Positions 1 to 51,144 of a DNA stretch of 51,144 bases are shown piece by piece; position 1 is the first letter of the stretch; every line of letters starts with the position of its first letter. The stretch is from positions 1 to 51,144 of the forward strand of contig CAKQEI010000006.1 in assembly GCA_934230115.1 (NCBI GenBank), read 5' to 3'. Source of the DNA: an uncultured Prevotella sp. (lineage in GTDB: Bacteria > Bacteroidota > Bacteroidia > Bacteroidales > Bacteroidaceae). The notes under the pieces are model-generated. The model was not told the DNA's origin, did no database searches, and saw nothing but the letters and a program-made list of their open reading frames with translations. The position numbers were made by a program, and so were the translations under genes.

Positions 1-74
1 GATTCCGTTGGGGTTCGAACCCAAGACCCACAGCTTAGAAGGCTGTTGCTCTAATCCAACTGAGCTACGGAACC
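1..74 (-). tRNA. tRNA-Arg (anticodon TCT)
   Basis: Read on the minus strand, the sequence folds as a complete cloverleaf. The 7-bp acceptor stem is GGTTCCG with CGGAATC (one G-T pair), followed by a D arm, an anticodon stem ACAGC/GCTGT around loop CTTCTAA, and a T arm with GGTTCGAACC. The anticodon is TCT, which reads AGA, so it charges arginine. The discriminator base and any encoded CCA lie outside the window. Confidence 0.95.
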
Positions 75-190
75 ATGTCTTCAAATCGAGTGCAAAGGTA
101 ATGTTATTTTTTGGAACTGCCAAATTTTTCATTACCTTTTTATCACTTTTTTGCTTTTTCTCTGATAGTCAGCTTTCCAATTTTCTTTTT

Positions 191-823
191 TTACTCCTCC
201 TCCTTCAGTACTGGCAGCGAAATGTGGTATTTCACGGCGAGAATGCGTATTGCCACGATGACGAAGAAGGCTATAATAACAGAGATTGTCATGTCGCAGC
301 CCCACTCCACGAGGCCCCAATAGGCAAGTCCGCCTAAGACGCTTGCCATGGCGTAGATTTCCTTTTGGAAAATCACGGGCACGTTGTTGAGCAAGACATC
401 GCGCACGACGCCGCCTGCCGAACCCGTGATGGTGCCCATAATTATCGCCACCCAGAAGGGATGTCCGCAGTCGAGGGTCTTCTGTAGTCCGGCCACTGTG
501 AAGAGGGCAAGACCTAGGGTGTCGAAGAAGAACCATGTGTTGTCGAGACGCTTGAGCGAGCGGGCGAACACTATGACAAACATCTGTGCAAGGAAGGTAC
601 AGATGATGTAGATAGAGGAGGTCATCCAGAAGGGGGTGACTCCAAGCATCATGTCGCGCAGCGTACCGCCGCCGATGGCTACTGCAATGCCGCATACGAA
701 ACCGCCAAACCAGTCGAAGTGCTTGGCTGCCGCATGACGTATACCAGAGATTGCAAAGGCGAAAGTGCCGAGAAACTCAACGACGTTGAGCAACGGACCG
801 TACAATTCTTCGTGTGGTATCAT
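191..823 (-). CDS. TRIC/UPF0126 family membrane channel protein
   Basis: This 210-residue protein is almost wholly hydrophobic, with about seven predicted membrane segments. It carries two copies of the glycine-rich signature of the prokaryotic TRIC (trimeric intracellular cation channel, UPF0126, YadS/YicG) family: GGGTLRDMMLG at about residues 51-61 and GSAGGVVRDVLL at about 134-145. The family forms homotrimeric cation channels in the inner membrane; the physiological role in bacteria is poorly known. The length matches the family (about 200-220 residues). The start lies 7 bases after the stop of the upstream dehydrogenase gene, so the two are probably co-transcribed. The C-terminus is charged and short. 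Confidence 0.9.
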   Translation of the reverse strand: MIPHEELYGPLLNVVEFLGTFAFAISGIRHAAAKHFDWFGGFVCGIAVAIGGGTLRDMMLGVTPFWMTSSIYIICTFLAQMFVIVFARSLKRLDNTWFFFDTLGLALFTVAGLQKTLDCGHPFWVAIIMGTITGSAGGVVRDVLLNNVPVIFQKEIYAMASVLGGLAYWGLVEWGCDMTISVIIAFFVIVAIRILAVKYHISLPVLKEEE

Positions 824-830
824 ATATCTC

Positions 831-1784
831 TCAGTTCACTACGTTTACTGGGTTGCCACTCAAGAATGCCTTGATGTTGCCTTCGGCAATGTCCATCAGT
901 CGCAGGCGTGCCTCTACTGTGGCCCATGCCACGTGGGGGGTGATGAAGGCGTTGGGCTCCTGGAAGAGCGGGTTGTCGAATGATGGTGGCTCGGAGCACA
1001 TCACGTCGGCGCAGTAGGCTGCGAGCTGTCCTGTGTGGAGGGCGGCTGCCACGTCGGCTTCGTTGACAAGGGGTCCGCGTCCGGTGTTGACGAGTATGGT
1101 GCCCTTGCGCATCTTGGCGAGGCTTTCGGCGTTGATTATCTCGCGTGTGGAGTTGGTGAGCGGACAATGCAGCGAGATTATGTCGCTGGCTCCGAGTATT
1201 CCCTCAAGCGTTGTCTTCTGTATGCCTTCGGGCAGGGATGTGGCGTCCTTGCTTGTGAGTGCGAACACGTCCATACCGAAGTCGTGTGCTATGCGCGCCA
1301 CCTTCATTCCGATGTGTCCCAATCCCACTATGCCTATTGTCTTGCCAGAGAGCTCCATGAGCGGCTGGTCCCAGTAGCAGAAGTCGGGGCAGCGGCTCCA
1401 CTCGCCCTCTCGCGAGGCTCGTGCGTAGTGGTCGACACGGTTGGTCACGTTGAGAATGTGGGCGAATGTCATCTGCGCCACGCTGTCGGTGCTGTAGGCA
1501 GGAATGTTGGTCACTACTATGCCATGCTCTCTTGCGGCTTTAAGGTCGACCACGTTGTATCCTGTGGCCAACACGCCAATGTACTTGGTGTTGGTGAGGT
1601 GTGAGATTATCTCGGCGTCGAAAACAGTCTTGTTGGTAAGCACAATCTCGGCGTCGCCCACATGGTCGAGCACCTCTTCGGGTGTTGTGCGCGGATAGAC
1701 AGTCAACTGTCCGAACTGCTCTATCTTTTCCCAGGAAATGTCGCCAGGATTGACGCCATTACCGTCCATTACTACAATCTTCAT
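831..1784 (-). CDS. D-2-hydroxyacid dehydrogenase (glycerate dehydrogenase/hydroxypyruvate reductase-like)
   Basis: A cytosolic NAD(P)-dependent oxidoreductase of 317 residues that should interconvert a D-2-hydroxyacid and its 2-keto acid. The Rossmann fingerprint GLGHIG lies at residues 154-159. The catalytic triad of the family is visible: Arg236 in NTGRGPLV, Glu265 in SEPP and His284 in TPHVAW. The TPHVAWAT ending resembles the HprA/GyaR glycerate dehydrogenase subgroup, so hydroxypyruvate/glycerate is the likely substrate pair, but substrate cannot be fixed from sequence. It precedes the TRIC-like gene by 7 bases and probably starts a two-gene operon. The ATG start is followed directly by the N-terminal beta strand MKIVVMDG. 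Confidence 0.88.
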   Translation of the reverse strand: MKIVVMDGNGVNPGDISWEKIEQFGQLTVYPRTTPEEVLDHVGDAEIVLTNKTVFDAEIISHLTNTKYIGVLATGYNVVDLKAAREHGIVVTNIPAYSTDSVAQMTFAHILNVTNRVDHYARASREGEWSRCPDFCYWDQPLMELSGKTIGIVGLGHIGMKVARIAHDFGMDVFALTSKDATSLPEGIQKTTLEGILGASDIISLHCPLTNSTREIINAESLAKMRKGTILVNTGRGPLVNEADVAAALHTGQLAAYCADVMCSEPPSFDNPLFQEPNAFITPHVAWATVEARLRLMDIAEGNIKAFLSGNPVNVVN

Positions 1785-1864
1785 TTAATTTGTTTTTTAA
1801 TTGTTTTAGTTGATGAAAATTTTATTTTTTAATTGGAGTTGAGGGGTTGGGGGTGGAGAAGTAA

Positions 1865-1889
1865 GGAGTCAAGGACCTTTCTTGACTCC
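1865..1889 (-). terminator. Hairpin at the 3' end of rarA
   Basis: A perfect 9-bp inverted repeat (GGAGTCAAG, 1865-1873; CTTGACTCC, 1881-1889) with a 7-base loop starts one base past the rarA stop codon on the minus strand. No T-run follows directly, so it may be a weak terminator or a 3'-end stabiliser. Confidence 0.45.
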
Positions 1890-1890
1890 C

Positions 1891-3168
1891 TCACTCCTTA
1901 AACCTCTCGCCCCAGAGCCTCAGCATTTGCTGATACGACTTCTCCTCCGAGGGCGAGTGCTGGGCGTGCCAGATGCGCGTGTTGCCGGCCAAGGCGTCGG
2001 GCAGGTATTGCTGCTCCACGAAGTGGTCGGGATAGTCGTGCGAATACTTGTAGCCGTCGTGATAGCCAAGATTCTTCATGAGCTCGGTAGGGGCGTTGCG
2101 CAGATGCAGGGGCACGGGCAGGTTGCCGGTCTGCCTGACGAGTTGCAGGGCTGAGTTTATGCCGTTGTAGGCAGAGTTGCTCTTGGGCGACGTGGCGAGG
2201 TAGACTGTGGCCTCGGCAAGTGGGATGCGCCCCTCGGGCCATCCTATCTTCATCACGGCGTCGAAGGCTGCGTTGGCAAGCAGCAGGGCGTTGGGGTTGG
2301 CAAGTCCAATGTCTTCGGCTGCCGATATTACGAGTCGGCGTGCTATGAACTGCGGGTCTTCGCCTCCTTCTATCATTCGTGCCATCCAGTAGAGCGCGGC
2401 GTCGGGGTCGGAGCCGCGTATCGACTTGATGAATGCCGAGATGATGTCGTAGTGCATCTCGCCATCCTTGTCGTAGGCCATGGGGTTCTGTTGCAGCCGC
2501 TCCTCCACTATCTTGTCAGTTATCACCACCTCGTCGGCTCCGTCGGCCTCTACCACAAGCTCAAGTATGTTGAGCAGCTTGCGTGCGTCGCCCCCGCTGT
2601 AGCGCAGCATGGCGGCGGTCTGCTGCAAGGTGATGTGTCGCTTGGAGAGCTCCACGTCCTTGGTTATGGCGCGCTGGAGCAAGCCAAGCAGGTCGTCCTG
2701 TTGCAAGGGCTTGAGCACATAGAGCTGGCAGCGCGAGAGCAAGGGCCGGATCACCTCGAACGAGGGGTTCTCGGTGGTGGCTCCGATGAGCGTCACCACT
2801 CCGCGCTCTACGGCTCCGAGCAGCGAGTCTTGCTGCGACTTGGAGAATCGGTGAATCTCGTCGATGAAGAGTATTGGCGAGGCTGAGTTGAAAAACCTGC
2901 CGCTCTTGGCGCGGTCGATAACGTCGCGCACGTCCTTCACGCCCGACGTCACCGCGCTGAGGGTGTAGAATGGCGTCTCAAGCTTGTTGGCTATGATCTG
3001 CGCCAATGTGGTTTTGCCCACTCCGGGAGGACCCCAAAGTATAAACGACGATATTCGCCCCGCGTCGATCATCTTGCGCAGGACGGCACCCTCGCCCACC
3101 AAATGTTTCTGCCCGACATAATCGTCGAGAGTGCGAGGTCTCATTCTTTCAGCTAAAGGTTCACTCAT
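1891..3168 (-). CDS. rarA: Replication-associated recombination protein A (RarA/MgsA AAA+ ATPase)
   Basis: A clamp-loader-like AAA+ ATPase acting at stalled replication forks. With the start at 3168 it has 425 residues, as expected. Walker A GPPGVGKT lies at 46-53, Walker B LFIDEIHRF at 100-108, and a sensor region GATTENPSFEV follows; the C-terminal tetramerisation half (YHDGYKYSHDYP, YLPD) is intact. The reading frame opens at 3180 (MCPYM), but I chose the fifth codon, MSEPLAERMRP, because family members begin with this segment. It is read alone on the minus strand, divergent from the acidic-tail protein gene at 3296, with a hairpin at its 3' end. Confidence 0.93.
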   Translation of the reverse strand: MSEPLAERMRPRTLDDYVGQKHLVGEGAVLRKMIDAGRISSFILWGPPGVGKTTLAQIIANKLETPFYTLSAVTSGVKDVRDVIDRAKSGRFFNSASPILFIDEIHRFSKSQQDSLLGAVERGVVTLIGATTENPSFEVIRPLLSRCQLYVLKPLQQDDLLGLLQRAITKDVELSKRHITLQQTAAMLRYSGGDARKLLNILELVVEADGADEVVITDKIVEERLQQNPMAYDKDGEMHYDIISAFIKSIRGSDPDAALYWMARMIEGGEDPQFIARRLVISAAEDIGLANPNALLLANAAFDAVMKIGWPEGRIPLAEATVYLATSPKSNSAYNGINSALQLVRQTGNLPVPLHLRNAPTELMKNLGYHDGYKYSHDYPDHFVEQQYLPDALAGNTRIWHAQHSPSEEKSYQQMLRLWGERFKE

Positions 3169-3226
3169 ATATGGGCACAAAATTAGAAAAAATATGCGAG
3201 ATACCCAATATTTTCCTTATCAAAAC

Positions 3227-3258
3227 TTGTAAATTAGAAGTAAAGTATATACTTTTGC
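3227..3258 (+). promoter_or_regulatory. Bacteroidota-type promoter for the acidic-tail protein gene
   Basis: A -33-like TTG at 3227-3229 is followed after 20 bases by TACTTTTGC at 3250-3258, a perfect match to the TAnnTTTGC -7 consensus. The start codon is 37 bases downstream. Confidence 0.7.
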
Positions 3259-3295
3259 AGCACGTATTTAATACATCATATTTAATACATAACAT

Positions 3296-4102
3296 ATGAA
3301 GCAACAAAAAACTTTGACACTCAAGACACTTACAAAAAGTAATGTATGGGAAGCCCAGGAGAACGACATCCTGAGAATGTGGGAAACAGCCGAAAAGGAC
3401 GCCGACTTCAAGGACAACCGCAGACATTATATCACTATCATCAAGACAGCTTTCGAGTTGGAGGAGGTGAAGGTGGACCGTCCGGAAATCATTAAGAAGA
3501 TTGAGGACCGCGGATTCAAGATTGCCAACCTCAACATCGACGACTCGGGCACGGGCAAGTGGGGCATTAAGAAGCGTCCCATCATGCGCGTCACCGACCT
3601 TACCTACGAGAACATCCGCCATATCTCGGCTGCTAAGCTCATGGAGGTGCTCGACCGCAACTTCGGCGGCGGATGGGAATCGCTCTCGCAGAGCATACAG
3701 GACATTATCGAGAGCGGTTTCGACATCAGCACCACCACTCTGCCCAAGGACCGCCTGCACAAGCCGGGCGGCATGTACGAGAAGAAGGTGAATGACGGTT
3801 TCGAGGTGCTTGAGATTCCTAAGGGCGGATGGGTAGAGGCTATTTTTGCCAAGGAGAAGCCTGAGGTGGAGAAGCCTAAATTCCGCGACGACGAGGAGGA
3901 TGTGCACAAGCGAGAGTATGACGACGACGACGATGAGGAGGAGGACGATGACCTGCCGGAGGACAACTACAACGACGACGACGACGATGATACTTTCGAC
4001 GAGGACAAGCTCACCGAGGAGAGCTACCGCACTACTTTCGACACCGACCCGGAGGACCTTAACCTTGAGGCGGCTGACGTGACGGATGATGACGATTATT
4101 AA
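3296..4102 (+). CDS. Conserved hypothetical protein with a long acidic C-terminal tail
   Basis: A 268-residue soluble protein with no signal peptide. Residues 1 to about 185 look folded and mixed alpha/beta (WEAQENDILRMWETAEKD, then IMRVTDLTYENIRHISAAKLMEVLD). From about residue 195 the protein turns into a low-complexity tail dominated by Asp and Glu, encoded by GAC/GAT/GAG runs. Such tails occur on nucleic-acid mimics and on proteins that bind basic partners, but nothing here proves a role. I do not recognise a named domain. It has its own promoter and a terminator-like hairpin after the stop, so it is probably a single-gene transcript. Confidence 0.75.
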   Translation: MKQQKTLTLKTLTKSNVWEAQENDILRMWETAEKDADFKDNRRHYITIIKTAFELEEVKVDRPEIIKKIEDRGFKIANLNIDDSGTGKWGIKKRPIMRVTDLTYENIRHISAAKLMEVLDRNFGGGWESLSQSIQDIIESGFDISTTTLPKDRLHKPGGMYEKKVNDGFEVLEIPKGGWVEAIFAKEKPEVEKPKFRDDEEDVHKREYDDDDDEEEDDDLPEDNYNDDDDDDTFDEDKLTEESYRTTFDTDPEDLNLEAADVTDDDDY

Positions 4103-4120
4103 AATCTTGGAAGATTCTCG

Positions 4121-4157
4121 GAAGAAGTTTTAAATAAACACACTACTTCTTTTTTTT
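4121..4157 (+). terminator. Rho-independent terminator after the acidic-tail gene
   Basis: GAAGAAGT (4121-4128) pairs with ACTACTTC (4142-4149) apart from one internal mismatch, followed by a run of eight T, 18 bases after the stop codon. Confidence 0.6.
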
Positions 4158-4209
4158 AATAATAATATAAGTAAGTGACTATTCAGAATTATCTTTACAT
4201 ATAGTAGGA

Positions 4210-4384
4210 GGAGGGCGTGTCAAAACTCCCAATATAAATAACAAAAACTCGTTGTACGTTCTTGCGTGGATGTACAACGAGTTTTTGTTTATGTTACAAA
4301 AACTTTTAGACATAGCAAAGCCCTGGCTTGTGAAAGTCAGGGTTTTGTGATTTTTAAGAATAAGAGAGTTTTGACACACCCTCC
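4210..4384. repeat. MITE-like element with terminal inverted repeats and internal hairpin
   Basis: A 175-bp non-coding element bounded by 19-bp terminal inverted repeats, GGAGGGYGTGTCAAAACTC (4210-4228; complement at 4366-4384), differing at one base. Inside are a perfect 18-bp stem (AACAAAAACTCGTTGTAC at 4240-4257 with 4272-4289, 14-base loop) and a smaller hairpin near CCCTGGCTTG. No transposase is encoded and no clear target duplication is seen. The left half recurs in inverted orientation at 27237-27315. It fills most of the 338-bp gap between the acidic-tail gene and the convergent protease-like gene. Confidence 0.75.
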
Positions 4385-4440
4385 ACTAAATTGGCTGTAC
4401 AATCATGGCAGAGTGGATATGGCAGGGATACCATACCCTC

Positions 4441-6123
4441 CTACTGATTGCTGTACTTCTTAATGAACTCCTCGCCTCGCGGGTCGCCCAGTTCCTTGGC
4501 ACGCTGCAAGCATTCGAGGGCCTCCTTCTTCTTTTTCAGTCCGTTGAGAGCCACGCCCTTTATGATGAGGGCATCGGTGGAGTCGGGAGTGATTTGCAGG
4601 CAGATGTCGGCTGTGCGCACGGCGTCCTCAAGCTTGTTGACGCGCAGCTGCAACGAGGCAAGCTCGGCAAGATAAATGGGCTGCATGTCAGCAGGAGCCA
4701 CATAGGCTGCATGGGCGATGTCGTTGAGGGCAGGCTGATACTGGCGCATGTTCATCTCGCACTGGTAGCGAGTGTAGTAGAAGTCGGCAGAGGCACGTCC
4801 CACCATGATGGTGTCGTAGACGTTGTAGTCGGCAAGCGCGCCACGATAGTCCTTCATGGCGTCGCGCATCTGGCCGCGGGTGAGGATGTAGGGGGCAGCC
4901 ACATGGGTGTATGGACGCTCGCAATGGGCCACGGCACTGTCGAGGAGGGCAATGATTTCCTCGTTCTTGGCTCCCATCTGAGTCTTGCACTGTGCTGCCT
5001 CGAAGAACACCTCGCTATTAGCCATCGTTGAAGTGGCGAGCGAGGAGAAGATGTCGTAAGCCTTGGCAAAATCCTTCTTGGAATAGAGTATCTGAGCCTG
5101 GCGGTGGCGGTAGGCTGGCTGAGGGTCGAGTTTGTAGGCCTCCTCGGCCTGTTGCAGGGCCTTGTCGAGAGTCCACAAGTTGAAGAGCGAGTCGTTGCTG
5201 TAGAGCAGCTTCTGATACATCACGCGCGAATACTCAGCGTGAGCCTCGGCCTTGTTGTCGCCCTTCTTGAGAGCCATCTGCATGTCGGCATCGGCTCCTG
5301 CATAGTCGCCATAGCCCGACTTGCGCAGGGCGCTTGTGCTGTAGCCGTCAACGGCCTGTGGGAATAGCTGAATGTAGTCGGCTATGTAGCCTGCATACTT
5401 GGCAGAGTCCTGCTGCTCGGCTGAGAACATCATCATGAGCTGAGCCTGCTTGCGGTCGGCGGGCAGCTGCATACGTATGCCCGACTTGGCGTAGAGAGGA
5501 TTGTTGACGTCGAAGGCACTGAAGGCGAGGCTTGCCGCGAAGCGTGCGTCTACGGCATGGGTGTCGAGCGTGGTCTCCGATATCTGGAGCAGGCCTGCCA
5601 CCTCGCCCTTGTCGTTGACAAAGAGACTTCCGGCGTCGCCGCCCTTGTCGTTATAGGCAAAGATGTAGTAGGCGTACTTCTCCATGAAGTTCTCCTCGCG
5701 CTCCACCTCAAACTGGGTGGCGGCCACCTTCTTGGCGTCGAACGACTGCACAAGCCATAGCTTCGCTCCCTTTGTGGCTACCGACTTGGCAAGAGTGGCA
5801 GCAGGGGTCTTGGCAGCCTCCACACGGAATCGGCACACGTCGTAGAGCTCGTTGGCTCCGATGAGCGAGCGCACGGCGTAGGTCTTGCCATTGACGTCGG
5901 TCACCTCGGCACGGGCGGCGTTGGCAAGGGCCGACCATGCGCCTATGGCCTCGCCATTGTTGGAAACGAAGACTCCGCATGTGTTGCTTGTGGCATTGCC
6001 GGCAGAGTCGTATGCGGTGAGCCGGAACATCGACTTGGCCGCGGTCTTCACCTGCGACGGTTGGGCTTGCAAGCCTGCAACGGTCAGCAGCAATGAAAAC
6101 ACTAAAACTACAAAACGATTCAT
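4441..6123 (-). CDS. Secreted trypsin-like-fold (probably inactive) protein with TPR repeats
   Basis: A 560-residue exported protein with a signal peptide (residues 1-20, LLTVAGLQA). Residues ~25-200 resemble a trypsin/HtrA-like fold: GVFVSNNGEAIGAW where proteases have the catalytic His region, and GGDAGSLFVNDKGEVAGLL where they have GDSGGP. The nucleophile position is Ala (GDAGS, 162-166) and no His is present in the expected strand, so catalysis is unlikely. Residues ~245-560 are tetratricopeptide-like helices (KALQQAEEAYKLDP, DAVRTADICLQITPDS, KKKEALECLQRAKELGD). It is probably a periplasmic scaffold. It lies 48 bases downstream of recN on the same strand and may share its transcript. Confidence 0.75.
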   Translation of the reverse strand: MNRFVVLVFSLLLTVAGLQAQPSQVKTAAKSMFRLTAYDSAGNATSNTCGVFVSNNGEAIGAWSALANAARAEVTDVNGKTYAVRSLIGANELYDVCRFRVEAAKTPAATLAKSVATKGAKLWLVQSFDAKKVAATQFEVEREENFMEKYAYYIFAYNDKGGDAGSLFVNDKGEVAGLLQISETTLDTHAVDARFAASLAFSAFDVNNPLYAKSGIRMQLPADRKQAQLMMMFSAEQQDSAKYAGYIADYIQLFPQAVDGYSTSALRKSGYGDYAGADADMQMALKKGDNKAEAHAEYSRVMYQKLLYSNDSLFNLWTLDKALQQAEEAYKLDPQPAYRHRQAQILYSKKDFAKAYDIFSSLATSTMANSEVFFEAAQCKTQMGAKNEEIIALLDSAVAHCERPYTHVAAPYILTRGQMRDAMKDYRGALADYNVYDTIMVGRASADFYYTRYQCEMNMRQYQPALNDIAHAAYVAPADMQPIYLAELASLQLRVNKLEDAVRTADICLQITPDSTDALIIKGVALNGLKKKKEALECLQRAKELGDPRGEEFIKKYSNQ

Positions 6124-6171
6124 TTTTTGGTTTTAATACTTATTTTTTTTGTTTATTCTTTTTCGGGGCGT

Positions 6172-7845
6172 TTATTCCTTCATTTTCAACAGCGTCTTCG
6201 CGTTGTCGATGGCAGCCTGCGATATGTCGCTGCCACTAAGCATCTGGGCAATCTCTGCCACCCGCTGCTGCTCGTCGAGATGGGTCATGGTGCTCACGGT
6301 GCCTTCGGCTGTCTCGTGCTTTGCCACCTTGTAGTGATTGGAGCCAAAGGCAGCTATCTGCGGCAGGTGTGTGATGCAGATCACCTGGCGGTGGGAGTCG
6401 CCCATGTCGCGCATGATGTGGGCCATTTGCTCTGCCACACGTCCGCTCACTCCTGTGTCTATCTCGTCGAAGATGATTGTGGGCAATCCTATCGCCTTGC
6501 TTATCATTGCCTTGAGCGAGAGCATCACTCGCGCAATCTCGCCACCCGAGGCCACCTGCGACACGGGCTGCATCTCGGTGCTGGAATTGGCGCTGAAGAG
6601 GAACACCACCTTGTCGGCACCGCTCGGAGTGAGCTCGCAGGGATTCACCTCCACCTTAAACCTGACCTTCGGGATGCCCAACGGCACAAGGAGTTTGGAG
6701 AGTTCCTGCTCCACCTCTAAGGCTGCCTTGCGGCGCAGAGCCGACAGGACATCGGCCTTGGTCTGACACTTGGCGCGCAAGGCCTCCACACGCTGTTCGC
6801 ACTCCTGCAACCGCTCGTCGCCATTGTCGATGTCGCTGAGCTCGGCGTCGAGAGTGGTGAGTTTGGCAAGGAGTCCGTCGACGTCCGACACATGATACTT
6901 CTGCTGCAAGGAATAGATGATGTCGAGACGCGAGGTAATCTCGCTCATGCGCTGCGGGTCGAACTCAATGTCGTCCATCTTTGCGGCTATCTCCTGTGCG
7001 ATGTCCTTAAGTTCGATGAAGCAGTTGTCGAGACGTTCGGACAGCTCGTTTGCCTCATGAAAAATCTCGCCGATGCCGTTGAGCTGCGACGAAAGGCTTC
7101 TCACTCCGTTCACGATGCCCGTCTCCTCGTTGTCGAGCAATTGGCTTGCCTCGTGCAGCACGCGCTTAATGTCCTCGGCATGGCTCATAATCTCGGCAGT
7201 CTGCTCCAGCGACTCCTGCTCGTCTGCCTGCAAGTTGGCGTCGGCCAGCTCCTTCTGCTGGAAGCGCAGGAAGTCCTCGTTCTCGCGGTTGCGCTCTATG
7301 AGCTGTTTCAGTTCGGCGAGTTGCCGGCTGGCTTCTCGGTAGTCGGCAAATGTGGCGCAATAGTCGGCAAGGCATTGCTTGTCGCGTGCGATGATGTCGA
7401 CCACGTTGAGCTGGAAGTCCTCCTTGCTCAGCAGCAGGTTCTGGTGCTGGCTGTGAATGTCGATGAGCTGTTCGCCAAGCTCGCGCAGGGTAGCAAGGTT
7501 TACGGGCGTGTCGTTGACAAAGGCGCGGCTCTTGCCGCTTACGTTCACCTCGCGTCGAAGAATACATTCCTTTGGCTCGTAGTCGAGGTCGTGGTTCACG
7601 AAGAAGTCCTTCAGCACGTCGGAATGATAGACGCTCAAGTCGAACGTGGCCTCAATCACACACTTCTCCCTACCCTTCTTCACCTGACGCACGTCGGCCC
7701 TATTGCCAAGCAGCAGTCCTATAGCCCCAATAACAATACTCTTGCCGGCACCCGTCTCGCCTGTTATCACGGAGAATCCGGGATAGAACTGCATGGTGAG
7801 ATGGTCGATAAGAGTGAAATTCTTTATGTCAAGTATCTTAAGCAT
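6172..7845 (-). CDS. recN: DNA repair protein RecN
   Basis: An SMC-like ATPase of 557 residues for double-strand-break repair. Walker A GETGAGKS lies at 29-36 in the N-terminal half. A long coiled coil fills the middle (roughly 150-370). The ABC signature VASGGEIARVMLS and Walker B TIIFDEIDTGVSG are in the C-terminal half, ending with the D-loop/His region CITHLPQIAAFG. Length and motif order are typical. The start ATG lies 3 bases after the porD stop, so it is translationally close to porD in the cluster exonuclease - coaBC - porD - recN. Confidence 0.96.
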   Translation of the reverse strand: MLKILDIKNFTLIDHLTMQFYPGFSVITGETGAGKSIVIGAIGLLLGNRADVRQVKKGREKCVIEATFDLSVYHSDVLKDFFVNHDLDYEPKECILRREVNVSGKSRAFVNDTPVNLATLRELGEQLIDIHSQHQNLLLSKEDFQLNVVDIIARDKQCLADYCATFADYREASRQLAELKQLIERNRENEDFLRFQQKELADANLQADEQESLEQTAEIMSHAEDIKRVLHEASQLLDNEETGIVNGVRSLSSQLNGIGEIFHEANELSERLDNCFIELKDIAQEIAAKMDDIEFDPQRMSEITSRLDIIYSLQQKYHVSDVDGLLAKLTTLDAELSDIDNGDERLQECEQRVEALRAKCQTKADVLSALRRKAALEVEQELSKLLVPLGIPKVRFKVEVNPCELTPSGADKVVFLFSANSSTEMQPVSQVASGGEIARVMLSLKAMISKAIGLPTIIFDEIDTGVSGRVAEQMAHIMRDMGDSHRQVICITHLPQIAAFGSNHYKVAKHETAEGTVSTMTHLDEQQRVAEIAQMLSGSDISQAAIDNAKTLLKMKE

Positions 7846-7848
7846 GGT

Positions 7849-8775
7849 TTATTCTTTGATTTTTTCCCAAGCCGTGTTTTGGCTGGCGTTAATGGCGAAG
7901 AGAATGTCGTAGACCTTCTCCTTCTCCTTCTGTGTGCCCTTACCCTTGTAGATGTTGGCAAGCTCGTCGCGCTTGTAGTCGGTCCATATCTGTGGCAGGA
8001 GGCTCAGGGGGCGGTCGTCGTGGCATTTCTTAAGGCATTCCTCGAGTGCCGTGGTAATGTTGGTGCGTCCTCGCTCCACGTTGGTGGCCATCTCGTCGAG
8101 TCCGTTGCGGTAGTAGTCGTACTGCAACTGCCGGAAGGGCTTCATGGCTCCGTCGAGATAGTCGTTGATTATGGCAAAGCGGTTGCGGCTGTTGTCGAAG
8201 GCCTTCCATCCAGGATAGTTGAGGTTTTGGGCGTTGTTGGCGAGGTTCATGCAACGTTGCAGCACGTCCTCGCCACCCATTGGGGCAAAGGAGTCGAGAT
8301 TGATGCCTATTATCAGATAGGCATAGTAGGCCACGAGAGCCATGAGCTGGTTGTCCACCTGCTCCTCGTTGAACTGCAACTGCTGAAACTGCGCATACTC
8401 GAAGTTGAAGTCGTTGTCGGTGTTGTTATATAATGTGGTGGTATAGGTGGAATTGTAGACGGGGCGGTTGGCCTGCACCACGGCACGGCATGTGAAGACG
8501 TTGTTGGTGTTGTCGTACTTGGTGACGGTGATGTTGAAATTGCAGGCAATGCGCTCGTTCTTCTGAAATTGCAGATTGGTCCACTGCCTCTCGTTGATGA
8601 ACTGCGTAAGGTTCTGCTCTATCTCCTCGAACACACTGGCGTCGGTGCCCTGCACCTGCGAATGGTTGATGGTGACCTTGGCATTAAGCTCCTGGGCACA
8701 GGCATCGGAGCCGCCCCCTAAAGCCAAGGAGGCTGCCGCCAATGCTGTGCACAATATACGTTTCGCTCTATACAT
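7849..8775 (-). CDS. porD: Type IX secretion system protein PorD (DUF4835)
   Basis: A 308-residue exported protein with a signal peptide ending near residue 28 (DACAQ). It starts ELNAKVTINHSQVQGTDASVFEEIE, the typical opening of the DUF4835/PorD family, and has the characteristic GWKAFDNSRNRFAIINDYLDGAMKPFRQLQYDYYRNGLD block. PorD is required for T9SS function in Porphyromonas and related bacteria, though its exact position is unclear. It sits between coaBC and recN, an order I recall as common in Bacteroidales. Its presence fits the T9SS-type C-terminus of the giant surface protein at 27363-32204. Confidence 0.88.
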   Translation of the reverse strand: MYRAKRILCTALAAASLALGGGSDACAQELNAKVTINHSQVQGTDASVFEEIEQNLTQFINERQWTNLQFQKNERIACNFNITVTKYDNTNNVFTCRAVVQANRPVYNSTYTTTLYNNTDNDFNFEYAQFQQLQFNEEQVDNQLMALVAYYAYLIIGINLDSFAPMGGEDVLQRCMNLANNAQNLNYPGWKAFDNSRNRFAIINDYLDGAMKPFRQLQYDYYRNGLDEMATNVERGRTNITTALEECLKKCHDDRPLSLLPQIWTDYKRDELANIYKGKGTQKEKEKVYDILFAINASQNTAWEKIKE

Positions 8776-8799
8776 TATTATATATATACGTTTTGGTTT

Positions 8800-10023
8800 T
8801 TACTTGCCGCCACGAGTTTTGCCCTCTACCACCCGTTCAAGCTCGTCAACGATAAACTGTGCCGTTTCTGCCTTCGAGCATTTGGGATAGGCTTTCTTGC
8901 CTTGGCGGCTAATTATCTCAATCTGGTTGTCGTCGGTGCGGAAGCACGTGCCCTTGTTCTGCAAACTGTTGAGCACAATGAAATCGGCATTCTTCTTCTC
9001 AAGCTTGCGCTGTGCGTTGGCCTCCTCGTCGTTGGTCTCCAAGGCGAAGGCCACGATGGTCTGCTCCGGCTTCTTGGCTGCGCCCAATGCCGCGGCAATG
9101 TCGTGGTTGGGGCAAAGCAGAATGGTCATGTCGTAGTTGCCACGCTTTATCTTCTGGTCGGCCACGGTGGCAGGACGGAAGTCGGCAACGGCGGCAGCGA
9201 GTATTGCCACGTCAGAATCGTTGAAAGCCGAAGTGGCGGCGGCGTACATCTGCTCACAGCTCTCCACGTCGATACGGCTGATGGCACTGGAGCAAGACAA
9301 GCTCACCGGACCTGCCACAATAGTGACGGCGGCTCCGCGGCGGCGGCACTCCTCGGCAATGGCAAATCCCATCTTGCCGCTGGAATAGTTGCCCACGAAG
9401 CGCACGGGGTCTATCTTCTCGTAGGTGGGTCCCGCCGTTATCATCACCTTCTTGCCCTTAAGCGGCGACGCGCTGTCCTGGCGGTCGAAGTATTCCGACA
9501 CTCGCTGTGCTATGATGGCAGGCTCCTCCATGCGTCCCTTGCCTTCGAGTCCGCTTGCAAGAAATCCGCTTGCCGGCTCCACAATCATGTTGCCGTACGA
9601 CTGCAGGGTGAGCATGTTGGCTTGTGTGGACGGGTGGCGATACATGTCGAGGTCCATGGCGGGAGCCACGAACACGGGGGCCTTCATCGAGAGATAGGTG
9701 GTGATGAGCATGTTGTCGGCAATGCCGTGAGCCATTTTGCCCAAGGTGCTTGCCGTGCATGGAGCAATGACCATGGCGTCGGCCCAGAGTCCGAGGTCGA
9801 CGTGCGAGTTCCAAGTGCCGTCGCGCTGCGAGAAGAACTCGCTCACCACGGGCTTGTGGGTCAATGCCGAGAGGGTGATGGGGGTGATGAACTCCTTGCC
9901 TGCTGGCGTGATGACCACCTGCACCTCAGCCCCCTGCTTGATGAACTCCCTTATGAGCAGGCACGACTTGTAGGCTGCTATCGAGCCTGTAATGCCGAGA
10001 ACTATCTTTTTGCCTTTGAGCAT
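8800..10023 (-). CDS. coaBC: Bifunctional phosphopantothenoylcysteine decarboxylase / phosphopantothenate-cysteine ligase
   Basis: Coenzyme A biosynthesis enzyme of 407 residues. The N-terminal CoaC half is an FMN-binding flavoprotein (GKKIVLGITGSIAAYKS, HVDLGLWADAMVIAPCTASTLGKMAHG, APAMDLDMY; the family motif PAMN is PAMD here, a variant I recall in Bacteroidota). The CoaB half begins at about residue 190 with KKVMITAGPTYEKIDPVRF and NYSSGKMGFAIAEE, the nucleotide/substrate-binding signature. It lies downstream of the exonuclease gene and 24 bases upstream of porD on the same strand. Confidence 0.95.
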   Translation of the reverse strand: MLKGKKIVLGITGSIAAYKSCLLIREFIKQGAEVQVVITPAGKEFITPITLSALTHKPVVSEFFSQRDGTWNSHVDLGLWADAMVIAPCTASTLGKMAHGIADNMLITTYLSMKAPVFVAPAMDLDMYRHPSTQANMLTLQSYGNMIVEPASGFLASGLEGKGRMEEPAIIAQRVSEYFDRQDSASPLKGKKVMITAGPTYEKIDPVRFVGNYSSGKMGFAIAEECRRRGAAVTIVAGPVSLSCSSAISRIDVESCEQMYAAATSAFNDSDVAILAAAVADFRPATVADQKIKRGNYDMTILLCPNHDIAAALGAAKKPEQTIVAFALETNDEEANAQRKLEKKNADFIVLNSLQNKGTCFRTDDNQIEIISRQGKKAYPKCSKAETAQFIVDELERVVEGKTRGGK

Positions 10024-10058
10024 AACTTTATTTGTTATTGAGAAACTTTATTTGTTAT
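10024..10058. repeat. Direct repeat of 15 bp before coaBC
   Basis: AACTTTATTTGTTAT occurs twice, at 10024-10038 and 10044-10058 (period 20), directly before the coaBC start codon on the minus strand. It could be a small tandem duplication or a translation-initiation region copied once. Confidence 0.6.
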
Positions 10059-10077
10059 CGAACATGCGAAACTTGGG

Positions 10078-10929
10078 TTATTTATTAAACCCCTTCAAAC
10101 GGATGCGTGTGAGCACCTGCTTGGTGTTGAAGGTGAAGTCGCCCGCCATCATCCAGCTGTAATAGCCGGGGTCTATGCGGAGCACGTCGGCCACCGAGCG
10201 TCCCTTGTATTTGCCGAAGTTGAAAGCCTCGAATCGGCGTTCCTTGCCTTCGTTGTCGAGCAGCGGTTTGCCGTCCTTGTCGAGCAATGGTCGCCACACA
10301 ATGCGTCCGGCAAAGTCCACATTGTCGTTCTGCTTTGAGAATTCGGCAAGGAAGTCCATGTCGTTCTCCAGCACGCGGTCGGGCTCTTCCTGCACTCCTG
10401 GCGCATACTTGTCGAGCTCGCCCATAAGCACACGGTAGGTAGCCTCGGTGTCCTCGTCGGCGCGGTGGGCAGTGAAGTCCTCCTCCATCTTTCTGCCGCA
10501 ATAGAACTTATAGGCAGCAGCAAGATTGCGGCGTTCCATCTTGTGGAAGATGGTCTGGGCGTCGATGAGTCGGCACTTCGAGAAGTCGAAGTCGATACCT
10601 GCACGCAGAAACTCCTCGGCAAGCATAGGAATGTCGAAATGGTTGGAGTTGTAGCCGGCGAAGTCGCATCCCTGCATCTTCTCGTTGAGTTGCTGGGCCA
10701 CCTGCTTGAATGTTGGCGCGTCGGCCACATCGTCGTTGCTGATGCCTGTGAGCTCTACCACTTCCTGCGGAATGGCCTTGTCGGGATTGATAAGCAGATT
10801 CTCGCGCTGCTCCTCGCCGTCGGGCATTACTTTAATGTAAGAGATTTGAATGATGCGGTCGCGCACAAGGTCGAGACCAGTTGTCTCAAGGTCGAAAATT
10901 ATAAGGGGTCGGGTTAATTTTAGTTTCAT
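10078..10929 (-). CDS. DnaQ-like 3'-5' exonuclease with C-terminal extension
   Basis: A 283-residue DEDDh-family exonuclease. ExoI motif IIFDLETTGLD gives Asp13 and Glu15; ExoII GYNSNHFDIPML gives Asp99; ExoIII HRADEDTEATYRVL gives His155 and Asp160. The fold ends at about residue 175. The rest contains a small module KYKGRSVADVLRIDPGYYSWMMAGDF, which in Bacteroidota proteins follows such exonucleases. It may proofread or process DNA ends. It lies between dnaN and coaBC on the same strand, a context that fits replication or repair, but it cannot be assigned as the polymerase III epsilon subunit from sequence alone. Confidence 0.88.
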   Translation of the reverse strand: MKLKLTRPLIIFDLETTGLDLVRDRIIQISYIKVMPDGEEQRENLLINPDKAIPQEVVELTGISNDDVADAPTFKQVAQQLNEKMQGCDFAGYNSNHFDIPMLAEEFLRAGIDFDFSKCRLIDAQTIFHKMERRNLAAAYKFYCGRKMEEDFTAHRADEDTEATYRVLMGELDKYAPGVQEEPDRVLENDMDFLAEFSKQNDNVDFAGRIVWRPLLDKDGKPLLDNEGKERRFEAFNFGKYKGRSVADVLRIDPGYYSWMMAGDFTFNTKQVLTRIRLKGFNK

Positions 10930-10952
10930 TTCTTCGGTTTCGTTTTTAAACG

Positions 10953-11025
10953 ATTTTTCGTGAGAGAGCGAAGGGGCACGTGCTCCTCAAGAGCATCATA
11001 GGTCCTTACACACCTCACGAAAAAT
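10953..11025. other. Inverted repeat between dnaN and the exonuclease gene
   Basis: ATTTTTCGTGAG (10953-10964) is the exact complement of CTCACGAAAAAT (11014-11025), enclosing 49 bases. It lies 24 bases upstream of the exonuclease start on the minus strand and could fold as a leader structure or act as a partial terminator of dnaN transcripts. The rest of the 213-bp gap shows no gene. Confidence 0.5.
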
Positions 11026-11142
11026 TAATGTTTGTTTTCTTTATTTATGTTCATGCACTTGCATGGCGCGTGGTGACACGCCTGTGAATGCTCTGCACCG
11101 AACAGCCAATTAATAATCAATAACCAATAATTAATAATTCGA

Positions 11143-12270
11143 CTAATCGTTGAGCAGCATCGGCATTATCAGCATCAAAATGTCCTGGTCCTCGGGCTGA
11201 GTGACAGGCACAATCACTCCGGCGCGGCTTGGGTCGGCAAGCTGAATGTTCACCTCGTCGCTCACCAGGCAGTTGAGTGTGTCGTAGATGGCAGAGCCCT
11301 TGAAGCCAATGTCCATAGTTGCGCCGTTGTAGTCGCAGGTGAGGGTCTCCTTGGCACTTGTGGCGAAGTCGATGTCCTCGGCTGTAAGGCGGAGCATTCC
11401 CTTCTCGATGTGGAAGCGCACGAGCTGGCTGCTCTCGCTTGCAAACGGAAGCACACGCTTTAGCGCGCTCATGAGCGACTTGCGGTCGATGGTGAGGCAG
11501 TTGGTGTTGGCAGTTGGGATAACCGAGTTGTAGTTGGGATAGCGGCCCTCTATAAGTCGGCATCTGAGTATACCGTCGGCGTAGCGCACCTCGGCACTAC
11601 GGCTGTCGAACTTAATCACCACGTCGCAATCGTTCTTTGCCAGCACTCCCTTGAGCAGCTGTGCGGGCTTCTGCGGCAGGATGAACGAGGCAGGCGTTTC
11701 CTCGGCAAACACAGTGAGCACACGGTTGCGCACGAGCTTATGGCCGTCGGTGGCCACGATGGTGAGGCTGTCGGCTTTAAGGTCGAAGTAGACGCCTCCC
11801 ATCACCGGGCGAATCTCGTCCTGGGCAGTGGCGAAGAGCGAGCGCGAGATATTCTCGGCAAGCACTCCCGACTCGATGGTTATTGTGGTGAGGTCGTCCT
11901 GCATTTCGGGAGCCACGGGATATTCCTCGGCTGGCTGTGCTGCGAAGTTGAACGTACCGTTCATATAGTCGATTTCTATCGTGAGGTCGTCTTCGTTCAC
12001 GCTGAAGCTAAGGGGCTGCTCGGGCAGCTCTTTCACAGCATTAAGTATTGTACGGTTGGACAGCGCGAAGCGTGCGTCACCGCTGCAATCATCAAGTTCA
12101 ATGGTCGACTGCATTACATTCTCATTGTCGCTGGCAGTGACGGTGAGCGTGTTGTTAGCAATTTCGAACAGGAAACAGTCGAGTATACTGATAGTATTCT
12201 TACTGTTGATAACCCTTGCGAGGGTCTGAAGGCGCGCGTTGAGCGTTCCGCTTGATAATGTGAATTGCAT
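11143..12270 (-). CDS. dnaN: DNA polymerase III beta subunit (sliding clamp)
   Basis: The processivity clamp of replicative polymerase, 375 residues with three repeated clamp folds. Recognisable segments: ISILDCFLFEIANNTLTVTASDNE in domain I; DEIRPVMGGVYFDLKADSLTIVATDGHKLVRN in domain II, the hydrophobic partner-binding region; and EGRYPNYNSVIPTANTNCLTIDRKSLMSALKRV in domain III. The C-terminal LIMPMLLND is slightly divergent from the usual MPMR ending but retains PM. It heads the minus-strand cluster and has a consensus -7 box upstream. Confidence 0.96.
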   Translation of the reverse strand: MQFTLSSGTLNARLQTLARVINSKNTISILDCFLFEIANNTLTVTASDNENVMQSTIELDDCSGDARFALSNRTILNAVKELPEQPLSFSVNEDDLTIEIDYMNGTFNFAAQPAEEYPVAPEMQDDLTTITIESGVLAENISRSLFATAQDEIRPVMGGVYFDLKADSLTIVATDGHKLVRNRVLTVFAEETPASFILPQKPAQLLKGVLAKNDCDVVIKFDSRSAEVRYADGILRCRLIEGRYPNYNSVIPTANTNCLTIDRKSLMSALKRVLPFASESSQLVRFHIEKGMLRLTAEDIDFATSAKETLTCDYNGATMDIGFKGSAIYDTLNCLVSDEVNIQLADPSRAGVIVPVTQPEDQDILMLIMPMLLND

Positions 12271-12314
12271 TATATTATTGATTTTTTATGTTATTATTTC
12301 AAGTTATTACGAGT

Positions 12315-12323
12315 GCAAAGATA
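12315..12323 (-). promoter_or_regulatory. -7 promoter box for dnaN
   Basis: On the minus strand this reads TATCTTTGC, a perfect TAnnTTTGC box, 45 bases before the dnaN start. A -33 box is not clear. Confidence 0.6.
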
Positions 12324-12404
12324 GTGATTTTAAAGTCCACATCGGCTAACTCTATCACAAAAATACAAAAAAAAGTTCGAGTAGAAGAAAAACCCTTGCA
12401 AAAG

Positions 12405-12436
12405 TTTCGGGTTTTAATACAAATTTACTAACTTCG
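12405..12436 (+). promoter_or_regulatory. Probable promoter for the DUF3127 gene
   Basis: TAACTTCG at 12429-12436 differs from TAnnTTTG at one base; TTTCGG at 12405-12410 lies at about the right distance for a -33 element. The start codon is about 105 bases further on. Confidence 0.4.
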
Positions 12437-12540
12437 CACATTGAATGTATGTGGCACGGCTTATGCGCCAACCCCATACTACGCAATTATCACACATTTA
12501 AAAAAGCAATTATTACACATTAAATACTTAAGCAAAAACA

Positions 12541-12954
12541 ATGGAATTACAAGGAAAAATTATCACCGCGCTGCCTGCCAAGACTGGCACATCGGCACGT
12601 GGAGAGTGGAAGGTTCAAGAATATGTGGTCGAGACTCACGACGCTTATCCCAAGAAGATGGTATTCAGCGTTTTCGGCGACGACCGCATCCAGCGTTTCA
12701 ACATCCAGGTGGGCCAGGAAGTGACTGTGTCTTTCGACATCGACGCTCATGAGTACAACGGACGTTGGTTCAACAGCATCCGCGCCTTCGACGTGCGTCA
12801 GGTTGACCCTGCCTCTGTAGCTATGCAGCCAGGCGTTATGGCTGGTTCGGCTTTCGGTCCGGCTCCCGCTGCAGCTCCCGCTCAGCCTGCCGCCGCTCAG
12901 CCTGCCGCTCCTATGGCTGATGCCGAGGACAAGGTTGACGACCTGCCGTTCTAA
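12541..12954 (+). CDS. DUF3127 OB-fold protein with SSB-like C-terminal tip
   Basis: A 137-residue soluble protein of the Bacteroidota DUF3127 family (MELQGKIITALPAKTGTSARGEWKVQEYVVET, then FNIQVGQEVTVSFDIDAHEYNGRWFNSIRAFDV), which has the strand pattern of an OB fold. After residue ~100 comes an Ala/Pro-rich linker and then an acidic end DAEDKVDDLPF. The last residues DDLPF match the acidic, Phe-terminated tip that SSB proteins use to recruit repair and replication proteins. The length and layout (OB core, Ala/Pro linker, acidic tip) are SSB-like. This suggests a single-stranded nucleic-acid-binding role, by inference. It is divergent from dnaN. Confidence 0.82.
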   Translation: MELQGKIITALPAKTGTSARGEWKVQEYVVETHDAYPKKMVFSVFGDDRIQRFNIQVGQEVTVSFDIDAHEYNGRWFNSIRAFDVRQVDPASVAMQPGVMAGSAFGPAPAAAPAQPAAAQPAAPMADAEDKVDDLPF

Positions 12955-13143
12955 TTTAGTCCATTGCCAATTATGACCTACTTACTTGCCTGTGCAAAGG
13001 TAACTACTTTCAGGCGAATCTGTAGCGCAGAGATGGAAATGTTATTTCCCGTTTTGCTCAGGGGAAGGTCACAGTGGTGAACTGAATAGTTACGCGAAAA
13101 AAGTTAACAGCGAAGCCTAATGCTTCTAATGCTATAAACTAAT
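12955..13143. other. Intergenic stretch with an orphan minus-strand promoter box
   Basis: No gene is seen. GCAAAGGTA at 12994-13002 reads TACCTTTGC on the minus strand, a perfect -7 box, but nothing recognisable lies downstream before the DUF3127 3' end. It could be a decayed promoter or start an antisense RNA. Confidence 0.35.
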
Positions 13144-13188
13144 AAAAAAACTGTAGGAGGAACAAAAATCCCTCCTACAGTTTTTTTT
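13144..13188. terminator. Bidirectional rho-independent terminator
   Basis: A perfect 17-bp inverted repeat (13144-13160 with 13171-13187; core CTGTAGGAGG) with a 10-base loop, flanked by A-runs and T-runs, so it works on both strands. It separates the convergent DUF3127 gene and trmO transcripts. Confidence 0.88.
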
Positions 13189-13273
13189 GCCGTAAACAAA
13201 TAACAGTTCATTTTTTACATATATTAGGAGAATATGGCATCCATGCAATATCCACTAAATCGATAGGACAATG

Positions 13274-13945
13274 TCACTCCACTCCTACCACTCTCACCAC
13301 TCCATCGCTCACTCTGAACTTCACGTCTTTTCCCGCAAACAACATTCCGTACACTTTCTCGGGAATGTCCTGATATTGCGGACGCGGGTCAAGCTCAAGC
13401 ACACCACGCAACGACTCCAGCTCTTCCTTTGTGAACGCCGAAACCACATCATCCGACATTTCCACCTCAAGCCTGCGGATGGCGTGACTGTCGACAAAGC
13501 CGCTGCGGGCGTCGGGATGGGAGTCGGCATAAACCACATAGGGCTTAATGTCGTAGATGGGAGTGCCGTCCATAAGGTCGGCCCCAAGCACATGAATCAG
13601 CGGACCATTGGGCGCGTCGAGCTCCAGCTCCGAAATTCTCACCGACGAGAGTCCCAACCCATTCGGGCGGAAGGGCGAGCGTGTGGCAAACACGCCCATC
13701 CTCACGTTTCCACCAAGCAACGGCGGACGCACCACCGGACTCGTAGCCGCATGGCGATTGGCCGAGAAGCCCCATATAAGCCACAGATAGTCGAAACCCT
13801 CCATGCCACGAATGGCGTCAGCCGAACGATGTTTGGGCACAAACTCTATTGTGCCGTGCAGATTCTCCACAAGTCCGCTCTGCTTCGGGATGCCAAACTT
13901 CGACGAGAATGGCGAGCGGAAGAAAGCTATCGGTTCTATTTCCAT
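13274..13945 (-). CDS. trmO: tRNA (N6-threonylcarbamoyladenosine37-N6)-methyltransferase TrmO
   Basis: A 223-residue member of the TrmO/TsaA/YaeB family, which N6-methylates t6A37 of certain tRNAs using S-adenosylmethionine. The N-terminal half is diagnostic: PIAFFRSPFSSKFGIPKQ, then FDYLWLIWGFSAN and GVFATRSPFRPNGLGLSSVRI, the beta-barrel cofactor-binding core. The C-terminal half (FVDSHAIRRLEVEM onward) fits the second domain. The ATG start follows 3 bases after the stop of the DUF3078 gene on the same strand, so both are probably on one transcript. Confidence 0.93.
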   Translation of the reverse strand: MEIEPIAFFRSPFSSKFGIPKQSGLVENLHGTIEFVPKHRSADAIRGMEGFDYLWLIWGFSANRHAATSPVVRPPLLGGNVRMGVFATRSPFRPNGLGLSSVRISELELDAPNGPLIHVLGADLMDGTPIYDIKPYVVYADSHPDARSGFVDSHAIRRLEVEMSDDVVSAFTKEELESLRGVLELDPRPQYQDIPEKVYGMLFAGKDVKFRVSDGVVRVVGVE

Positions 13946-13948
13946 AAC

Positions 13949-15241
13949 CTAAAAACCGTAGCTGAATCCAAGTGAAATATACTCCTTCATCTGCCAATAG
14001 CCATGCTTGCCGTCGCGAGCCGCACCGTCGTCGAAGCGCGGATAGAGGAAGAGGTTGCTCGAGATGTATTTGTTCACGACAAACGTGAACGTGTTCTCCC
14101 ACTCCATCAGCATTCGCTTATAAGTAGTGTAGGCATAGAGGCGAGTCTTCCAACGCACGTCCTTAGCCAACTGCCAGTTGAAGTCGACCGTAATCTCCGA
14201 ACCGAAATCGTTCTTCACATGCTTGTCAGCATCGAGTCCGAAACGTGTGGAGAGTTTCTTGTCGCTCACGTAGGTGAGCTTATAGGCTATAGGAGCCAAG
14301 TGGGCCGAGCCCTTCAGCTTGCCCTTCAGCCAGTTGATGTTGTAGTCCATACCGAGTGACGGGGTGAGGTAGAGAGGGGCAAGAAACTTTGAGTAGACAT
14401 TGGGGTCGTTGCTCTTTAGGCCGCGCATGAACTGTGTGCTGGCAATGAGCTGCAAGGAGTAGTACCACTTCTTCGTGGCCTGCAGTCCCACCTTGCCTGT
14501 ATAGCGCAGGAGGTCTTCCGAGGCACGCACCGTGTGCAGAGTGTCGCCGCGCGAGTTCTGGAAGCCAAGTCGCATTTCGAGTTTGTTGTCCCAGCGGAAG
14601 CGTTGCTTGTTGTTGTAGTTGGCCTGCAGCGTCACCGTGCCGAGCATAGAGTAGTTGCTCTCGCCGCCCTTATACCAGTTGTCGGACACATAGTTCTGGA
14701 AAAGCTGCAAATTGTAGTCGCCGCTGAAACTCCAGAAGTTTGGCTTCTCCACAATAATATTAATAGGCGACTCAATGCGTTCCTCCTTCACCTTTGGCGA
14801 CACCATTCCCACAATGTCCACATCGCGCTCCACGGTCTCCTCCTTAGGCTGAATGAGCGGACCTGCATGGTCGAGCTGGCTCTGCGTGCCGCTCACGAGG
14901 TCGGGACGCTGCATGTAGATGTCGAGCAACGTCTGGTTCTGCCACGAGTTGCAGGACGGAGCCGACATCGAGAACACCGACTCTATTATATTATGGTAGA
15001 AAGTCAATGGCACAAAGAATCGGTAGTACCTTCCGTCGGGCTCTGCCACAGTCATGGAGTCGTTGGCTGCATAAACAGAGTCGATCGCAACGCGCCTGCT
15101 CTGAAGCGAGTCCATGTAGTTTTTCACCAACACAGGCACCGTGTCCACATCCGCCTGATGCGACTTGCGCGAGCGGGTCTGCGAGTTTGCAACCACCGCA
15201 AATCCCACAAACAATAATATCAATATATTCCTCATTCTCAT
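13949..15241 (-). CDS. DUF3078 outer-membrane beta-barrel protein
   Basis: The frame is open from 15304, but a perfect -7 box (15261-15269) lies inside that extension. I therefore start at 15241 (MRMRNILILLFVGFAVVANSQ), which gives a clean signal peptide and 430 residues. The N-terminal part has a Pro/Glu-rich segment. From about residue 160 there is a run of alternating hydrophobic/aromatic strands (WSFSGDYNLQLFQNYVSDNWYKGGESNYSMLGTV, FRWDNKLEMRLGFQNSRGD, WYYSLQLIASTQFMRG) ending in LGFSYGF, a beta-barrel terminal strand with a final Phe. This matches the DUF3078 family of Bacteroidota outer-membrane proteins; function is unknown. Confidence 0.85.
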   Translation of the reverse strand: MRMRNILILLFVGFAVVANSQTRSRKSHQADVDTVPVLVKNYMDSLQSRRVAIDSVYAANDSMTVAEPDGRYYRFFVPLTFYHNIIESVFSMSAPSCNSWQNQTLLDIYMQRPDLVSGTQSQLDHAGPLIQPKEETVERDVDIVGMVSPKVKEERIESPINIIVEKPNFWSFSGDYNLQLFQNYVSDNWYKGGESNYSMLGTVTLQANYNNKQRFRWDNKLEMRLGFQNSRGDTLHTVRASEDLLRYTGKVGLQATKKWYYSLQLIASTQFMRGLKSNDPNVYSKFLAPLYLTPSLGMDYNINWLKGKLKGSAHLAPIAYKLTYVSDKKLSTRFGLDADKHVKNDFGSEITVDFNWQLAKDVRWKTRLYAYTTYKRMLMEWENTFTFVVNKYISSNLFLYPRFDDGAARDGKHGYWQMKEYISLGFSYGF

Positions 15242-15260
15242 ATAAGTAAAATGTTTTGGC

Positions 15261-15269
15261 GCAAAGGTA
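15261..15269 (-). promoter_or_regulatory. -7 promoter box for the DUF3078-trmO transcript
   Basis: Minus-strand TACCTTTGC, a perfect consensus, about 20 bases before the ATG at 15241. It decides the start of the DUF3078 gene, since codons upstream would not be transcribed. Confidence 0.65.
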
Positions 15270-15289
15270 ATAATAAATTTTGGAATTGC

Positions 15290-15321
15290 TTGTACGTTTC
15301 GCATTTTTATACTAACTTTGC
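15290..15321 (+). promoter_or_regulatory. Promoter for pyrG
   Basis: TTG at 15290-15292, 20 bases, then TAACTTTGC at 15313-15321, a perfect Bacteroidota pair. The GTG start codon is 52 bases downstream. It overlaps the divergent DUF3078 control region. Confidence 0.75.
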
Positions 15322-15340
15322 ACCTTGTATTAATGGATAA

Positions 15341-16981
<1,641 letters not shown>

Positions 16982-17015
16982 CAGCAACAGCAGGACAACT
17001 TTAATATCATAATAC

Positions 17016-17056
17016 GGGAGTTAACGGATTTTGCAACATAAATTCCGTTAACTCCC
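17016..17056 (+). terminator. Hairpin between pyrG and yidC
   Basis: GGGAGTTAACGGA (17016-17028) pairs exactly with TCCGTTAACTCCC (17044-17056), with a 15-base loop. No T-run follows, so it may be an RNA-stabilising or partial termination structure rather than a full terminator. Confidence 0.5.
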
Positions 17057-17110
17057 ATTTGCGGTAAAAATAAATCAACAAATTTAATAACCAACAAATT
17101 TTAAAAAAAA

Positions 17111-19009
17111 GTGAACAAAAACAACATCATCGGATTTGTGCTTATGGCCGCCGTACTGATTGGATATGGCATCTGGAGCCAGCCGTCTGCCGAACAGAAG
17201 GCTGCGCAGAAACGCCAAGACTCCATCGAGAACGTGGCACGAGTGAAAGCCGAAAATGCTGCAAAGCTGGCAGCACAGCAGAAGACCGCACAGGCTAAGG
17301 CAGCTGCCGAAGCCGACACAACCGCTCTGTTTCATGCAGCTCTCAAGGGCAACGCCACCAACGTTGTGCTCAAGAACAACGACGTGGAACTCACACTCAA
17401 CACCAAGGGTGGCGTAGTGACAAAGGCTGTTATCAAGAATTTTGACGACCGCAACGGCAACAACTACGTCACGCTCTTCGACGACAAGACGCAGAGTCTG
17501 AACTTTGCCATGGCGGCCAAGACTGTGAACATCAACACAGCCGACCTCTACTTCACACCGTCCAACCAGACCGACTCTACCGTGACCATGACCGCTGCTG
17601 CAGGCAACGGCAAGTCGCTCGTCATCAACTACGTGCTGGGCAAGGACTACATGCTCCACACGCAGATTCAGGCCGTGGGACTTGGCAACGACTTCGCTCC
17701 ATCAACCGACCGCATGGACGTGCAGTGGAAGGAGCTTGCACGACAGCAGGAGCGCGGATTCACCTTCGAGAACCGCTACGCCTCGCTCACCTACCACAAG
17801 ACCGACGGCGGCACCGACTACCTCTCCGAGGCTAAGAGCGTGACCGACGAGGCCATTGAGGAGAAAATCGACTGGGTGGCTTTCAAGAACCAGTTCTTCT
17901 CGGCTGTGATGATTGCCAAGAACGACTTTGCCGAGAACGCCTCGCTCTCAAGCATTCCGCAGGAGAAGGGCTCGGGCTATCTGAAGCAGTATGAGGCCAA
18001 GATGAAGACATTCTTCGACCCAAGCGGCAAGACTCCATCGGAGTTCGACTTCTACTTCGGTCCAAATGATTTCCGCTTGCTCAACCGTGTGGAGAAGGAG
18101 TGCCAGTTCAACAAGGACTTGGAGATGCAGCGTCTGGTCTACCTCGGCTGGCCGCTCTTCCGCATCATCAACCGCTGGTTCACCATCTACGTGTTCGACT
18201 TCCTCACCGGACTGAACATCAACATGGGCATCGTGCTCATACTCATCACCCTGCTCCTCAAAATCATCACCTATCCTATGGTGAAGAAGAGCTACATGTC
18301 GTCGGCTAAGATGCGTGTGCTCAAGCCGAAATTGGAGGAGGCTACAAAGCATCTCAACAAACCCGAGGACCAGATGCAGAAGCAGCAGGCCATGATGGCC
18401 GAGTACGCCAAATATGGCGTGTCGCCTCTGTCGGGCTGTCTGCCTATGCTCATCCAGATGCCTATCTGGATTGCCATGTTCAACTTCGTGCCTAACGCCA
18501 TTCAGCTGCGTGGCGAGAGCTTCCTCTGGATTAAGGACCTCTCTACCTACGACCCAATCCTGGAGTGGAACACCAACCTCTGGCTCATAGGCGACCACCT
18601 CTCGCTCACCTGCATCCTCTTCTGCGTTGCCAACATTCTCTACTCGCTCATGACCATGCGCCAGCAGCGCGACCAGATGGTGGGTCAGCAGGCCGAGCAG
18701 ATGAAGATGATGCAGTGGATGATGTTCCTCATGCCGGTGATGTTCTTCTTCATGTTCAACGACTACTCGGCTGGCTTGAACTTCTACTACTTCATCTCGC
18801 TCTTCTTCAGCGCTGCCATCATGTGGACGCTGCGCAAGACTACCAACGACGACAAGCTGCTTGCCATCCTCGAGAAGAAGTATGAGGAGAACAAGAACAA
18901 CCCGAAGAAGCTCAGCGGTCTTGCTGCCCGACTCCAGGCTATGCAGGAGCAGCAGCAGGAGCTCCAGCGCAAACGCGAGGAACTGGAGCGCAAGCGCAAG
19001 GGACTCTAA
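17111..19009 (+). CDS. yidC: Membrane protein insertase YidC
   Basis: Inner-membrane insertase of 632 residues, the long form with a large periplasmic domain as expected in Gram-negative bacteria. The first membrane segment is IIGFVLMAAVLIGYGIWS. The periplasmic beta-sandwich spans about 55-350. The conserved core follows: GWPLFRIINRWFTIYVFDFLTGLNINMGIVLILITLLLKIITYPM, then SPLSGCLPMLIQMPIWIAMF and the last helices around MMFLMPVMFFFMFNDYSAGLNFYYF. The C-terminus is a basic, Gln/Arg/Lys-rich tail that probably contacts the ribosome. The start codon is GTG (17111), the only one fitting the family N-terminus. Confidence 0.96.
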   Translation: MNKNNIIGFVLMAAVLIGYGIWSQPSAEQKAAQKRQDSIENVARVKAENAAKLAAQQKTAQAKAAAEADTTALFHAALKGNATNVVLKNNDVELTLNTKGGVVTKAVIKNFDDRNGNNYVTLFDDKTQSLNFAMAAKTVNINTADLYFTPSNQTDSTVTMTAAAGNGKSLVINYVLGKDYMLHTQIQAVGLGNDFAPSTDRMDVQWKELARQQERGFTFENRYASLTYHKTDGGTDYLSEAKSVTDEAIEEKIDWVAFKNQFFSAVMIAKNDFAENASLSSIPQEKGSGYLKQYEAKMKTFFDPSGKTPSEFDFYFGPNDFRLLNRVEKECQFNKDLEMQRLVYLGWPLFRIINRWFTIYVFDFLTGLNINMGIVLILITLLLKIITYPMVKKSYMSSAKMRVLKPKLEEATKHLNKPEDQMQKQQAMMAEYAKYGVSPLSGCLPMLIQMPIWIAMFNFVPNAIQLRGESFLWIKDLSTYDPILEWNTNLWLIGDHLSLTCILFCVANILYSLMTMRQQRDQMVGQQAEQMKMMQWMMFLMPVMFFFMFNDYSAGLNFYYFISLFFSAAIMWTLRKTTNDDKLLAILEKKYEENKNNPKKLSGLAARLQAMQEQQQELQRKREELERKRKGL

Positions 19010-19026
19010 CCTCAAACAATAAAACA

Positions 19027-21195
19027 ATGAACAAAACTTTATCATTCGCTGTCGCAGCCGCTATCGGCTGCGCCAGCATCAATGCAGAAGCGCAAACTAT
19101 GATTGGCAAGACTACCGACGTGGCTGCTATCAGCAAGGGCGACCGCATGACTCCCGAAACCCTCTGGGCTATGGGACGCATCGGCGGTGCAGCAGCCTCG
19201 CCCGACGGCAAGACCATTGCCTATCAGGTGGGCTACTACAGCGTGAAGGAGAACAAGAGCCACCAAATGCTCTACACAGTGTCTGCCGACGGCAAACGCC
19301 AACAGACCCTCACCACCACAGCTGCAAGCGAGACCGACGCCACATGGATCAACGGTGGCAAGCGCATCGCCTTCCTCTCTAAGGGTCAGCTCTGGACTAT
19401 GAACGCCGACGGATCCGACCGCCGACAGCTCACCAAGAGCGACATTGACATCGAGGGATTCAAATTCTCGCCCGACGAGAAGAAGGTGATCCTCATAAAG
19501 TCGCTGCCCTATCACGAGAGCATAAAGAAGAACCCCGACGACCTGCCATTGGCTACAGGCCGAGTGGTGACCGATCTCAACTACCGACACTGGGACCACT
19601 ACGTCGAGACCGTGGCACATCCTTTCGTGGCTAACGTAGCTGCCGACGGCATCGACAGCGGCAAGGACATCATCGAGGGCGAACCTTACGAATGCCCTAT
19701 GGCCCCCTTCGGTGGCGTGGAGCAGTTGGCGTGGAGCCCCGACTCCAAGACCATTGCCTACACCTGCCGCAAGAAGACAGGCGTGGACTATGCCACTTCT
19801 ACCGACTCCGACATATTCCTCTACAACGTTGCCACTGGCTCTACCAAGAACCTCTGCAAGCCCGAGGGCTACAAGGCTCCTGAGGTAGACTACACAACAT
19901 CGCTGAAACACCAGGCGGTGAACAATCAGGCCGACGACGTGAACGTAGGCTACGACACCAACCCGCAGTTCTCGCCCGACGGCAAGTATGTGGCTTGGCA
20001 GTCGATGAAGCACGACGGCTACGAGAGCGACCGCAACCGACTCTGCGTCTACAACCTCGCCACCGGCGAGAAGAAGTATGTGGCCGAGAAGTTCGACTCC
20101 AACGTCGACGCCTTCTGCTGGGCTGCCGACTCCAAGACGCTCTACTTCATTGGTTGCTGGCATGCTTGCGTGAACATGTATCAGACCAACATCAATGGCG
20201 AGCTTAAACAGCTCACCGACGACAAGATGGACTTTGGCTCTATTCAGATGCTCGGCAACACGGGCAAGATTCTCGCCTCGCGCCACAGCATCTCGCAGGC
20301 CGACGAGCTCTACATCATCACTCCGGGCAAGGACGTGAGCAAGACTAAGGTGCAGCAGCTCACATGCGAGAACAAGGCTTTCTACGACCAGCTCGAAATG
20401 GGCAAGGTGGAGGAGCGTTGGGTGAAGACCACCGACGGCAAGCAGATGCTTGTATGGGTGATTCTACCGCCCCACTTCGACGCCAACAAGAAGTATCCCA
20501 CACTGCTCTTCTGCGAGGGCGGACCGCAGAGCCCCGTGAGCCAGTTCTGGAGCTACCGCTGGAACTTCCAGATTATGGCTGCCAACGACTACGTGGTGAT
20601 TGCCCCAAACCGCCGCGGATTGCCGGGCTTCGGCTCTGAGTGGAACGAGGAGGTGTCGGGCGACTGGACTGGCCAGTGCATGAATGACTATCTCTCGGCC
20701 ATCGACGATGCTGCCAACAACCTGCCCTACGTCGATAAGGACCGCTTAGGATGCGTGGGCGCAAGCTTCGGAGGCTTCTCGGTATACTATCTTGCCGGAC
20801 ACCACAACAAGCGCTTCAAGGCGTTCATAGCCCACGACGGTGCCTTCAATCTCGAGTCGATGTACACCGACACCGAGGAGGCATGGTTCTCCAACTGGGA
20901 ATATGACGACGCCTACTGGAAGTACGTTAAGTCGAACCGCGCCAAGCGCACCTACGCCAACTCACCGCATAAGTTCGTAGACAAGTGGGACACTCCTATC
21001 CTCTGCATCCACGGCGAGATGGACTACCGCATCAACGCCAACCAGGGCTTCGGAGCATTCAACGCAGCTCGTATGCGCGGCATCCCCGCCGAACTCCTCA
21101 TCTACCCCGACGAGAACCACTGGGTGCTGAAACCACAGAACGGTGTGCTCTGGCAGCGCACATTCTTTGGGTGGCTGGACAAGTGGCTCAAGTAA
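19027..21195 (+). CDS. S9 family (prolyl oligopeptidase-type) exported peptidase
   Basis: A 722-residue exported serine peptidase with a signal peptide ending near AEAQ (residue ~23). The N-terminal half is a beta-propeller with repeated xSPDxKxxxY motifs (ASPDGKTIAY, FSPDEKKVILI, WSPDSKTIAYT, FSPDGKYVAW). The C-terminal alpha/beta-hydrolase carries the triad: Ser580 in GASFGGFS, Asp666 in HGEMDYRI and His698 in DENHWVLKP. This layout fits dipeptidyl/acylaminoacyl peptidases such as DPP5, so periplasmic peptide use is likely; the exact specificity is not readable. It follows yidC by 17 bases. A TTTTGAA repeat array begins right after its stop. Confidence 0.9.
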   Translation: MNKTLSFAVAAAIGCASINAEAQTMIGKTTDVAAISKGDRMTPETLWAMGRIGGAAASPDGKTIAYQVGYYSVKENKSHQMLYTVSADGKRQQTLTTTAASETDATWINGGKRIAFLSKGQLWTMNADGSDRRQLTKSDIDIEGFKFSPDEKKVILIKSLPYHESIKKNPDDLPLATGRVVTDLNYRHWDHYVETVAHPFVANVAADGIDSGKDIIEGEPYECPMAPFGGVEQLAWSPDSKTIAYTCRKKTGVDYATSTDSDIFLYNVATGSTKNLCKPEGYKAPEVDYTTSLKHQAVNNQADDVNVGYDTNPQFSPDGKYVAWQSMKHDGYESDRNRLCVYNLATGEKKYVAEKFDSNVDAFCWAADSKTLYFIGCWHACVNMYQTNINGELKQLTDDKMDFGSIQMLGNTGKILASRHSISQADELYIITPGKDVSKTKVQQLTCENKAFYDQLEMGKVEERWVKTTDGKQMLVWVILPPHFDANKKYPTLLFCEGGPQSPVSQFWSYRWNFQIMAANDYVVIAPNRRGLPGFGSEWNEEVSGDWTGQCMNDYLSAIDDAANNLPYVDKDRLGCVGASFGGFSVYYLAGHHNKRFKAFIAHDGAFNLESMYTDTEEAWFSNWEYDDAYWKYVKSNRAKRTYANSPHKFVDKWDTPILCIHGEMDYRINANQGFGAFNAARMRGIPAELLIYPDENHWVLKPQNGVLWQRTFFGWLDKWLK

Positions 21196-21417
21196 GTTTT
21201 GAATTTTGAGTTTTGAATTTTGAATTATCGGCAAAGCCGATTAGGAATTGTTCAGTTTTGAATTGAAAATTACTTATAGGAAAATAAAGAATCAACAACT
21301 CAAAAAACAAAATTGAACAATTCAAAATCGCCAAAGGCGACAATTCAAAACTCAAAACTCAAAATTCAAAATTGCCTTCGGCAATAATTCAAAATTCAAA
21401 ATTCAAAAATCAAAAAT
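21196..21417. repeat. TTTTGAA/TTTTGAG repeat array with hairpins, copy 1
   Basis: Begins immediately after the S9 peptidase stop and runs to the MFS start codon. The first part is tandem TTTTGAA/TTTTGAG heptads ending in the hairpin ATCGGCAAAGCCGAT (21227-21241); the last ~90 bases are the inverted form (CTCAAAA, TTCAAAA) with hairpins ATCGCCAAAGGCGAC and ATTGCCTTCGGCAAT. The two arms can pair, giving one large imperfect hairpin. A core TAGGAATTGTTCA is shared with copy 2. Confidence 0.85.
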
Positions 21418-22830
21418 ATGGAAAAGGTAAATCAACTATTAAACGATAAGGCATGGGCACGTTGGACAGCCCTTGTGCTTATCGCATCGATGATGTTCTT
21501 CGGCTACATGTTTGTCGATGTAATGTCACCAATCCAGGCTCTCATGGAGAGCGAGAAGGGATGGGGCCCCGACACGTTCGGAACCTACGCCGCATCCGAG
21601 TATATTGTCAACGTATTGGGATTCCTCATCATCGCAGGCGTCATCCTCGACAAGATGGGTGTGCGCTTCACCGGCACACTGTCAGCCTCAATGATGTTCA
21701 TCGGAGCACTCATCAAGTTCATCGGCATCAGCGACTGGTTCGCCACAACAGCCTTCTCTCACTGGCTTGACTCATGGTGGGTCACTCTCCCCGCAAGCGC
21801 AAAGATGGCATGCTTCGGCTTCATGCTCTTCGGCTGCGGCTGCGAGATGGCAGGCACCACCGTGTCGAAGGCCATCGCCAAATGGTTCAAAGGCAAGGAA
21901 ATGGCCCTCGCAATGGGTCTGGAGATGGCTATTGCCCGTGTGGGCGTGTTCGCCATATTCTCCATCTCGCCAATCATCGCAAGCCACTTTGGCACAGTAG
22001 TAGCTCCGGTAGCGTTCTGCACAGTATTACTGCTCATCGGCCTTATCACCTTCATCGTGTTCACATTCATGGACAAGGCCCTCGACAAGCAGTTGGGCGA
22101 CTCGGCAGAGGGCGGCGAGTCGGAGGAAGAGTTCAAGTTCAGCGACCTCGGCAAGATATTCTCTTCGCAGGTGTTCTGGATTGTAGCCCTTCTCTGCGTG
22201 CTCTACTACTCAGCCATCTTCCCCTTCCAGCGCTACGGAGCCAACATGCTCCAGTGCAACCTCGACGGTATCTCGCCTGAGGACGCAGCCAACATCTTCC
22301 GTTGGTTCCCCATCGGCGCAGCCGTGATCACTCCGTTCCTTGGCAACTTCCTCGACCGCAAGGGCAAGGGAGCCACAATGCTCATCTTCGGAGCCATCCT
22401 GCTCATCTGCTGCCACCTCGTGTTCGCCTTCGTGCTGCCCGAGACCAAGAGCCCAGTCATCGCCTACTCCACCATCGTACTCCTTGGCATCTCGTTCGCC
22501 CTCGTGCCCGCTGCCTTGTGGCCAAGCGTGCCTAAGATTATCGATGAGAAGATTCTTGGTTCTGCCTACTGCCTCATCTTCTGGGTGCAGAACATTGGCC
22601 TTTGCTTCGTGCCGAAACTCATCGGCAACCTCCTTGCATCGACCAACGCCAACAACCCCGCAGTTATCGCAGCCAAGAACGCAGGCGCCGACTTCATCCC
22701 CTACGACTACACCGTGCCTCTCGTGGTGTTCGCCAGCTTCGGTGTGCTCGCATTGCTCTTCGCCATCTACCTCAAGGCCCTCGACAAGAAGAGAGGATTC
22801 GGACTTGAGGAGCCGAATATAAAGGGATAG
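21418..22830 (+). CDS. MFS transporter
   Basis: A 470-residue inner-membrane protein with about 12 hydrophobic segments in two halves of six. It resembles the major facilitator superfamily: FIDVMS-like first loop (GYMFVDVMSPIQALM), a loop with DKMGVRF between helices 2 and 3 (the MFS DR-type motif) and a matching LDRKGKGATM in the second half. A charged central loop (GDSAEGGESEEEFKFSDLGKIF, about 225-245) separates the halves. The substrate cannot be inferred. The gene is a single cistron with repeat arrays on both sides; the start codon directly abuts copy 1, so its leader would be the repeat itself. Confidence 0.87.
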   Translation: MEKVNQLLNDKAWARWTALVLIASMMFFGYMFVDVMSPIQALMESEKGWGPDTFGTYAASEYIVNVLGFLIIAGVILDKMGVRFTGTLSASMMFIGALIKFIGISDWFATTAFSHWLDSWWVTLPASAKMACFGFMLFGCGCEMAGTTVSKAIAKWFKGKEMALAMGLEMAIARVGVFAIFSISPIIASHFGTVVAPVAFCTVLLLIGLITFIVFTFMDKALDKQLGDSAEGGESEEEFKFSDLGKIFSSQVFWIVALLCVLYYSAIFPFQRYGANMLQCNLDGISPEDAANIFRWFPIGAAVITPFLGNFLDRKGKGATMLIFGAILLICCHLVFAFVLPETKSPVIAYSTIVLLGISFALVPAALWPSVPKIIDEKILGSAYCLIFWVQNIGLCFVPKLIGNLLASTNANNPAVIAAKNAGADFIPYDYTVPLVVFASFGVLALLFAIYLKALDKKRGFGLEEPNIKG

Positions 22831-22834
22831 AGGG

Positions 22835-23003
22835 AGTTTTGAGTTTTGAATTTTGAGTTTTGAATTGTGCGCTACGCGCATTAGGAATTGTTCAATGTTG
22901 AATTGAGAATTCCTAAATCAAAATTCAAAACTCAAAATTGAATAATTCACAATCGGCTTTGCCGATAATTCAAAATTCAAAACTCAAAACTCAAAACTCA
23001 AAT
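22835..23003. repeat. TTTTGAA/TTTTGAG repeat array with hairpins, copy 2
   Basis: Starts 4 bases after the MFS stop. Heptads TTTTGAG/TTTTGAA, then hairpin TGCGCTACGCGCA, the core TAGGAATTGTTCA, and the inverted arm with hairpin ATCGGCTTTGCCGAT and TTCAAAA/CTCAAAA units. The arms pair as in copy 1. Bases 23004-23101 hold AT-rich sequence with no other feature seen, leading to the HU promoter. Confidence 0.85.
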
Positions 23004-23101
23004 TTGCTTAATATTATGTAAATTAGCAAGTTCGGAAGGTGAATAATCGAGAAATCGAGAAAAAAACATTCAATAAATTTTCGTATCACACGAAAAACTT
23101 G

Positions 23102-23110
23102 TATCTTTGC
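23102..23110 (+). promoter_or_regulatory. -7 promoter box for the HU gene
   Basis: TATCTTTGC, a perfect box, 54 bases before the start codon. TTTTCG around 23078-23083 is at the distance of a -33 element but imperfect. Confidence 0.65.
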
Positions 23111-23164
23111 ACGTCCTTAGAAGTAAGGAATAAATAAACAAGATAACAAAAATACATAATTCAA

Positions 23165-23458
23165 ATGACTAAAGCAGATATCATTAACAAAATTGCTGAG
23201 AGTACTGGTTTGCAGAAGAAAGACGTATCGGTTGTCGTGGAAAGTTTCATGGAGTGCATAAAGGACAGCCTCCTGTCTAACAAGGAGAATGTTTACCTGC
23301 GTGGATTTGGAAGTTTCATAGTAAAGCACCGCGCTGCCAAAACAGCACGCAACATTCTCAAGAAAACCACAATGAAGATTGGTGCTCACGACCAGCCAAG
23401 CTTTAAGCCAGCAAAATGCTTCATCGAGGAAATGAAGAATGCAACAATTGAGGAATAA
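23165..23458 (+). CDS. HU family DNA-binding protein
   Basis: A 97-residue nucleoid protein. It opens MTKADIINKIAESTGLQKKDVSVVVESFMECIKDSL, the helical dimerisation part, and continues with VYLRGFGSFIVKHRAAKTARNI, the GFGSF signature and start of the beta arm, where the usual RxGRNP appears as KTARNI. The C-terminus FKPAKCFIEEMK is the usual ending. It binds and bends double-stranded DNA. It has its own promoter and is followed 47 bases later by the 29-residue basic protein on the same strand, likely on one transcript ending at the terminator near 23680. Confidence 0.95.
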   Translation: MTKADIINKIAESTGLQKKDVSVVVESFMECIKDSLLSNKENVYLRGFGSFIVKHRAAKTARNILKKTTMKIGAHDQPSFKPAKCFIEEMKNATIEE

Positions 23459-23505
23459 TTATCATATTATAAATTAACATATTAAACAATAAAAATTTTA
23501 AAGTT

Positions 23506-23595
23506 ATGCCAAACGGAAAGAAAAAAAAGGGTCACAAGATGGCTACTCACAAGCGTAAAAAGAGATTACGTAAGAACAGACATAAGAGCAAGTAA
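23506..23595 (+). CDS. Very small, highly basic protein, probably ribosome-associated
   Basis: A 29-codon frame (ATG at 23506, TAA at 23593-23595). It begins MPNGKKKKGHKMATHKRKK and ends RHKSK; 18 of 29 residues are Lys, Arg or His. I recall similar tiny proteins conserved across Bacteroidota, annotated as AURKAIP1/COX24-like (relatives of mitoribosomal mS38) or as small ribosomal proteins. An all-basic peptide of this size fits binding to rRNA. It sits between HU and the RNase E/G gene and is followed by a strong terminator. The family name is uncertain; that it is a real gene is much more certain. Confidence 0.78.
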   Translation: MPNGKKKKGHKMATHKRKKRLRKNRHKSK

Positions 23596-23628
23596 GAAAG
23601 CCTGCCCATAAGGGTCAGTTCCGAAATG

Positions 23629-23685
23629 GGGGCGCGTCAAACACAATGCATCCGCAATGAGCTTTGGCGCGCCCCTATGCTTTTT
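23629..23685 (+). terminator. Rho-independent terminator after the HU/basic-protein transcript
   Basis: GGGGCGCGTCAAA (23629-23641) pairs with TTTGGCGCGCCCC (23663-23675) with one G-T pair, followed by TATGCTTTTT. Confidence 0.8.
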
Positions 23686-23735
23686 ATTCATACGAGTTTT
23701 TAATCAGATTAATCTAAATAAGAACAGAAAGAGAA

Positions 23736-25310
23736 ATGACCAGCGAAGTTATTATCGACGTTCAACAGAATGAAATATCCATCGCTCTCTTGGAAGACAA
23801 GCGACTGGTGGAATACCAGACAGAACCAAGTTCCGCCTCATTCTCTGTTGGCAATATCTATGTAGCGAAAGTTAAAAAACTAATGCCCGGACTGAACGCC
23901 AGTTTCGTGGACGTTGGCTACGAGCGCGACGCCTTTCTCCACTATCTTGATTTAGGCAATCAATTCAATTCTTACGAAAAGTACCTAAGACAGGTACAGA
24001 GCGACAGAAAGAAACTTTATCCTTTTGCCAAGGCCACACGACAGCCCGACCTCAAAAAGGACGGAAGCGTGCAAAACACTCTCACAGTGGGACAAGAGGT
24101 ATTGGTGCAGATTGTAAAGGAACCAATATCTACCAAAGGACCACGACTCACAGGCGAGCTGAGCTTTGCAGGACGCTACCTCGTGCTCATGCCATTCGGC
24201 GACAAAGTTTCGGTGTCATCCAAAATTAAAAGCGGTGAAGAGCGCGCACGACTCAAGCAGCTCATCAACAGTATCAAGCCTAAAAACTGTGGCGTAATAG
24301 TACGCACTGTTGCTGAGGGCAAACGTGTTGCCGAACTGGACGCAGAACTCAAAATACTCACCAAGCGTTGGGAAGACGCTCTCATAAGAGTGCAGAAGAC
24401 CCAGAAACGCCCACAACTCATTTTCGAAGAAACAGGACGTGCCGTAGCCCTGCTTAGGGATCTGTTCAACCCCACCTACGAGAACATCTATGTCAACGAC
24501 GAAAACGTGTTCCATGAAGTAAAACACTATGTAGAACTCATCGCCCCAGAGAAAGCCAACATAGTGAAACTCTACACTGGCAGCGTTCCTATCTTCGACA
24601 ATTTTAATGTAACGAAACAAATTAAGTCCAGTTTCGGAAAAACCGTCAACTACAAACACGGCGCTTATCTTATCATCGAACACACCGAAGCTCTGCACGT
24701 GGTAGACGTGAACAGCGGCAACCGCTCGCACTCGGACAACGGACAGGAGGCCAACGCGCTCGACGTGAACCTTGGTGCTGCCGACGAGCTGGCACGACAG
24801 CTGCGACTCAGAGACATGGGTGGCATCATCGTTGTCGACTTCATCGACATGAACCTTGCAGAAGACCGACAGATGCTCTACGAGCGCATGTGCAAGAACA
24901 TGCAGAAGGACCGTGCACGCCACAACATCCTGCCATTAAGCAAGTTCGGCTTAATGCAAATCACACGCCAGAGAGTGCGCCCCGCCATGGACGTGAATGT
25001 GGAGGAGGTCTGCCCTACCTGCTTCGGCAAGGGCAAGATAAAGTCGAGCATCATTTTCACCGACCAGCTCGAAAGTAAGATTGACCGACTTGTCAACAAG
25101 ATTGGAGTCAAGACTTTCTATCTGCACGTACACCCCTACGTGGCAGCTTATATTAACAAGGGACTTTTCTCGCTTAAACGCAAGTGGCAGATGAAGTACG
25201 GATTTGGAGTACACATCATCCCGTCAGAAAAACTTGCATTCCTGCAGTATGAATTCTTCGACAACAAACGACAATTCATCGACATGAAGGAAGAAATCGA
25301 GACGAAATAA
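23736..25310 (+). CDS. rng: Ribonuclease E/G family protein
   Basis: A 524-residue endoribonuclease of the RNase G type, cutting single-stranded RNA in rRNA maturation and mRNA decay. An S1-like domain lies at about 35-125 (GNIYVAKVKKLMPGLNASFVDVGYERDAFL). The catalytic region contains RDMGGIIVVDFIDM with the metal-binding aspartates, preceded by HVVDVNSG. The zinc-link motif CPTCFGKGK follows around residue 429. The short length without the long RNase E scaffold domain supports RNase G. It is preceded by the HU terminator and ended by its own terminator, so it is monocistronic. Confidence 0.92.
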   Translation: MTSEVIIDVQQNEISIALLEDKRLVEYQTEPSSASFSVGNIYVAKVKKLMPGLNASFVDVGYERDAFLHYLDLGNQFNSYEKYLRQVQSDRKKLYPFAKATRQPDLKKDGSVQNTLTVGQEVLVQIVKEPISTKGPRLTGELSFAGRYLVLMPFGDKVSVSSKIKSGEERARLKQLINSIKPKNCGVIVRTVAEGKRVAELDAELKILTKRWEDALIRVQKTQKRPQLIFEETGRAVALLRDLFNPTYENIYVNDENVFHEVKHYVELIAPEKANIVKLYTGSVPIFDNFNVTKQIKSSFGKTVNYKHGAYLIIEHTEALHVVDVNSGNRSHSDNGQEANALDVNLGAADELARQLRLRDMGGIIVVDFIDMNLAEDRQMLYERMCKNMQKDRARHNILPLSKFGLMQITRQRVRPAMDVNVEEVCPTCFGKGKIKSSIIFTDQLESKIDRLVNKIGVKTFYLHVHPYVAAYINKGLFSLKRKWQMKYGFGVHIIPSEKLAFLQYEFFDNKRQFIDMKEEIETK

Positions 25311-25321
25311 AAAAAGCCTAT

Positions 25322-25371
25322 AAAAAAAACGGAGATTAAACACATTTTTTGTTTAATCCCCGTTTTTTTTT
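25322..25371 (+). terminator. Rho-independent terminator after the RNase gene
   Basis: CGGAGATTAAAC (25330-25341) pairs with GTTTAATCCCCG (25351-25362) with one mismatch, flanked by an A-run and a run of nine T. It lies 12 bases after the stop codon. Confidence 0.85.
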
Positions 25372-25434
25372 CATTTATAGCTTGCCAAACCCTCAGCCAG
25401 CTACTTCTTCTTTACTCCATATATCTCATAGTCC

Positions 25435-25467
25435 TTCTTCCGCCTTTCTATTAACGGAAGAACCCTT
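25435..25467. terminator. Small hairpin with T-run in the RNase/pseudogene gap
   Basis: TTCTTCCG (25435-25442) pairs with CGGAAGAA (25455-25462), followed by CCCTTTTT. It could back up the RNase terminator on the plus strand. The rest of the gap up to 25537 shows nothing else. Confidence 0.45.
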
Positions 25468-25537
25468 TTTATTGATATTCAATCTTGTATACTTGCAAAG
25501 TTACATATTTTTCTGAATACACAAAACTTTCGCCCTA

Positions 25538-27060
25538 CTACAGCATAATTTTATATCCTCTGCTCTTTCCGTTCTCAAGCTCTATGCAGACGATGTGAAT
25601 GCCATGCGCACCAGTTGTTTGCAGTCGACGGGCGTGCGAGTCTTGCGACTTGCTTATCAAGCGTCCGCTCATGTCCATAACCTTCACGCTGCGCAGATTG
25701 GCATCCGCCGACTGCACCACCACGTTGGAGCCTTGCAGCATGATGCTCACGCCGCTGAACGAATCGTCGGCGACGGCAGGCATGTTGGCTATTCTTCTTA
25801 GCACGAAGCGGCCAAGCGACGACTCGGCATTGGCCACAACCACATGAGAGTCAAGCGCATAGTCCTTACCCGTGAGATTGTCGCGGAGCACATAGCTGCT
25901 AAGGTCGGCACCCGTTGTAGAGCTAACCACGATACAGATGCTGTCGGCTCTGTCCAAGAGGATGCCCAATGGGATTCGGTCGGCAAGCGGCATTATGTCG
26001 AAAGCCTCACCACGGCTTACGGAACCATTGCCACGGCTTGCGCCATAAGCCTCGTCTGAACCTACGCCAAAGACCTTGACCTCAGGACGAATCTCACCGT
26101 CCAACAGCGTCGGAGCGAAAGCCTGCGACTTGGAATTGGGAGAGTATTGAGATTCCTGAGTCGAGCACGCGCCTAAGAACAATGCAACCGACTTCTTTCC
26201 GGAATTCAAACACTCAACCGTCACTCTTAAGCCTTCGGGGGCAGTTTCTTCCTTAGTCTCTCCACCACCATTAGATGAATCGGGGGTATCGGTTGTTCCC
26301 GGCTTCTCAGCCCTCTTTCCTCCAATCATTTCCTTTGTCAGCAGCAGTCTTACTTCCTTAAGCGGTTCGCCCTTTAGCATGACATAGAACGACTGCATTG
26401 GCTCCACAGTAGTCACGCCGCCTGTGGCAACAATCTCGTTGTTGGCCCTTAGCACAGTCTGCTGTTGCAGGTCGTCGCCAATCTCCATCACCACACTCTT
26501 CACATTGTCGTTCACCTCAAGCAACTTCTTAATGTCGAGATGGCTCATGAAGGGGTTGCCCATGAGGAAAGCGTTGGTCAAGGTGTCTGCCCTCAGAGTG
26601 ATGTAGTAGTCCTCCTGTCCAACGAACACCGTGCGCGACTCCTTCACCTCGGCACCACTCTGCTTGTAGGAGTATTCCTGCACAAGGTTCTTTTCGTTTT
26701 CAGCCTCATATATGAATCGGCAATCACCACGCCCAACTGATGGTGGTAGTCGAGCGTGCGGCCCATCCTCACGGCATTGTTCTGTCCCACGCCCACGCTC
26801 ACGGTGTTGGCGATGGCAAGATAGGTGTCGAGGTCGTTGTCTACCAGATAGTCCAGATTGTCGTCGAGGTTCAGTCCGCTGATGTATTAGGCGTAGGTGT
26901 TGTCGTCCTTGTTGAGTATGTTCCAGGGGTTCTTTAGTTCGGATATCGAGAGCAGCGAACCCGATGTCTGGTAAATCTTGTCGGTGAGCGCATAGATGCT
27001 GTCGTTCACTCCGTTCTTGCCGTTCACCATTGGGCTTCCGCAGGGGGTGTTGCCGTCGTT
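25538..27060 (-). pseudogene. Decayed paralogue of the giant T9SS surface protein
   Basis: The C-terminal 381 codons (25538-26683) are open and parallel the last third of the 1613-residue protein (ITLRADTLTNAFLMGNPFMSHLDIKKLL; PLADRIPLGILLDRADSICI; SSLGRFVLRRI; and a T9SS-like end VMDMSGRLISK...GIHIVCIELENGKSRGYKIML). Upstream codons continue the match but in pieces. LGVVIADS, like residue ~828 of the intact protein, is joined in another frame to FIYEAENEKNLVQ, like residue ~1320, so about 500 codons are lost. Further up, an in-frame TAA (26887-26889) interrupts NTYA/YISGLNLDDNL, itself a fusion of regions ~600 and ~781. The N-terminal ~540 codons are missing; homology stops at a perfect hairpin (27062). 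Confidence 0.85.
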
Positions 27061-27061
27061 G

Positions 27062-27119
27062 AACCCAAATCGGTCATTAGAAAAAGCTTCTTGTCATTTT
27101 CTAATGACCGATTTGGGTT
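27062..27119. repeat. Perfect 23-bp inverted repeat at the pseudogene breakpoint
   Basis: Arms 27062-27084 and 27097-27119 are exact complements (core CCCAAATCGGTCATTAG) around a 12-base loop. It adjoins the point where homology of the pseudogene ends. Possible origin: an end of a mobile element or a long palindromic repeat. No transposase is nearby. Bases 27120-27236 hold nothing recognisable. Confidence 0.8.
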
Positions 27120-27236
27120 TAATATTAAGAAAATGGTGGCAAAAATGTCCAAGTGAGAACTTTTCTCTTATTTGAGGATTTATTTGAACCATATAACGCC
27201 ATATAAATTGTTTACAAGGCTCTTTTTCGTAGAAAA

Positions 27237-27315
27237 ACAAAAACTCGTTGTACATCCACATAAGAACGTACAACGAGTTTTTAGTTATTTATATTGGGAG
27301 TTTTGACACGCCCTC
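27237..27315. repeat. Partial, inverted second copy of the 4.2-kb MITE-like element
   Basis: These 79 bases match the complement of about 4211-4289 with few differences: stem AAAAACTCGTTGTAC (27239-27253) with 27268-27282, a similar loop, TTATATTGGGAG-type flank and one terminal repeat GAGTTTTGACACGCCCTC (27298-27315). The other terminal repeat is absent, so this is half an element. Confidence 0.78.
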
Positions 27316-27362
27316 GAGGTTCATCCACACTTTTCTTAATGACATAATTACAGCCTGTACTT

Positions 27363-30300
27363 TTACTTGAACATCATCTTATACTTTCTGCTCGTGCCGT
27401 CATTCAGTTCGATGCGAACTATCTGCACGCCAGATGTTATCTTAGTAGTCAGATGCTGCGAGCTGTCGGCTTGCACCTTGCTTATCTGGCTGCCACTGAG
27501 GTCGAGTATCTCGACACTACAGATGTTGGCAGCAGTCGACTGCACTACCAGCATTGAGCCTTCTTGCATTAAGCTGAGGTGATTATAAGGCTCGTTTGTT
27601 GTGTCATCAATGCTGTTGATGTTCTTGATGACAAATCGTCCCAACGACGACTCGGCGTTGGCTACAACCACTTGAGAGCCGAGAGGATAATCCTTGCCCA
27701 CCAGACAGTCATGCAGCATATACTCATTGGCATCGGTTCCTGGCATTGGCGTCACCTCAATACAGATGCTGTCCTTGCTGTTCAGGAATATTCCCAATGG
27801 AGTGATGTCGTGCAACGGCATGATGTCATAAGCATTGCTATTGCTAATGCCGAACACCTTGACATTCGCCCTAACCTCACTGTCCATAAGCGTGGCAACG
27901 GCAACATCATCATCTGGTGCATCCATTGGCAGCATCAAGAGCGAAGCCGACTTACTTCTGGTCTTCATACTCTCAACACATACACGCAAAGCCTTGGGTT
28001 TCTCGCCACTATCAGCCTCATCCTTGCCTGTTTCACCCTTATCAGCAGCTTTCTTTACGCCACCTATCATATCCGGGGTGAAGACAAGAAGCGCCTCTGT
28101 GCTTGCATCGCCATTAGTGTTGACATAGAACGACTGCATTGGCTCTATATTTGTCAAGCTACCCGTCGACACTATATTGTCGCCTACCTTGGTTATAGTC
28201 TGCTCGTCCTCTGGTGTCTCTACCCTTATACTACCCACATTGCTGTTGCCTTCAAAGAACTTCTTAATGTTGACACGACTCATAAATGGGTTGCCCATCA
28301 AGAATGTGTTGGTTGGCTCATCTGCCTTAAGCGTAATGGTGTATTGACTCTGACCTACATATACAGTTCGGTTCTCTGTTATATCCTCGCCACCTTGCTT
28401 GTATTTATACTCCAAAGTCTTGTTATCCTCGTTATCTTCCTCGTATACAAAGCGATATGCGTCCTCCACCTTCTTTGGCAGGGTCTCGTCACTCACTTTC
28501 TCCTGATCGTAGTCGGTATAGTAGAAGTACTTTGCGTGCTCCTTGGGCAGACGTATGCGGAATGGTTGAGCCTCGGGCAAAGAGCCATTGTCCACCCATA
28601 AGCCAAAGCCTTCGCCATAGCCATAAGGTCGTGCCACAGCATTGAAGTTGTGCGACCACTCGCCGTCCACCACACCAAGAGTCTCATCCTTCAAGACCAA
28701 GCCTCCCTTGCGGTTCTTCACAACTATCTTGCCTGTTACTGTTGTCTTCCAAAGACGCTGATATATACTCGGATCAAATCGGTTCTCCAGGCAGTTGCCT
28801 TCTGTCAGCGGCTCGAAGTATTTTGCCGAAGCATCCTTGGGTACAAACATGTCGCCTGTATACATCTGCTTAAGCGGTGCGCTAAGATTGTAGTAGCGGT
28901 TGGGCATAAGCTCCAACTCCACCCAAGCCTTGCGATAGTTGAGCGATGGAGTGTTGTCCACCGCCGAACGTGGCTCGAAGAAGATGTCCTTACAGCAGTA
29001 GTCAGCAGGCTGATTGACCGTTCCCAACACAGGGAATATCTTTGCATCCGACGATATGATAGCATTGGTGCAGCAATAGGGCGAACCGTTGCTCCAGTTG
29101 TCCCACTTGTTCCAGTCGGCTGTAGTAGCTGTAGTAAGCCAGCGTGTCTGCAATGGATGCACCTTGTATACTACCGACGAAAGTGGTGTGCCACTACCGT
29201 CAAAGAACGACAACTGATATTCGCCTGGCTCTACCGTGGTGTAGCTATACTGTATATTGTTGTAGGTATCGGATGTCGATTCTATCTCCACCACACCATT
29301 GGTGCCAGCATGCTTGTCGCCAAAGTATAGATAATACTTAGTACCCGTGTTGCCAGTTGCCGATACATTTACAATATCGCCCACGCACACACTATTAACC
29401 TTTATATCGTCAACGCCTGGCACACACGAGCAGTCGTCCTTGCAGTCGGGTATGCCATTGTTGTTGATGTCGCCACGCACAACCATTCCGTAGAACTTCT
29501 GCACCTTCAAGGCACCAACGATGTTTGCCACATCAAAGCGCACCTCATCGTATGTCATTTTGGGTTGGAAGAAGAGGATGTTTTTGTCACCATATCCAGC
29601 AACATCAGCACCAATTACACTCCAGTCGGTAAACTTCTCTCCCGTAGGCTTGCCGTCTCTATAGGTATACACTGTAAGCCAGTTGCCCACCTCCACAGCA
29701 GCAAGGAATGTTTTGTTGTCGATTACTATACCCAGCTGATGGTGATAGTCGAGCTTCCTGCCCATGCGCACAGCGATGGTCTGTCCTGTTCCCACAGTCA
29801 CAGTGTTGTTGATAGCCATATATGTGTCGAGGTCGTCGTCCACAAGATGGCTAAGATTGTCGTCCAGCGCAATGACAGCAACGCCTGCGCCAAACACGGT
29901 AGCATCGGCATTTATTGTGGTATGTGTATTCTTGTTGGACAACACCAGACTGCCACAAGCCAATGGCGACGAGCAATCTGCCGAAGCTTCCTCAATAAAG
30001 GCATAATATATACGAAGCTCGGAGCCACTAAGGTCAAGCACGCCACATTTCCATAGCTGTATCTCGTCCACCTGCATTGGCTTGTTCTTCACCATGTCAG
30101 GTATCTCAATAGAGTATCTTATCTTCTGCACTCTGTCGGCTCCAGCCACATCGGCACTAATGGCGTTGTTCTCGTCTATCAGATGTCTGTACACCTCCTT
30201 GCCTTCATGATAGCAACGTATCTGCAAGAACTGCAGCGCCTGAAGGTTGAGAACCTTGGCACTTGCCTCCACCACAAAGCCCACACGCTTAGGACTTACA

Positions 30301-32204
30301 CGCTGATTGTAGGCAACATCGTCCTCGCCTTCATACCTAACGGGATTGGCATCATACATCAGTCCCTGCTTGCGACGAACGCCAATGATGTGCAAATTGT
30401 CGGCAAGTCCCAAACCACCAACATATCTGGCGTATGTATTGGTGCTACTTGTCAAGATGTTCTCCTTATTCTCTGTCCACGAAATGGAAAGCAGCGCACC
30501 CGACGTGTCGTATATCTTCGAAATATCATACTGTGGTTCGCTGCCCTCGGTATTTACCATAGGTTTGCCACACTGATTGTCTTGTTCCAAGAATCCGCCC
30601 ACGGTTATTGTTGTCTCGTCGTAGCATCCGTCCTGCGCCGTGGCTCTGAATGTATATATGCCTGGCTCAAGATTGGTTACATTGCCGTCGGGTGTAACCT
30701 TTACATTGGTACTGGCAAGGATGTTCTTTGGAGATGGACCTATTGACCAGGCATCCACAAGCGTCCACGTAACGCTGACATGTTCGTTAGAGCGTAGTTT
30801 GAAAGATGTCTGCGTTGCACAAATATTGCTGCTTATCGTAGGATTGATGACACAACGGTGTGACACATCGGCTGGCGCCTTGACAAATCCATAGTGTATG
30901 CCTATTCCTCCCACATCGACACTTAGCACCGTGAGGAACCTTATCTCGCAGCCAGAGAATGGCACCTTCGACTTAACGCTAACCGTTCCCTTGCCTGCCT
31001 GTATAAGCGATAGACCCAATACCTGTGCTGATATAGTCTCCTCTTGCACCTTATTGCCATTGCGGTCGAATAGCAAGAGGCTTACCCATGCACCTGCCTT
31101 AAGCGTAAGCAGAGCATCCATTGTATAACAGTAGCCTACCTCCACACCTGCCTCAAAGGCTTCTGCCTTAGGGTCCATGGCATTGTTCATCATAAACTTG
31201 GCACCACCCTGGTAGCCAACGCTTAGGATTGGGGTTATGGTGGCGGCATCTTCAAGGTCGTCGTTAGTCATCTTCTTTACCTCTGAACTCACAAAGGGGA
31301 AAGGCAGACCAAGAAGCACGGCATTCCAACCCTTCATATTTATTTTTGTATCCAGCTTCTTCTCGCCGTCATAGAATGAGTTGTACTTCTGCACGCCGCC
31401 ATCGGTTATGGTAAACTCGTTGGCTTCGCCTACAAAGGCATACTTTACCTTATACAAATTGGCAACATCGGCTTGCACACCACCCGAGCAGTCGAGGCTT
31501 ATCTCGTCAAACAACCACTCGCTCTCGGCAGTAAGCATAGCACATACATCATTAGAGCCTGGTATCTGTAGCAACTTGAGCGTGAGTCCCGTACCGTCCT
31601 GACCCTCTCTTACGGGGCGTACACCAAGCAGATGACCATTGCGATAGAAACCTATGGACAATGCCTTGATTATCTCCAGACTCAACACGCTGCTGCCCGA
31701 ACCGGCAACAATGGCAAAACCTGCAACGGTGCCTCTGGCATAGTAGTTGTCCATATCCCTTATGCTCACCATAGGGTCTACGGTTACGCCCGCCTTAACC
31801 ACGGCATTTATCTCGGCATAGTTGTCCAGGTCCTCGTCGGTCATGGCTCCGAGGTTCTTTGCCCAGCTGGCTACACCCACAACATTGATAAGCTTGTTTA
31901 CGGTGCAGCTCTCGCCAGTCAGAGCACGACGGTTGCGCAGTCGGCGAAACTTCATATTGCCATACTTCTCATGATCCACAAAGTCGGCAAAGTTCTCATT
32001 AGGATTATCGGTTGGAAGGTCTTTCCAGTCGCTTGTCCAGATGGGTTTCTTGCAGTTTATAAACGAGTCGCGCGTTGCAACATCCTCAAAATAAGGATTG
32101 CTCAAGTCGTCTACTGGCTTCACTATCTTAGCCGACATTGGCATAGCAAGTAGCATAGCCAACAGCAAGTATATATATTTTCTGATAATAGAATGATGTT
32201 TCAT
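27363..32204 (-). CDS. Giant secreted surface protein with T9SS-type C-terminal domain (candidate fimbrial tip/adhesin)
   Basis: A 1613-residue exported protein. The signal peptide is residues 1-25 (IYLLLAMLLAMPMSA). Four related ~160-residue segments, probably beta-sandwiches, lie at about 110-265, 310-440, 590-740 and 770-910. They share D-L-D-x-Y and ligand-like strands (MTDEDLDNYAEINAVVKAG; LVDDDLDTYMAINNTVTVG). A PKD/SprB-like stretch with NLEPGIYTFRATAQDGC is near 450-540, and GDINNNGIPDCKDDCSC (911-927) looks like a calcium-binding thrombospondin-3-type loop. The last ~80 residues (VEILDLSGSQISK ... GVQIVRIELNDGTSRKYKMMFK) match the type A sorting domain for T9SS export. As last gene of the fimbrial operon it parallels P. 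gingivalis Mfa5, a T9SS-exported tip protein. Confidence 0.8.
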   Translation of the reverse strand: MKHHSIIRKYIYLLLAMLLAMPMSAKIVKPVDDLSNPYFEDVATRDSFINCKKPIWTSDWKDLPTDNPNENFADFVDHEKYGNMKFRRLRNRRALTGESCTVNKLINVVGVASWAKNLGAMTDEDLDNYAEINAVVKAGVTVDPMVSIRDMDNYYARGTVAGFAIVAGSGSSVLSLEIIKALSIGFYRNGHLLGVRPVREGQDGTGLTLKLLQIPGSNDVCAMLTAESEWLFDEISLDCSGGVQADVANLYKVKYAFVGEANEFTITDGGVQKYNSFYDGEKKLDTKINMKGWNAVLLGLPFPFVSSEVKKMTNDDLEDAATITPILSVGYQGGAKFMMNNAMDPKAEAFEAGVEVGYCYTMDALLTLKAGAWVSLLLFDRNGNKVQEETISAQVLGLSLIQAGKGTVSVKSKVPFSGCEIRFLTVLSVDVGGIGIHYGFVKAPADVSHRCVINPTISSNICATQTSFKLRSNEHVSVTWTLVDAWSIGPSPKNILASTNVKVTPDGNVTNLEPGIYTFRATAQDGCYDETTITVGGFLEQDNQCGKPMVNTEGSEPQYDISKIYDTSGALLSISWTENKENILTSSTNTYARYVGGLGLADNLHIIGVRRKQGLMYDANPVRYEGEDDVAYNQRVSPKRVGFVVEASAKVLNLQALQFLQIRCYHEGKEVYRHLIDENNAISADVAGADRVQKIRYSIEIPDMVKNKPMQVDEIQLWKCGVLDLSGSELRIYYAFIEEASADCSSPLACGSLVLSNKNTHTTINADATVFGAGVAVIALDDNLSHLVDDDLDTYMAINNTVTVGTGQTIAVRMGRKLDYHHQLGIVIDNKTFLAAVEVGNWLTVYTYRDGKPTGEKFTDWSVIGADVAGYGDKNILFFQPKMTYDEVRFDVANIVGALKVQKFYGMVVRGDINNNGIPDCKDDCSCVPGVDDIKVNSVCVGDIVNVSATGNTGTKYYLYFGDKHAGTNGVVEIESTSDTYNNIQYSYTTVEPGEYQLSFFDGSGTPLSSVVYKVHPLQTRWLTTATTADWNKWDNWSNGSPYCCTNAIISSDAKIFPVLGTVNQPADYCCKDIFFEPRSAVDNTPSLNYRKAWVELELMPNRYYNLSAPLKQMYTGDMFVPKDASAKYFEPLTEGNCLENRFDPSIYQRLWKTTVTGKIVVKNRKGGLVLKDETLGVVDGEWSHNFNAVARPYGYGEGFGLWVDNGSLPEAQPFRIRLPKEHAKYFYYTDYDQEKVSDETLPKKVEDAYRFVYEEDNEDNKTLEYKYKQGGEDITENRTVYVGQSQYTITLKADEPTNTFLMGNPFMSRVNIKKFFEGNSNVGSIRVETPEDEQTITKVGDNIVSTGSLTNIEPMQSFYVNTNGDASTEALLVFTPDMIGGVKKAADKGETGKDEADSGEKPKALRVCVESMKTRSKSASLLMLPMDAPDDDVAVATLMDSEVRANVKVFGISNSNAYDIMPLHDITPLGIFLNSKDSICIEVTPMPGTDANEYMLHDCLVGKDYPLGSQVVVANAESSLGRFVIKNINSIDDTTNEPYNHLSLMQEGSMLVVQSTAANICSVEILDLSGSQISKVQADSSQHLTTKITSGVQIVRIELNDGTSRKYKMMFK

Positions 32205-32248
32205 AATTCTGTTATTATCTTTTATTGTTGCATTGAGAGTAGCCAGCC

Positions 32249-33622
32249 TTAGTTCAATAGATGGTCGCGATCAAAAAGCTTTCCTGTCTCATCATCATAC
32301 GTCAAGACATACTTATGATTGCGCTTAAGATAGAACACATCGTCCAAGGCATCCACCTCTACTACACCTGTGGCTCCTCCTGCCGACACCACATCCTGAG
32401 CCTTTACTTGTCCGTTAACAACGTAAGGCGTATTATCGTCATAGCCCACTCTCACAGCAATATGAGTCTTGGCAGGTAGCAGGTATGCCTTGAGCTTTAT
32501 CATAGAGCCAAGACTCTCGCTCTTGGCATCATGATAAGCCACAGCGGTATAGGTTCCAGTGTTAGAATACCTTGACACCGGCTCGCTACCCTTCTTGAAG
32601 TCGTCGTAGCTGGTAAGACTTACCTTTGTAAGCACATTGTCGGCAAGCAAGCAATACCACTGGGGTGTGGCTTTATCCTTCTTTACATTCTTGATGTTTA
32701 CCTCCACCTCTGCCATGCCTCTATATAGAGTGCCAACGAGGGAGGTCTTATTTTCTCCTTCGCCCACATACTTGCTATGACTGAATACGGGGTTCATTGT
32801 GACATCGCCCTTGGTGTAGATGGTGCCATAGAACAACTGCGGTATAACGGTTAGACGTCTACTTAGGTGCTTTCCGTTTGTAGGCGAATAAGAATAATGT
32901 GTCAAGCCTGTCACTCGCAGATAGGCTGCCCAACAGTTTGTGTCGTCGGTCTTCTTCTCCGGATTCAGCAATGCCGTAAATGTTGCGCAGAATTCGCTGT
33001 ATTTTGTGCCTGGCTTTAGGTTGAGCATATCGTCGCTCATCGCTATATTGCTTCCATAATAAGGATAGGGCCACTTCTCGTTCTTCTTATAAGCAATAGC
33101 CACAATGCGATACTCGAAACCCGGACTCATGGCAAACTGTCCCTTAGCCACACGATGCTTGTGTGGAGAAAAGGGATAGAATATGTCGTTGCGGTCTTCC
33201 TCTGTGAAGGTTGTTAGCTCTATCCTATTGTTGGGGTCATACTCAAATGGATTGGTTTCTGTTCCTTCTGCTTTAGAGTTGTCGGGTTCGTCCTCAACCA
33301 TCTGCTCTCTACGTCTAAAGGCTATCACCCTTACAACGTCTATGCTCGAAGTCTCGGCTATGCCGTCATCGGTGCCGCTCGATTCGGAACCTGCTCCTGG
33401 AGGCGCCACACGTGTAAAGCCGGCAGCTTGCTCGTTCTCGCCATATCCGCCCAATGCTATTGTTATGGGTACCAATTTCTCGCCTTCTGTAGGTTGCTCT
33501 GTATTGGCACCTCCAGTGTCTGACAGCACGTCGTCGTTGCCACATCCCGCCATAGCGGACAGAAGGAGGCATACGACTGCTGCCATTATTGGCTTGCGTA
33601 TGCTATATAGAGATGTCTGCAT
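32249..33622 (-). CDS. Fimbrial accessory lipoprotein (fimbrillin-like)
   Basis: A 457-residue lipoprotein: signal sequence with lipobox SAMAGC (Cys at about residue 27) and then a Thr/Glu-rich linker. The body has the FimA/Mfa pattern of an N-terminal beta domain with a Tyr/Arg-rich fimbrillin style (VPITIALGGYGENEQAAGFTRVAPP; the TRV could be an Arg-type processing site) and later strands such as YSPTNGKHLSRRLTVIPQLFYG and AEVEVNIKNVKKDKATPQWY. It ends HKYVLTYDDETGKLFDRDHLLN. It lies between the giant surface protein and another lipoprotein on one strand, gaps of 44 and 17 bases. Likely a minor subunit of the fimbria; precise role not readable. Confidence 0.68.
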   Translation of the reverse strand: MQTSLYSIRKPIMAAVVCLLLSAMAGCGNDDVLSDTGGANTEQPTEGEKLVPITIALGGYGENEQAAGFTRVAPPGAGSESSGTDDGIAETSSIDVVRVIAFRRREQMVEDEPDNSKAEGTETNPFEYDPNNRIELTTFTEEDRNDIFYPFSPHKHRVAKGQFAMSPGFEYRIVAIAYKKNEKWPYPYYGSNIAMSDDMLNLKPGTKYSEFCATFTALLNPEKKTDDTNCWAAYLRVTGLTHYSYSPTNGKHLSRRLTVIPQLFYGTIYTKGDVTMNPVFSHSKYVGEGENKTSLVGTLYRGMAEVEVNIKNVKKDKATPQWYCLLADNVLTKVSLTSYDDFKKGSEPVSRYSNTGTYTAVAYHDAKSESLGSMIKLKAYLLPAKTHIAVRVGYDDNTPYVVNGQVKAQDVVSAGGATGVVEVDALDDVFYLKRNHKYVLTYDDETGKLFDRDHLLN

Positions 33623-33639
33623 ATATCGTATATATTGTA

Positions 33640-34935
33640 TTATTCGGTTGTAAAATCGTGTCGCTTCTCAAAGGCAGGCTCTATGTCGATGGTCATATCC
33701 ACCATTATAGGCTCATAATGCTTCTTGAGGTCGTAGGGATTGTCTGACTTCAGGCTTTTGCCGCCTAAGCTATATAGATGATTTGCCTCGATAGCAAACT
33801 TCAGTTTGTTGCCAGCCCCAGTCGACTTCTTTATATTGTCAAATCGCTCGTGTGTGCCGTCAGAGTAGCGCAGCATAAACGTAACTTCCGACTTGTCCAC
33901 ATTCTTGCTTTCTCCCATCGACTCAATGGGTGTAGGCATAAGGAAGTTGCTTATCATATAGCTGTCCTCGCTCCAACCCTTCTCTGTGTCTTCCGGGCGT
34001 CTGAACACTTGCTCTGTAGCATCTATGGTCCAACCTTTGGCTGCTGTGAGGTCTATCTCGCCCAATGTGCGATAGCTTAGAGGTATAGTGCCGTCAGGTG
34101 CAACTTTCGAGTTTATTAGTGTCTCGGTGTCTATGCCTGTCACCACAACCGATAGTTTGGTAGGAGTAAATAGTGTACTTGCAGCAGAGGTGTTAGCCTC
34201 AACCAATGTCGGTATATTCTTGACGTATACCATCAGTCCAGCCACATTGCGTGTGGCAGGCAATATGCAGTTGAAGCATTCGTTGCCCTTCTCTATAAGT
34301 ATAGGAGTGTCCACCTTTGTATCTTCGTTTTGCAGATGTCCCGAGAAGAACTCGGTACACTTTAGCGTTGCCGTAGCTGTAGAGGGCAATGCTGTTGACT
34401 TGATACCAATCTTGGCATCCTGCAATGTGGTTATATCTTGAGTAAAGTCTGGTTGGTCCAGCACTTTACCGTTGTTGTCGGCGTATTTGTCGTCTCTTCC
34501 TATAGCCAAAAACTGATAGTAGTAGCCTGGAGGGAGAGGTGTGGTAAGTTCAAACGAATGAACCTCGGGGTTGTTGTTGTGTTTGGCAGGATAATAAGGT
34601 TGCTTATTATCAAAGGCTGTTACGGAGTAATAGGTGTTGCCCGTAGCCTTTAGGTCGTCTGGTATATAATAGGTATAGGCTTCGTCGCCAGTAGCTGTAT
34701 TGTTCTTATCACGACGAAATACATAGAGGCGCATATCGTTCACTTGCTGCGCTCCGTCCCATACGTTAAGTTCTCTCGACGCAATACCTCCGCTAACACC
34801 CACCTTCATATTCACCGTTACGGCACGTGTACCGTCAGGGTTGGGCATAAGCGTATCGTTGCTTGCATTGCAGCTTGCCAACAGACAGGCAGCAAGACTG
34901 ATGTATAAATTGTATTGTATCGATTTTATAAACAT
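33640..34935 (-). CDS. Fimbrial accessory lipoprotein (fimbrillin family)
   Basis: A 431-residue lipoprotein with lipobox LLASC (Cys22) and an early TRAVTVNMKVGVSGG, where Arg37 is placed like the gingipain-type cleavage sites of FimA-family pilins. Two beta-rich domains follow; the first has NDMRLYVFRRDK and YYQFLAIGRDDKY, typical fimbrillin strands, and the second has AGLMVYVKNIP and SDGTHERFDNIKKSTGAGNKLKFAIEANHLYSLG. The end HYEPIMVDMTIDIEPAFEKRHDFTTE differs from the fimA product. It follows the major fimbrillin after a 102-bp gap carrying a strong hairpin and is likely a minor/accessory subunit. Confidence 0.75.
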   Translation of the reverse strand: MFIKSIQYNLYISLAACLLASCNASNDTLMPNPDGTRAVTVNMKVGVSGGIASRELNVWDGAQQVNDMRLYVFRRDKNNTATGDEAYTYYIPDDLKATGNTYYSVTAFDNKQPYYPAKHNNNPEVHSFELTTPLPPGYYYQFLAIGRDDKYADNNGKVLDQPDFTQDITTLQDAKIGIKSTALPSTATATLKCTEFFSGHLQNEDTKVDTPILIEKGNECFNCILPATRNVAGLMVYVKNIPTLVEANTSAASTLFTPTKLSVVVTGIDTETLINSKVAPDGTIPLSYRTLGEIDLTAAKGWTIDATEQVFRRPEDTEKGWSEDSYMISNFLMPTPIESMGESKNVDKSEVTFMLRYSDGTHERFDNIKKSTGAGNKLKFAIEANHLYSLGGKSLKSDNPYDLKKHYEPIMVDMTIDIEPAFEKRHDFTTE

Positions 34936-34970
34936 ATAATTCTTAGTGAATGATTGGGCAATAATTGAAT

Positions 34971-34999
34971 AGCGGTACGGCCCTTTGAGCCGTACCGCT
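34971..34999 (-). other. Intra-operon hairpin after the fimbrillin gene
   Basis: AGCGGTACGG (34971-34980) pairs exactly with CCGTACCGCT (34990-34999), 9-base loop, 38 bases downstream of the fimbrillin stop on the minus strand. No strong T-run follows. It may stabilise the fimbrillin mRNA end or cause partial termination, raising major over minor subunit output. Confidence 0.7.
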
Positions 35000-35037
35000 C
35001 TGACAATTAGTATTATATAATATATTGTTTGCGTATA

Positions 35038-36423
35038 TTACTCTATCTCCATCTGGTGGATAGTCTCCCAGTTGTCATTAACCTTCAATACAAGGTTCTG
35101 ACCCTTTGAGAGGTCCTCTGGCTGATCTGGACCAGGAGTTGGAGGTGTTACAGGATCTGGGTCTGGATCTGGTTTACCAGGCTCTGGCTTAGTATCCTGT
35201 GTAGTCTTAACACCAAGGTTGTACATGTGGTTACGAACAACGTTGAAGATAGAATTGCTCGTGTCTACTTCACCTTTACTTGGATCAGTATTATGGTCAG
35301 GAATTGTAACGTTCCATACCTTTATAATGTGCTCTTCTGAAGCGCCTGCAGACTTACCCATCAACTGAAGCTCCATTGTTACCTTGCCACCTTCAAACTT
35401 AAACGGAACGATGAACTTACCTGCAAATACAGAACCTTCGAGCATAGAAGCCTTTATAGATGAAGGACGAGTCCAGTTATCTGCATTTACATCATAATCA
35501 GCCTTACCCAAGAAACCATCACCACTCTTATCACCATTAGGGAACCAATCTTTCAAATTAATTGAATAGAGCACGAAAGCATCAGAGCCATCGCTGAACT
35601 TAGCGTCAGATGTAGGAGCTGAAGCTGAAGCTGAACCATTAACAGCATACTTAATAACGCTACCAGTTTCACCTGATGCAGTAAATGTGCTATTGAAATT
35701 GTTGAATTTCAACACATCATTCTTCTTTCTCATAACAAGACGAAGACTTGTAGCCTCAACACCATCGATGTGTGCAGGGATATTGGTAAAGTAGCCGAAA
35801 CCACCCGCTACCTGACGATGCAGAGTTACAGCAGCACCAATCTCACCATCAGCCTTGTTAGAAACATTCTTATCGCTGATTGTAAGGTCTGCCTCACCTG
35901 CAAACACTTCCTCTGCATCCTTGCCTGCAGCCAATGTTGCTGTGATGTCAGAGTAAGTAGTCGCCTTAAGTGTTGCACTTGCAACATTATTTTCGCCCAT
36001 CTTGAATGTGTAGTCGGTCTTTATTGCATCAGTATCATAGTAACCAATAGCTACAATCTTGTAGGCTCCATCATCCAACTTATCATCACCCTTCAAAGTG
36101 ATAGTGAGACGACGACCATGACCATTTGTTGTATACTCAAGGCTCTTAGTCCAGTCAATAGTATTCTGGCTGTCATAAGCAATCGTCTTGTCGGTTGTGT
36201 TATAAACCAAAACACGTACCTTGTTGATAGCCTGCAAAGCTGCCGACGAATACAATGGACGGCCAGCACGTGTCTGCAAGCCATCACCGCTGCTTGCTAC
36301 CTGCAATACGATCTGCTGTGCAGAGTTGTCCTGTGCAACATCGTTGTTCAAGGCATCGTCGCTGCTACATGCACTGAACAGGAATGTACCTGCTGCAAGT
36401 GCCATAAATAAACTTTTCTTCAT
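35038..36423 (-). CDS. Major fimbrillin, FimA/Mfa1 family
   Basis: A 461-residue lipoprotein precursor: lipobox FSACS (Cys19), then a linker with TRAGRP (Arg52/Arg55), the position where FimA-family pilins are cut by an Arg-specific protease before donor-strand assembly. The body shows the fimbrillin pattern (INKVRVLVYNTTDKTIAYD, YKIVAIGYYDTDA, VTLHRQVAGGFGYFTNIPAHIDG, IFNVVRNHMYNLGVK, where VRNHxYxL is typical). A Pro/Asp linker (KPDPDPDPVTPPTPGPDQP) leads to a terminal strand LVLKVNDNWETIHQMEIE, a likely donor strand. The upstream neighbour is the FimB-type anchor, so it is the main shaft subunit candidate. Lower GC than the housekeeping genes. Confidence 0.85.
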   Translation of the reverse strand: MKKSLFMALAAGTFLFSACSSDDALNNDVAQDNSAQQIVLQVASSGDGLQTRAGRPLYSSAALQAINKVRVLVYNTTDKTIAYDSQNTIDWTKSLEYTTNGHGRRLTITLKGDDKLDDGAYKIVAIGYYDTDAIKTDYTFKMGENNVASATLKATTYSDITATLAAGKDAEEVFAGEADLTISDKNVSNKADGEIGAAVTLHRQVAGGFGYFTNIPAHIDGVEATSLRLVMRKKNDVLKFNNFNSTFTASGETGSVIKYAVNGSASASAPTSDAKFSDGSDAFVLYSINLKDWFPNGDKSGDGFLGKADYDVNADNWTRPSSIKASMLEGSVFAGKFIVPFKFEGGKVTMELQLMGKSAGASEEHIIKVWNVTIPDHNTDPSKGEVDTSNSIFNVVRNHMYNLGVKTTQDTKPEPGKPDPDPDPVTPPTPGPDQPEDLSKGQNLVLKVNDNWETIHQMEIE

Positions 36424-36470
36424 AATTAAAACTTTGTTGTTACGTAATAAAATTATTATTATATATCTTA

Positions 36471-37367
36471 TTAATCTAATATCATGCCGTGTACAACCTC
36501 CCAGTTGTCGTTCACCTTGATGTATATATAGAACTTGTCCTCCTCCTTGTTGAAGACATACTTCAGCATAGTTATCTTGTTGCGCTCCAAGCTTATCTTC
36601 ACATCGTCTGGTGTAAGCTGCAAGTTGCCGGAGCCGTTGTTAGCCTTAACGAAGTTTACGTCAAGCACCGTTCCGCCTGTCACTATTGAAGGAGCCATAT
36701 ATGTGGCTGTCTTTATAAGAGACGTCGAGGCGATGGCTACCTTGTTGCATACGCTTGCCTCGTCAGAATACTCGAAGTTGGCGTTCACCTTGCCATAAAG
36801 GTTGTTGGCATCTATATCCACCATATCGAAGTTGTCGGGCAGATTCTCTGCCAGTACAACAAGCTTGCCTTTGATGCGTTCCATCTCCAAGGTATAGTCG
36901 TAATTGTAGGCGTCGTACACCAAGGTTGCGTTAAGCAGATAGACATCGTTGCCCTGTGCCTTGTCAGGATGAATGAGCATCGAGAGCCTGTCGTCGCTTA
37001 GTTGCGACAGCTCGTCCAGTCCGCCCCATACTGTAAGTATATACTTGCCGTGCGGCAGACATGGGCAGAAGTCTATAGCCACGGTCTTGCCGTCGCCCTC
37101 TACATTGAACACCCCCTGCTCCTCAACCACCTCGCCCGTCTTGGCATCGCGCAACATATAGAACAATGTAGGCACATACTTGTTGAAGGCAAGGTCGTCG
37201 GCAAGACGCTCCTCGGGCACCGTCTGGTCCACATTAAAGTAGTTCTTGTCCTTTACGCCTATCTCCACACGCAGTGGTGGACAATCCTCCAGCTGATCCC
37301 TGATGCACGAGGCAAGTGTAGGCGCAACCAGCAGCACAAGCAATATATTCTTAAGCGATATATTCAT
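36471..37367 (-). CDS. FimB/Mfa2 family fimbrial anchor lipoprotein
   Basis: A 298-residue lipoprotein with lipobox LASC (Cys21) and the start CIRDQLEDCPPLRVEIGVKDKNYF, typical of the FimB/Mfa2 family, which anchors the fimbria in the outer membrane and limits its length. Further family hallmarks: TLFYMLRDAKTGEVVEEQ, LPHGKYILTVWGGLDE, DYTLEMERIKGKLVVLAENLPD. It ends IYIKVNDNWEVVHGMILD, nearly the same terminal strand as the FimA-type product next door. It precedes the fimbrillin gene by 47 bases and follows the DUF3868 gene by 21. Confidence 0.85.
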   Translation of the reverse strand: MNISLKNILLVLLVAPTLASCIRDQLEDCPPLRVEIGVKDKNYFNVDQTVPEERLADDLAFNKYVPTLFYMLRDAKTGEVVEEQGVFNVEGDGKTVAIDFCPCLPHGKYILTVWGGLDELSQLSDDRLSMLIHPDKAQGNDVYLLNATLVYDAYNYDYTLEMERIKGKLVVLAENLPDNFDMVDIDANNLYGKVNANFEYSDEASVCNKVAIASTSLIKTATYMAPSIVTGGTVLDVNFVKANNGSGNLQLTPDDVKISLERNKITMLKYVFNKEEDKFYIYIKVNDNWEVVHGMILD

Positions 37368-37388
37368 TTTCTCGTATTATCCTTTCTC

Positions 37389-38759
37389 TTATTGATTGAT
37401 GACAGACTGGAATCTGTCGTCAGCCGTATAACTCTTGAGCACCTCTATAGCCTCCTCCTCCTTGCCCTCGCGCAGATAGAGCACGGCAAGATTGTTGACG
37501 GCTATGGCCGACTCGGGGAACCGCTTCACTATCATCCTGTACACCTGCTTGCGCTCCTCGTCGGTGGCAGCCAACGTTGCCACGCGCAGCAGCTCCTCCT
37601 CGTTGAAGGCGTCGGGACGCTTGCGGTACATGTCCTTCAGCTCGGCGTCGGTGGTGAAACTGCGTATGGTGTAGGTGTAGACATACTCCACCTTGCGGTC
37701 CTTCTGCAAGTAGCGTTCGCGGATGTCCTTCCAGCAAGCCAGGCGGCGTATGTAGCGTTCAGCCACGTCGTCGTTCTGGTCGGCGTAGCGGTCGAGAATG
37801 GCCCTCAGCTTGCCTGCGTCAGGATGACCGTCTGCCACCATTGCCTCCCACACGGGCTGCCAGCCCTCGGGGCGCGAGCCCACCTTGATGAGCCGCTGAA
37901 CATCGGCGCCGAGCCCCAGCTGCCCTACGAGCCACTCCTTGGCAGAGTTGGCACGGTTGCGCGAGAGGGGCGTGTTGAACGATAGCGGACCGTCGGCAGA
38001 GGCCATACCGAAGATGCTGAGCGACGTAAGCGTGGCAAGCGAGTCGTCCAGCACGGGCTGAAGCTTAGCCACCATGTTGTCGAGCTCACGGCGGTTGTTG
38101 CCCATATCCAGGTTGATGTCGTATTTGTTGATGACAAACTGAAGATTTGCCACACCCTTGCCCACCATCACCTTGGGCCTAACCTTAAACTCTGGCTCTA
38201 TCCAGAACACATTGATGTGCCGCTTTGGCGGAGCTGGCATCACTATCCTTGCCATGTCCACCGTCTCCCGTCCTGTACACTCGCCGCAGCCGTCGGTGGA
38301 AACCATAGCCACCAGTCGCGCGCTGTCCACGCCGGCAGGCAGACTCACAAGGGCGGCATATTTCAGCTCCGTAGGCTCCGACGTGTCGGCGGTCCTCACG
38401 ATGTGGCCCTCATAGGGGTCGCGGTAGCCCTCAAGCACCCGTCGGCGCTCCATCTTTTTGCTGTAGATGGGTGAGTAGAGGGCGAGCGGCTGACATTCGC
38501 CGAGCAGCGAGTCGCCCGCCATCAGCTGCGCCACCACAACCATTCGGCTTCGCTTCGATATGTAGTTGGCAGGCACATGAAAGCTGACGTCGACCACCGC
38601 CTTGCGGTCGGCATCGAGTGTGAGCACATGTGGCGAGGGCGTAAGGCTGATGCTCCGCTCCTTGTTGCCGACGGCACACCCCACGAGCAGACTGGCTCCA
38701 AGCGTAATAGCGCAGAGCGGTCTATATATTTTGCTTTGTTTCATCTTTTTTTTGACCAT
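37389..38759 (-). CDS. DUF3868/OmpA-like/TPR lipoprotein
   Basis: The frame is open from 38906 but overlaps the upstream gene; I start at 38759 (MVKKKMKQSK), 4 bases after the DUF3575 stop, which gives a lipoprotein signal LGASLLVGC and 456 residues. The N-terminal ~200 residues match the DUF3868 domain (HVLTLDADRKAVVDVSFHVPANYISKRSRMVVVAQLM). An OmpA-like peptidoglycan-binding segment follows (SIFGMASADGPLSFNTPLSRNRANSAKEWLV), and the C-terminus has TPR-like helices (ESAIAVNNLAVLYLREGKEEEAIEVLKSY). In Bacteroidales it sits between DUF3575 and FimB genes, as here, and probably links the fimbrial base to the peptidoglycan. Confidence 0.8.
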   Translation of the reverse strand: MVKKKMKQSKIYRPLCAITLGASLLVGCAVGNKERSISLTPSPHVLTLDADRKAVVDVSFHVPANYISKRSRMVVVAQLMAGDSLLGECQPLALYSPIYSKKMERRRVLEGYRDPYEGHIVRTADTSEPTELKYAALVSLPAGVDSARLVAMVSTDGCGECTGRETVDMARIVMPAPPKRHINVFWIEPEFKVRPKVMVGKGVANLQFVINKYDINLDMGNNRRELDNMVAKLQPVLDDSLATLTSLSIFGMASADGPLSFNTPLSRNRANSAKEWLVGQLGLGADVQRLIKVGSRPEGWQPVWEAMVADGHPDAGKLRAILDRYADQNDDVAERYIRRLACWKDIRERYLQKDRKVEYVYTYTIRSFTTDAELKDMYRKRPDAFNEEELLRVATLAATDEERKQVYRMIVKRFPESAIAVNNLAVLYLREGKEEEAIEVLKSYTADDRFQSVINQ

Positions 38760-38763
38760 TGTT

Positions 38764-39303
38764 TCAAAAGAAATACACAAGCGACACGGCAGCCCTTGTA
38801 GGCCCCACATAGTTCTTGTGCTTGCGCTCGAATTTCTTAATACACGGAATGCAGTCGCTCTCCTTATACCACAAATGGGCATAGCCCACGCCAAGCTCCG
38901 CCTCAAGGTTGAGGTTGGGCTTCAGAATCCAGTCGTAGCCGTAGCTGAAGCCTGCTCCTGCCAGATAGCCGTCGCGTCGGCGGTGGGCGAGAGTGCTGTA
39001 GAACTGAGCCGCATGGGCATGGAAACCCACGAAATGGCCCTCAAACTTCTCGCACATCCAATACCTTGCCTCGGGCTGCACAAGCAGGAATCGCAGCTTC
39101 TTGTTGTCCTTGAACGTCCAGGGATTGTAGGCCACCGACAGCTCCAATGTGGTCCTGTTCGAAAGGGCCATTTCGGCTGCGGCATTGGTGGTGGTTGTCA
39201 TCCAATATAGCGCGTTGGTCTTAAGGGCCACGTCCTGGGCACAAGCCCTATTTGAGACGATCCCTGCAAGGCACAATATTACAAATATTGTTCGTAAAAT
39301 CAT
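38764..39303 (-). CDS. DUF3575 outer-membrane beta-barrel protein
   Basis: A 179-residue exported protein with a signal peptide ending at RACAQ (residue ~23). The body is strand-rich and aromatic: DVALKTNALYWMTTTTNAAAEMALSNRTTLELSVAYNPWTF, RFLLVQPEARYWMCEKFEGHFVGFHAH and AGFSYGYDWIL, ending VSLVYFF with a terminal Phe, typical of a small outer-membrane barrel and the DUF3575 family. It is first in the fimbrial operon and may help assembly or anchoring. The first ~30 codons exist again as relics in the two other copies of the triplicated unit (40671-40778 and 42155-42247). No clear start-proximal RBS; upstream is a ~500-bp leader. Confidence 0.82.
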   Translation of the reverse strand: MILRTIFVILCLAGIVSNRACAQDVALKTNALYWMTTTTNAAAEMALSNRTTLELSVAYNPWTFKDNKKLRFLLVQPEARYWMCEKFEGHFVGFHAHAAQFYSTLAHRRRDGYLAGAGFSYGYDWILKPNLNLEAELGVGYAHLWYKESDCIPCIKKFERKHKNYVGPTRAAVSLVYFF

Positions 39304-39631
39304 CTGATTTTAATATTTATTGATATTAATTTGTACGTAGCCACAATCAGCAACTTTCATGCAAATAGAAGGTAGGCCACTAAGTTCCACCCCGCTAAAA
39401 TGTATTTAGTTGTTGACTTGACTGTTGTATGTATATATATTGAACTCCGCCAAGGCGGATTCGTAAGTTGTTGAAGAGTTGATTGTTGTTGATTGTTGCT
39501 GAGTCATTATTTTTTGGCTCAGCTTAATACAACAGCATGTAACCCATTGTATTCCAAGTAAATGTGCAAATTATTTTTTCTACAAAAACTTTCTACTATT
39601 ACTTATCATTAAAATAATCTCGCACCTGACT
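39304..39631 (-). promoter_or_regulatory. Fimbrial operon leader, copy 1
   Basis: The 504-bp gap between AraC copy 1 and the DUF3575 gene. This part, read on the minus strand, contains a T-stem region near CTGAG/CTCAG (39499-39522), 10-bp-phased GTTG(A/C)TT-type repeats (GTTGATT at 39478-39484 and 39488-39494), and the near-palindrome TCCGCCAAGGCGGA (39446-39459). TTCTATTTG (39361-39369 on the complement) is a poor -7 candidate about 60 bases before the start. The whole leader recurs twice (see 40779-41105, 42248-42573). AraC binding is plausible but unproved. Confidence 0.6.
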
Positions 39632-39719
39632 TATAAAAAATAAAAGCGGAGCACGACACGTCTGTAGTGCTCTCCTAAAACCCTCAATAAGGATGTTTAT
39701 TATTTCGATTGCAAAGGTA
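39632..39719 (-). ncRNA. Candidate short RNA or attenuator unit, copy 1 (promoter plus terminator)
   Basis: On the minus strand a perfect -7 box TACCTTTGC (39711-39719) is followed by a GC hairpin (GGAGAGCAC at 39667-39675 with GTGCTCC at 39648-39654) and a T-rich end TTTTATTTTTT. A transcript starting near 39704 would end near 39640, about 65 nt. It could instead be the terminator of AraC copy 1. Bases 39720-39807 hold no other feature apart from the end of the regulator gene. Confidence 0.5.
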
Positions 39720-39807
39720 CAAACATTTTCATTCACATCACATTTTTTGTGCAACGATAACTTGTCACCCATGCACGATTTTTGTTCAAAACCACTATTT
39801 TTGCCTT

Positions 39808-40665
39808 TTATCTAAGGTTTACGGGCACATCGCCAAGAAATTTCTTACAGAAGTCGGTAAGATAATTTGGCGTCAGATTGTATTTCCCGGCTATCTCTTT
39901 TACGGAGAGGTCGGTAGTCTTGAGGTCCATCAGCACCTGCATCTGGCGTTTGGAGTTAAGCCATTCGCCGCAGGGCTTTCCGAAGGCACGCTTGAAACGG
40001 CGGTTGAACGTGGCGGTGGACATCTCCATCTGGGCGCACAGCTCCTGAGCGTTGATGTCGCACGTGTAGAAGCGTAACACCTTATCGCGGAAGTCGAAGT
40101 CGTCGCTACGCACACAACGGAACATGTAGAACAGCTCCTCCTTATTATACAAGGTGCGCAACATGTAGACTATAATGTAGCGTTTGAACTCCATGAAGCG
40201 GTAGCCCAACAGATTGCTCTCTACCTCATGCTGCATGAGCTTAAGCTCCATCATCAGCATACTTTTTATCTCCAGTCGCGGCAAGCCCTGACTCTGGCGT
40301 TCCTCACGCGTAGGCTCCTTGTAGTCTGCCGTAGCGTTGCCAAGCGAAAGCCCGTTGCACAGAGCCATCGAGCTGTCGAAGCTGCATAACAGCATCACAG
40401 CGTCCTTCAAACCTTTTGTATAGCCGTTGTCGCCCTCGTGTACGACAAACATCTGTCCCTCGCCTGCAAACTCTTTCACGTAGATGCCCGTCGATATTTC
40501 CACTTCGCCTTCAAGCACAAATACCAAGAGCGAGCTGCACACACGGTCGCGACTGAAGTGCTCGCCCTTCCTAAGCCTTAGGACGTAGAACAGCGAGGGC
40601 CTTCCATCCTCATAGACTTCCCTGGTGAGCCGTTGCTCAGCATTTTTCATTCCTGTTTCTTGCAT
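39808..40665 (-). CDS. AraC-family transcriptional regulator, copy 1
   Basis: A 285-residue regulator, closest of three tandem copies to the fimbrial operon. The N-terminal ~150 residues form a cupin-like sensing domain (FSRDRVCSSLLVFVLEGEVEISTGIYVKEFAGEGQMFVVHEGDNGY). The C-terminal ~85 residues are an AraC helix-turn-helix pair (INAQELCAQMEMSTATFNRRFKRAFGKPCGEWLNSKRQMQVL; LSVKEIAGKYNLTPNYLTDFCKKFLG), binding DNA as expected of the family. Sequence is nearly identical to copies 2 and 3. Its start codon lies 5 bases after the stop of a relic leader frame (40671-40778), so translational coupling is possible. Likely activates the fimbrial operon and/or its own copies; inferred from position. 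Confidence 0.85.
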   Translation of the reverse strand: MQETGMKNAEQRLTREVYEDGRPSLFYVLRLRKGEHFSRDRVCSSLLVFVLEGEVEISTGIYVKEFAGEGQMFVVHEGDNGYTKGLKDAVMLLCSFDSSMALCNGLSLGNATADYKEPTREERQSQGLPRLEIKSMLMMELKLMQHEVESNLLGYRFMEFKRYIIVYMLRTLYNKEELFYMFRCVRSDDFDFRDKVLRFYTCDINAQELCAQMEMSTATFNRRFKRAFGKPCGEWLNSKRQMQVLMDLKTTDLSVKEIAGKYNLTPNYLTDFCKKFLGDVPVNLR

Positions 40666-40670
40666 AGCTA

Positions 40671-40778
40671 TTAATCATATACTTCGTTAGTTGGTCTTAA
40701 GGGCACGTCCTGGGCACAAGCCCTATTTGAGACACTCCCTGCAAGGCACAATATCAGAAATATTGTTCTTAATATCAT
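40671..40778 (-). pseudogene. Relic 5' end of the DUF3575 gene fused before AraC copy 1
   Basis: An intact 35-codon frame from ATG (40778) to TAA (40671-40673) begins MILRTIFLILCLAG and still encodes the DUF3575 signal peptide (SNRACAQD). It then shifts frame through a one-base loss (GGCCACG in the original, GGCACG here) and stops 5 bases before the AraC start. It is the duplicated start of the fimbrial operon's first gene and could still be translated as a leader peptide. Confidence 0.82.
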
Positions 40779-41105
40779 CTGATTTTATCATTGATTGATG
40801 TTAATTTGTACGTAGCCACAATCAGCAACTTTATTGCAAATAGAAGGTAGGGCACTAAGCCCCACCCAGCTAAAATGTATTTATTTGTTGATTTGACTGT
40901 TGTATGTATATATGTTGAACTCCGCCAAGGCGGATTCGTAAGTTGTTGAAGAGTTGATTGTTGTTGATTGTTGTTGAGTCAGTATTTTTGGCTCAGCTTA
41001 ATACAGCAGCATATAACCCTTTGTCTTCCAAGTAAATGTGCAAATTATTTTTTCTACAAAAACTTTCTACTATTACTTATCATTAAAATAATCTCGCACC
41101 TGACT
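40779..41105 (-). promoter_or_regulatory. Fimbrial-type leader, copy 2 (upstream of AraC copy 1)
   Basis: Duplicated leader: same GTTGATT repeats, the CTGAG/CTCAG stem region, and TCCGCCAAGGCGGA at 40921-40934. It precedes the relic DUF3575 start, so AraC copy 1 is under a copy of the fimbrial control region. Confidence 0.65.
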
Positions 41106-41193
41106 TATAAAAAATAAAAGCGGAGCACGACACGTCTGTAGCGCTCTCCTAAAACCCTCAATAAGGATGTTTATTATTTCGATTACAAAGGTA
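41106..41193 (-). ncRNA. Candidate short RNA or attenuator unit, copy 2
   Basis: The -7 box is TACCTTTGT (complement of 41185-41193, last base changed). The hairpin (41122-41128 with 41141-41149) keeps its pairing although one base in the right arm has changed (GTGC to GCGC, giving a G-T pair), which supports a conserved RNA structure. A T-rich tail follows. Confidence 0.5.
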
Positions 41194-41281
41194 CAAACAT
41201 TTTCATTCACATCACATTATTTGTACAACGATAACTTGTCACCTATGCACGATTTTTTCTCAAAATCACTATTATTGCCCT

Positions 41282-42133
41282 TTATCTAAGGTTTCCTGGC
41301 ACATCGCCAAGAAATTTCTTACAGAAGTCGGTAAGATAATTTAGCGTCAGATTGTATTTCTCGGCTATTTCTTTTACGGAGAGGTCGGTAGTCTTGAGGT
41401 CCATCAGCACCTGCACCTGGAGCTTGGAGTTGAGCCATTCGCCGCAGGACATTCCGAAGGCACGCTTGAAACGGCGGTTGAACGTGGCAGAGGACATCTC
41501 CATCTTGGCGCACAGCTCCTGAGCGTTGATGTCGCACGTGTAGAAGTGTAACACCTTATCGCGGAAGTCGAAGTCGTCGTTACGCACACAACGGAACATG
41601 TAGAACAGCTCCTCCTTATTATACAAGGTGCGCAGCATGGAGACTATAATGTAGCGTTTGAACTCCATGAAGCGGTAGTCCAACAGATTGCTCTCTACCT
41701 CATGCTGAATGAGCTTAAGCTCCGTCATCAGCATATTGTTTATCTCCAGTCGCGGCAAGCCCTGACTCTGGCGTTCCTCAGGCGTAGGCTCCTTTTCCGT
41801 AGCGTTGCCAAGCGGAAGCCCGTTGCACAGAGCCATCGATCTGTCGAAGCTGCAGAACAGCATCACAGCGTCCTTCAAACCTTTTGCATAGCCGTTGTCG
41901 CCCTTGTGTACGACAAACATCTGTCCCTCGCCTGCAAACTCTTTCACGTAGACGCCCGTCGATATTTCCACTTCGCCCTCAAGCACAAATACCAAGAGCG
42001 AGCTGCACATACGGTCGCGACTGAAGTGCTCGCCCTTCCTAAGCCTTAGGACGTAGAACAGCGGGAGCCTTCCATCCTCAGAGACTTCCCTGGTGAGCCG
42101 TTGCTCAGCATTTTTCATTTCTGTTTCTTGCAT
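41282..42133 (-). CDS. AraC-family transcriptional regulator, copy 2
   Basis: A 283-residue near-copy of the flanking regulators, two residues shorter because a YK/AD-type stretch near residue 115 is missing (NATEKEPT versus NATADYKEPT). Substitutions are scattered, mostly conservative; the two HTH segments (INAQELCAKMEMSSATFNRRFKRAFGMSCGEWLNSKLQVQVL and LSVKEIAEKYNLTLNYLTDF) are intact. It is expressed, if at all, from the leader copy 3 upstream (42134-42750). Same strand and spacing as its neighbours. Confidence 0.85.
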   Translation of the reverse strand: MQETEMKNAEQRLTREVSEDGRLPLFYVLRLRKGEHFSRDRMCSSLLVFVLEGEVEISTGVYVKEFAGEGQMFVVHKGDNGYAKGLKDAVMLFCSFDRSMALCNGLPLGNATEKEPTPEERQSQGLPRLEINNMLMTELKLIQHEVESNLLDYRFMEFKRYIIVSMLRTLYNKEELFYMFRCVRNDDFDFRDKVLHFYTCDINAQELCAKMEMSSATFNRRFKRAFGMSCGEWLNSKLQVQVLMDLKTTDLSVKEIAEKYNLTLNYLTDFCKKFLGDVPGNLR

Positions 42134-42154
42134 AGTTATTAATCATTTACTTCG

Positions 42155-42247
42155 TCAGTTGGTCTTAAGGGCCACGTCCTGGGCACAATCCCTATTTGAG
42201 ACGCTCCCTGCAAGGCACAATATCAGAAATATTGTTCTTAAAATAAT
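42155..42247 (-). pseudogene. Relic 5' end of the DUF3575 gene before AraC copy 2, start codon lost
   Basis: The original ATG is ATT here (42245-42247). The rest still reads the signal peptide (ILRTIFLILCLAGSVSNR, then CAQDVALKTN) in frame and ends at TGA (42155-42157) where the duplicated unit joins the next. It therefore cannot be translated as the DUF3575 start. Confidence 0.8.
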
Positions 42248-42573
42248 CTGGTTTATTATTGATTGACGTTAATTTGTACGTAGCCACAATCAGCAACTTT
42301 CATGCAAATAGAAGGTAGGACACTAAGCCCCACCACGCTAAAAAGAATTTAGTTGTTGATTTGACTGTTGTATGTATATATGCTGAACTCCGCCAAGGCG
42401 GATTCGTAAGTTGTTGAAGAGTTGATTGTTGTTGATTGTTGCTGAGTCAGTATTTTTGACTCAGCTTAATACAGCAGCATGTAACCCCTTTCTCGTCCAA
42501 GTAAATGTGCAAATTATTTTTCTAAAAAAACTTTCTACTATTACTTATCATTAAAATAATCTCGCACCTGACT
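42248..42573 (-). promoter_or_regulatory. Fimbrial-type leader, copy 3 (upstream of AraC copy 2)
   Basis: Third copy of the same leader: TCCGCCAAGGCGGA at 42389-42402, GTTGATT repeats and CTGAGTC/GACTCAG stem. Confidence 0.65.
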
Positions 42574-42661
42574 TATAAAAAATAAAAGCGGAGCACGACA
42601 CGTCTGTAGTGCTCTCCTAAAACCCTCAATAAGGATGTTTATTATTTCGATTGCAAAGGTA
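42574..42661 (-). ncRNA. Candidate short RNA or attenuator unit, copy 3
   Basis: Perfect TACCTTTGC box (complement of 42653-42661), hairpin 42590-42596 with 42609-42617, T-rich tail; sequence as copy 1. Confidence 0.5.
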
Positions 42662-42750
42662 CAAAAATTTTCATGCACATCACATTATTTGTGCAACGAT
42701 AATTTGTCACCCATGCACGTTTTTTGCTCAAAATCACTATTTTTGCCCTT

Positions 42751-43608
42751 TTATCTAAGGTTTCCGGGCACATCGCCAAGAAATTTCTTACAGAAGTCGG
42801 TAAGATAATTTGGCGTCAGATTGTATTTCTCGGCTATCTCTTTTACGGAGAGGTCGGTGGTCTTGAGGTCCATCAGCACCTGCACCTGGCGCTTGGAGTT
42901 GAGCCATTCGCCGCAAGGCATACCGAAGGCACGCTTGAAACGGCGGTTGAACGTGGCGGAGGACATCTCCATCTTGGCGCATAGCTCCTGAGCGTTGATG
43001 CCGCACGTGTAGAACTCGAACACCTTATCGCGGAAGTCGAAGTCGTCGCTACGCACACAACGGAACATGTAGAACAGCTCCTCCTTATTATATAAGGTGC
43101 GCAGCATGTAGACTATAATGTAGCGTTTGAACTCCATGAAGCGGTAGCCCAACAGATTGCTCTCTACCTCATGCTGAATGAGCTTAAGCTCCGTCATCAG
43201 CATACTTTTTATCTCCAGTCGCGGCAAGCCCTGGCTCTGGCGTTCCTCAGGCGTAGGCTCTTTGTATTCTTCCGTAACATTGCTGAGCGAGAGTCCGTTG
43301 CACAGAGCCATCGAGCTGTCGAAGCTGCATAACAGTATCACAGCGTCCTTCAAACCTTTTGCATAGCCGTTGTCGCCCTTGTGTACGACAAACATCTGTC
43401 CCTCGCATGCAAACTCTTTCACGTAGATGCCCATCGACATTTCCACTTCGCCCTCAAGCACAAATGCCAAGAGCGAGTAGCACACACGGTCGCGACTGAA
43501 GTGCTCGTCCTTCCTAAGCCTTAGGACGTAGAACAGCGAGGGCCTTCCATCCTCATAGACTTCCCTGGTGAGCCGTTGCTCAGATTTTTTCATTTCTGTT
43601 TCTTGCAT
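42751..43608 (-). CDS. AraC-family transcriptional regulator, copy 3 (promoter-distal, likely the original)
   Basis: A 285-residue regulator highly similar to copies 1 and 2 (LRKDEHFSRDRVCYSLLAFVLEGEVEMSMGIYVKEFACEG; HTH INAQELCAKMEMSSATFNRRFKRAFGMPCGEWLNSKRQVQVL). It is the only copy with a unique upstream region: a perfect -7 box at 43692-43700 next to a poly-G/poly-T tract. It is first in transcription order and has the single-copy promoter, so it may be the original gene; copies 1 and 2 follow duplicated fimbrial leaders. Confidence 0.85.
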   Translation of the reverse strand: MQETEMKKSEQRLTREVYEDGRPSLFYVLRLRKDEHFSRDRVCYSLLAFVLEGEVEMSMGIYVKEFACEGQMFVVHKGDNGYAKGLKDAVILLCSFDSSMALCNGLSLSNVTEEYKEPTPEERQSQGLPRLEIKSMLMTELKLIQHEVESNLLGYRFMEFKRYIIVYMLRTLYNKEELFYMFRCVRSDDFDFRDKVFEFYTCGINAQELCAKMEMSSATFNRRFKRAFGMPCGEWLNSKRQVQVLMDLKTTDLSVKEIAEKYNLTPNYLTDFCKKFLGDVPGNLR

Positions 43609-43691
43609 AGTTTTTTAGATAGTAATCATATACTTCGTTATATACTTAAAAAACCCACTCTTAATAAAAAAAGCAGGCTTCAAAATACTAT

Positions 43692-43727
43692 GCAAAGTTA
43701 CACAATTATTTTTTTTGAGGGGGGGGG
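43692..43727 (-). promoter_or_regulatory. Promoter of AraC copy 3 with homopolymer tracts
   Basis: Minus-strand TAACTTTGC (43692-43700) is a perfect -7 box, 84 bases before the start. Eight T (43709-43716) and nine G (43719-43727) lie exactly where the spacer and -33 element should be. No TTTG is present. Bases 43728-43887 hold direct GTTAAG-type repeats (43761-43790) and nothing else recognisable. A run of 13 A is at 43888-43900. Confidence 0.6.
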
Positions 43728-43967
43728 ATTTTGTTAATAGTATTAAATATTAGCTAAAGAAGTTAAGGAGTCAGGAGTTAAGAAGTTAATTATGGCATCC
43801 CTTACATACCTACTCTGACAGATTATGCAGCCCGCTTTTGTTTGGGATTAGAGCACCATCCACTCCCACAGATTGCCGCCCATATATAAAAAAAAAAAAA
43901 TGAACATATAATTAATCAAAAAACTTTTTGTAACTTTACACCAAAATATAAAAAAGAAAGGCATAAT

Positions 43968-45548
43968 ATGGCACTTAAACTATACCCGATAGGAATACAG
44001 ACATTCGAAAGAATACGCAAGGACGACCGCCTGTATGTGGACAAGACGGAATATGTCTACCGAATGACACACAACAACTATACGTATGTGTTTTTGGGCC
44101 GTCCGCGACGCTTCGGCAAATCGCTGCTCGTGTCGACTCTCGAAAGCTATTTCGAGGGAAGGAAGGAGCTGTTCGAGGGATTGGCTATCGAGAAATTAGA
44201 GAAGGAATGGAAAGAATATCCCGTGCTGCACTTCGACCTTTCGGGCGGAAAACACCAGGACGAGGAGCAACTGTACCGCTACCTAAATTCTGTGCTTAGA
44301 GAGAACGAAAGAAAATACGGATTCAACAACGACGAAACCATCGACATCAACATCCGACTGGACAATCTCATACAAAGGGTTTTTGAGATTACCGGGAAGC
44401 AAATGGTGGTGCTTATCGACGAATACGACGCGCCGCTGCTCGATGTTGCCCACCAGGACGAAAAGATAGGAAATCTGCGCAACATCATGCGCAACTTCTT
44501 CAGTCCGCTGAAAAAGAATGAATCGATGCTGCACTTCGTTTTCCTCACAGGAATAACCAAATTCTCGCAACTGAGCATCTTCAGCGAACTCAACAACATC
44601 ACAAACATCAGTATGCAAGAGGAATATGCCGGAATTTGCGGCATTACGAAAGAGGAACTACTGACACAAATGTCGGAGGATATTGACGCTCTTGCCAAAC
44701 GACTGTCGCTTTCGAGAGAGGCTACCATACAAAAACTCAAGGACAACTACGACGGCTACCATTTCGCATGGCCGTCGCCCGACGTGTTCAATCCCTACAG
44801 TCTGCTTAACTGCCTCGCCGATGGCAAGCTGAAAGCGTATTGGTTTGGCTCTGGCACTCCCACTTTCCTTATAGAAATGATGCGGAAGTTCAGAACCGTG
44901 CCGTCGAAAATAGCAGGTATGCAAGCCAAGGAGTCATCGTTCGACGCGCCTACGGAGAACATGAAGAGCATCATACCCCTACTCTACCAAAGCGGCTACG
45001 TGACAATCAAGGACTACGACCCGCTGCTTGAACTCTACACGCTCGACTTCCCAAACCGGGAAATACGCATGGGGCTATACGACAGTCTGCTGGCAAACTA
45101 CATGGACGCTGACGCCGACGAGGGACGCGTGGTTATAGCCCACATGTCGGCCTTTATCAACAACGGCGACATCGACGGAGCTTTGCAGCTGCTAAGGACT
45201 TTTCTTGAAACTGTGCCCTACTGCGACAACACTCTCTACGAAGGCCACTACCAGCAAATGCTCTACCTTGTGTTCGCCCTTCTCACCAACTACCACATCT
45301 TTGTAGAGCAGCGCACGGCTAAAGGACGAACCGACATTACAATTGAAACGAAGTCACACATATTTATATTGGAACTGAAGTTTGACAAGACAGCCGAGGA
45401 GGCTCTTGCACAAATCAACAAAAACCGCTACGCCGAGGCCTTTGCCCTGAAGGGCAAGACCATCGTGAAAGTGGGAATAGGATTCAGCGTGAAGGAGGAG
45501 AGAAACATTACGGAATGGGTGAAGGAAGCGGAATGCTCAGAGTGCTGA
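43968..45548 (+). CDS. AAA-ATPase-like / PD-(D/E)XK nuclease-like protein
   Basis: A 526-residue protein of the expanded Bacteroidota family with an N-terminal AAA-ATPase-like domain and a C-terminal PD-(D/E)XK domain (DUF1703-like). It opens KLYPIGIQTFERIRKDDRLYVDKTEYVYRM; Walker A-like GRPRRFGKS is at 44-52 and Walker B-like VVLIDEYDAPLL at about 147-158. The C-terminal nuclease core has GRTDITIETKSHIFILELKFDKTAEEAL, with Asp, Glu and Lys in the D-ExK pattern (about 455-475). Function in vivo is unknown; often found in mobile or defence-rich regions. A weak promoter box TAACTTTAC lies at 43931-43939. Confidence 0.85.
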   Translation: MALKLYPIGIQTFERIRKDDRLYVDKTEYVYRMTHNNYTYVFLGRPRRFGKSLLVSTLESYFEGRKELFEGLAIEKLEKEWKEYPVLHFDLSGGKHQDEEQLYRYLNSVLRENERKYGFNNDETIDINIRLDNLIQRVFEITGKQMVVLIDEYDAPLLDVAHQDEKIGNLRNIMRNFFSPLKKNESMLHFVFLTGITKFSQLSIFSELNNITNISMQEEYAGICGITKEELLTQMSEDIDALAKRLSLSREATIQKLKDNYDGYHFAWPSPDVFNPYSLLNCLADGKLKAYWFGSGTPTFLIEMMRKFRTVPSKIAGMQAKESSFDAPTENMKSIIPLLYQSGYVTIKDYDPLLELYTLDFPNREIRMGLYDSLLANYMDADADEGRVVIAHMSAFINNGDIDGALQLLRTFLETVPYCDNTLYEGHYQQMLYLVFALLTNYHIFVEQRTAKGRTDITIETKSHIFILELKFDKTAEEALAQINKNRYAEAFALKGKTIVKVGIGFSVKEERNITEWVKEAECSEC

Positions 45549-45614
45549 TGTCAATGGCGTCTTTTGTAAGTTTTTCTGACATAGCGGCATCTGCAAAACC
45601 GATAAATACTCAAA

Positions 45615-45657
45615 GAGGCTGAGCCTTTATAGCTCAACCTCTCCTGTTTTTTTGTTG
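45615..45657 (+). terminator. Terminator after the AAA/nuclease gene
   Basis: GAGGCTGAGC (45615-45624) pairs with GCTCAACCTC (45632-45641) apart from one mismatch, then TCCTGTTTTTTT. It is between convergent genes. Confidence 0.7.
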
Positions 45658-45660
45658 CAA

Positions 45661-45894
45661 TCAGCCCTCGCTGCCGTCATCGCCACCGCCCTCCTGCGAG
45701 CCGCTGCCTCCTGCGGTAGAACCGCCTGGCTTGCTGTCGGCACCTCGGGCTATACCTGAGCGCATGGAGGCCTCGTTGATAACCTTGCTCTGGGTGAGCT
45801 TGCCGTATAGTTCGGGCTGCATTACACAAGCCCACTTTTCTTTTGACTTGTCGAACGACACGTTGCGCTCGACTGCTTTCACTTTGATTGACAT
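45661..45894 (-). CDS. Truncated HU-like DNA-binding protein
   Basis: A 77-residue protein. Residues 1-51 (MSIKVKAVERNVSFDKSKEK and VINEASMRSGIARG) match the start of long HU-family proteins of Bacteroidota (SIKYK..., later EASxRSGIxxG). After RSGIARG the usual second half is absent and is replaced by a Gly/Ser/Asp-rich tail (GGSTAGGSGSQEGGGDDGSEG). It lacks the DNA-binding beta arm, so it may be inactive or act with another subunit. It has a consensus promoter (45991-46022) and is convergent with the ATPase gene. Confidence 0.6.
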   Translation of the reverse strand: MSIKVKAVERNVSFDKSKEKWACVMQPELYGKLTQSKVINEASMRSGIARGADSKPGGSTAGGSGSQEGGGDDGSEG

Positions 45895-45990
45895 AATCCT
45901 GAAAAGATTTTAGTTAAACATAGGAAAATTTGCTCCGCTGAGCAAAATAGTATTAACTTATTCTTAAACCTCTATTTTTATTAATCTGAT

Positions 45991-46022
45991 GCAAAGATAC
46001 AAATAGTTTTGAAACGATGCAA
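45991..46022 (-). promoter_or_regulatory. Promoter for the truncated HU-like gene
   Basis: Minus-strand TTG (46020-46022), 20 bases, TATCTTTGC (45991-45999): a complete Bacteroidota pair, about 97 bases before the start. Bases 46023-46340 have no recognised feature. Confidence 0.7.
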
Positions 46023-46340
46023 GAGTTTTCCCACGAAACGAATGTTTAATGTTGAAATTTTTTTTTGAATGGGGATTGTGACTGAGTCAACTTGTATTAT
46101 CAAAACAACCATATTCATAACCTCTGACCACCTGTAAATACGACTTAAGGTCATGTGTGCACGGCCTATATAAGCCTAATTGTCAACAACACCAAATGGA
46201 CATGGCAAGGACGGGCTGTGGAAAAGTTGCCATTTCAAGGCGCAGAGGAGGAACTTTACCATAGCAATTAACATTATTTACCCCAAAATTCTTTTTCAAA
46301 CTTTTTATGTATTACTGACAGGTGAATGAAAAAAATGTAG

Positions 46341-46348
46341 TAATTTTG
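46341..46348 (+). promoter_or_regulatory. -7 box for the orphan gene
   Basis: TAATTTTG matches TAnnTTTG, 57 bases before the start of the 396-residue gene. No clear -33 element. Confidence 0.5.
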
Positions 46349-46405
46349 TCTTCCGAACACCCTACACGTGTTTTTCTAAATAATCTTTAATTTAAATATC
46401 ATATA

Positions 46406-47596
46406 ATGGACGAGAATATTAAGCAAAAATGCCTTAAGGCTTACTACAAAACCGACATTGACCCAAAACTTGAAAGGCTACATGAGGTGAAAGATATTGT
46501 AGCCAATTTTGAAAAAGAAGGAGCAGACCGTCTGATGTACGCTCTTAGTATGCGACACATCGACATTGAAGAAATAGAAAGATTTGCCGTTTTCATTTCC
46601 AATGCACGTGAAAAGATGGAGAAAGAACTTGAGCGGTTGCACAAATTCGAGACAAACTTCAATCAGGATTTTGCCACCGACCACAACGATTACTACAACT
46701 CTGTGTGCGAAATTCTTAGACACACCCGCAGCCACATGTCGCCGTTGAAGAAGGTGTTCAAGAAATTCTGTCCAACAAGACATCCTACAGCTGCCCAATG
46801 CGCCTCTTATGGAATAGAGCAGAAATCAGTATTCGAAGAGTCGGCGTTAGGTAAAAGCACATACAATAAGGATTTGTTCGACATGTCGTCTTTTCCGCCC
46901 GCTGTGCATGGGTTGTTCGATGAACTCAAGAAATTCTTCGGGGCGCAGGAAGAGTGCATGAACTTATGTATTGAAATTCTGAATGAGGAGAAGGAGATTC
47001 GCGATGACCCAATGAAATGCAAGTATCTGTTGGATGTATACAAAAAGAAAGTGTACAAGCGACTGGAAAACGAGATTATGTTGTTCGAGAATTCAGTTAA
47101 CATACTCAAAGAAATAACCTTCGCATACAAAAGTTATGTCACCTATGCGTCGGATGAAGGTTTCGCCCAGGGCGAATACCACAAGCACAATCATGCCGAC
47201 ATGGACCATTTCTGCATTATTGAGTGCTTTACAGAACCCAATGACATCACTATTGCTGAAAAGGCTCTTTGGGGCAATAATCCCAAGACGGTAAAAAAGA
47301 TAAAGTATGTGATTGGTCACTTCGATGATTTGCTGCCATCCGACTTCAAGCATAAACAAATGGGACTCTATGAGTATATCTTCTGCCAATGGGCTTTGCC
47401 GAATAATGTGAAAAAGGCTGTGGAATATTTCATTAATCATTATAATGGAAAATACAAGGTGGTGAAATATAATGCCGTAAATAATCGTAGCCTGCAGTAT
47501 GACAAGAATTCTGAGATAGTAAAGAACTTCTTCTCCAACATCAATAAATTGTTTGAAGAGAGCAACGACGAGGATTTAATGGAGAATTTTGCCTAA
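46406..47596 (+). CDS. Hypothetical protein, AT-rich orphan
   Basis: A 396-residue soluble protein without a signal peptide or obvious membrane segment. It looks helical and charged (HEVKDIVANFEKEGADRLMYAL; FISNAREKMEKELERLHKFETNF), with a short Cys/His-rich stretch (KKFCPTRHPTAAQC) and another (CIIECFTEPND). I do not recognise a family. Its codons are noticeably AT-richer than those of the housekeeping genes and it sits alone with its own promoter and terminator in an accessory stretch, suggesting acquisition. A structural role cannot be assigned. Confidence 0.6.
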   Translation: MDENIKQKCLKAYYKTDIDPKLERLHEVKDIVANFEKEGADRLMYALSMRHIDIEEIERFAVFISNAREKMEKELERLHKFETNFNQDFATDHNDYYNSVCEILRHTRSHMSPLKKVFKKFCPTRHPTAAQCASYGIEQKSVFEESALGKSTYNKDLFDMSSFPPAVHGLFDELKKFFGAQEECMNLCIEILNEEKEIRDDPMKCKYLLDVYKKKVYKRLENEIMLFENSVNILKEITFAYKSYVTYASDEGFAQGEYHKHNHADMDHFCIIECFTEPNDITIAEKALWGNNPKTVKKIKYVIGHFDDLLPSDFKHKQMGLYEYIFCQWALPNNVKKAVEYFINHYNGKYKVVKYNAVNNRSLQYDKNSEIVKNFFSNINKLFEESNDEDLMENFA

Positions 47597-47638
47597 AAAA
47601 AGTAGATTTCTTTTATGGCTTTTTGTATGTAAATAATC

Positions 47639-47677
47639 AAAAAGTGTATCGGTCTGCAATAACCGATACACTTTTTT
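47639..47677 (+). terminator. Rho-independent terminator after the orphan gene
   Basis: A perfect 15-bp inverted repeat (47639-47653 with 47662-47676; GTGTATCGGT core) with an 8-base loop, flanked by A- and T-runs. Confidence 0.85.
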
Positions 47678-47711
47678 AGTATACGAAAATACAGTTCAGT
47701 ATTTTGCTTCG

Positions 47712-47813
47712 AAAAAGTAAATTGAATTTCTGCAAAAAGAAAAATGCCATCATCACGTGAATTTATTACTTGCGTTTTTTCAATCCATTTTTGCCTTTTT
47801 CAATTTACTTTTT
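47712..47813. repeat. 15-bp inverted repeat in AT-rich gap
   Basis: AAAAAGTAAATTGAA (47712-47726) and its exact complement TTCAATTTACTTTTT (47799-47813) enclose 72 bases. They lie between the orphan gene and the primase-like module. Bases 47814-48058 hold no convincing gene (a 72-codon frame at 47770-47988 lacks any recognisable feature). Confidence 0.6.
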
Positions 47814-48058
47814 AACATTTGAAAACCTTTTCCCACACACAGGACCGCAAATGCTCCTGCAAATCAGAATCCACGTAATTCTTTGGATATCAACGAAAAA
47901 ACCACGAATTTTGCATCGTCTTAAAGATACAACAGACTACCCGACAAGTGAGTTCGAAATCACAAGACGGGGAATGACGGTACTATAAAAGATGGCAGGG
48001 ATTCCTCTTCGATTGTCATCGTACCAGAGGGGATTATTTTTAATACCAAAACAAAACT

Positions 48059-48436
48059 ATGAAAAAGGTATTGAGCATGAAAAGAGACATTTTGCTATGC
48101 ATCGACTTGCAGGCGTATCTGCAGACCGACGACCTTGTGGACGAGAACAAGCCTTACTACGGCACTCTGACGCTCGACGACAATTACAACGCCCAATTTG
48201 TGGAGCGACCGGGCAGCGCCACAACAAGGCGCAACCTGAGAATCTTCGACGGACGATACATCACCCTGACCTACCGACCGAAGGACGGACACATCAGGTT
48301 CAACTTCAAGGAGCTGCAACCGGTGTACCTGCTGAATAGCGACATGTTTGCCGAGGGTGTGAGAAACGAGATTCGCATGGCGGTAAAGTGCTGCGTGGAC
48401 AAGGGCCTCGGAGAGGTGAAGTGGGTTGGCAGGTAG
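48059..48436 (+). CDS. Small hypothetical protein of the primase-like module
   Basis: A 125-residue soluble protein, start at 48059 or the seventh codon (MKRDILLCIDLQ). It is mixed alpha/beta (YYGTLTLDDNYNAQFVERPG; YITLTYRPKDGHIRFNFKELQPVYLLN) with a C-terminal helix (EIRMAVKCCVDKG). I recognise no domain. It precedes the DUF3987-like gene after a 259-bp gap that contains a long inverted repeat, and is probably part of the same module. A role in replication control is only a guess from position. Confidence 0.6.
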   Translation: MKKVLSMKRDILLCIDLQAYLQTDDLVDENKPYYGTLTLDDNYNAQFVERPGSATTRRNLRIFDGRYITLTYRPKDGHIRFNFKELQPVYLLNSDMFAEGVRNEIRMAVKCCVDKGLGEVKWVGR

Positions 48437-48476
48437 AAAAGGAAAACATGGGGGGATTAATCCCGTGGGCTAAGCT

Positions 48477-48633
48477 ATTACAATTACAGTTATTACAGTT
48501 ATTACAAATAGGGTGAATATCTTAAAGCCCCTTCTTAAAGACTTTATAACTAATTAATAATCAAATAGTTATATATAAAAAGAAAGAGACAGGCAATCCC
48601 TGTAAATTAAACTGTAATAACTGTAATTGTAAT
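48477..48633. repeat. Perfect 24-bp inverted repeat with 9-bp iterations (candidate control/origin site)
   Basis: Arms 48477-48500 and 48610-48633 are exact complements, enclosing 109 AT-rich bases. Each arm is built of ATTACAGTT units (two perfect plus ATTACAAAT-like flanks), giving 9-bp direct repeats. It ends about 60 bases before the DUF3987-like gene. Such iterons can bind replication initiators or repressors. No other feature is seen in the 259-bp gap. Confidence 0.7.
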
Positions 48634-48695
48634 GACAGCCCACACCCCACTTCCTCTTAAAGGCTGACTATCAACAACTTAACAAATCATCAGAC

Positions 48696-50033
48696 ATGAC
48701 AAATATTAAATACAACCTCAGTAAACCCACCCCTCCGGCTATGCCACGCCTGGGAAAAGGCACGGAATGCGTGCAGCTTTTGCTCTCGCAGGTGTCCAAA
48801 GACATGCATCAGCCACTCGTACCCATGCTTTTTTCCATACTTGGCGCTCACGTAAGCGGAGCAGAATTCATGTATCCCGACCAAAGTTGGAAGGAAATGT
48901 GCGGAATGCTGGCTAATCTCGTGGCTGATAGTGGCGCAGGAAAGGGCCAACTCTCAGGACTTGTGGAGGCTCTCTGCCGCGACTTCCGCGCTCACGACGA
49001 GGAGGAGCTGGCGAAGCTTGTGGAGTGGCAGAAGATGGTGAAGACGAAGAGTGCCAACAAGGAGAAGCCGGTACGACCCGACGTGGCGTTCTGGTTTCCG
49101 CCTGCCGACGTCACCAACGCCGCATTCATACAGAACGCCATGGGATGCGAGAAACTGGGACAGCGCACACAGTACATCAACATGCCCGAGGTGGAGATGG
49201 CCGACCGCGTGTGCGGCGGACACCGGCAAATCTCGCAGATGCTGCGCAACATCTACGACCGGCAGCGGGCGGGAGCACTCAGAGCCACAGCCGACGGCGT
49301 GACGGGCAATCCCGTTCTGCGTGCCAACATCACCATCTCGTCCACCCCTTTCGCCGCACGCAAGTTCTATAAGCAGGAACTCTTCAACGGCACTTTCGGA
49401 CGCATGGTCTTCTCCTACAAGCCTCGCCAGGGACGCGACGGGCGCATTCCACGCCAGGGCAGCTACAGCGACGACTTCTACAAGAGGCTCGACGAATACC
49501 TCGCCCGACTTGCCATCTGCAAGGGACGCTTCATCATCCGACCGCTCAACCGACTCGTCGACCAGCTTGCTGCCGACATGGCCTCGCTGGCCGACCTCGC
49601 CGACGACGACATCCTTTGGGACATCTCCAAGCGCTCGCTCGTGTCGGCATGGAAGGCGGGATGCCTGCTCTGGACCTTGAACAACCAGACGTGGACCAAG
49701 CCGATGGCTTCGCTTGTGGAATGGCTCGTCTACCACGACATTTGGTCGAAGATGCAGGTGTTTGCCGACATGCTCGGAGGAGACGAGGGCAGCGTGAGCG
49801 AGGCTGGCAGACGCGGCCCGAAGAATCTGCTCGACGACCTGCCCGACTCATTCAACGAGGCTCAGCTTGAAGCCCTGCGCCTTTCGATTGGCAAGACGAA
49901 GGAGGGCACAAAGAATCAACTTTGCCAATGGGTGTTCCGCAAGTTCATAGTCTACTCCGCGCAAACCGGACTCTACACCAAGACTCAGGAATATCTGCAT
50001 GGCACAACTGCCGACAATGTCACTAAAAAGTAA
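48696..50033 (+). CDS. DUF3987-like ATPase (phage/plasmid helicase-like)
   Basis: A 445-residue soluble protein. A P-loop-like motif ADSGAGKGQLSG is near residue 76-87, preceded by MLFSILGAHVSG, which fits the DUF3987 family of ATPases associated with mobile elements. Further stretches: YINMPEVEMADRVCGGHRQISQMLRNIYDRQ and NGTFGRMVFSYKPRQGRDGRIPRQGSY. The Walker B is not clear to me. It is followed after 33 bases by the CHC2/Toprim primase-like gene, a pairing common in integrated elements and phages, so replication of such an element is the likely job. The element's other genes are outside the window. Confidence 0.68.
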   Translation: MTNIKYNLSKPTPPAMPRLGKGTECVQLLLSQVSKDMHQPLVPMLFSILGAHVSGAEFMYPDQSWKEMCGMLANLVADSGAGKGQLSGLVEALCRDFRAHDEEELAKLVEWQKMVKTKSANKEKPVRPDVAFWFPPADVTNAAFIQNAMGCEKLGQRTQYINMPEVEMADRVCGGHRQISQMLRNIYDRQRAGALRATADGVTGNPVLRANITISSTPFAARKFYKQELFNGTFGRMVFSYKPRQGRDGRIPRQGSYSDDFYKRLDEYLARLAICKGRFIIRPLNRLVDQLAADMASLADLADDDILWDISKRSLVSAWKAGCLLWTLNNQTWTKPMASLVEWLVYHDIWSKMQVFADMLGGDEGSVSEAGRRGPKNLLDDLPDSFNEAQLEALRLSIGKTKEGTKNQLCQWVFRKFIVYSAQTGLYTKTQEYLHGTTADNVTKK

Positions 50034-50066
50034 CGGCCGACATTATCACTAAAAAAACAAGTAACT

Positions 50067-51083
50067 ATGCTCGAAAAATCAACACTATTACAGTTCCGCC
50101 ATCTGCCCATCGAGACTGTGGCTGAGCGGCTCGGACTGCACGTGGCGCGCCACAAATCGCTCTGCCCGTTTCATGACGATCATCATGCGAGCATGTCGTT
50201 CAGCACGTCGCGCAACACCTTCCGCTGCTTCGTGTGCGGAGCCTCGGGCGGCACCATCGACCTCGTGATGCGCCATCTGGGCAAGTCGTTTCCCGAGGCA
50301 TGCCGTTGGCTGGCGGATGCCAACAACGTCATCCTTGAGGAGTACAAGCCACAGACGCCTGCTGGCGGCAAGCCCGCGAGGCCGTTCGACGCCTCGCGCT
50401 ACGGCCGCCTCTTTGAGCATCCGTGGCTGAGCGACAAGGCTCGCCGATTCCTCTTCGAGGAGCGAAGGCTAAACCCACGTGTCGTGGCGTGGTGCCGGCT
50501 ATCGTCGTGGACCGACCGCTACGGGACCAACTGGCTGCAAATTCCCTACTTCGACCAGGACGGAAGGCTTATTGGAATACAGAACCGTAATCTCGACTAC
50601 CGTAAGGCCGAGAAAGAAGTCTTTCACGAAAAGGACAAAGCCGAGAAAGAAGTTTTGCACGAAAAGGACAAGTCCGACAAAGAGGTTTTTCACGAAAAGG
50701 ACAAGGCCGACAAAGAGGTTCCCCGTTTCCGCTTCCCATACGGCTCCCGTTGCAGCATCTACAACCTCCCCGTCACGAAGATGCTGCGCCCCAGCGAACC
50801 GCTCTACATAACGGAGGGCGCGAGCGACTGTTGGGCTATGCTGTCTGCCGGACACAAGGCGATTGCCATTCCCTCGGCCACGCTCTTAGGTAATGCCGAC
50901 AAGCGACTGCTCAAGGACTTGGCAGAGCGGTTGGGCACGACATTCCACATGTTCCCCGACCGCGACGCGCCTGGCGAGAGGCTCTTCATGCAACTAAAGG
51001 AGGTGCTGCCACAGCTGGTGCATCATCAGTTGCCAGTGGGATGCAAGGACTTTGCGGAATATTATATGAGTTTTGAGTTTTGA
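50067..51083 (+). CDS. CHC2 zinc-finger/Toprim primase-like protein with internal repeats
   Basis: A 338-residue primase-like protein. The CHC2-type zinc finger is formed by Cys33, His36, Cys54 and Cys57 (SLCPFHDDHHASMSF, FRCFVCGASGGTIDLVM). A Toprim core follows: LYITEGASDCWAMLSAG with Glu ~249 and FPDRDAPG with Asp ~297/299. Between them an 11-residue repeat is inserted three times plus a part (KAEKEVFHEKD, KAEKEVLHEKD, KSDKEVFHEKD, KADKEV). It lacks a long RNA polymerase domain, as in element primases. The stop codon and last residues (MSFEF) are supplied by the third TTTTGAG repeat, so the 3' end may have been altered by it. Confidence 0.82.
   Translation: MLEKSTLLQFRHLPIETVAERLGLHVARHKSLCPFHDDHHASMSFSTSRNTFRCFVCGASGGTIDLVMRHLGKSFPEACRWLADANNVILEEYKPQTPAGGKPARPFDASRYGRLFEHPWLSDKARRFLFEERRLNPRVVAWCRLSSWTDRYGTNWLQIPYFDQDGRLIGIQNRNLDYRKAEKEVFHEKDKAEKEVLHEKDKSDKEVFHEKDKADKEVPRFRFPYGSRCSIYNLPVTKMLRPSEPLYITEGASDCWAMLSAGHKAIAIPSATLLGNADKRLLKDLAERLGTTFHMFPDRDAPGERLFMQLKEVLPQLVHHQLPVGCKDFAEYYMSFEF
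50604..50720 (+). repeat. 33-bp tandem repeat inside the primase-like gene
   Basis: Three 33-base units (50604-50636, 50637-50669, 50670-50702) plus an 18-base part (50703-50720), each coding an 11-residue charged unit. Units differ by a few bases. Frame is kept. Confidence 0.9.
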
Positions 51084-51144
51084 ATTTTGAGTTTTGAATT
51101 GTCGGCAAAGCCGATTTTGAGTTTTGAATTTTGAGTTTTGAGTT
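51066..51144. repeat. TTTTGAA/TTTTGAG repeat array, copy 3 (cut by the window end)
   Basis: Heptads of TTTTGAG/TTTTGAA with the hairpin GTCGGCAAAGCCGA (51101-51114), matching copies 1 and 2. It overlaps the end of the primase-like gene and supplies its TGA. The inverted arm is not reached. Confidence 0.8.

Follow-up and report, generated by a model that had tools for sequence, protein, structure and literature searches.

A tandem AraC array at the head of a fimbrial operon

The window – the whole 51,144-base stretch of DNA analyzed here – contains three tandem units of ~1.47 kb that run into a DUF3575-led fimbrial operon (Table 1). Each unit carries an intact AraC gene and ends with a copy of the fimbrial leader plus approximately the first 30 codons of DUF3575, and only unit C (39214) continues into the full DUF3575 gene. 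Self-comparison of the window gave 93.8% identity between 39214-42155 and 40690-43638 and 93.5% between 39214-40689 and 42158-43640, and an ungapped repeat finder returned 3 copies spaced 1468-1475 nt apart – a likeness far beyond chance. The original prediction had described just such units, with two of the three AraC copies behind fimbrial leader copies, and both points were borne out: AraC-B and AraC-C each have a leader -7-type box upstream. AraC-A has no leader in front of it and is preceded by its own upstream region, where a G9 run precedes a TAACTTTG box.

Table 1. Features of the array and the adjoining operon (window positions).
Feature	Position	Strand	Basis
G9 run, reading C9 on the AraC strand; candidate site of strand slippage	43719-43727	+	G/C run scan
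TAACTTTG, -7-type box of first AraC	43693-43700	-	-7-type box scan
Unit A (first transcribed)	42158-43640	-	self-comparison, repeat finder
AraC-A, 285 aa	42751-43608	-	ORF list; Pfam match
TACCTTTG box, leader copy A	42654-42661	-	-7-type box scan
Terminator-like hairpin and T run, leader copy A	42591-42614	-	repeat finder
Decayed DUF3575 5' fragment before AraC-B, start codon lost	42158-42247	-	unit alignment
Unit B	40690-42157	-	self-comparison, repeat finder
AraC-B, 283 aa, in-frame 6-nt deletion	41282-42133	-	ORF list; Pfam match; unit alignment
TACCTTTG box, leader copy B	41186-41193	-	-7-type box scan
Terminator-like hairpin, leader copy B	41123-41146	-	alignment to other copies (missed by repeat finder)
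Decayed DUF3575 5' fragment before AraC-C, one-base deletion, 35-codon frame	40690-40778	-	unit alignment
Unit C (adjoins fimbrial operon)	39214-40689	-	self-comparison, repeat finder
AraC-C, 285 aa	39808-40665	-	ORF list; Pfam match
TACCTTTG box, leader copy C	39712-39719	-	-7-type box scan
Best conserved block of the unit	39583-39710	-	just past TACCTTTG box to hairpin, 1/127 columns variable
Terminator-like hairpin, leader copy C	39649-39672	-	repeat finder
Full DUF3575 gene, first of fimbrial operon	38764-39303	-	PF12099, E 3e-66
455-aa protein	37389-38756	-	TPR and PA1041-type anchor models match weakly, short of the curated cut-offs
298-aa protein, called Mfa2-like	36471-37367	-	operon position; no Pfam/NCBIfam match
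461-aa Mfa1-family-like fimbrillin	35038-36423	-	NF038041, E 6e-8, 32 bits (curated cut-off 130)
Three further co-oriented genes, 431/457/1613 aa	27363-34935	-	457-aa very weakly Mfa1-like, E 6e-4

The operon resembles DUF3575-led operons of the Mfa1 type in Prevotella-like genomes, which likewise begin with DUF3575; the candidate Mfa1-like subunit here matches its family model below the cut-off. In three of these loci (L044-L046) relatives of the 455-aa gene come next, and inspection by eye also picked out relatives of the 298-aa gene, whose product we take to be Mfa2-like from its operon position. Compared with the sequences of solved structures, the operon's 298-aa and 461-aa products gave just enzyme matches, at E 0.3-0.4. 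Unlike the window, these operons rarely have a related AraC nearby: among 40 loci we found one, in L046, and it is single and divergent.

Divergence of the AraC copies and their relatives

The AraC frames are still open, and both DUF3575 fragments have decayed, the one before AraC-B with ATT in place of ATG. In the 858 columns of the AraC alignment the indels are an in-frame deletion of 6 nt and a single-base gap at the stop, where TAA is kept; the flanks hold six indel events over 628 columns. Divergence among the units is star-like (44, 38 and 36 sites), unclustered and without structure (p 0.73); birth of the middle unit by a single switch was also considered and found unsupported (p 0.13). 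A long-standing tandem duplication, retained through drift or because it supplies more regulator, and involving no feedback, would fit this star-like pattern and the fairly high Ka/Ks between AraC copies (0.50-1.14). We nonetheless think such an origin quite unlikely, as the AraC reading frames stay open beside decaying DUF3575 fragments and 3/3 copies have near relatives in other assemblies.

Those relatives match AraC-A at 96.8% (P0003), AraC-B at 97.2% (P0036) and AraC-C at 98.2% (P0034), and because each copy is represented in this way the triplication looks old and real. Misassembly is frequent in tandem repeats and the array is known here from assembly alone, but the separate relatives, together with divergence spread along the units, which vary at 139 of 1486 columns, make an assembly artefact highly improbable.

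The three proteins share 89-90% identity, and their Ka/Ks suggests relaxed or diversifying selection acting on them rather than three identical amplifier parts. Public data hold 46 AraC protein entries at 84-97% identity (P0001-P0046) plus two partial ones. DUF3575 has a single entry at 84% or more among the matches listed (best 120 of 581), and the 298-aa protein has at least 21 among the matches listed (best 120 of 547). We rejected entry counts as a measure of diversity and do not treat them as proof of it, since entries are not strictly clustered. The AraC variants are numerous and mosaic-looking: across the 46 proteins the N- and C-terminal types differ in 21 and agree in 8, with 6 lacking the C-terminal marker and 11 unclear. 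A score for mosaic direction was ruled out, since no derived residue marks the C-terminal part of copy A. The mosaics are no proof of recombination between units: a fimbrial operon gene present in one copy also shows some recombination signal, and some variants may be assembly chimeras.

Such variation could instead reflect diversification of paralogs, in which the hairpins terminate, the AraC genes are driven separately, their products sense different effectors or form mixed dimers, and the leaders were simply carried along. The ~10% protein divergence, Ka/Ks values of up to 1.14, the close relatives of every copy type in other assemblies and the many public mosaics all point this way, as does the terminator-like hairpin in each leader. 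Two observations count against it: changes also fall outside the effector domain (10/45 variable protein columns lie beyond residue 198), and nowhere is the unit better conserved than in the promoter/hairpin block. We regard paralog diversification as a real if doubtful possibility.

We also searched for the array elsewhere. Genome contigs scanned with one AraC yielded no relative, and with a 33-sequence AraC alignment four loci at 24-29% identity; viral contigs searched with the AraC protein and with leader DNA gave no match, and plasmid records searched with the protein gave 10 records (best full-length match 29.5%). In overlapping sets of whole genomes AraC matches occurred in 0/393 (E 1e-30), 0/299 (1e-40), 0/1 (1e-30), 1/199 (1e-25) and 1/160 (1e-30), both hits being to the same genome (G471) at 31% identity. 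No second AraC-leader array was seen in context in the contigs, viral contigs, plasmids and whole genomes searched, though these array searches ran without a positive control, and an empty result of that kind shows nothing.

A predicted ToxT/Rns-like fold and the candidate leader promoters

The C-terminal helix-turn-helix pair, HTH_18 (PF12833), scores above the Pfam cut-off in all three AraC copies. We modeled the structure of AraC-A alone, with moderate confidence (pLDDT 74, pTM 0.60); strands predicted at residues 26-96 support an N-terminal cupin-like effector/dimer domain. Foldseek ranked ToxT and Rns as the top solved structures (TM ~0.45 to ToxT; 12-15% identity across the ten best fold matches), with RhaR, ExsA domains and cupins also matching, and a search of solved-structure sequences with an AraC profile matched three DNA-binding domains. 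Rns is a pilus activator, and the ToxT/Rns-like predicted fold leans towards activation.

In each leader a terminator-like hairpin starts ~40 nt after a -7-type box of the Bacteroidales kind. The box matches TAnnTTTG, the -7-type consensus as quoted in an excerpt of PMC7366714; the window holds 34 such boxes against 25 expected, and a lone box is not significant. Within 700 nt upstream of DUF3575, the consensus occurs in 33 of 40 related operons, compared with a mean of 11.1 and a maximum of 17 in 200 shuffles. The unit's best conserved block begins just past the box; a block as invariant arose in 16/5000 shuffles, with the width set after viewing the alignment. Scans for sigma-70-type promoters and terminators by consensus gave counts similar to shuffles, and the terminator scan did not include a leader hairpin; an Rfam search of 36000-46000 gave no match. 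The DNA similarity between the window leader and that of L044, the locus with the most similar DUF3575, was not significant (29 nt, E 1.8).

The original prediction of a positive feedback loop receives partial support, from this anatomy and from the predicted fold. Against it stand the hairpin with its T run, which lies between each promoter-box copy and AraC-B or AraC-C – these hairpins may truly terminate transcription and so insulate one unit from the next – and the operator search: spaced direct-repeat scoring of leaders A, B and C gave no clear operator for AraC, with signals that were weak and inconsistent (scores reached in 19/300, 158/300 and 4/300 shuffles, respectively, that of B being at chance). 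Words common to the leader upstream and AraC-A upstream regions do not exceed 8 nt. With one operon and three near-identical candidate target regions, the extra leaders could also titrate AraC, or AraC could repress, such that added copies would raise a threshold rather than gain. The predicted fold leans the other way, without amounting to proof, and we judge a decoy role improbable.

A homopolymer run as candidate input

The original prediction had overlooked the G9 run heading the array. This is the sole G/C run of at least 7 in the 51,144 bases. On the AraC strand the arrangement is C9-N18-TAACTTTG, which puts the run 18 nt before the AraC-A -7 box and thus near a core promoter element. 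We identified 30 distinct G8-N-TAnnTTTG sites with gaps of 15-30 nt in 15 of 31 Prevotella-like genomes; a reversed-pattern control gave 3 matches in 2/31. A gap of 18-19 nt occurs at 12/30 of these sites and at 0/8 DUF3575-linked sites, whose gaps span 15-30 nt. G/C runs of at least 8 number 15 per 19,579 bases in the 500 bp upstream of DUF3575, compared with 10 per 498,100 elsewhere; 13 of 40 operons have them, with one locus (L069) supplying 3. L044, which lacks an AraC, has a G11 run that starts 36 nt before the start of its box. Most precedents read G on the coding strand, whereas the window run reads C. Taken on these sequence patterns, the G9 run is a better supported candidate for the variable part than unit copy number.

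We favor, at a probability of roughly 40%, a slip-prone input that would feed a read-through AraC cascade and, through it, the adjoining fimbrial operon. A dedicated AraC-type activator of this operon would have been tandemly triplicated along with the operon's leader. Changes in run length in the upstream part of the AraC-A promoter would probably shift it up or down at random, and the AraC protein would act on the near-identical leader promoters. From two of these, transcription would leak through the terminator-like hairpin and reach AraC-B and AraC-C; from the third it would enter the fimbrial genes. A cascade of read-through copies would therefore amplify the random input, giving a fimbrial output that is strong and possibly bistable. 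An extended version, which we think unlikely, adds a second DNA-encoded layer to slippage: a recombining array that would set the gain of the read-through loop and shuffle AraC variants within the population.

Elements of this slip-prone cascade have precedents. In the account excerpted from PMC2940755, the ToxT-activated tcpA pilus promoter reads through to toxT; as here, regulators of the ToxT-TCP/Rns kind have an AraC fold and adjoin a pilus operon. They differ from the window, where three AraC copies precede the operon, two behind duplicated leaders, under a Bacteroidales promoter type and with the low identity given above. According to part of PMC10971746, transcription activated by VtrB of Vibrio parahaemolyticus continues beyond an intrinsic terminator and into the gene for the regulator itself, giving autoactivation, though VtrB is an OmpR-family regulator with another target. 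The Bordetella fim2, fim3 and fimX promoters, in which C-run length affects transcription (PMC1891110, in excerpt), also place a homopolymer within a fimbrial promoter region; in the window a regulator array rather than a subunit gene follows the run, and the promoter consensus is another. Within the same bacterial order, Bacteroides surface loci switch surface structures at random through invertible promoters (PMC4747536, in excerpt), whereas the candidate here is a homopolymer. No inverted repeat of at least 40 nt occurs at 36000-51144, and the search for shorter ones covered the leaders and the region upstream of AraC-A, at distances of up to 40 nt. Invertible promoters usually carry inverted repeats shorter than 40 nt. 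Among the matches listed from open-licence literature, titles and abstract openings did not describe phase variation by homopolymer or slipped-strand mechanisms for Prevotella, Bacteroidales or Bacteroidetes.

In Prevotella-like genomes, promoters with a G run beside TAnnTTTG seem to form a widespread class that can switch surface proteins. If the favored reading is true, the array would be a natural case, in a Prevotella-like bacterium, of a slippery promoter followed by regulator-plus-leader units whose number sets the feedback gain.

Organization of the regulator array

The original prediction described a triplicated AraC-type gene and fimbrial leader and read them as a positive feedback loop tuned by copy number. 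Self-comparison bore out the tandem triplication, with the three units 93.5-93.8% identical to one another. On the minus strand, a homopolymer and a TAACTTTG box are followed by AraC-A, a leader, a DUF3575 fragment, AraC-B, a second leader and DUF3575 fragment, AraC-C, and a third leader that precedes the full DUF3575 gene, the first of the fimbrial operon. The 298-aa operon protein is 96% identical to an entry named Prevotella sp. (P0247). By one peptidase, the nearest three genomes stand at 72, 69 and 68% identity; two of them, G389 and G328, share one very large genus, and G019 is the sole member of its own. The organism is accordingly termed Prevotella-like here. A divergent AAA-ATPase-like/PD-(D/E)XK gene adjoins the array, with the homopolymer between it and AraC-A.

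Coordinates of features in the array and its surroundings
Feature	Position	Strand
AAA-ATPase-like/PD-(D/E)XK gene	43968-45548	
G9/C9 run	43719-43727	
TAACTTTG box	43693-43700	minus
Unit with AraC-A	42158-43640	minus
Unit with AraC-B	40690-42157	minus
Unit with AraC-C	39214-40689	minus
TACCTTTG boxes of the leaders (match to -7 consensus TAnnTTTG)	42654-42661, 41186-41193, 39712-39719	minus
Further hairpins, copies A and C	42360-42475, 39425-39530	minus
Co-oriented genes beyond full DUF3575	extend to 27363	minus
Tandem 33-bp repeats within gene with DnaG-type (CHC2) zinc finger	50604-50720	

All three AraC copies reach the HTH_18 cut-off. The predicted structure of AraC-A (33 sequences; pLDDT 74, pTM 0.60) combines two HTH units with a cupin-like barrel; its ten best matches among solved structures are ToxT, Rns and CsvR (TM 0.40-0.46). 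This likeness is one of fold, with identity of only 12-15%; the window regulators may work like ToxT/Rns-type regulators.

TAnnTTTG is quoted as the -7 consensus in a passage of PMC7366714. Single TAnnTTTG boxes are frequent (34 in the window vs 25 expected). Among 40 DUF3575 operons, including one (L063) with only 79 nt of upstream sequence, 33 carry a box within 700 nt upstream (200 block shuffles: mean 11.1, maximum 17). L044, whose DUF3575 is the closest to that of the window, has no AraC gene; it carries TACCTTTG at -230 and, by eye, a CCGG-type hairpin close to the start codon; its DNA gave only a short match to the window leader that was not significant (29 nt, E 1.8).

About 40 nt past the window's leader box, a hairpin begins, followed by a T run. 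A 51-nt piece of copy C (-13.3 kcal/mol) was equalled in stability by 0 of 200 shuffles, and longer 86-91-nt pieces from copies C, B and A by 3, 14 and 15 of 200. No other part of the unit is as well conserved as the stretch running from just past the box through the hairpin, with one of 127 columns variable (16 of 5000 shuffles); this width was picked once the alignment was known, and widths of 100 and 150 give 258 and 91 of 5000. The hairpin may act as an attenuator, leaky terminator or insulator. Farther downstream, where the leader is rich in A and C, there are two additional stable hairpins (z -3.8 for copy C and -4.8 for copy A). A search for an AraC operator gave no clear candidate.

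A homopolymer at the head of the array

The G9 at the head of the array, which reads C on the coding strand, is the sole G/C run of at least 7 in the window. We surveyed 40 of the at least 63 DUF3575 matches with their surroundings, some cut by contig ends. In the 500 bp preceding DUF3575 (19,579 bases in all), G/C runs of at least 8 numbered 15, vs 10 in 498,100 bases elsewhere (p ~1e-15). The 15 are spread over 13 of the 40 operons, with one locus (L069) supplying three inside a different-looking GC-rich repeat.

A scan of the 31 genomes that carry these loci for G8-N(16-31)-TAnnTTTG gave 42 matches representing 30 distinct sites in 15 genomes; read backwards as a control, the pattern gave 3 matches, from 2 genomes. 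DUF3575 adjoins at least 8 of these sites (18 DUF3575 places compared); others, inspected by eye, precede SusC-like and other exported proteins, and some precede no open reading frame. Such sites (L085-L114) occur by SusC-like/exported-protein and DUF3575 genes in 15 of the 31 Prevotella-like genomes. The G run and TAnnTTTG box possibly define a general class of slippery surface-protein promoters. The run-to-box gap is 15-30 nt over the 30 sites, 12 of which have a gap of 18 or 19 nt. Because the 18-nt gap of the window is absent from the eight DUF3575-linked sites (15, 21, 22, 23, 24, 25, 28 and 30 nt), its geometry fits the run class, not the fimbrial subset.

C-run sites occur in 8 of the 31 genomes (control: 2 matches in 2 genomes); about half of the matches are one repeated element of G490, and another belongs to a DUF3575 operon (L045). 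In the G490 element (L117, L124, L126, L128, L130-L139), present in many places, a short spacer separates a C run from the G run that precedes TACTTTTG or TACCTTTG. In G471 (contig C14, 48791-48849; L112, L119), a long G run is flanked by two divergent TAnnTTTG boxes, and slippage there could act on both directions simultaneously.

At L044 the run lies at the fimbrial promoter itself, whereas in the window it lies at the regulator array; relative to the L044-type layout, the control point would have shifted upstream.

Age, upkeep and possible recombination of the copies

The AraC copies differ by ~10% in protein sequence, with Ka/Ks of 0.59 (A-B), 0.50 (A-C) and 1.14 (B-C). Over 858 columns they show an in-frame deletion of 6 nt and, at the stop codon, a one-base gap that preserves TAA; the flanks show six indel events in 628 columns. 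Since the AraC indels are few and leave the frames open, while the DUF3575 fragment upstream of AraC-B has ATT for ATG and that upstream of AraC-C has lost one base, the AraC genes look maintained and the duplicated DUF3575 start does not. Site patterns of the three units are star-like (44, 38, 36) without clustering (p 0.73). Three public proteins, compared at the protein level, each resemble one copy (P0034 and AraC-C, 98.2%; P0036 and AraC-B, 97.2%; P0003 and AraC-A, 96.8%) more closely than the copies resemble each other (89.4-90.2%), which argues for an old triplication and against an artefact.

Many close AraC relatives mix residues typical of different window copies. A pairwise-incompatibility test was positive for 49 AraC sequences (p 0.0085), for the 19 entries with contigs of at least 10 kb (2 of 2000 shuffles, or 1 of 2000 once the window copies were included), and for a hand-picked 17 plus the window copies (0 of 2000; P0011, P0044 and P0046 omitted, P0013 at 9.9 kb included). 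Of the random sets of 18, five in number, four reached 0 of 500 and the fifth p 0.09. A second AraC group (P0065-P0119, many on metagenome contigs; ~48% identical to the window AraC, at least 96.6% internally) gave no signal with 55 proteins and 14 informative sites. Because incompatibilities also turn up in the operon's own single-copy 298-aa gene (p 0.04; 17 informative sites, 18 of the 19 entries P0241-P0259), the direction of the mosaics could not be scored, and metagenome assemblies may chimerise repeats, these data lend weak support to a recombining array.

Distribution and interpretation

An AraC fitting the family profile is found at one of the 40 DUF3575 loci (L046 of G471; E 1e-5), where it is single, divergent and 31% identical, and the profile search found two AraC matches at none. 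Other direct repeats of at least 150 nt occur at 7 of the 40. Upstream of another DUF3575 operon (L064), a 1.07-kb direct repeat (4023-5096 / 7203-8274) is 97% identical. Because only L046 has a matching AraC and no locus has two, the array seems, within the collections examined, to have arisen in this lineage.

A feedback loop, in which AraC would bind and activate the leader, read-through would reach the regulators and copy number would set the gain, is plausible and has precedents. Since the homopolymer is present in addition, a phase-variable cascade is the best-supported reading. Taken singly, neither the array nor the homopolymer represents a novel type of system; the novelty is in how they are arranged.
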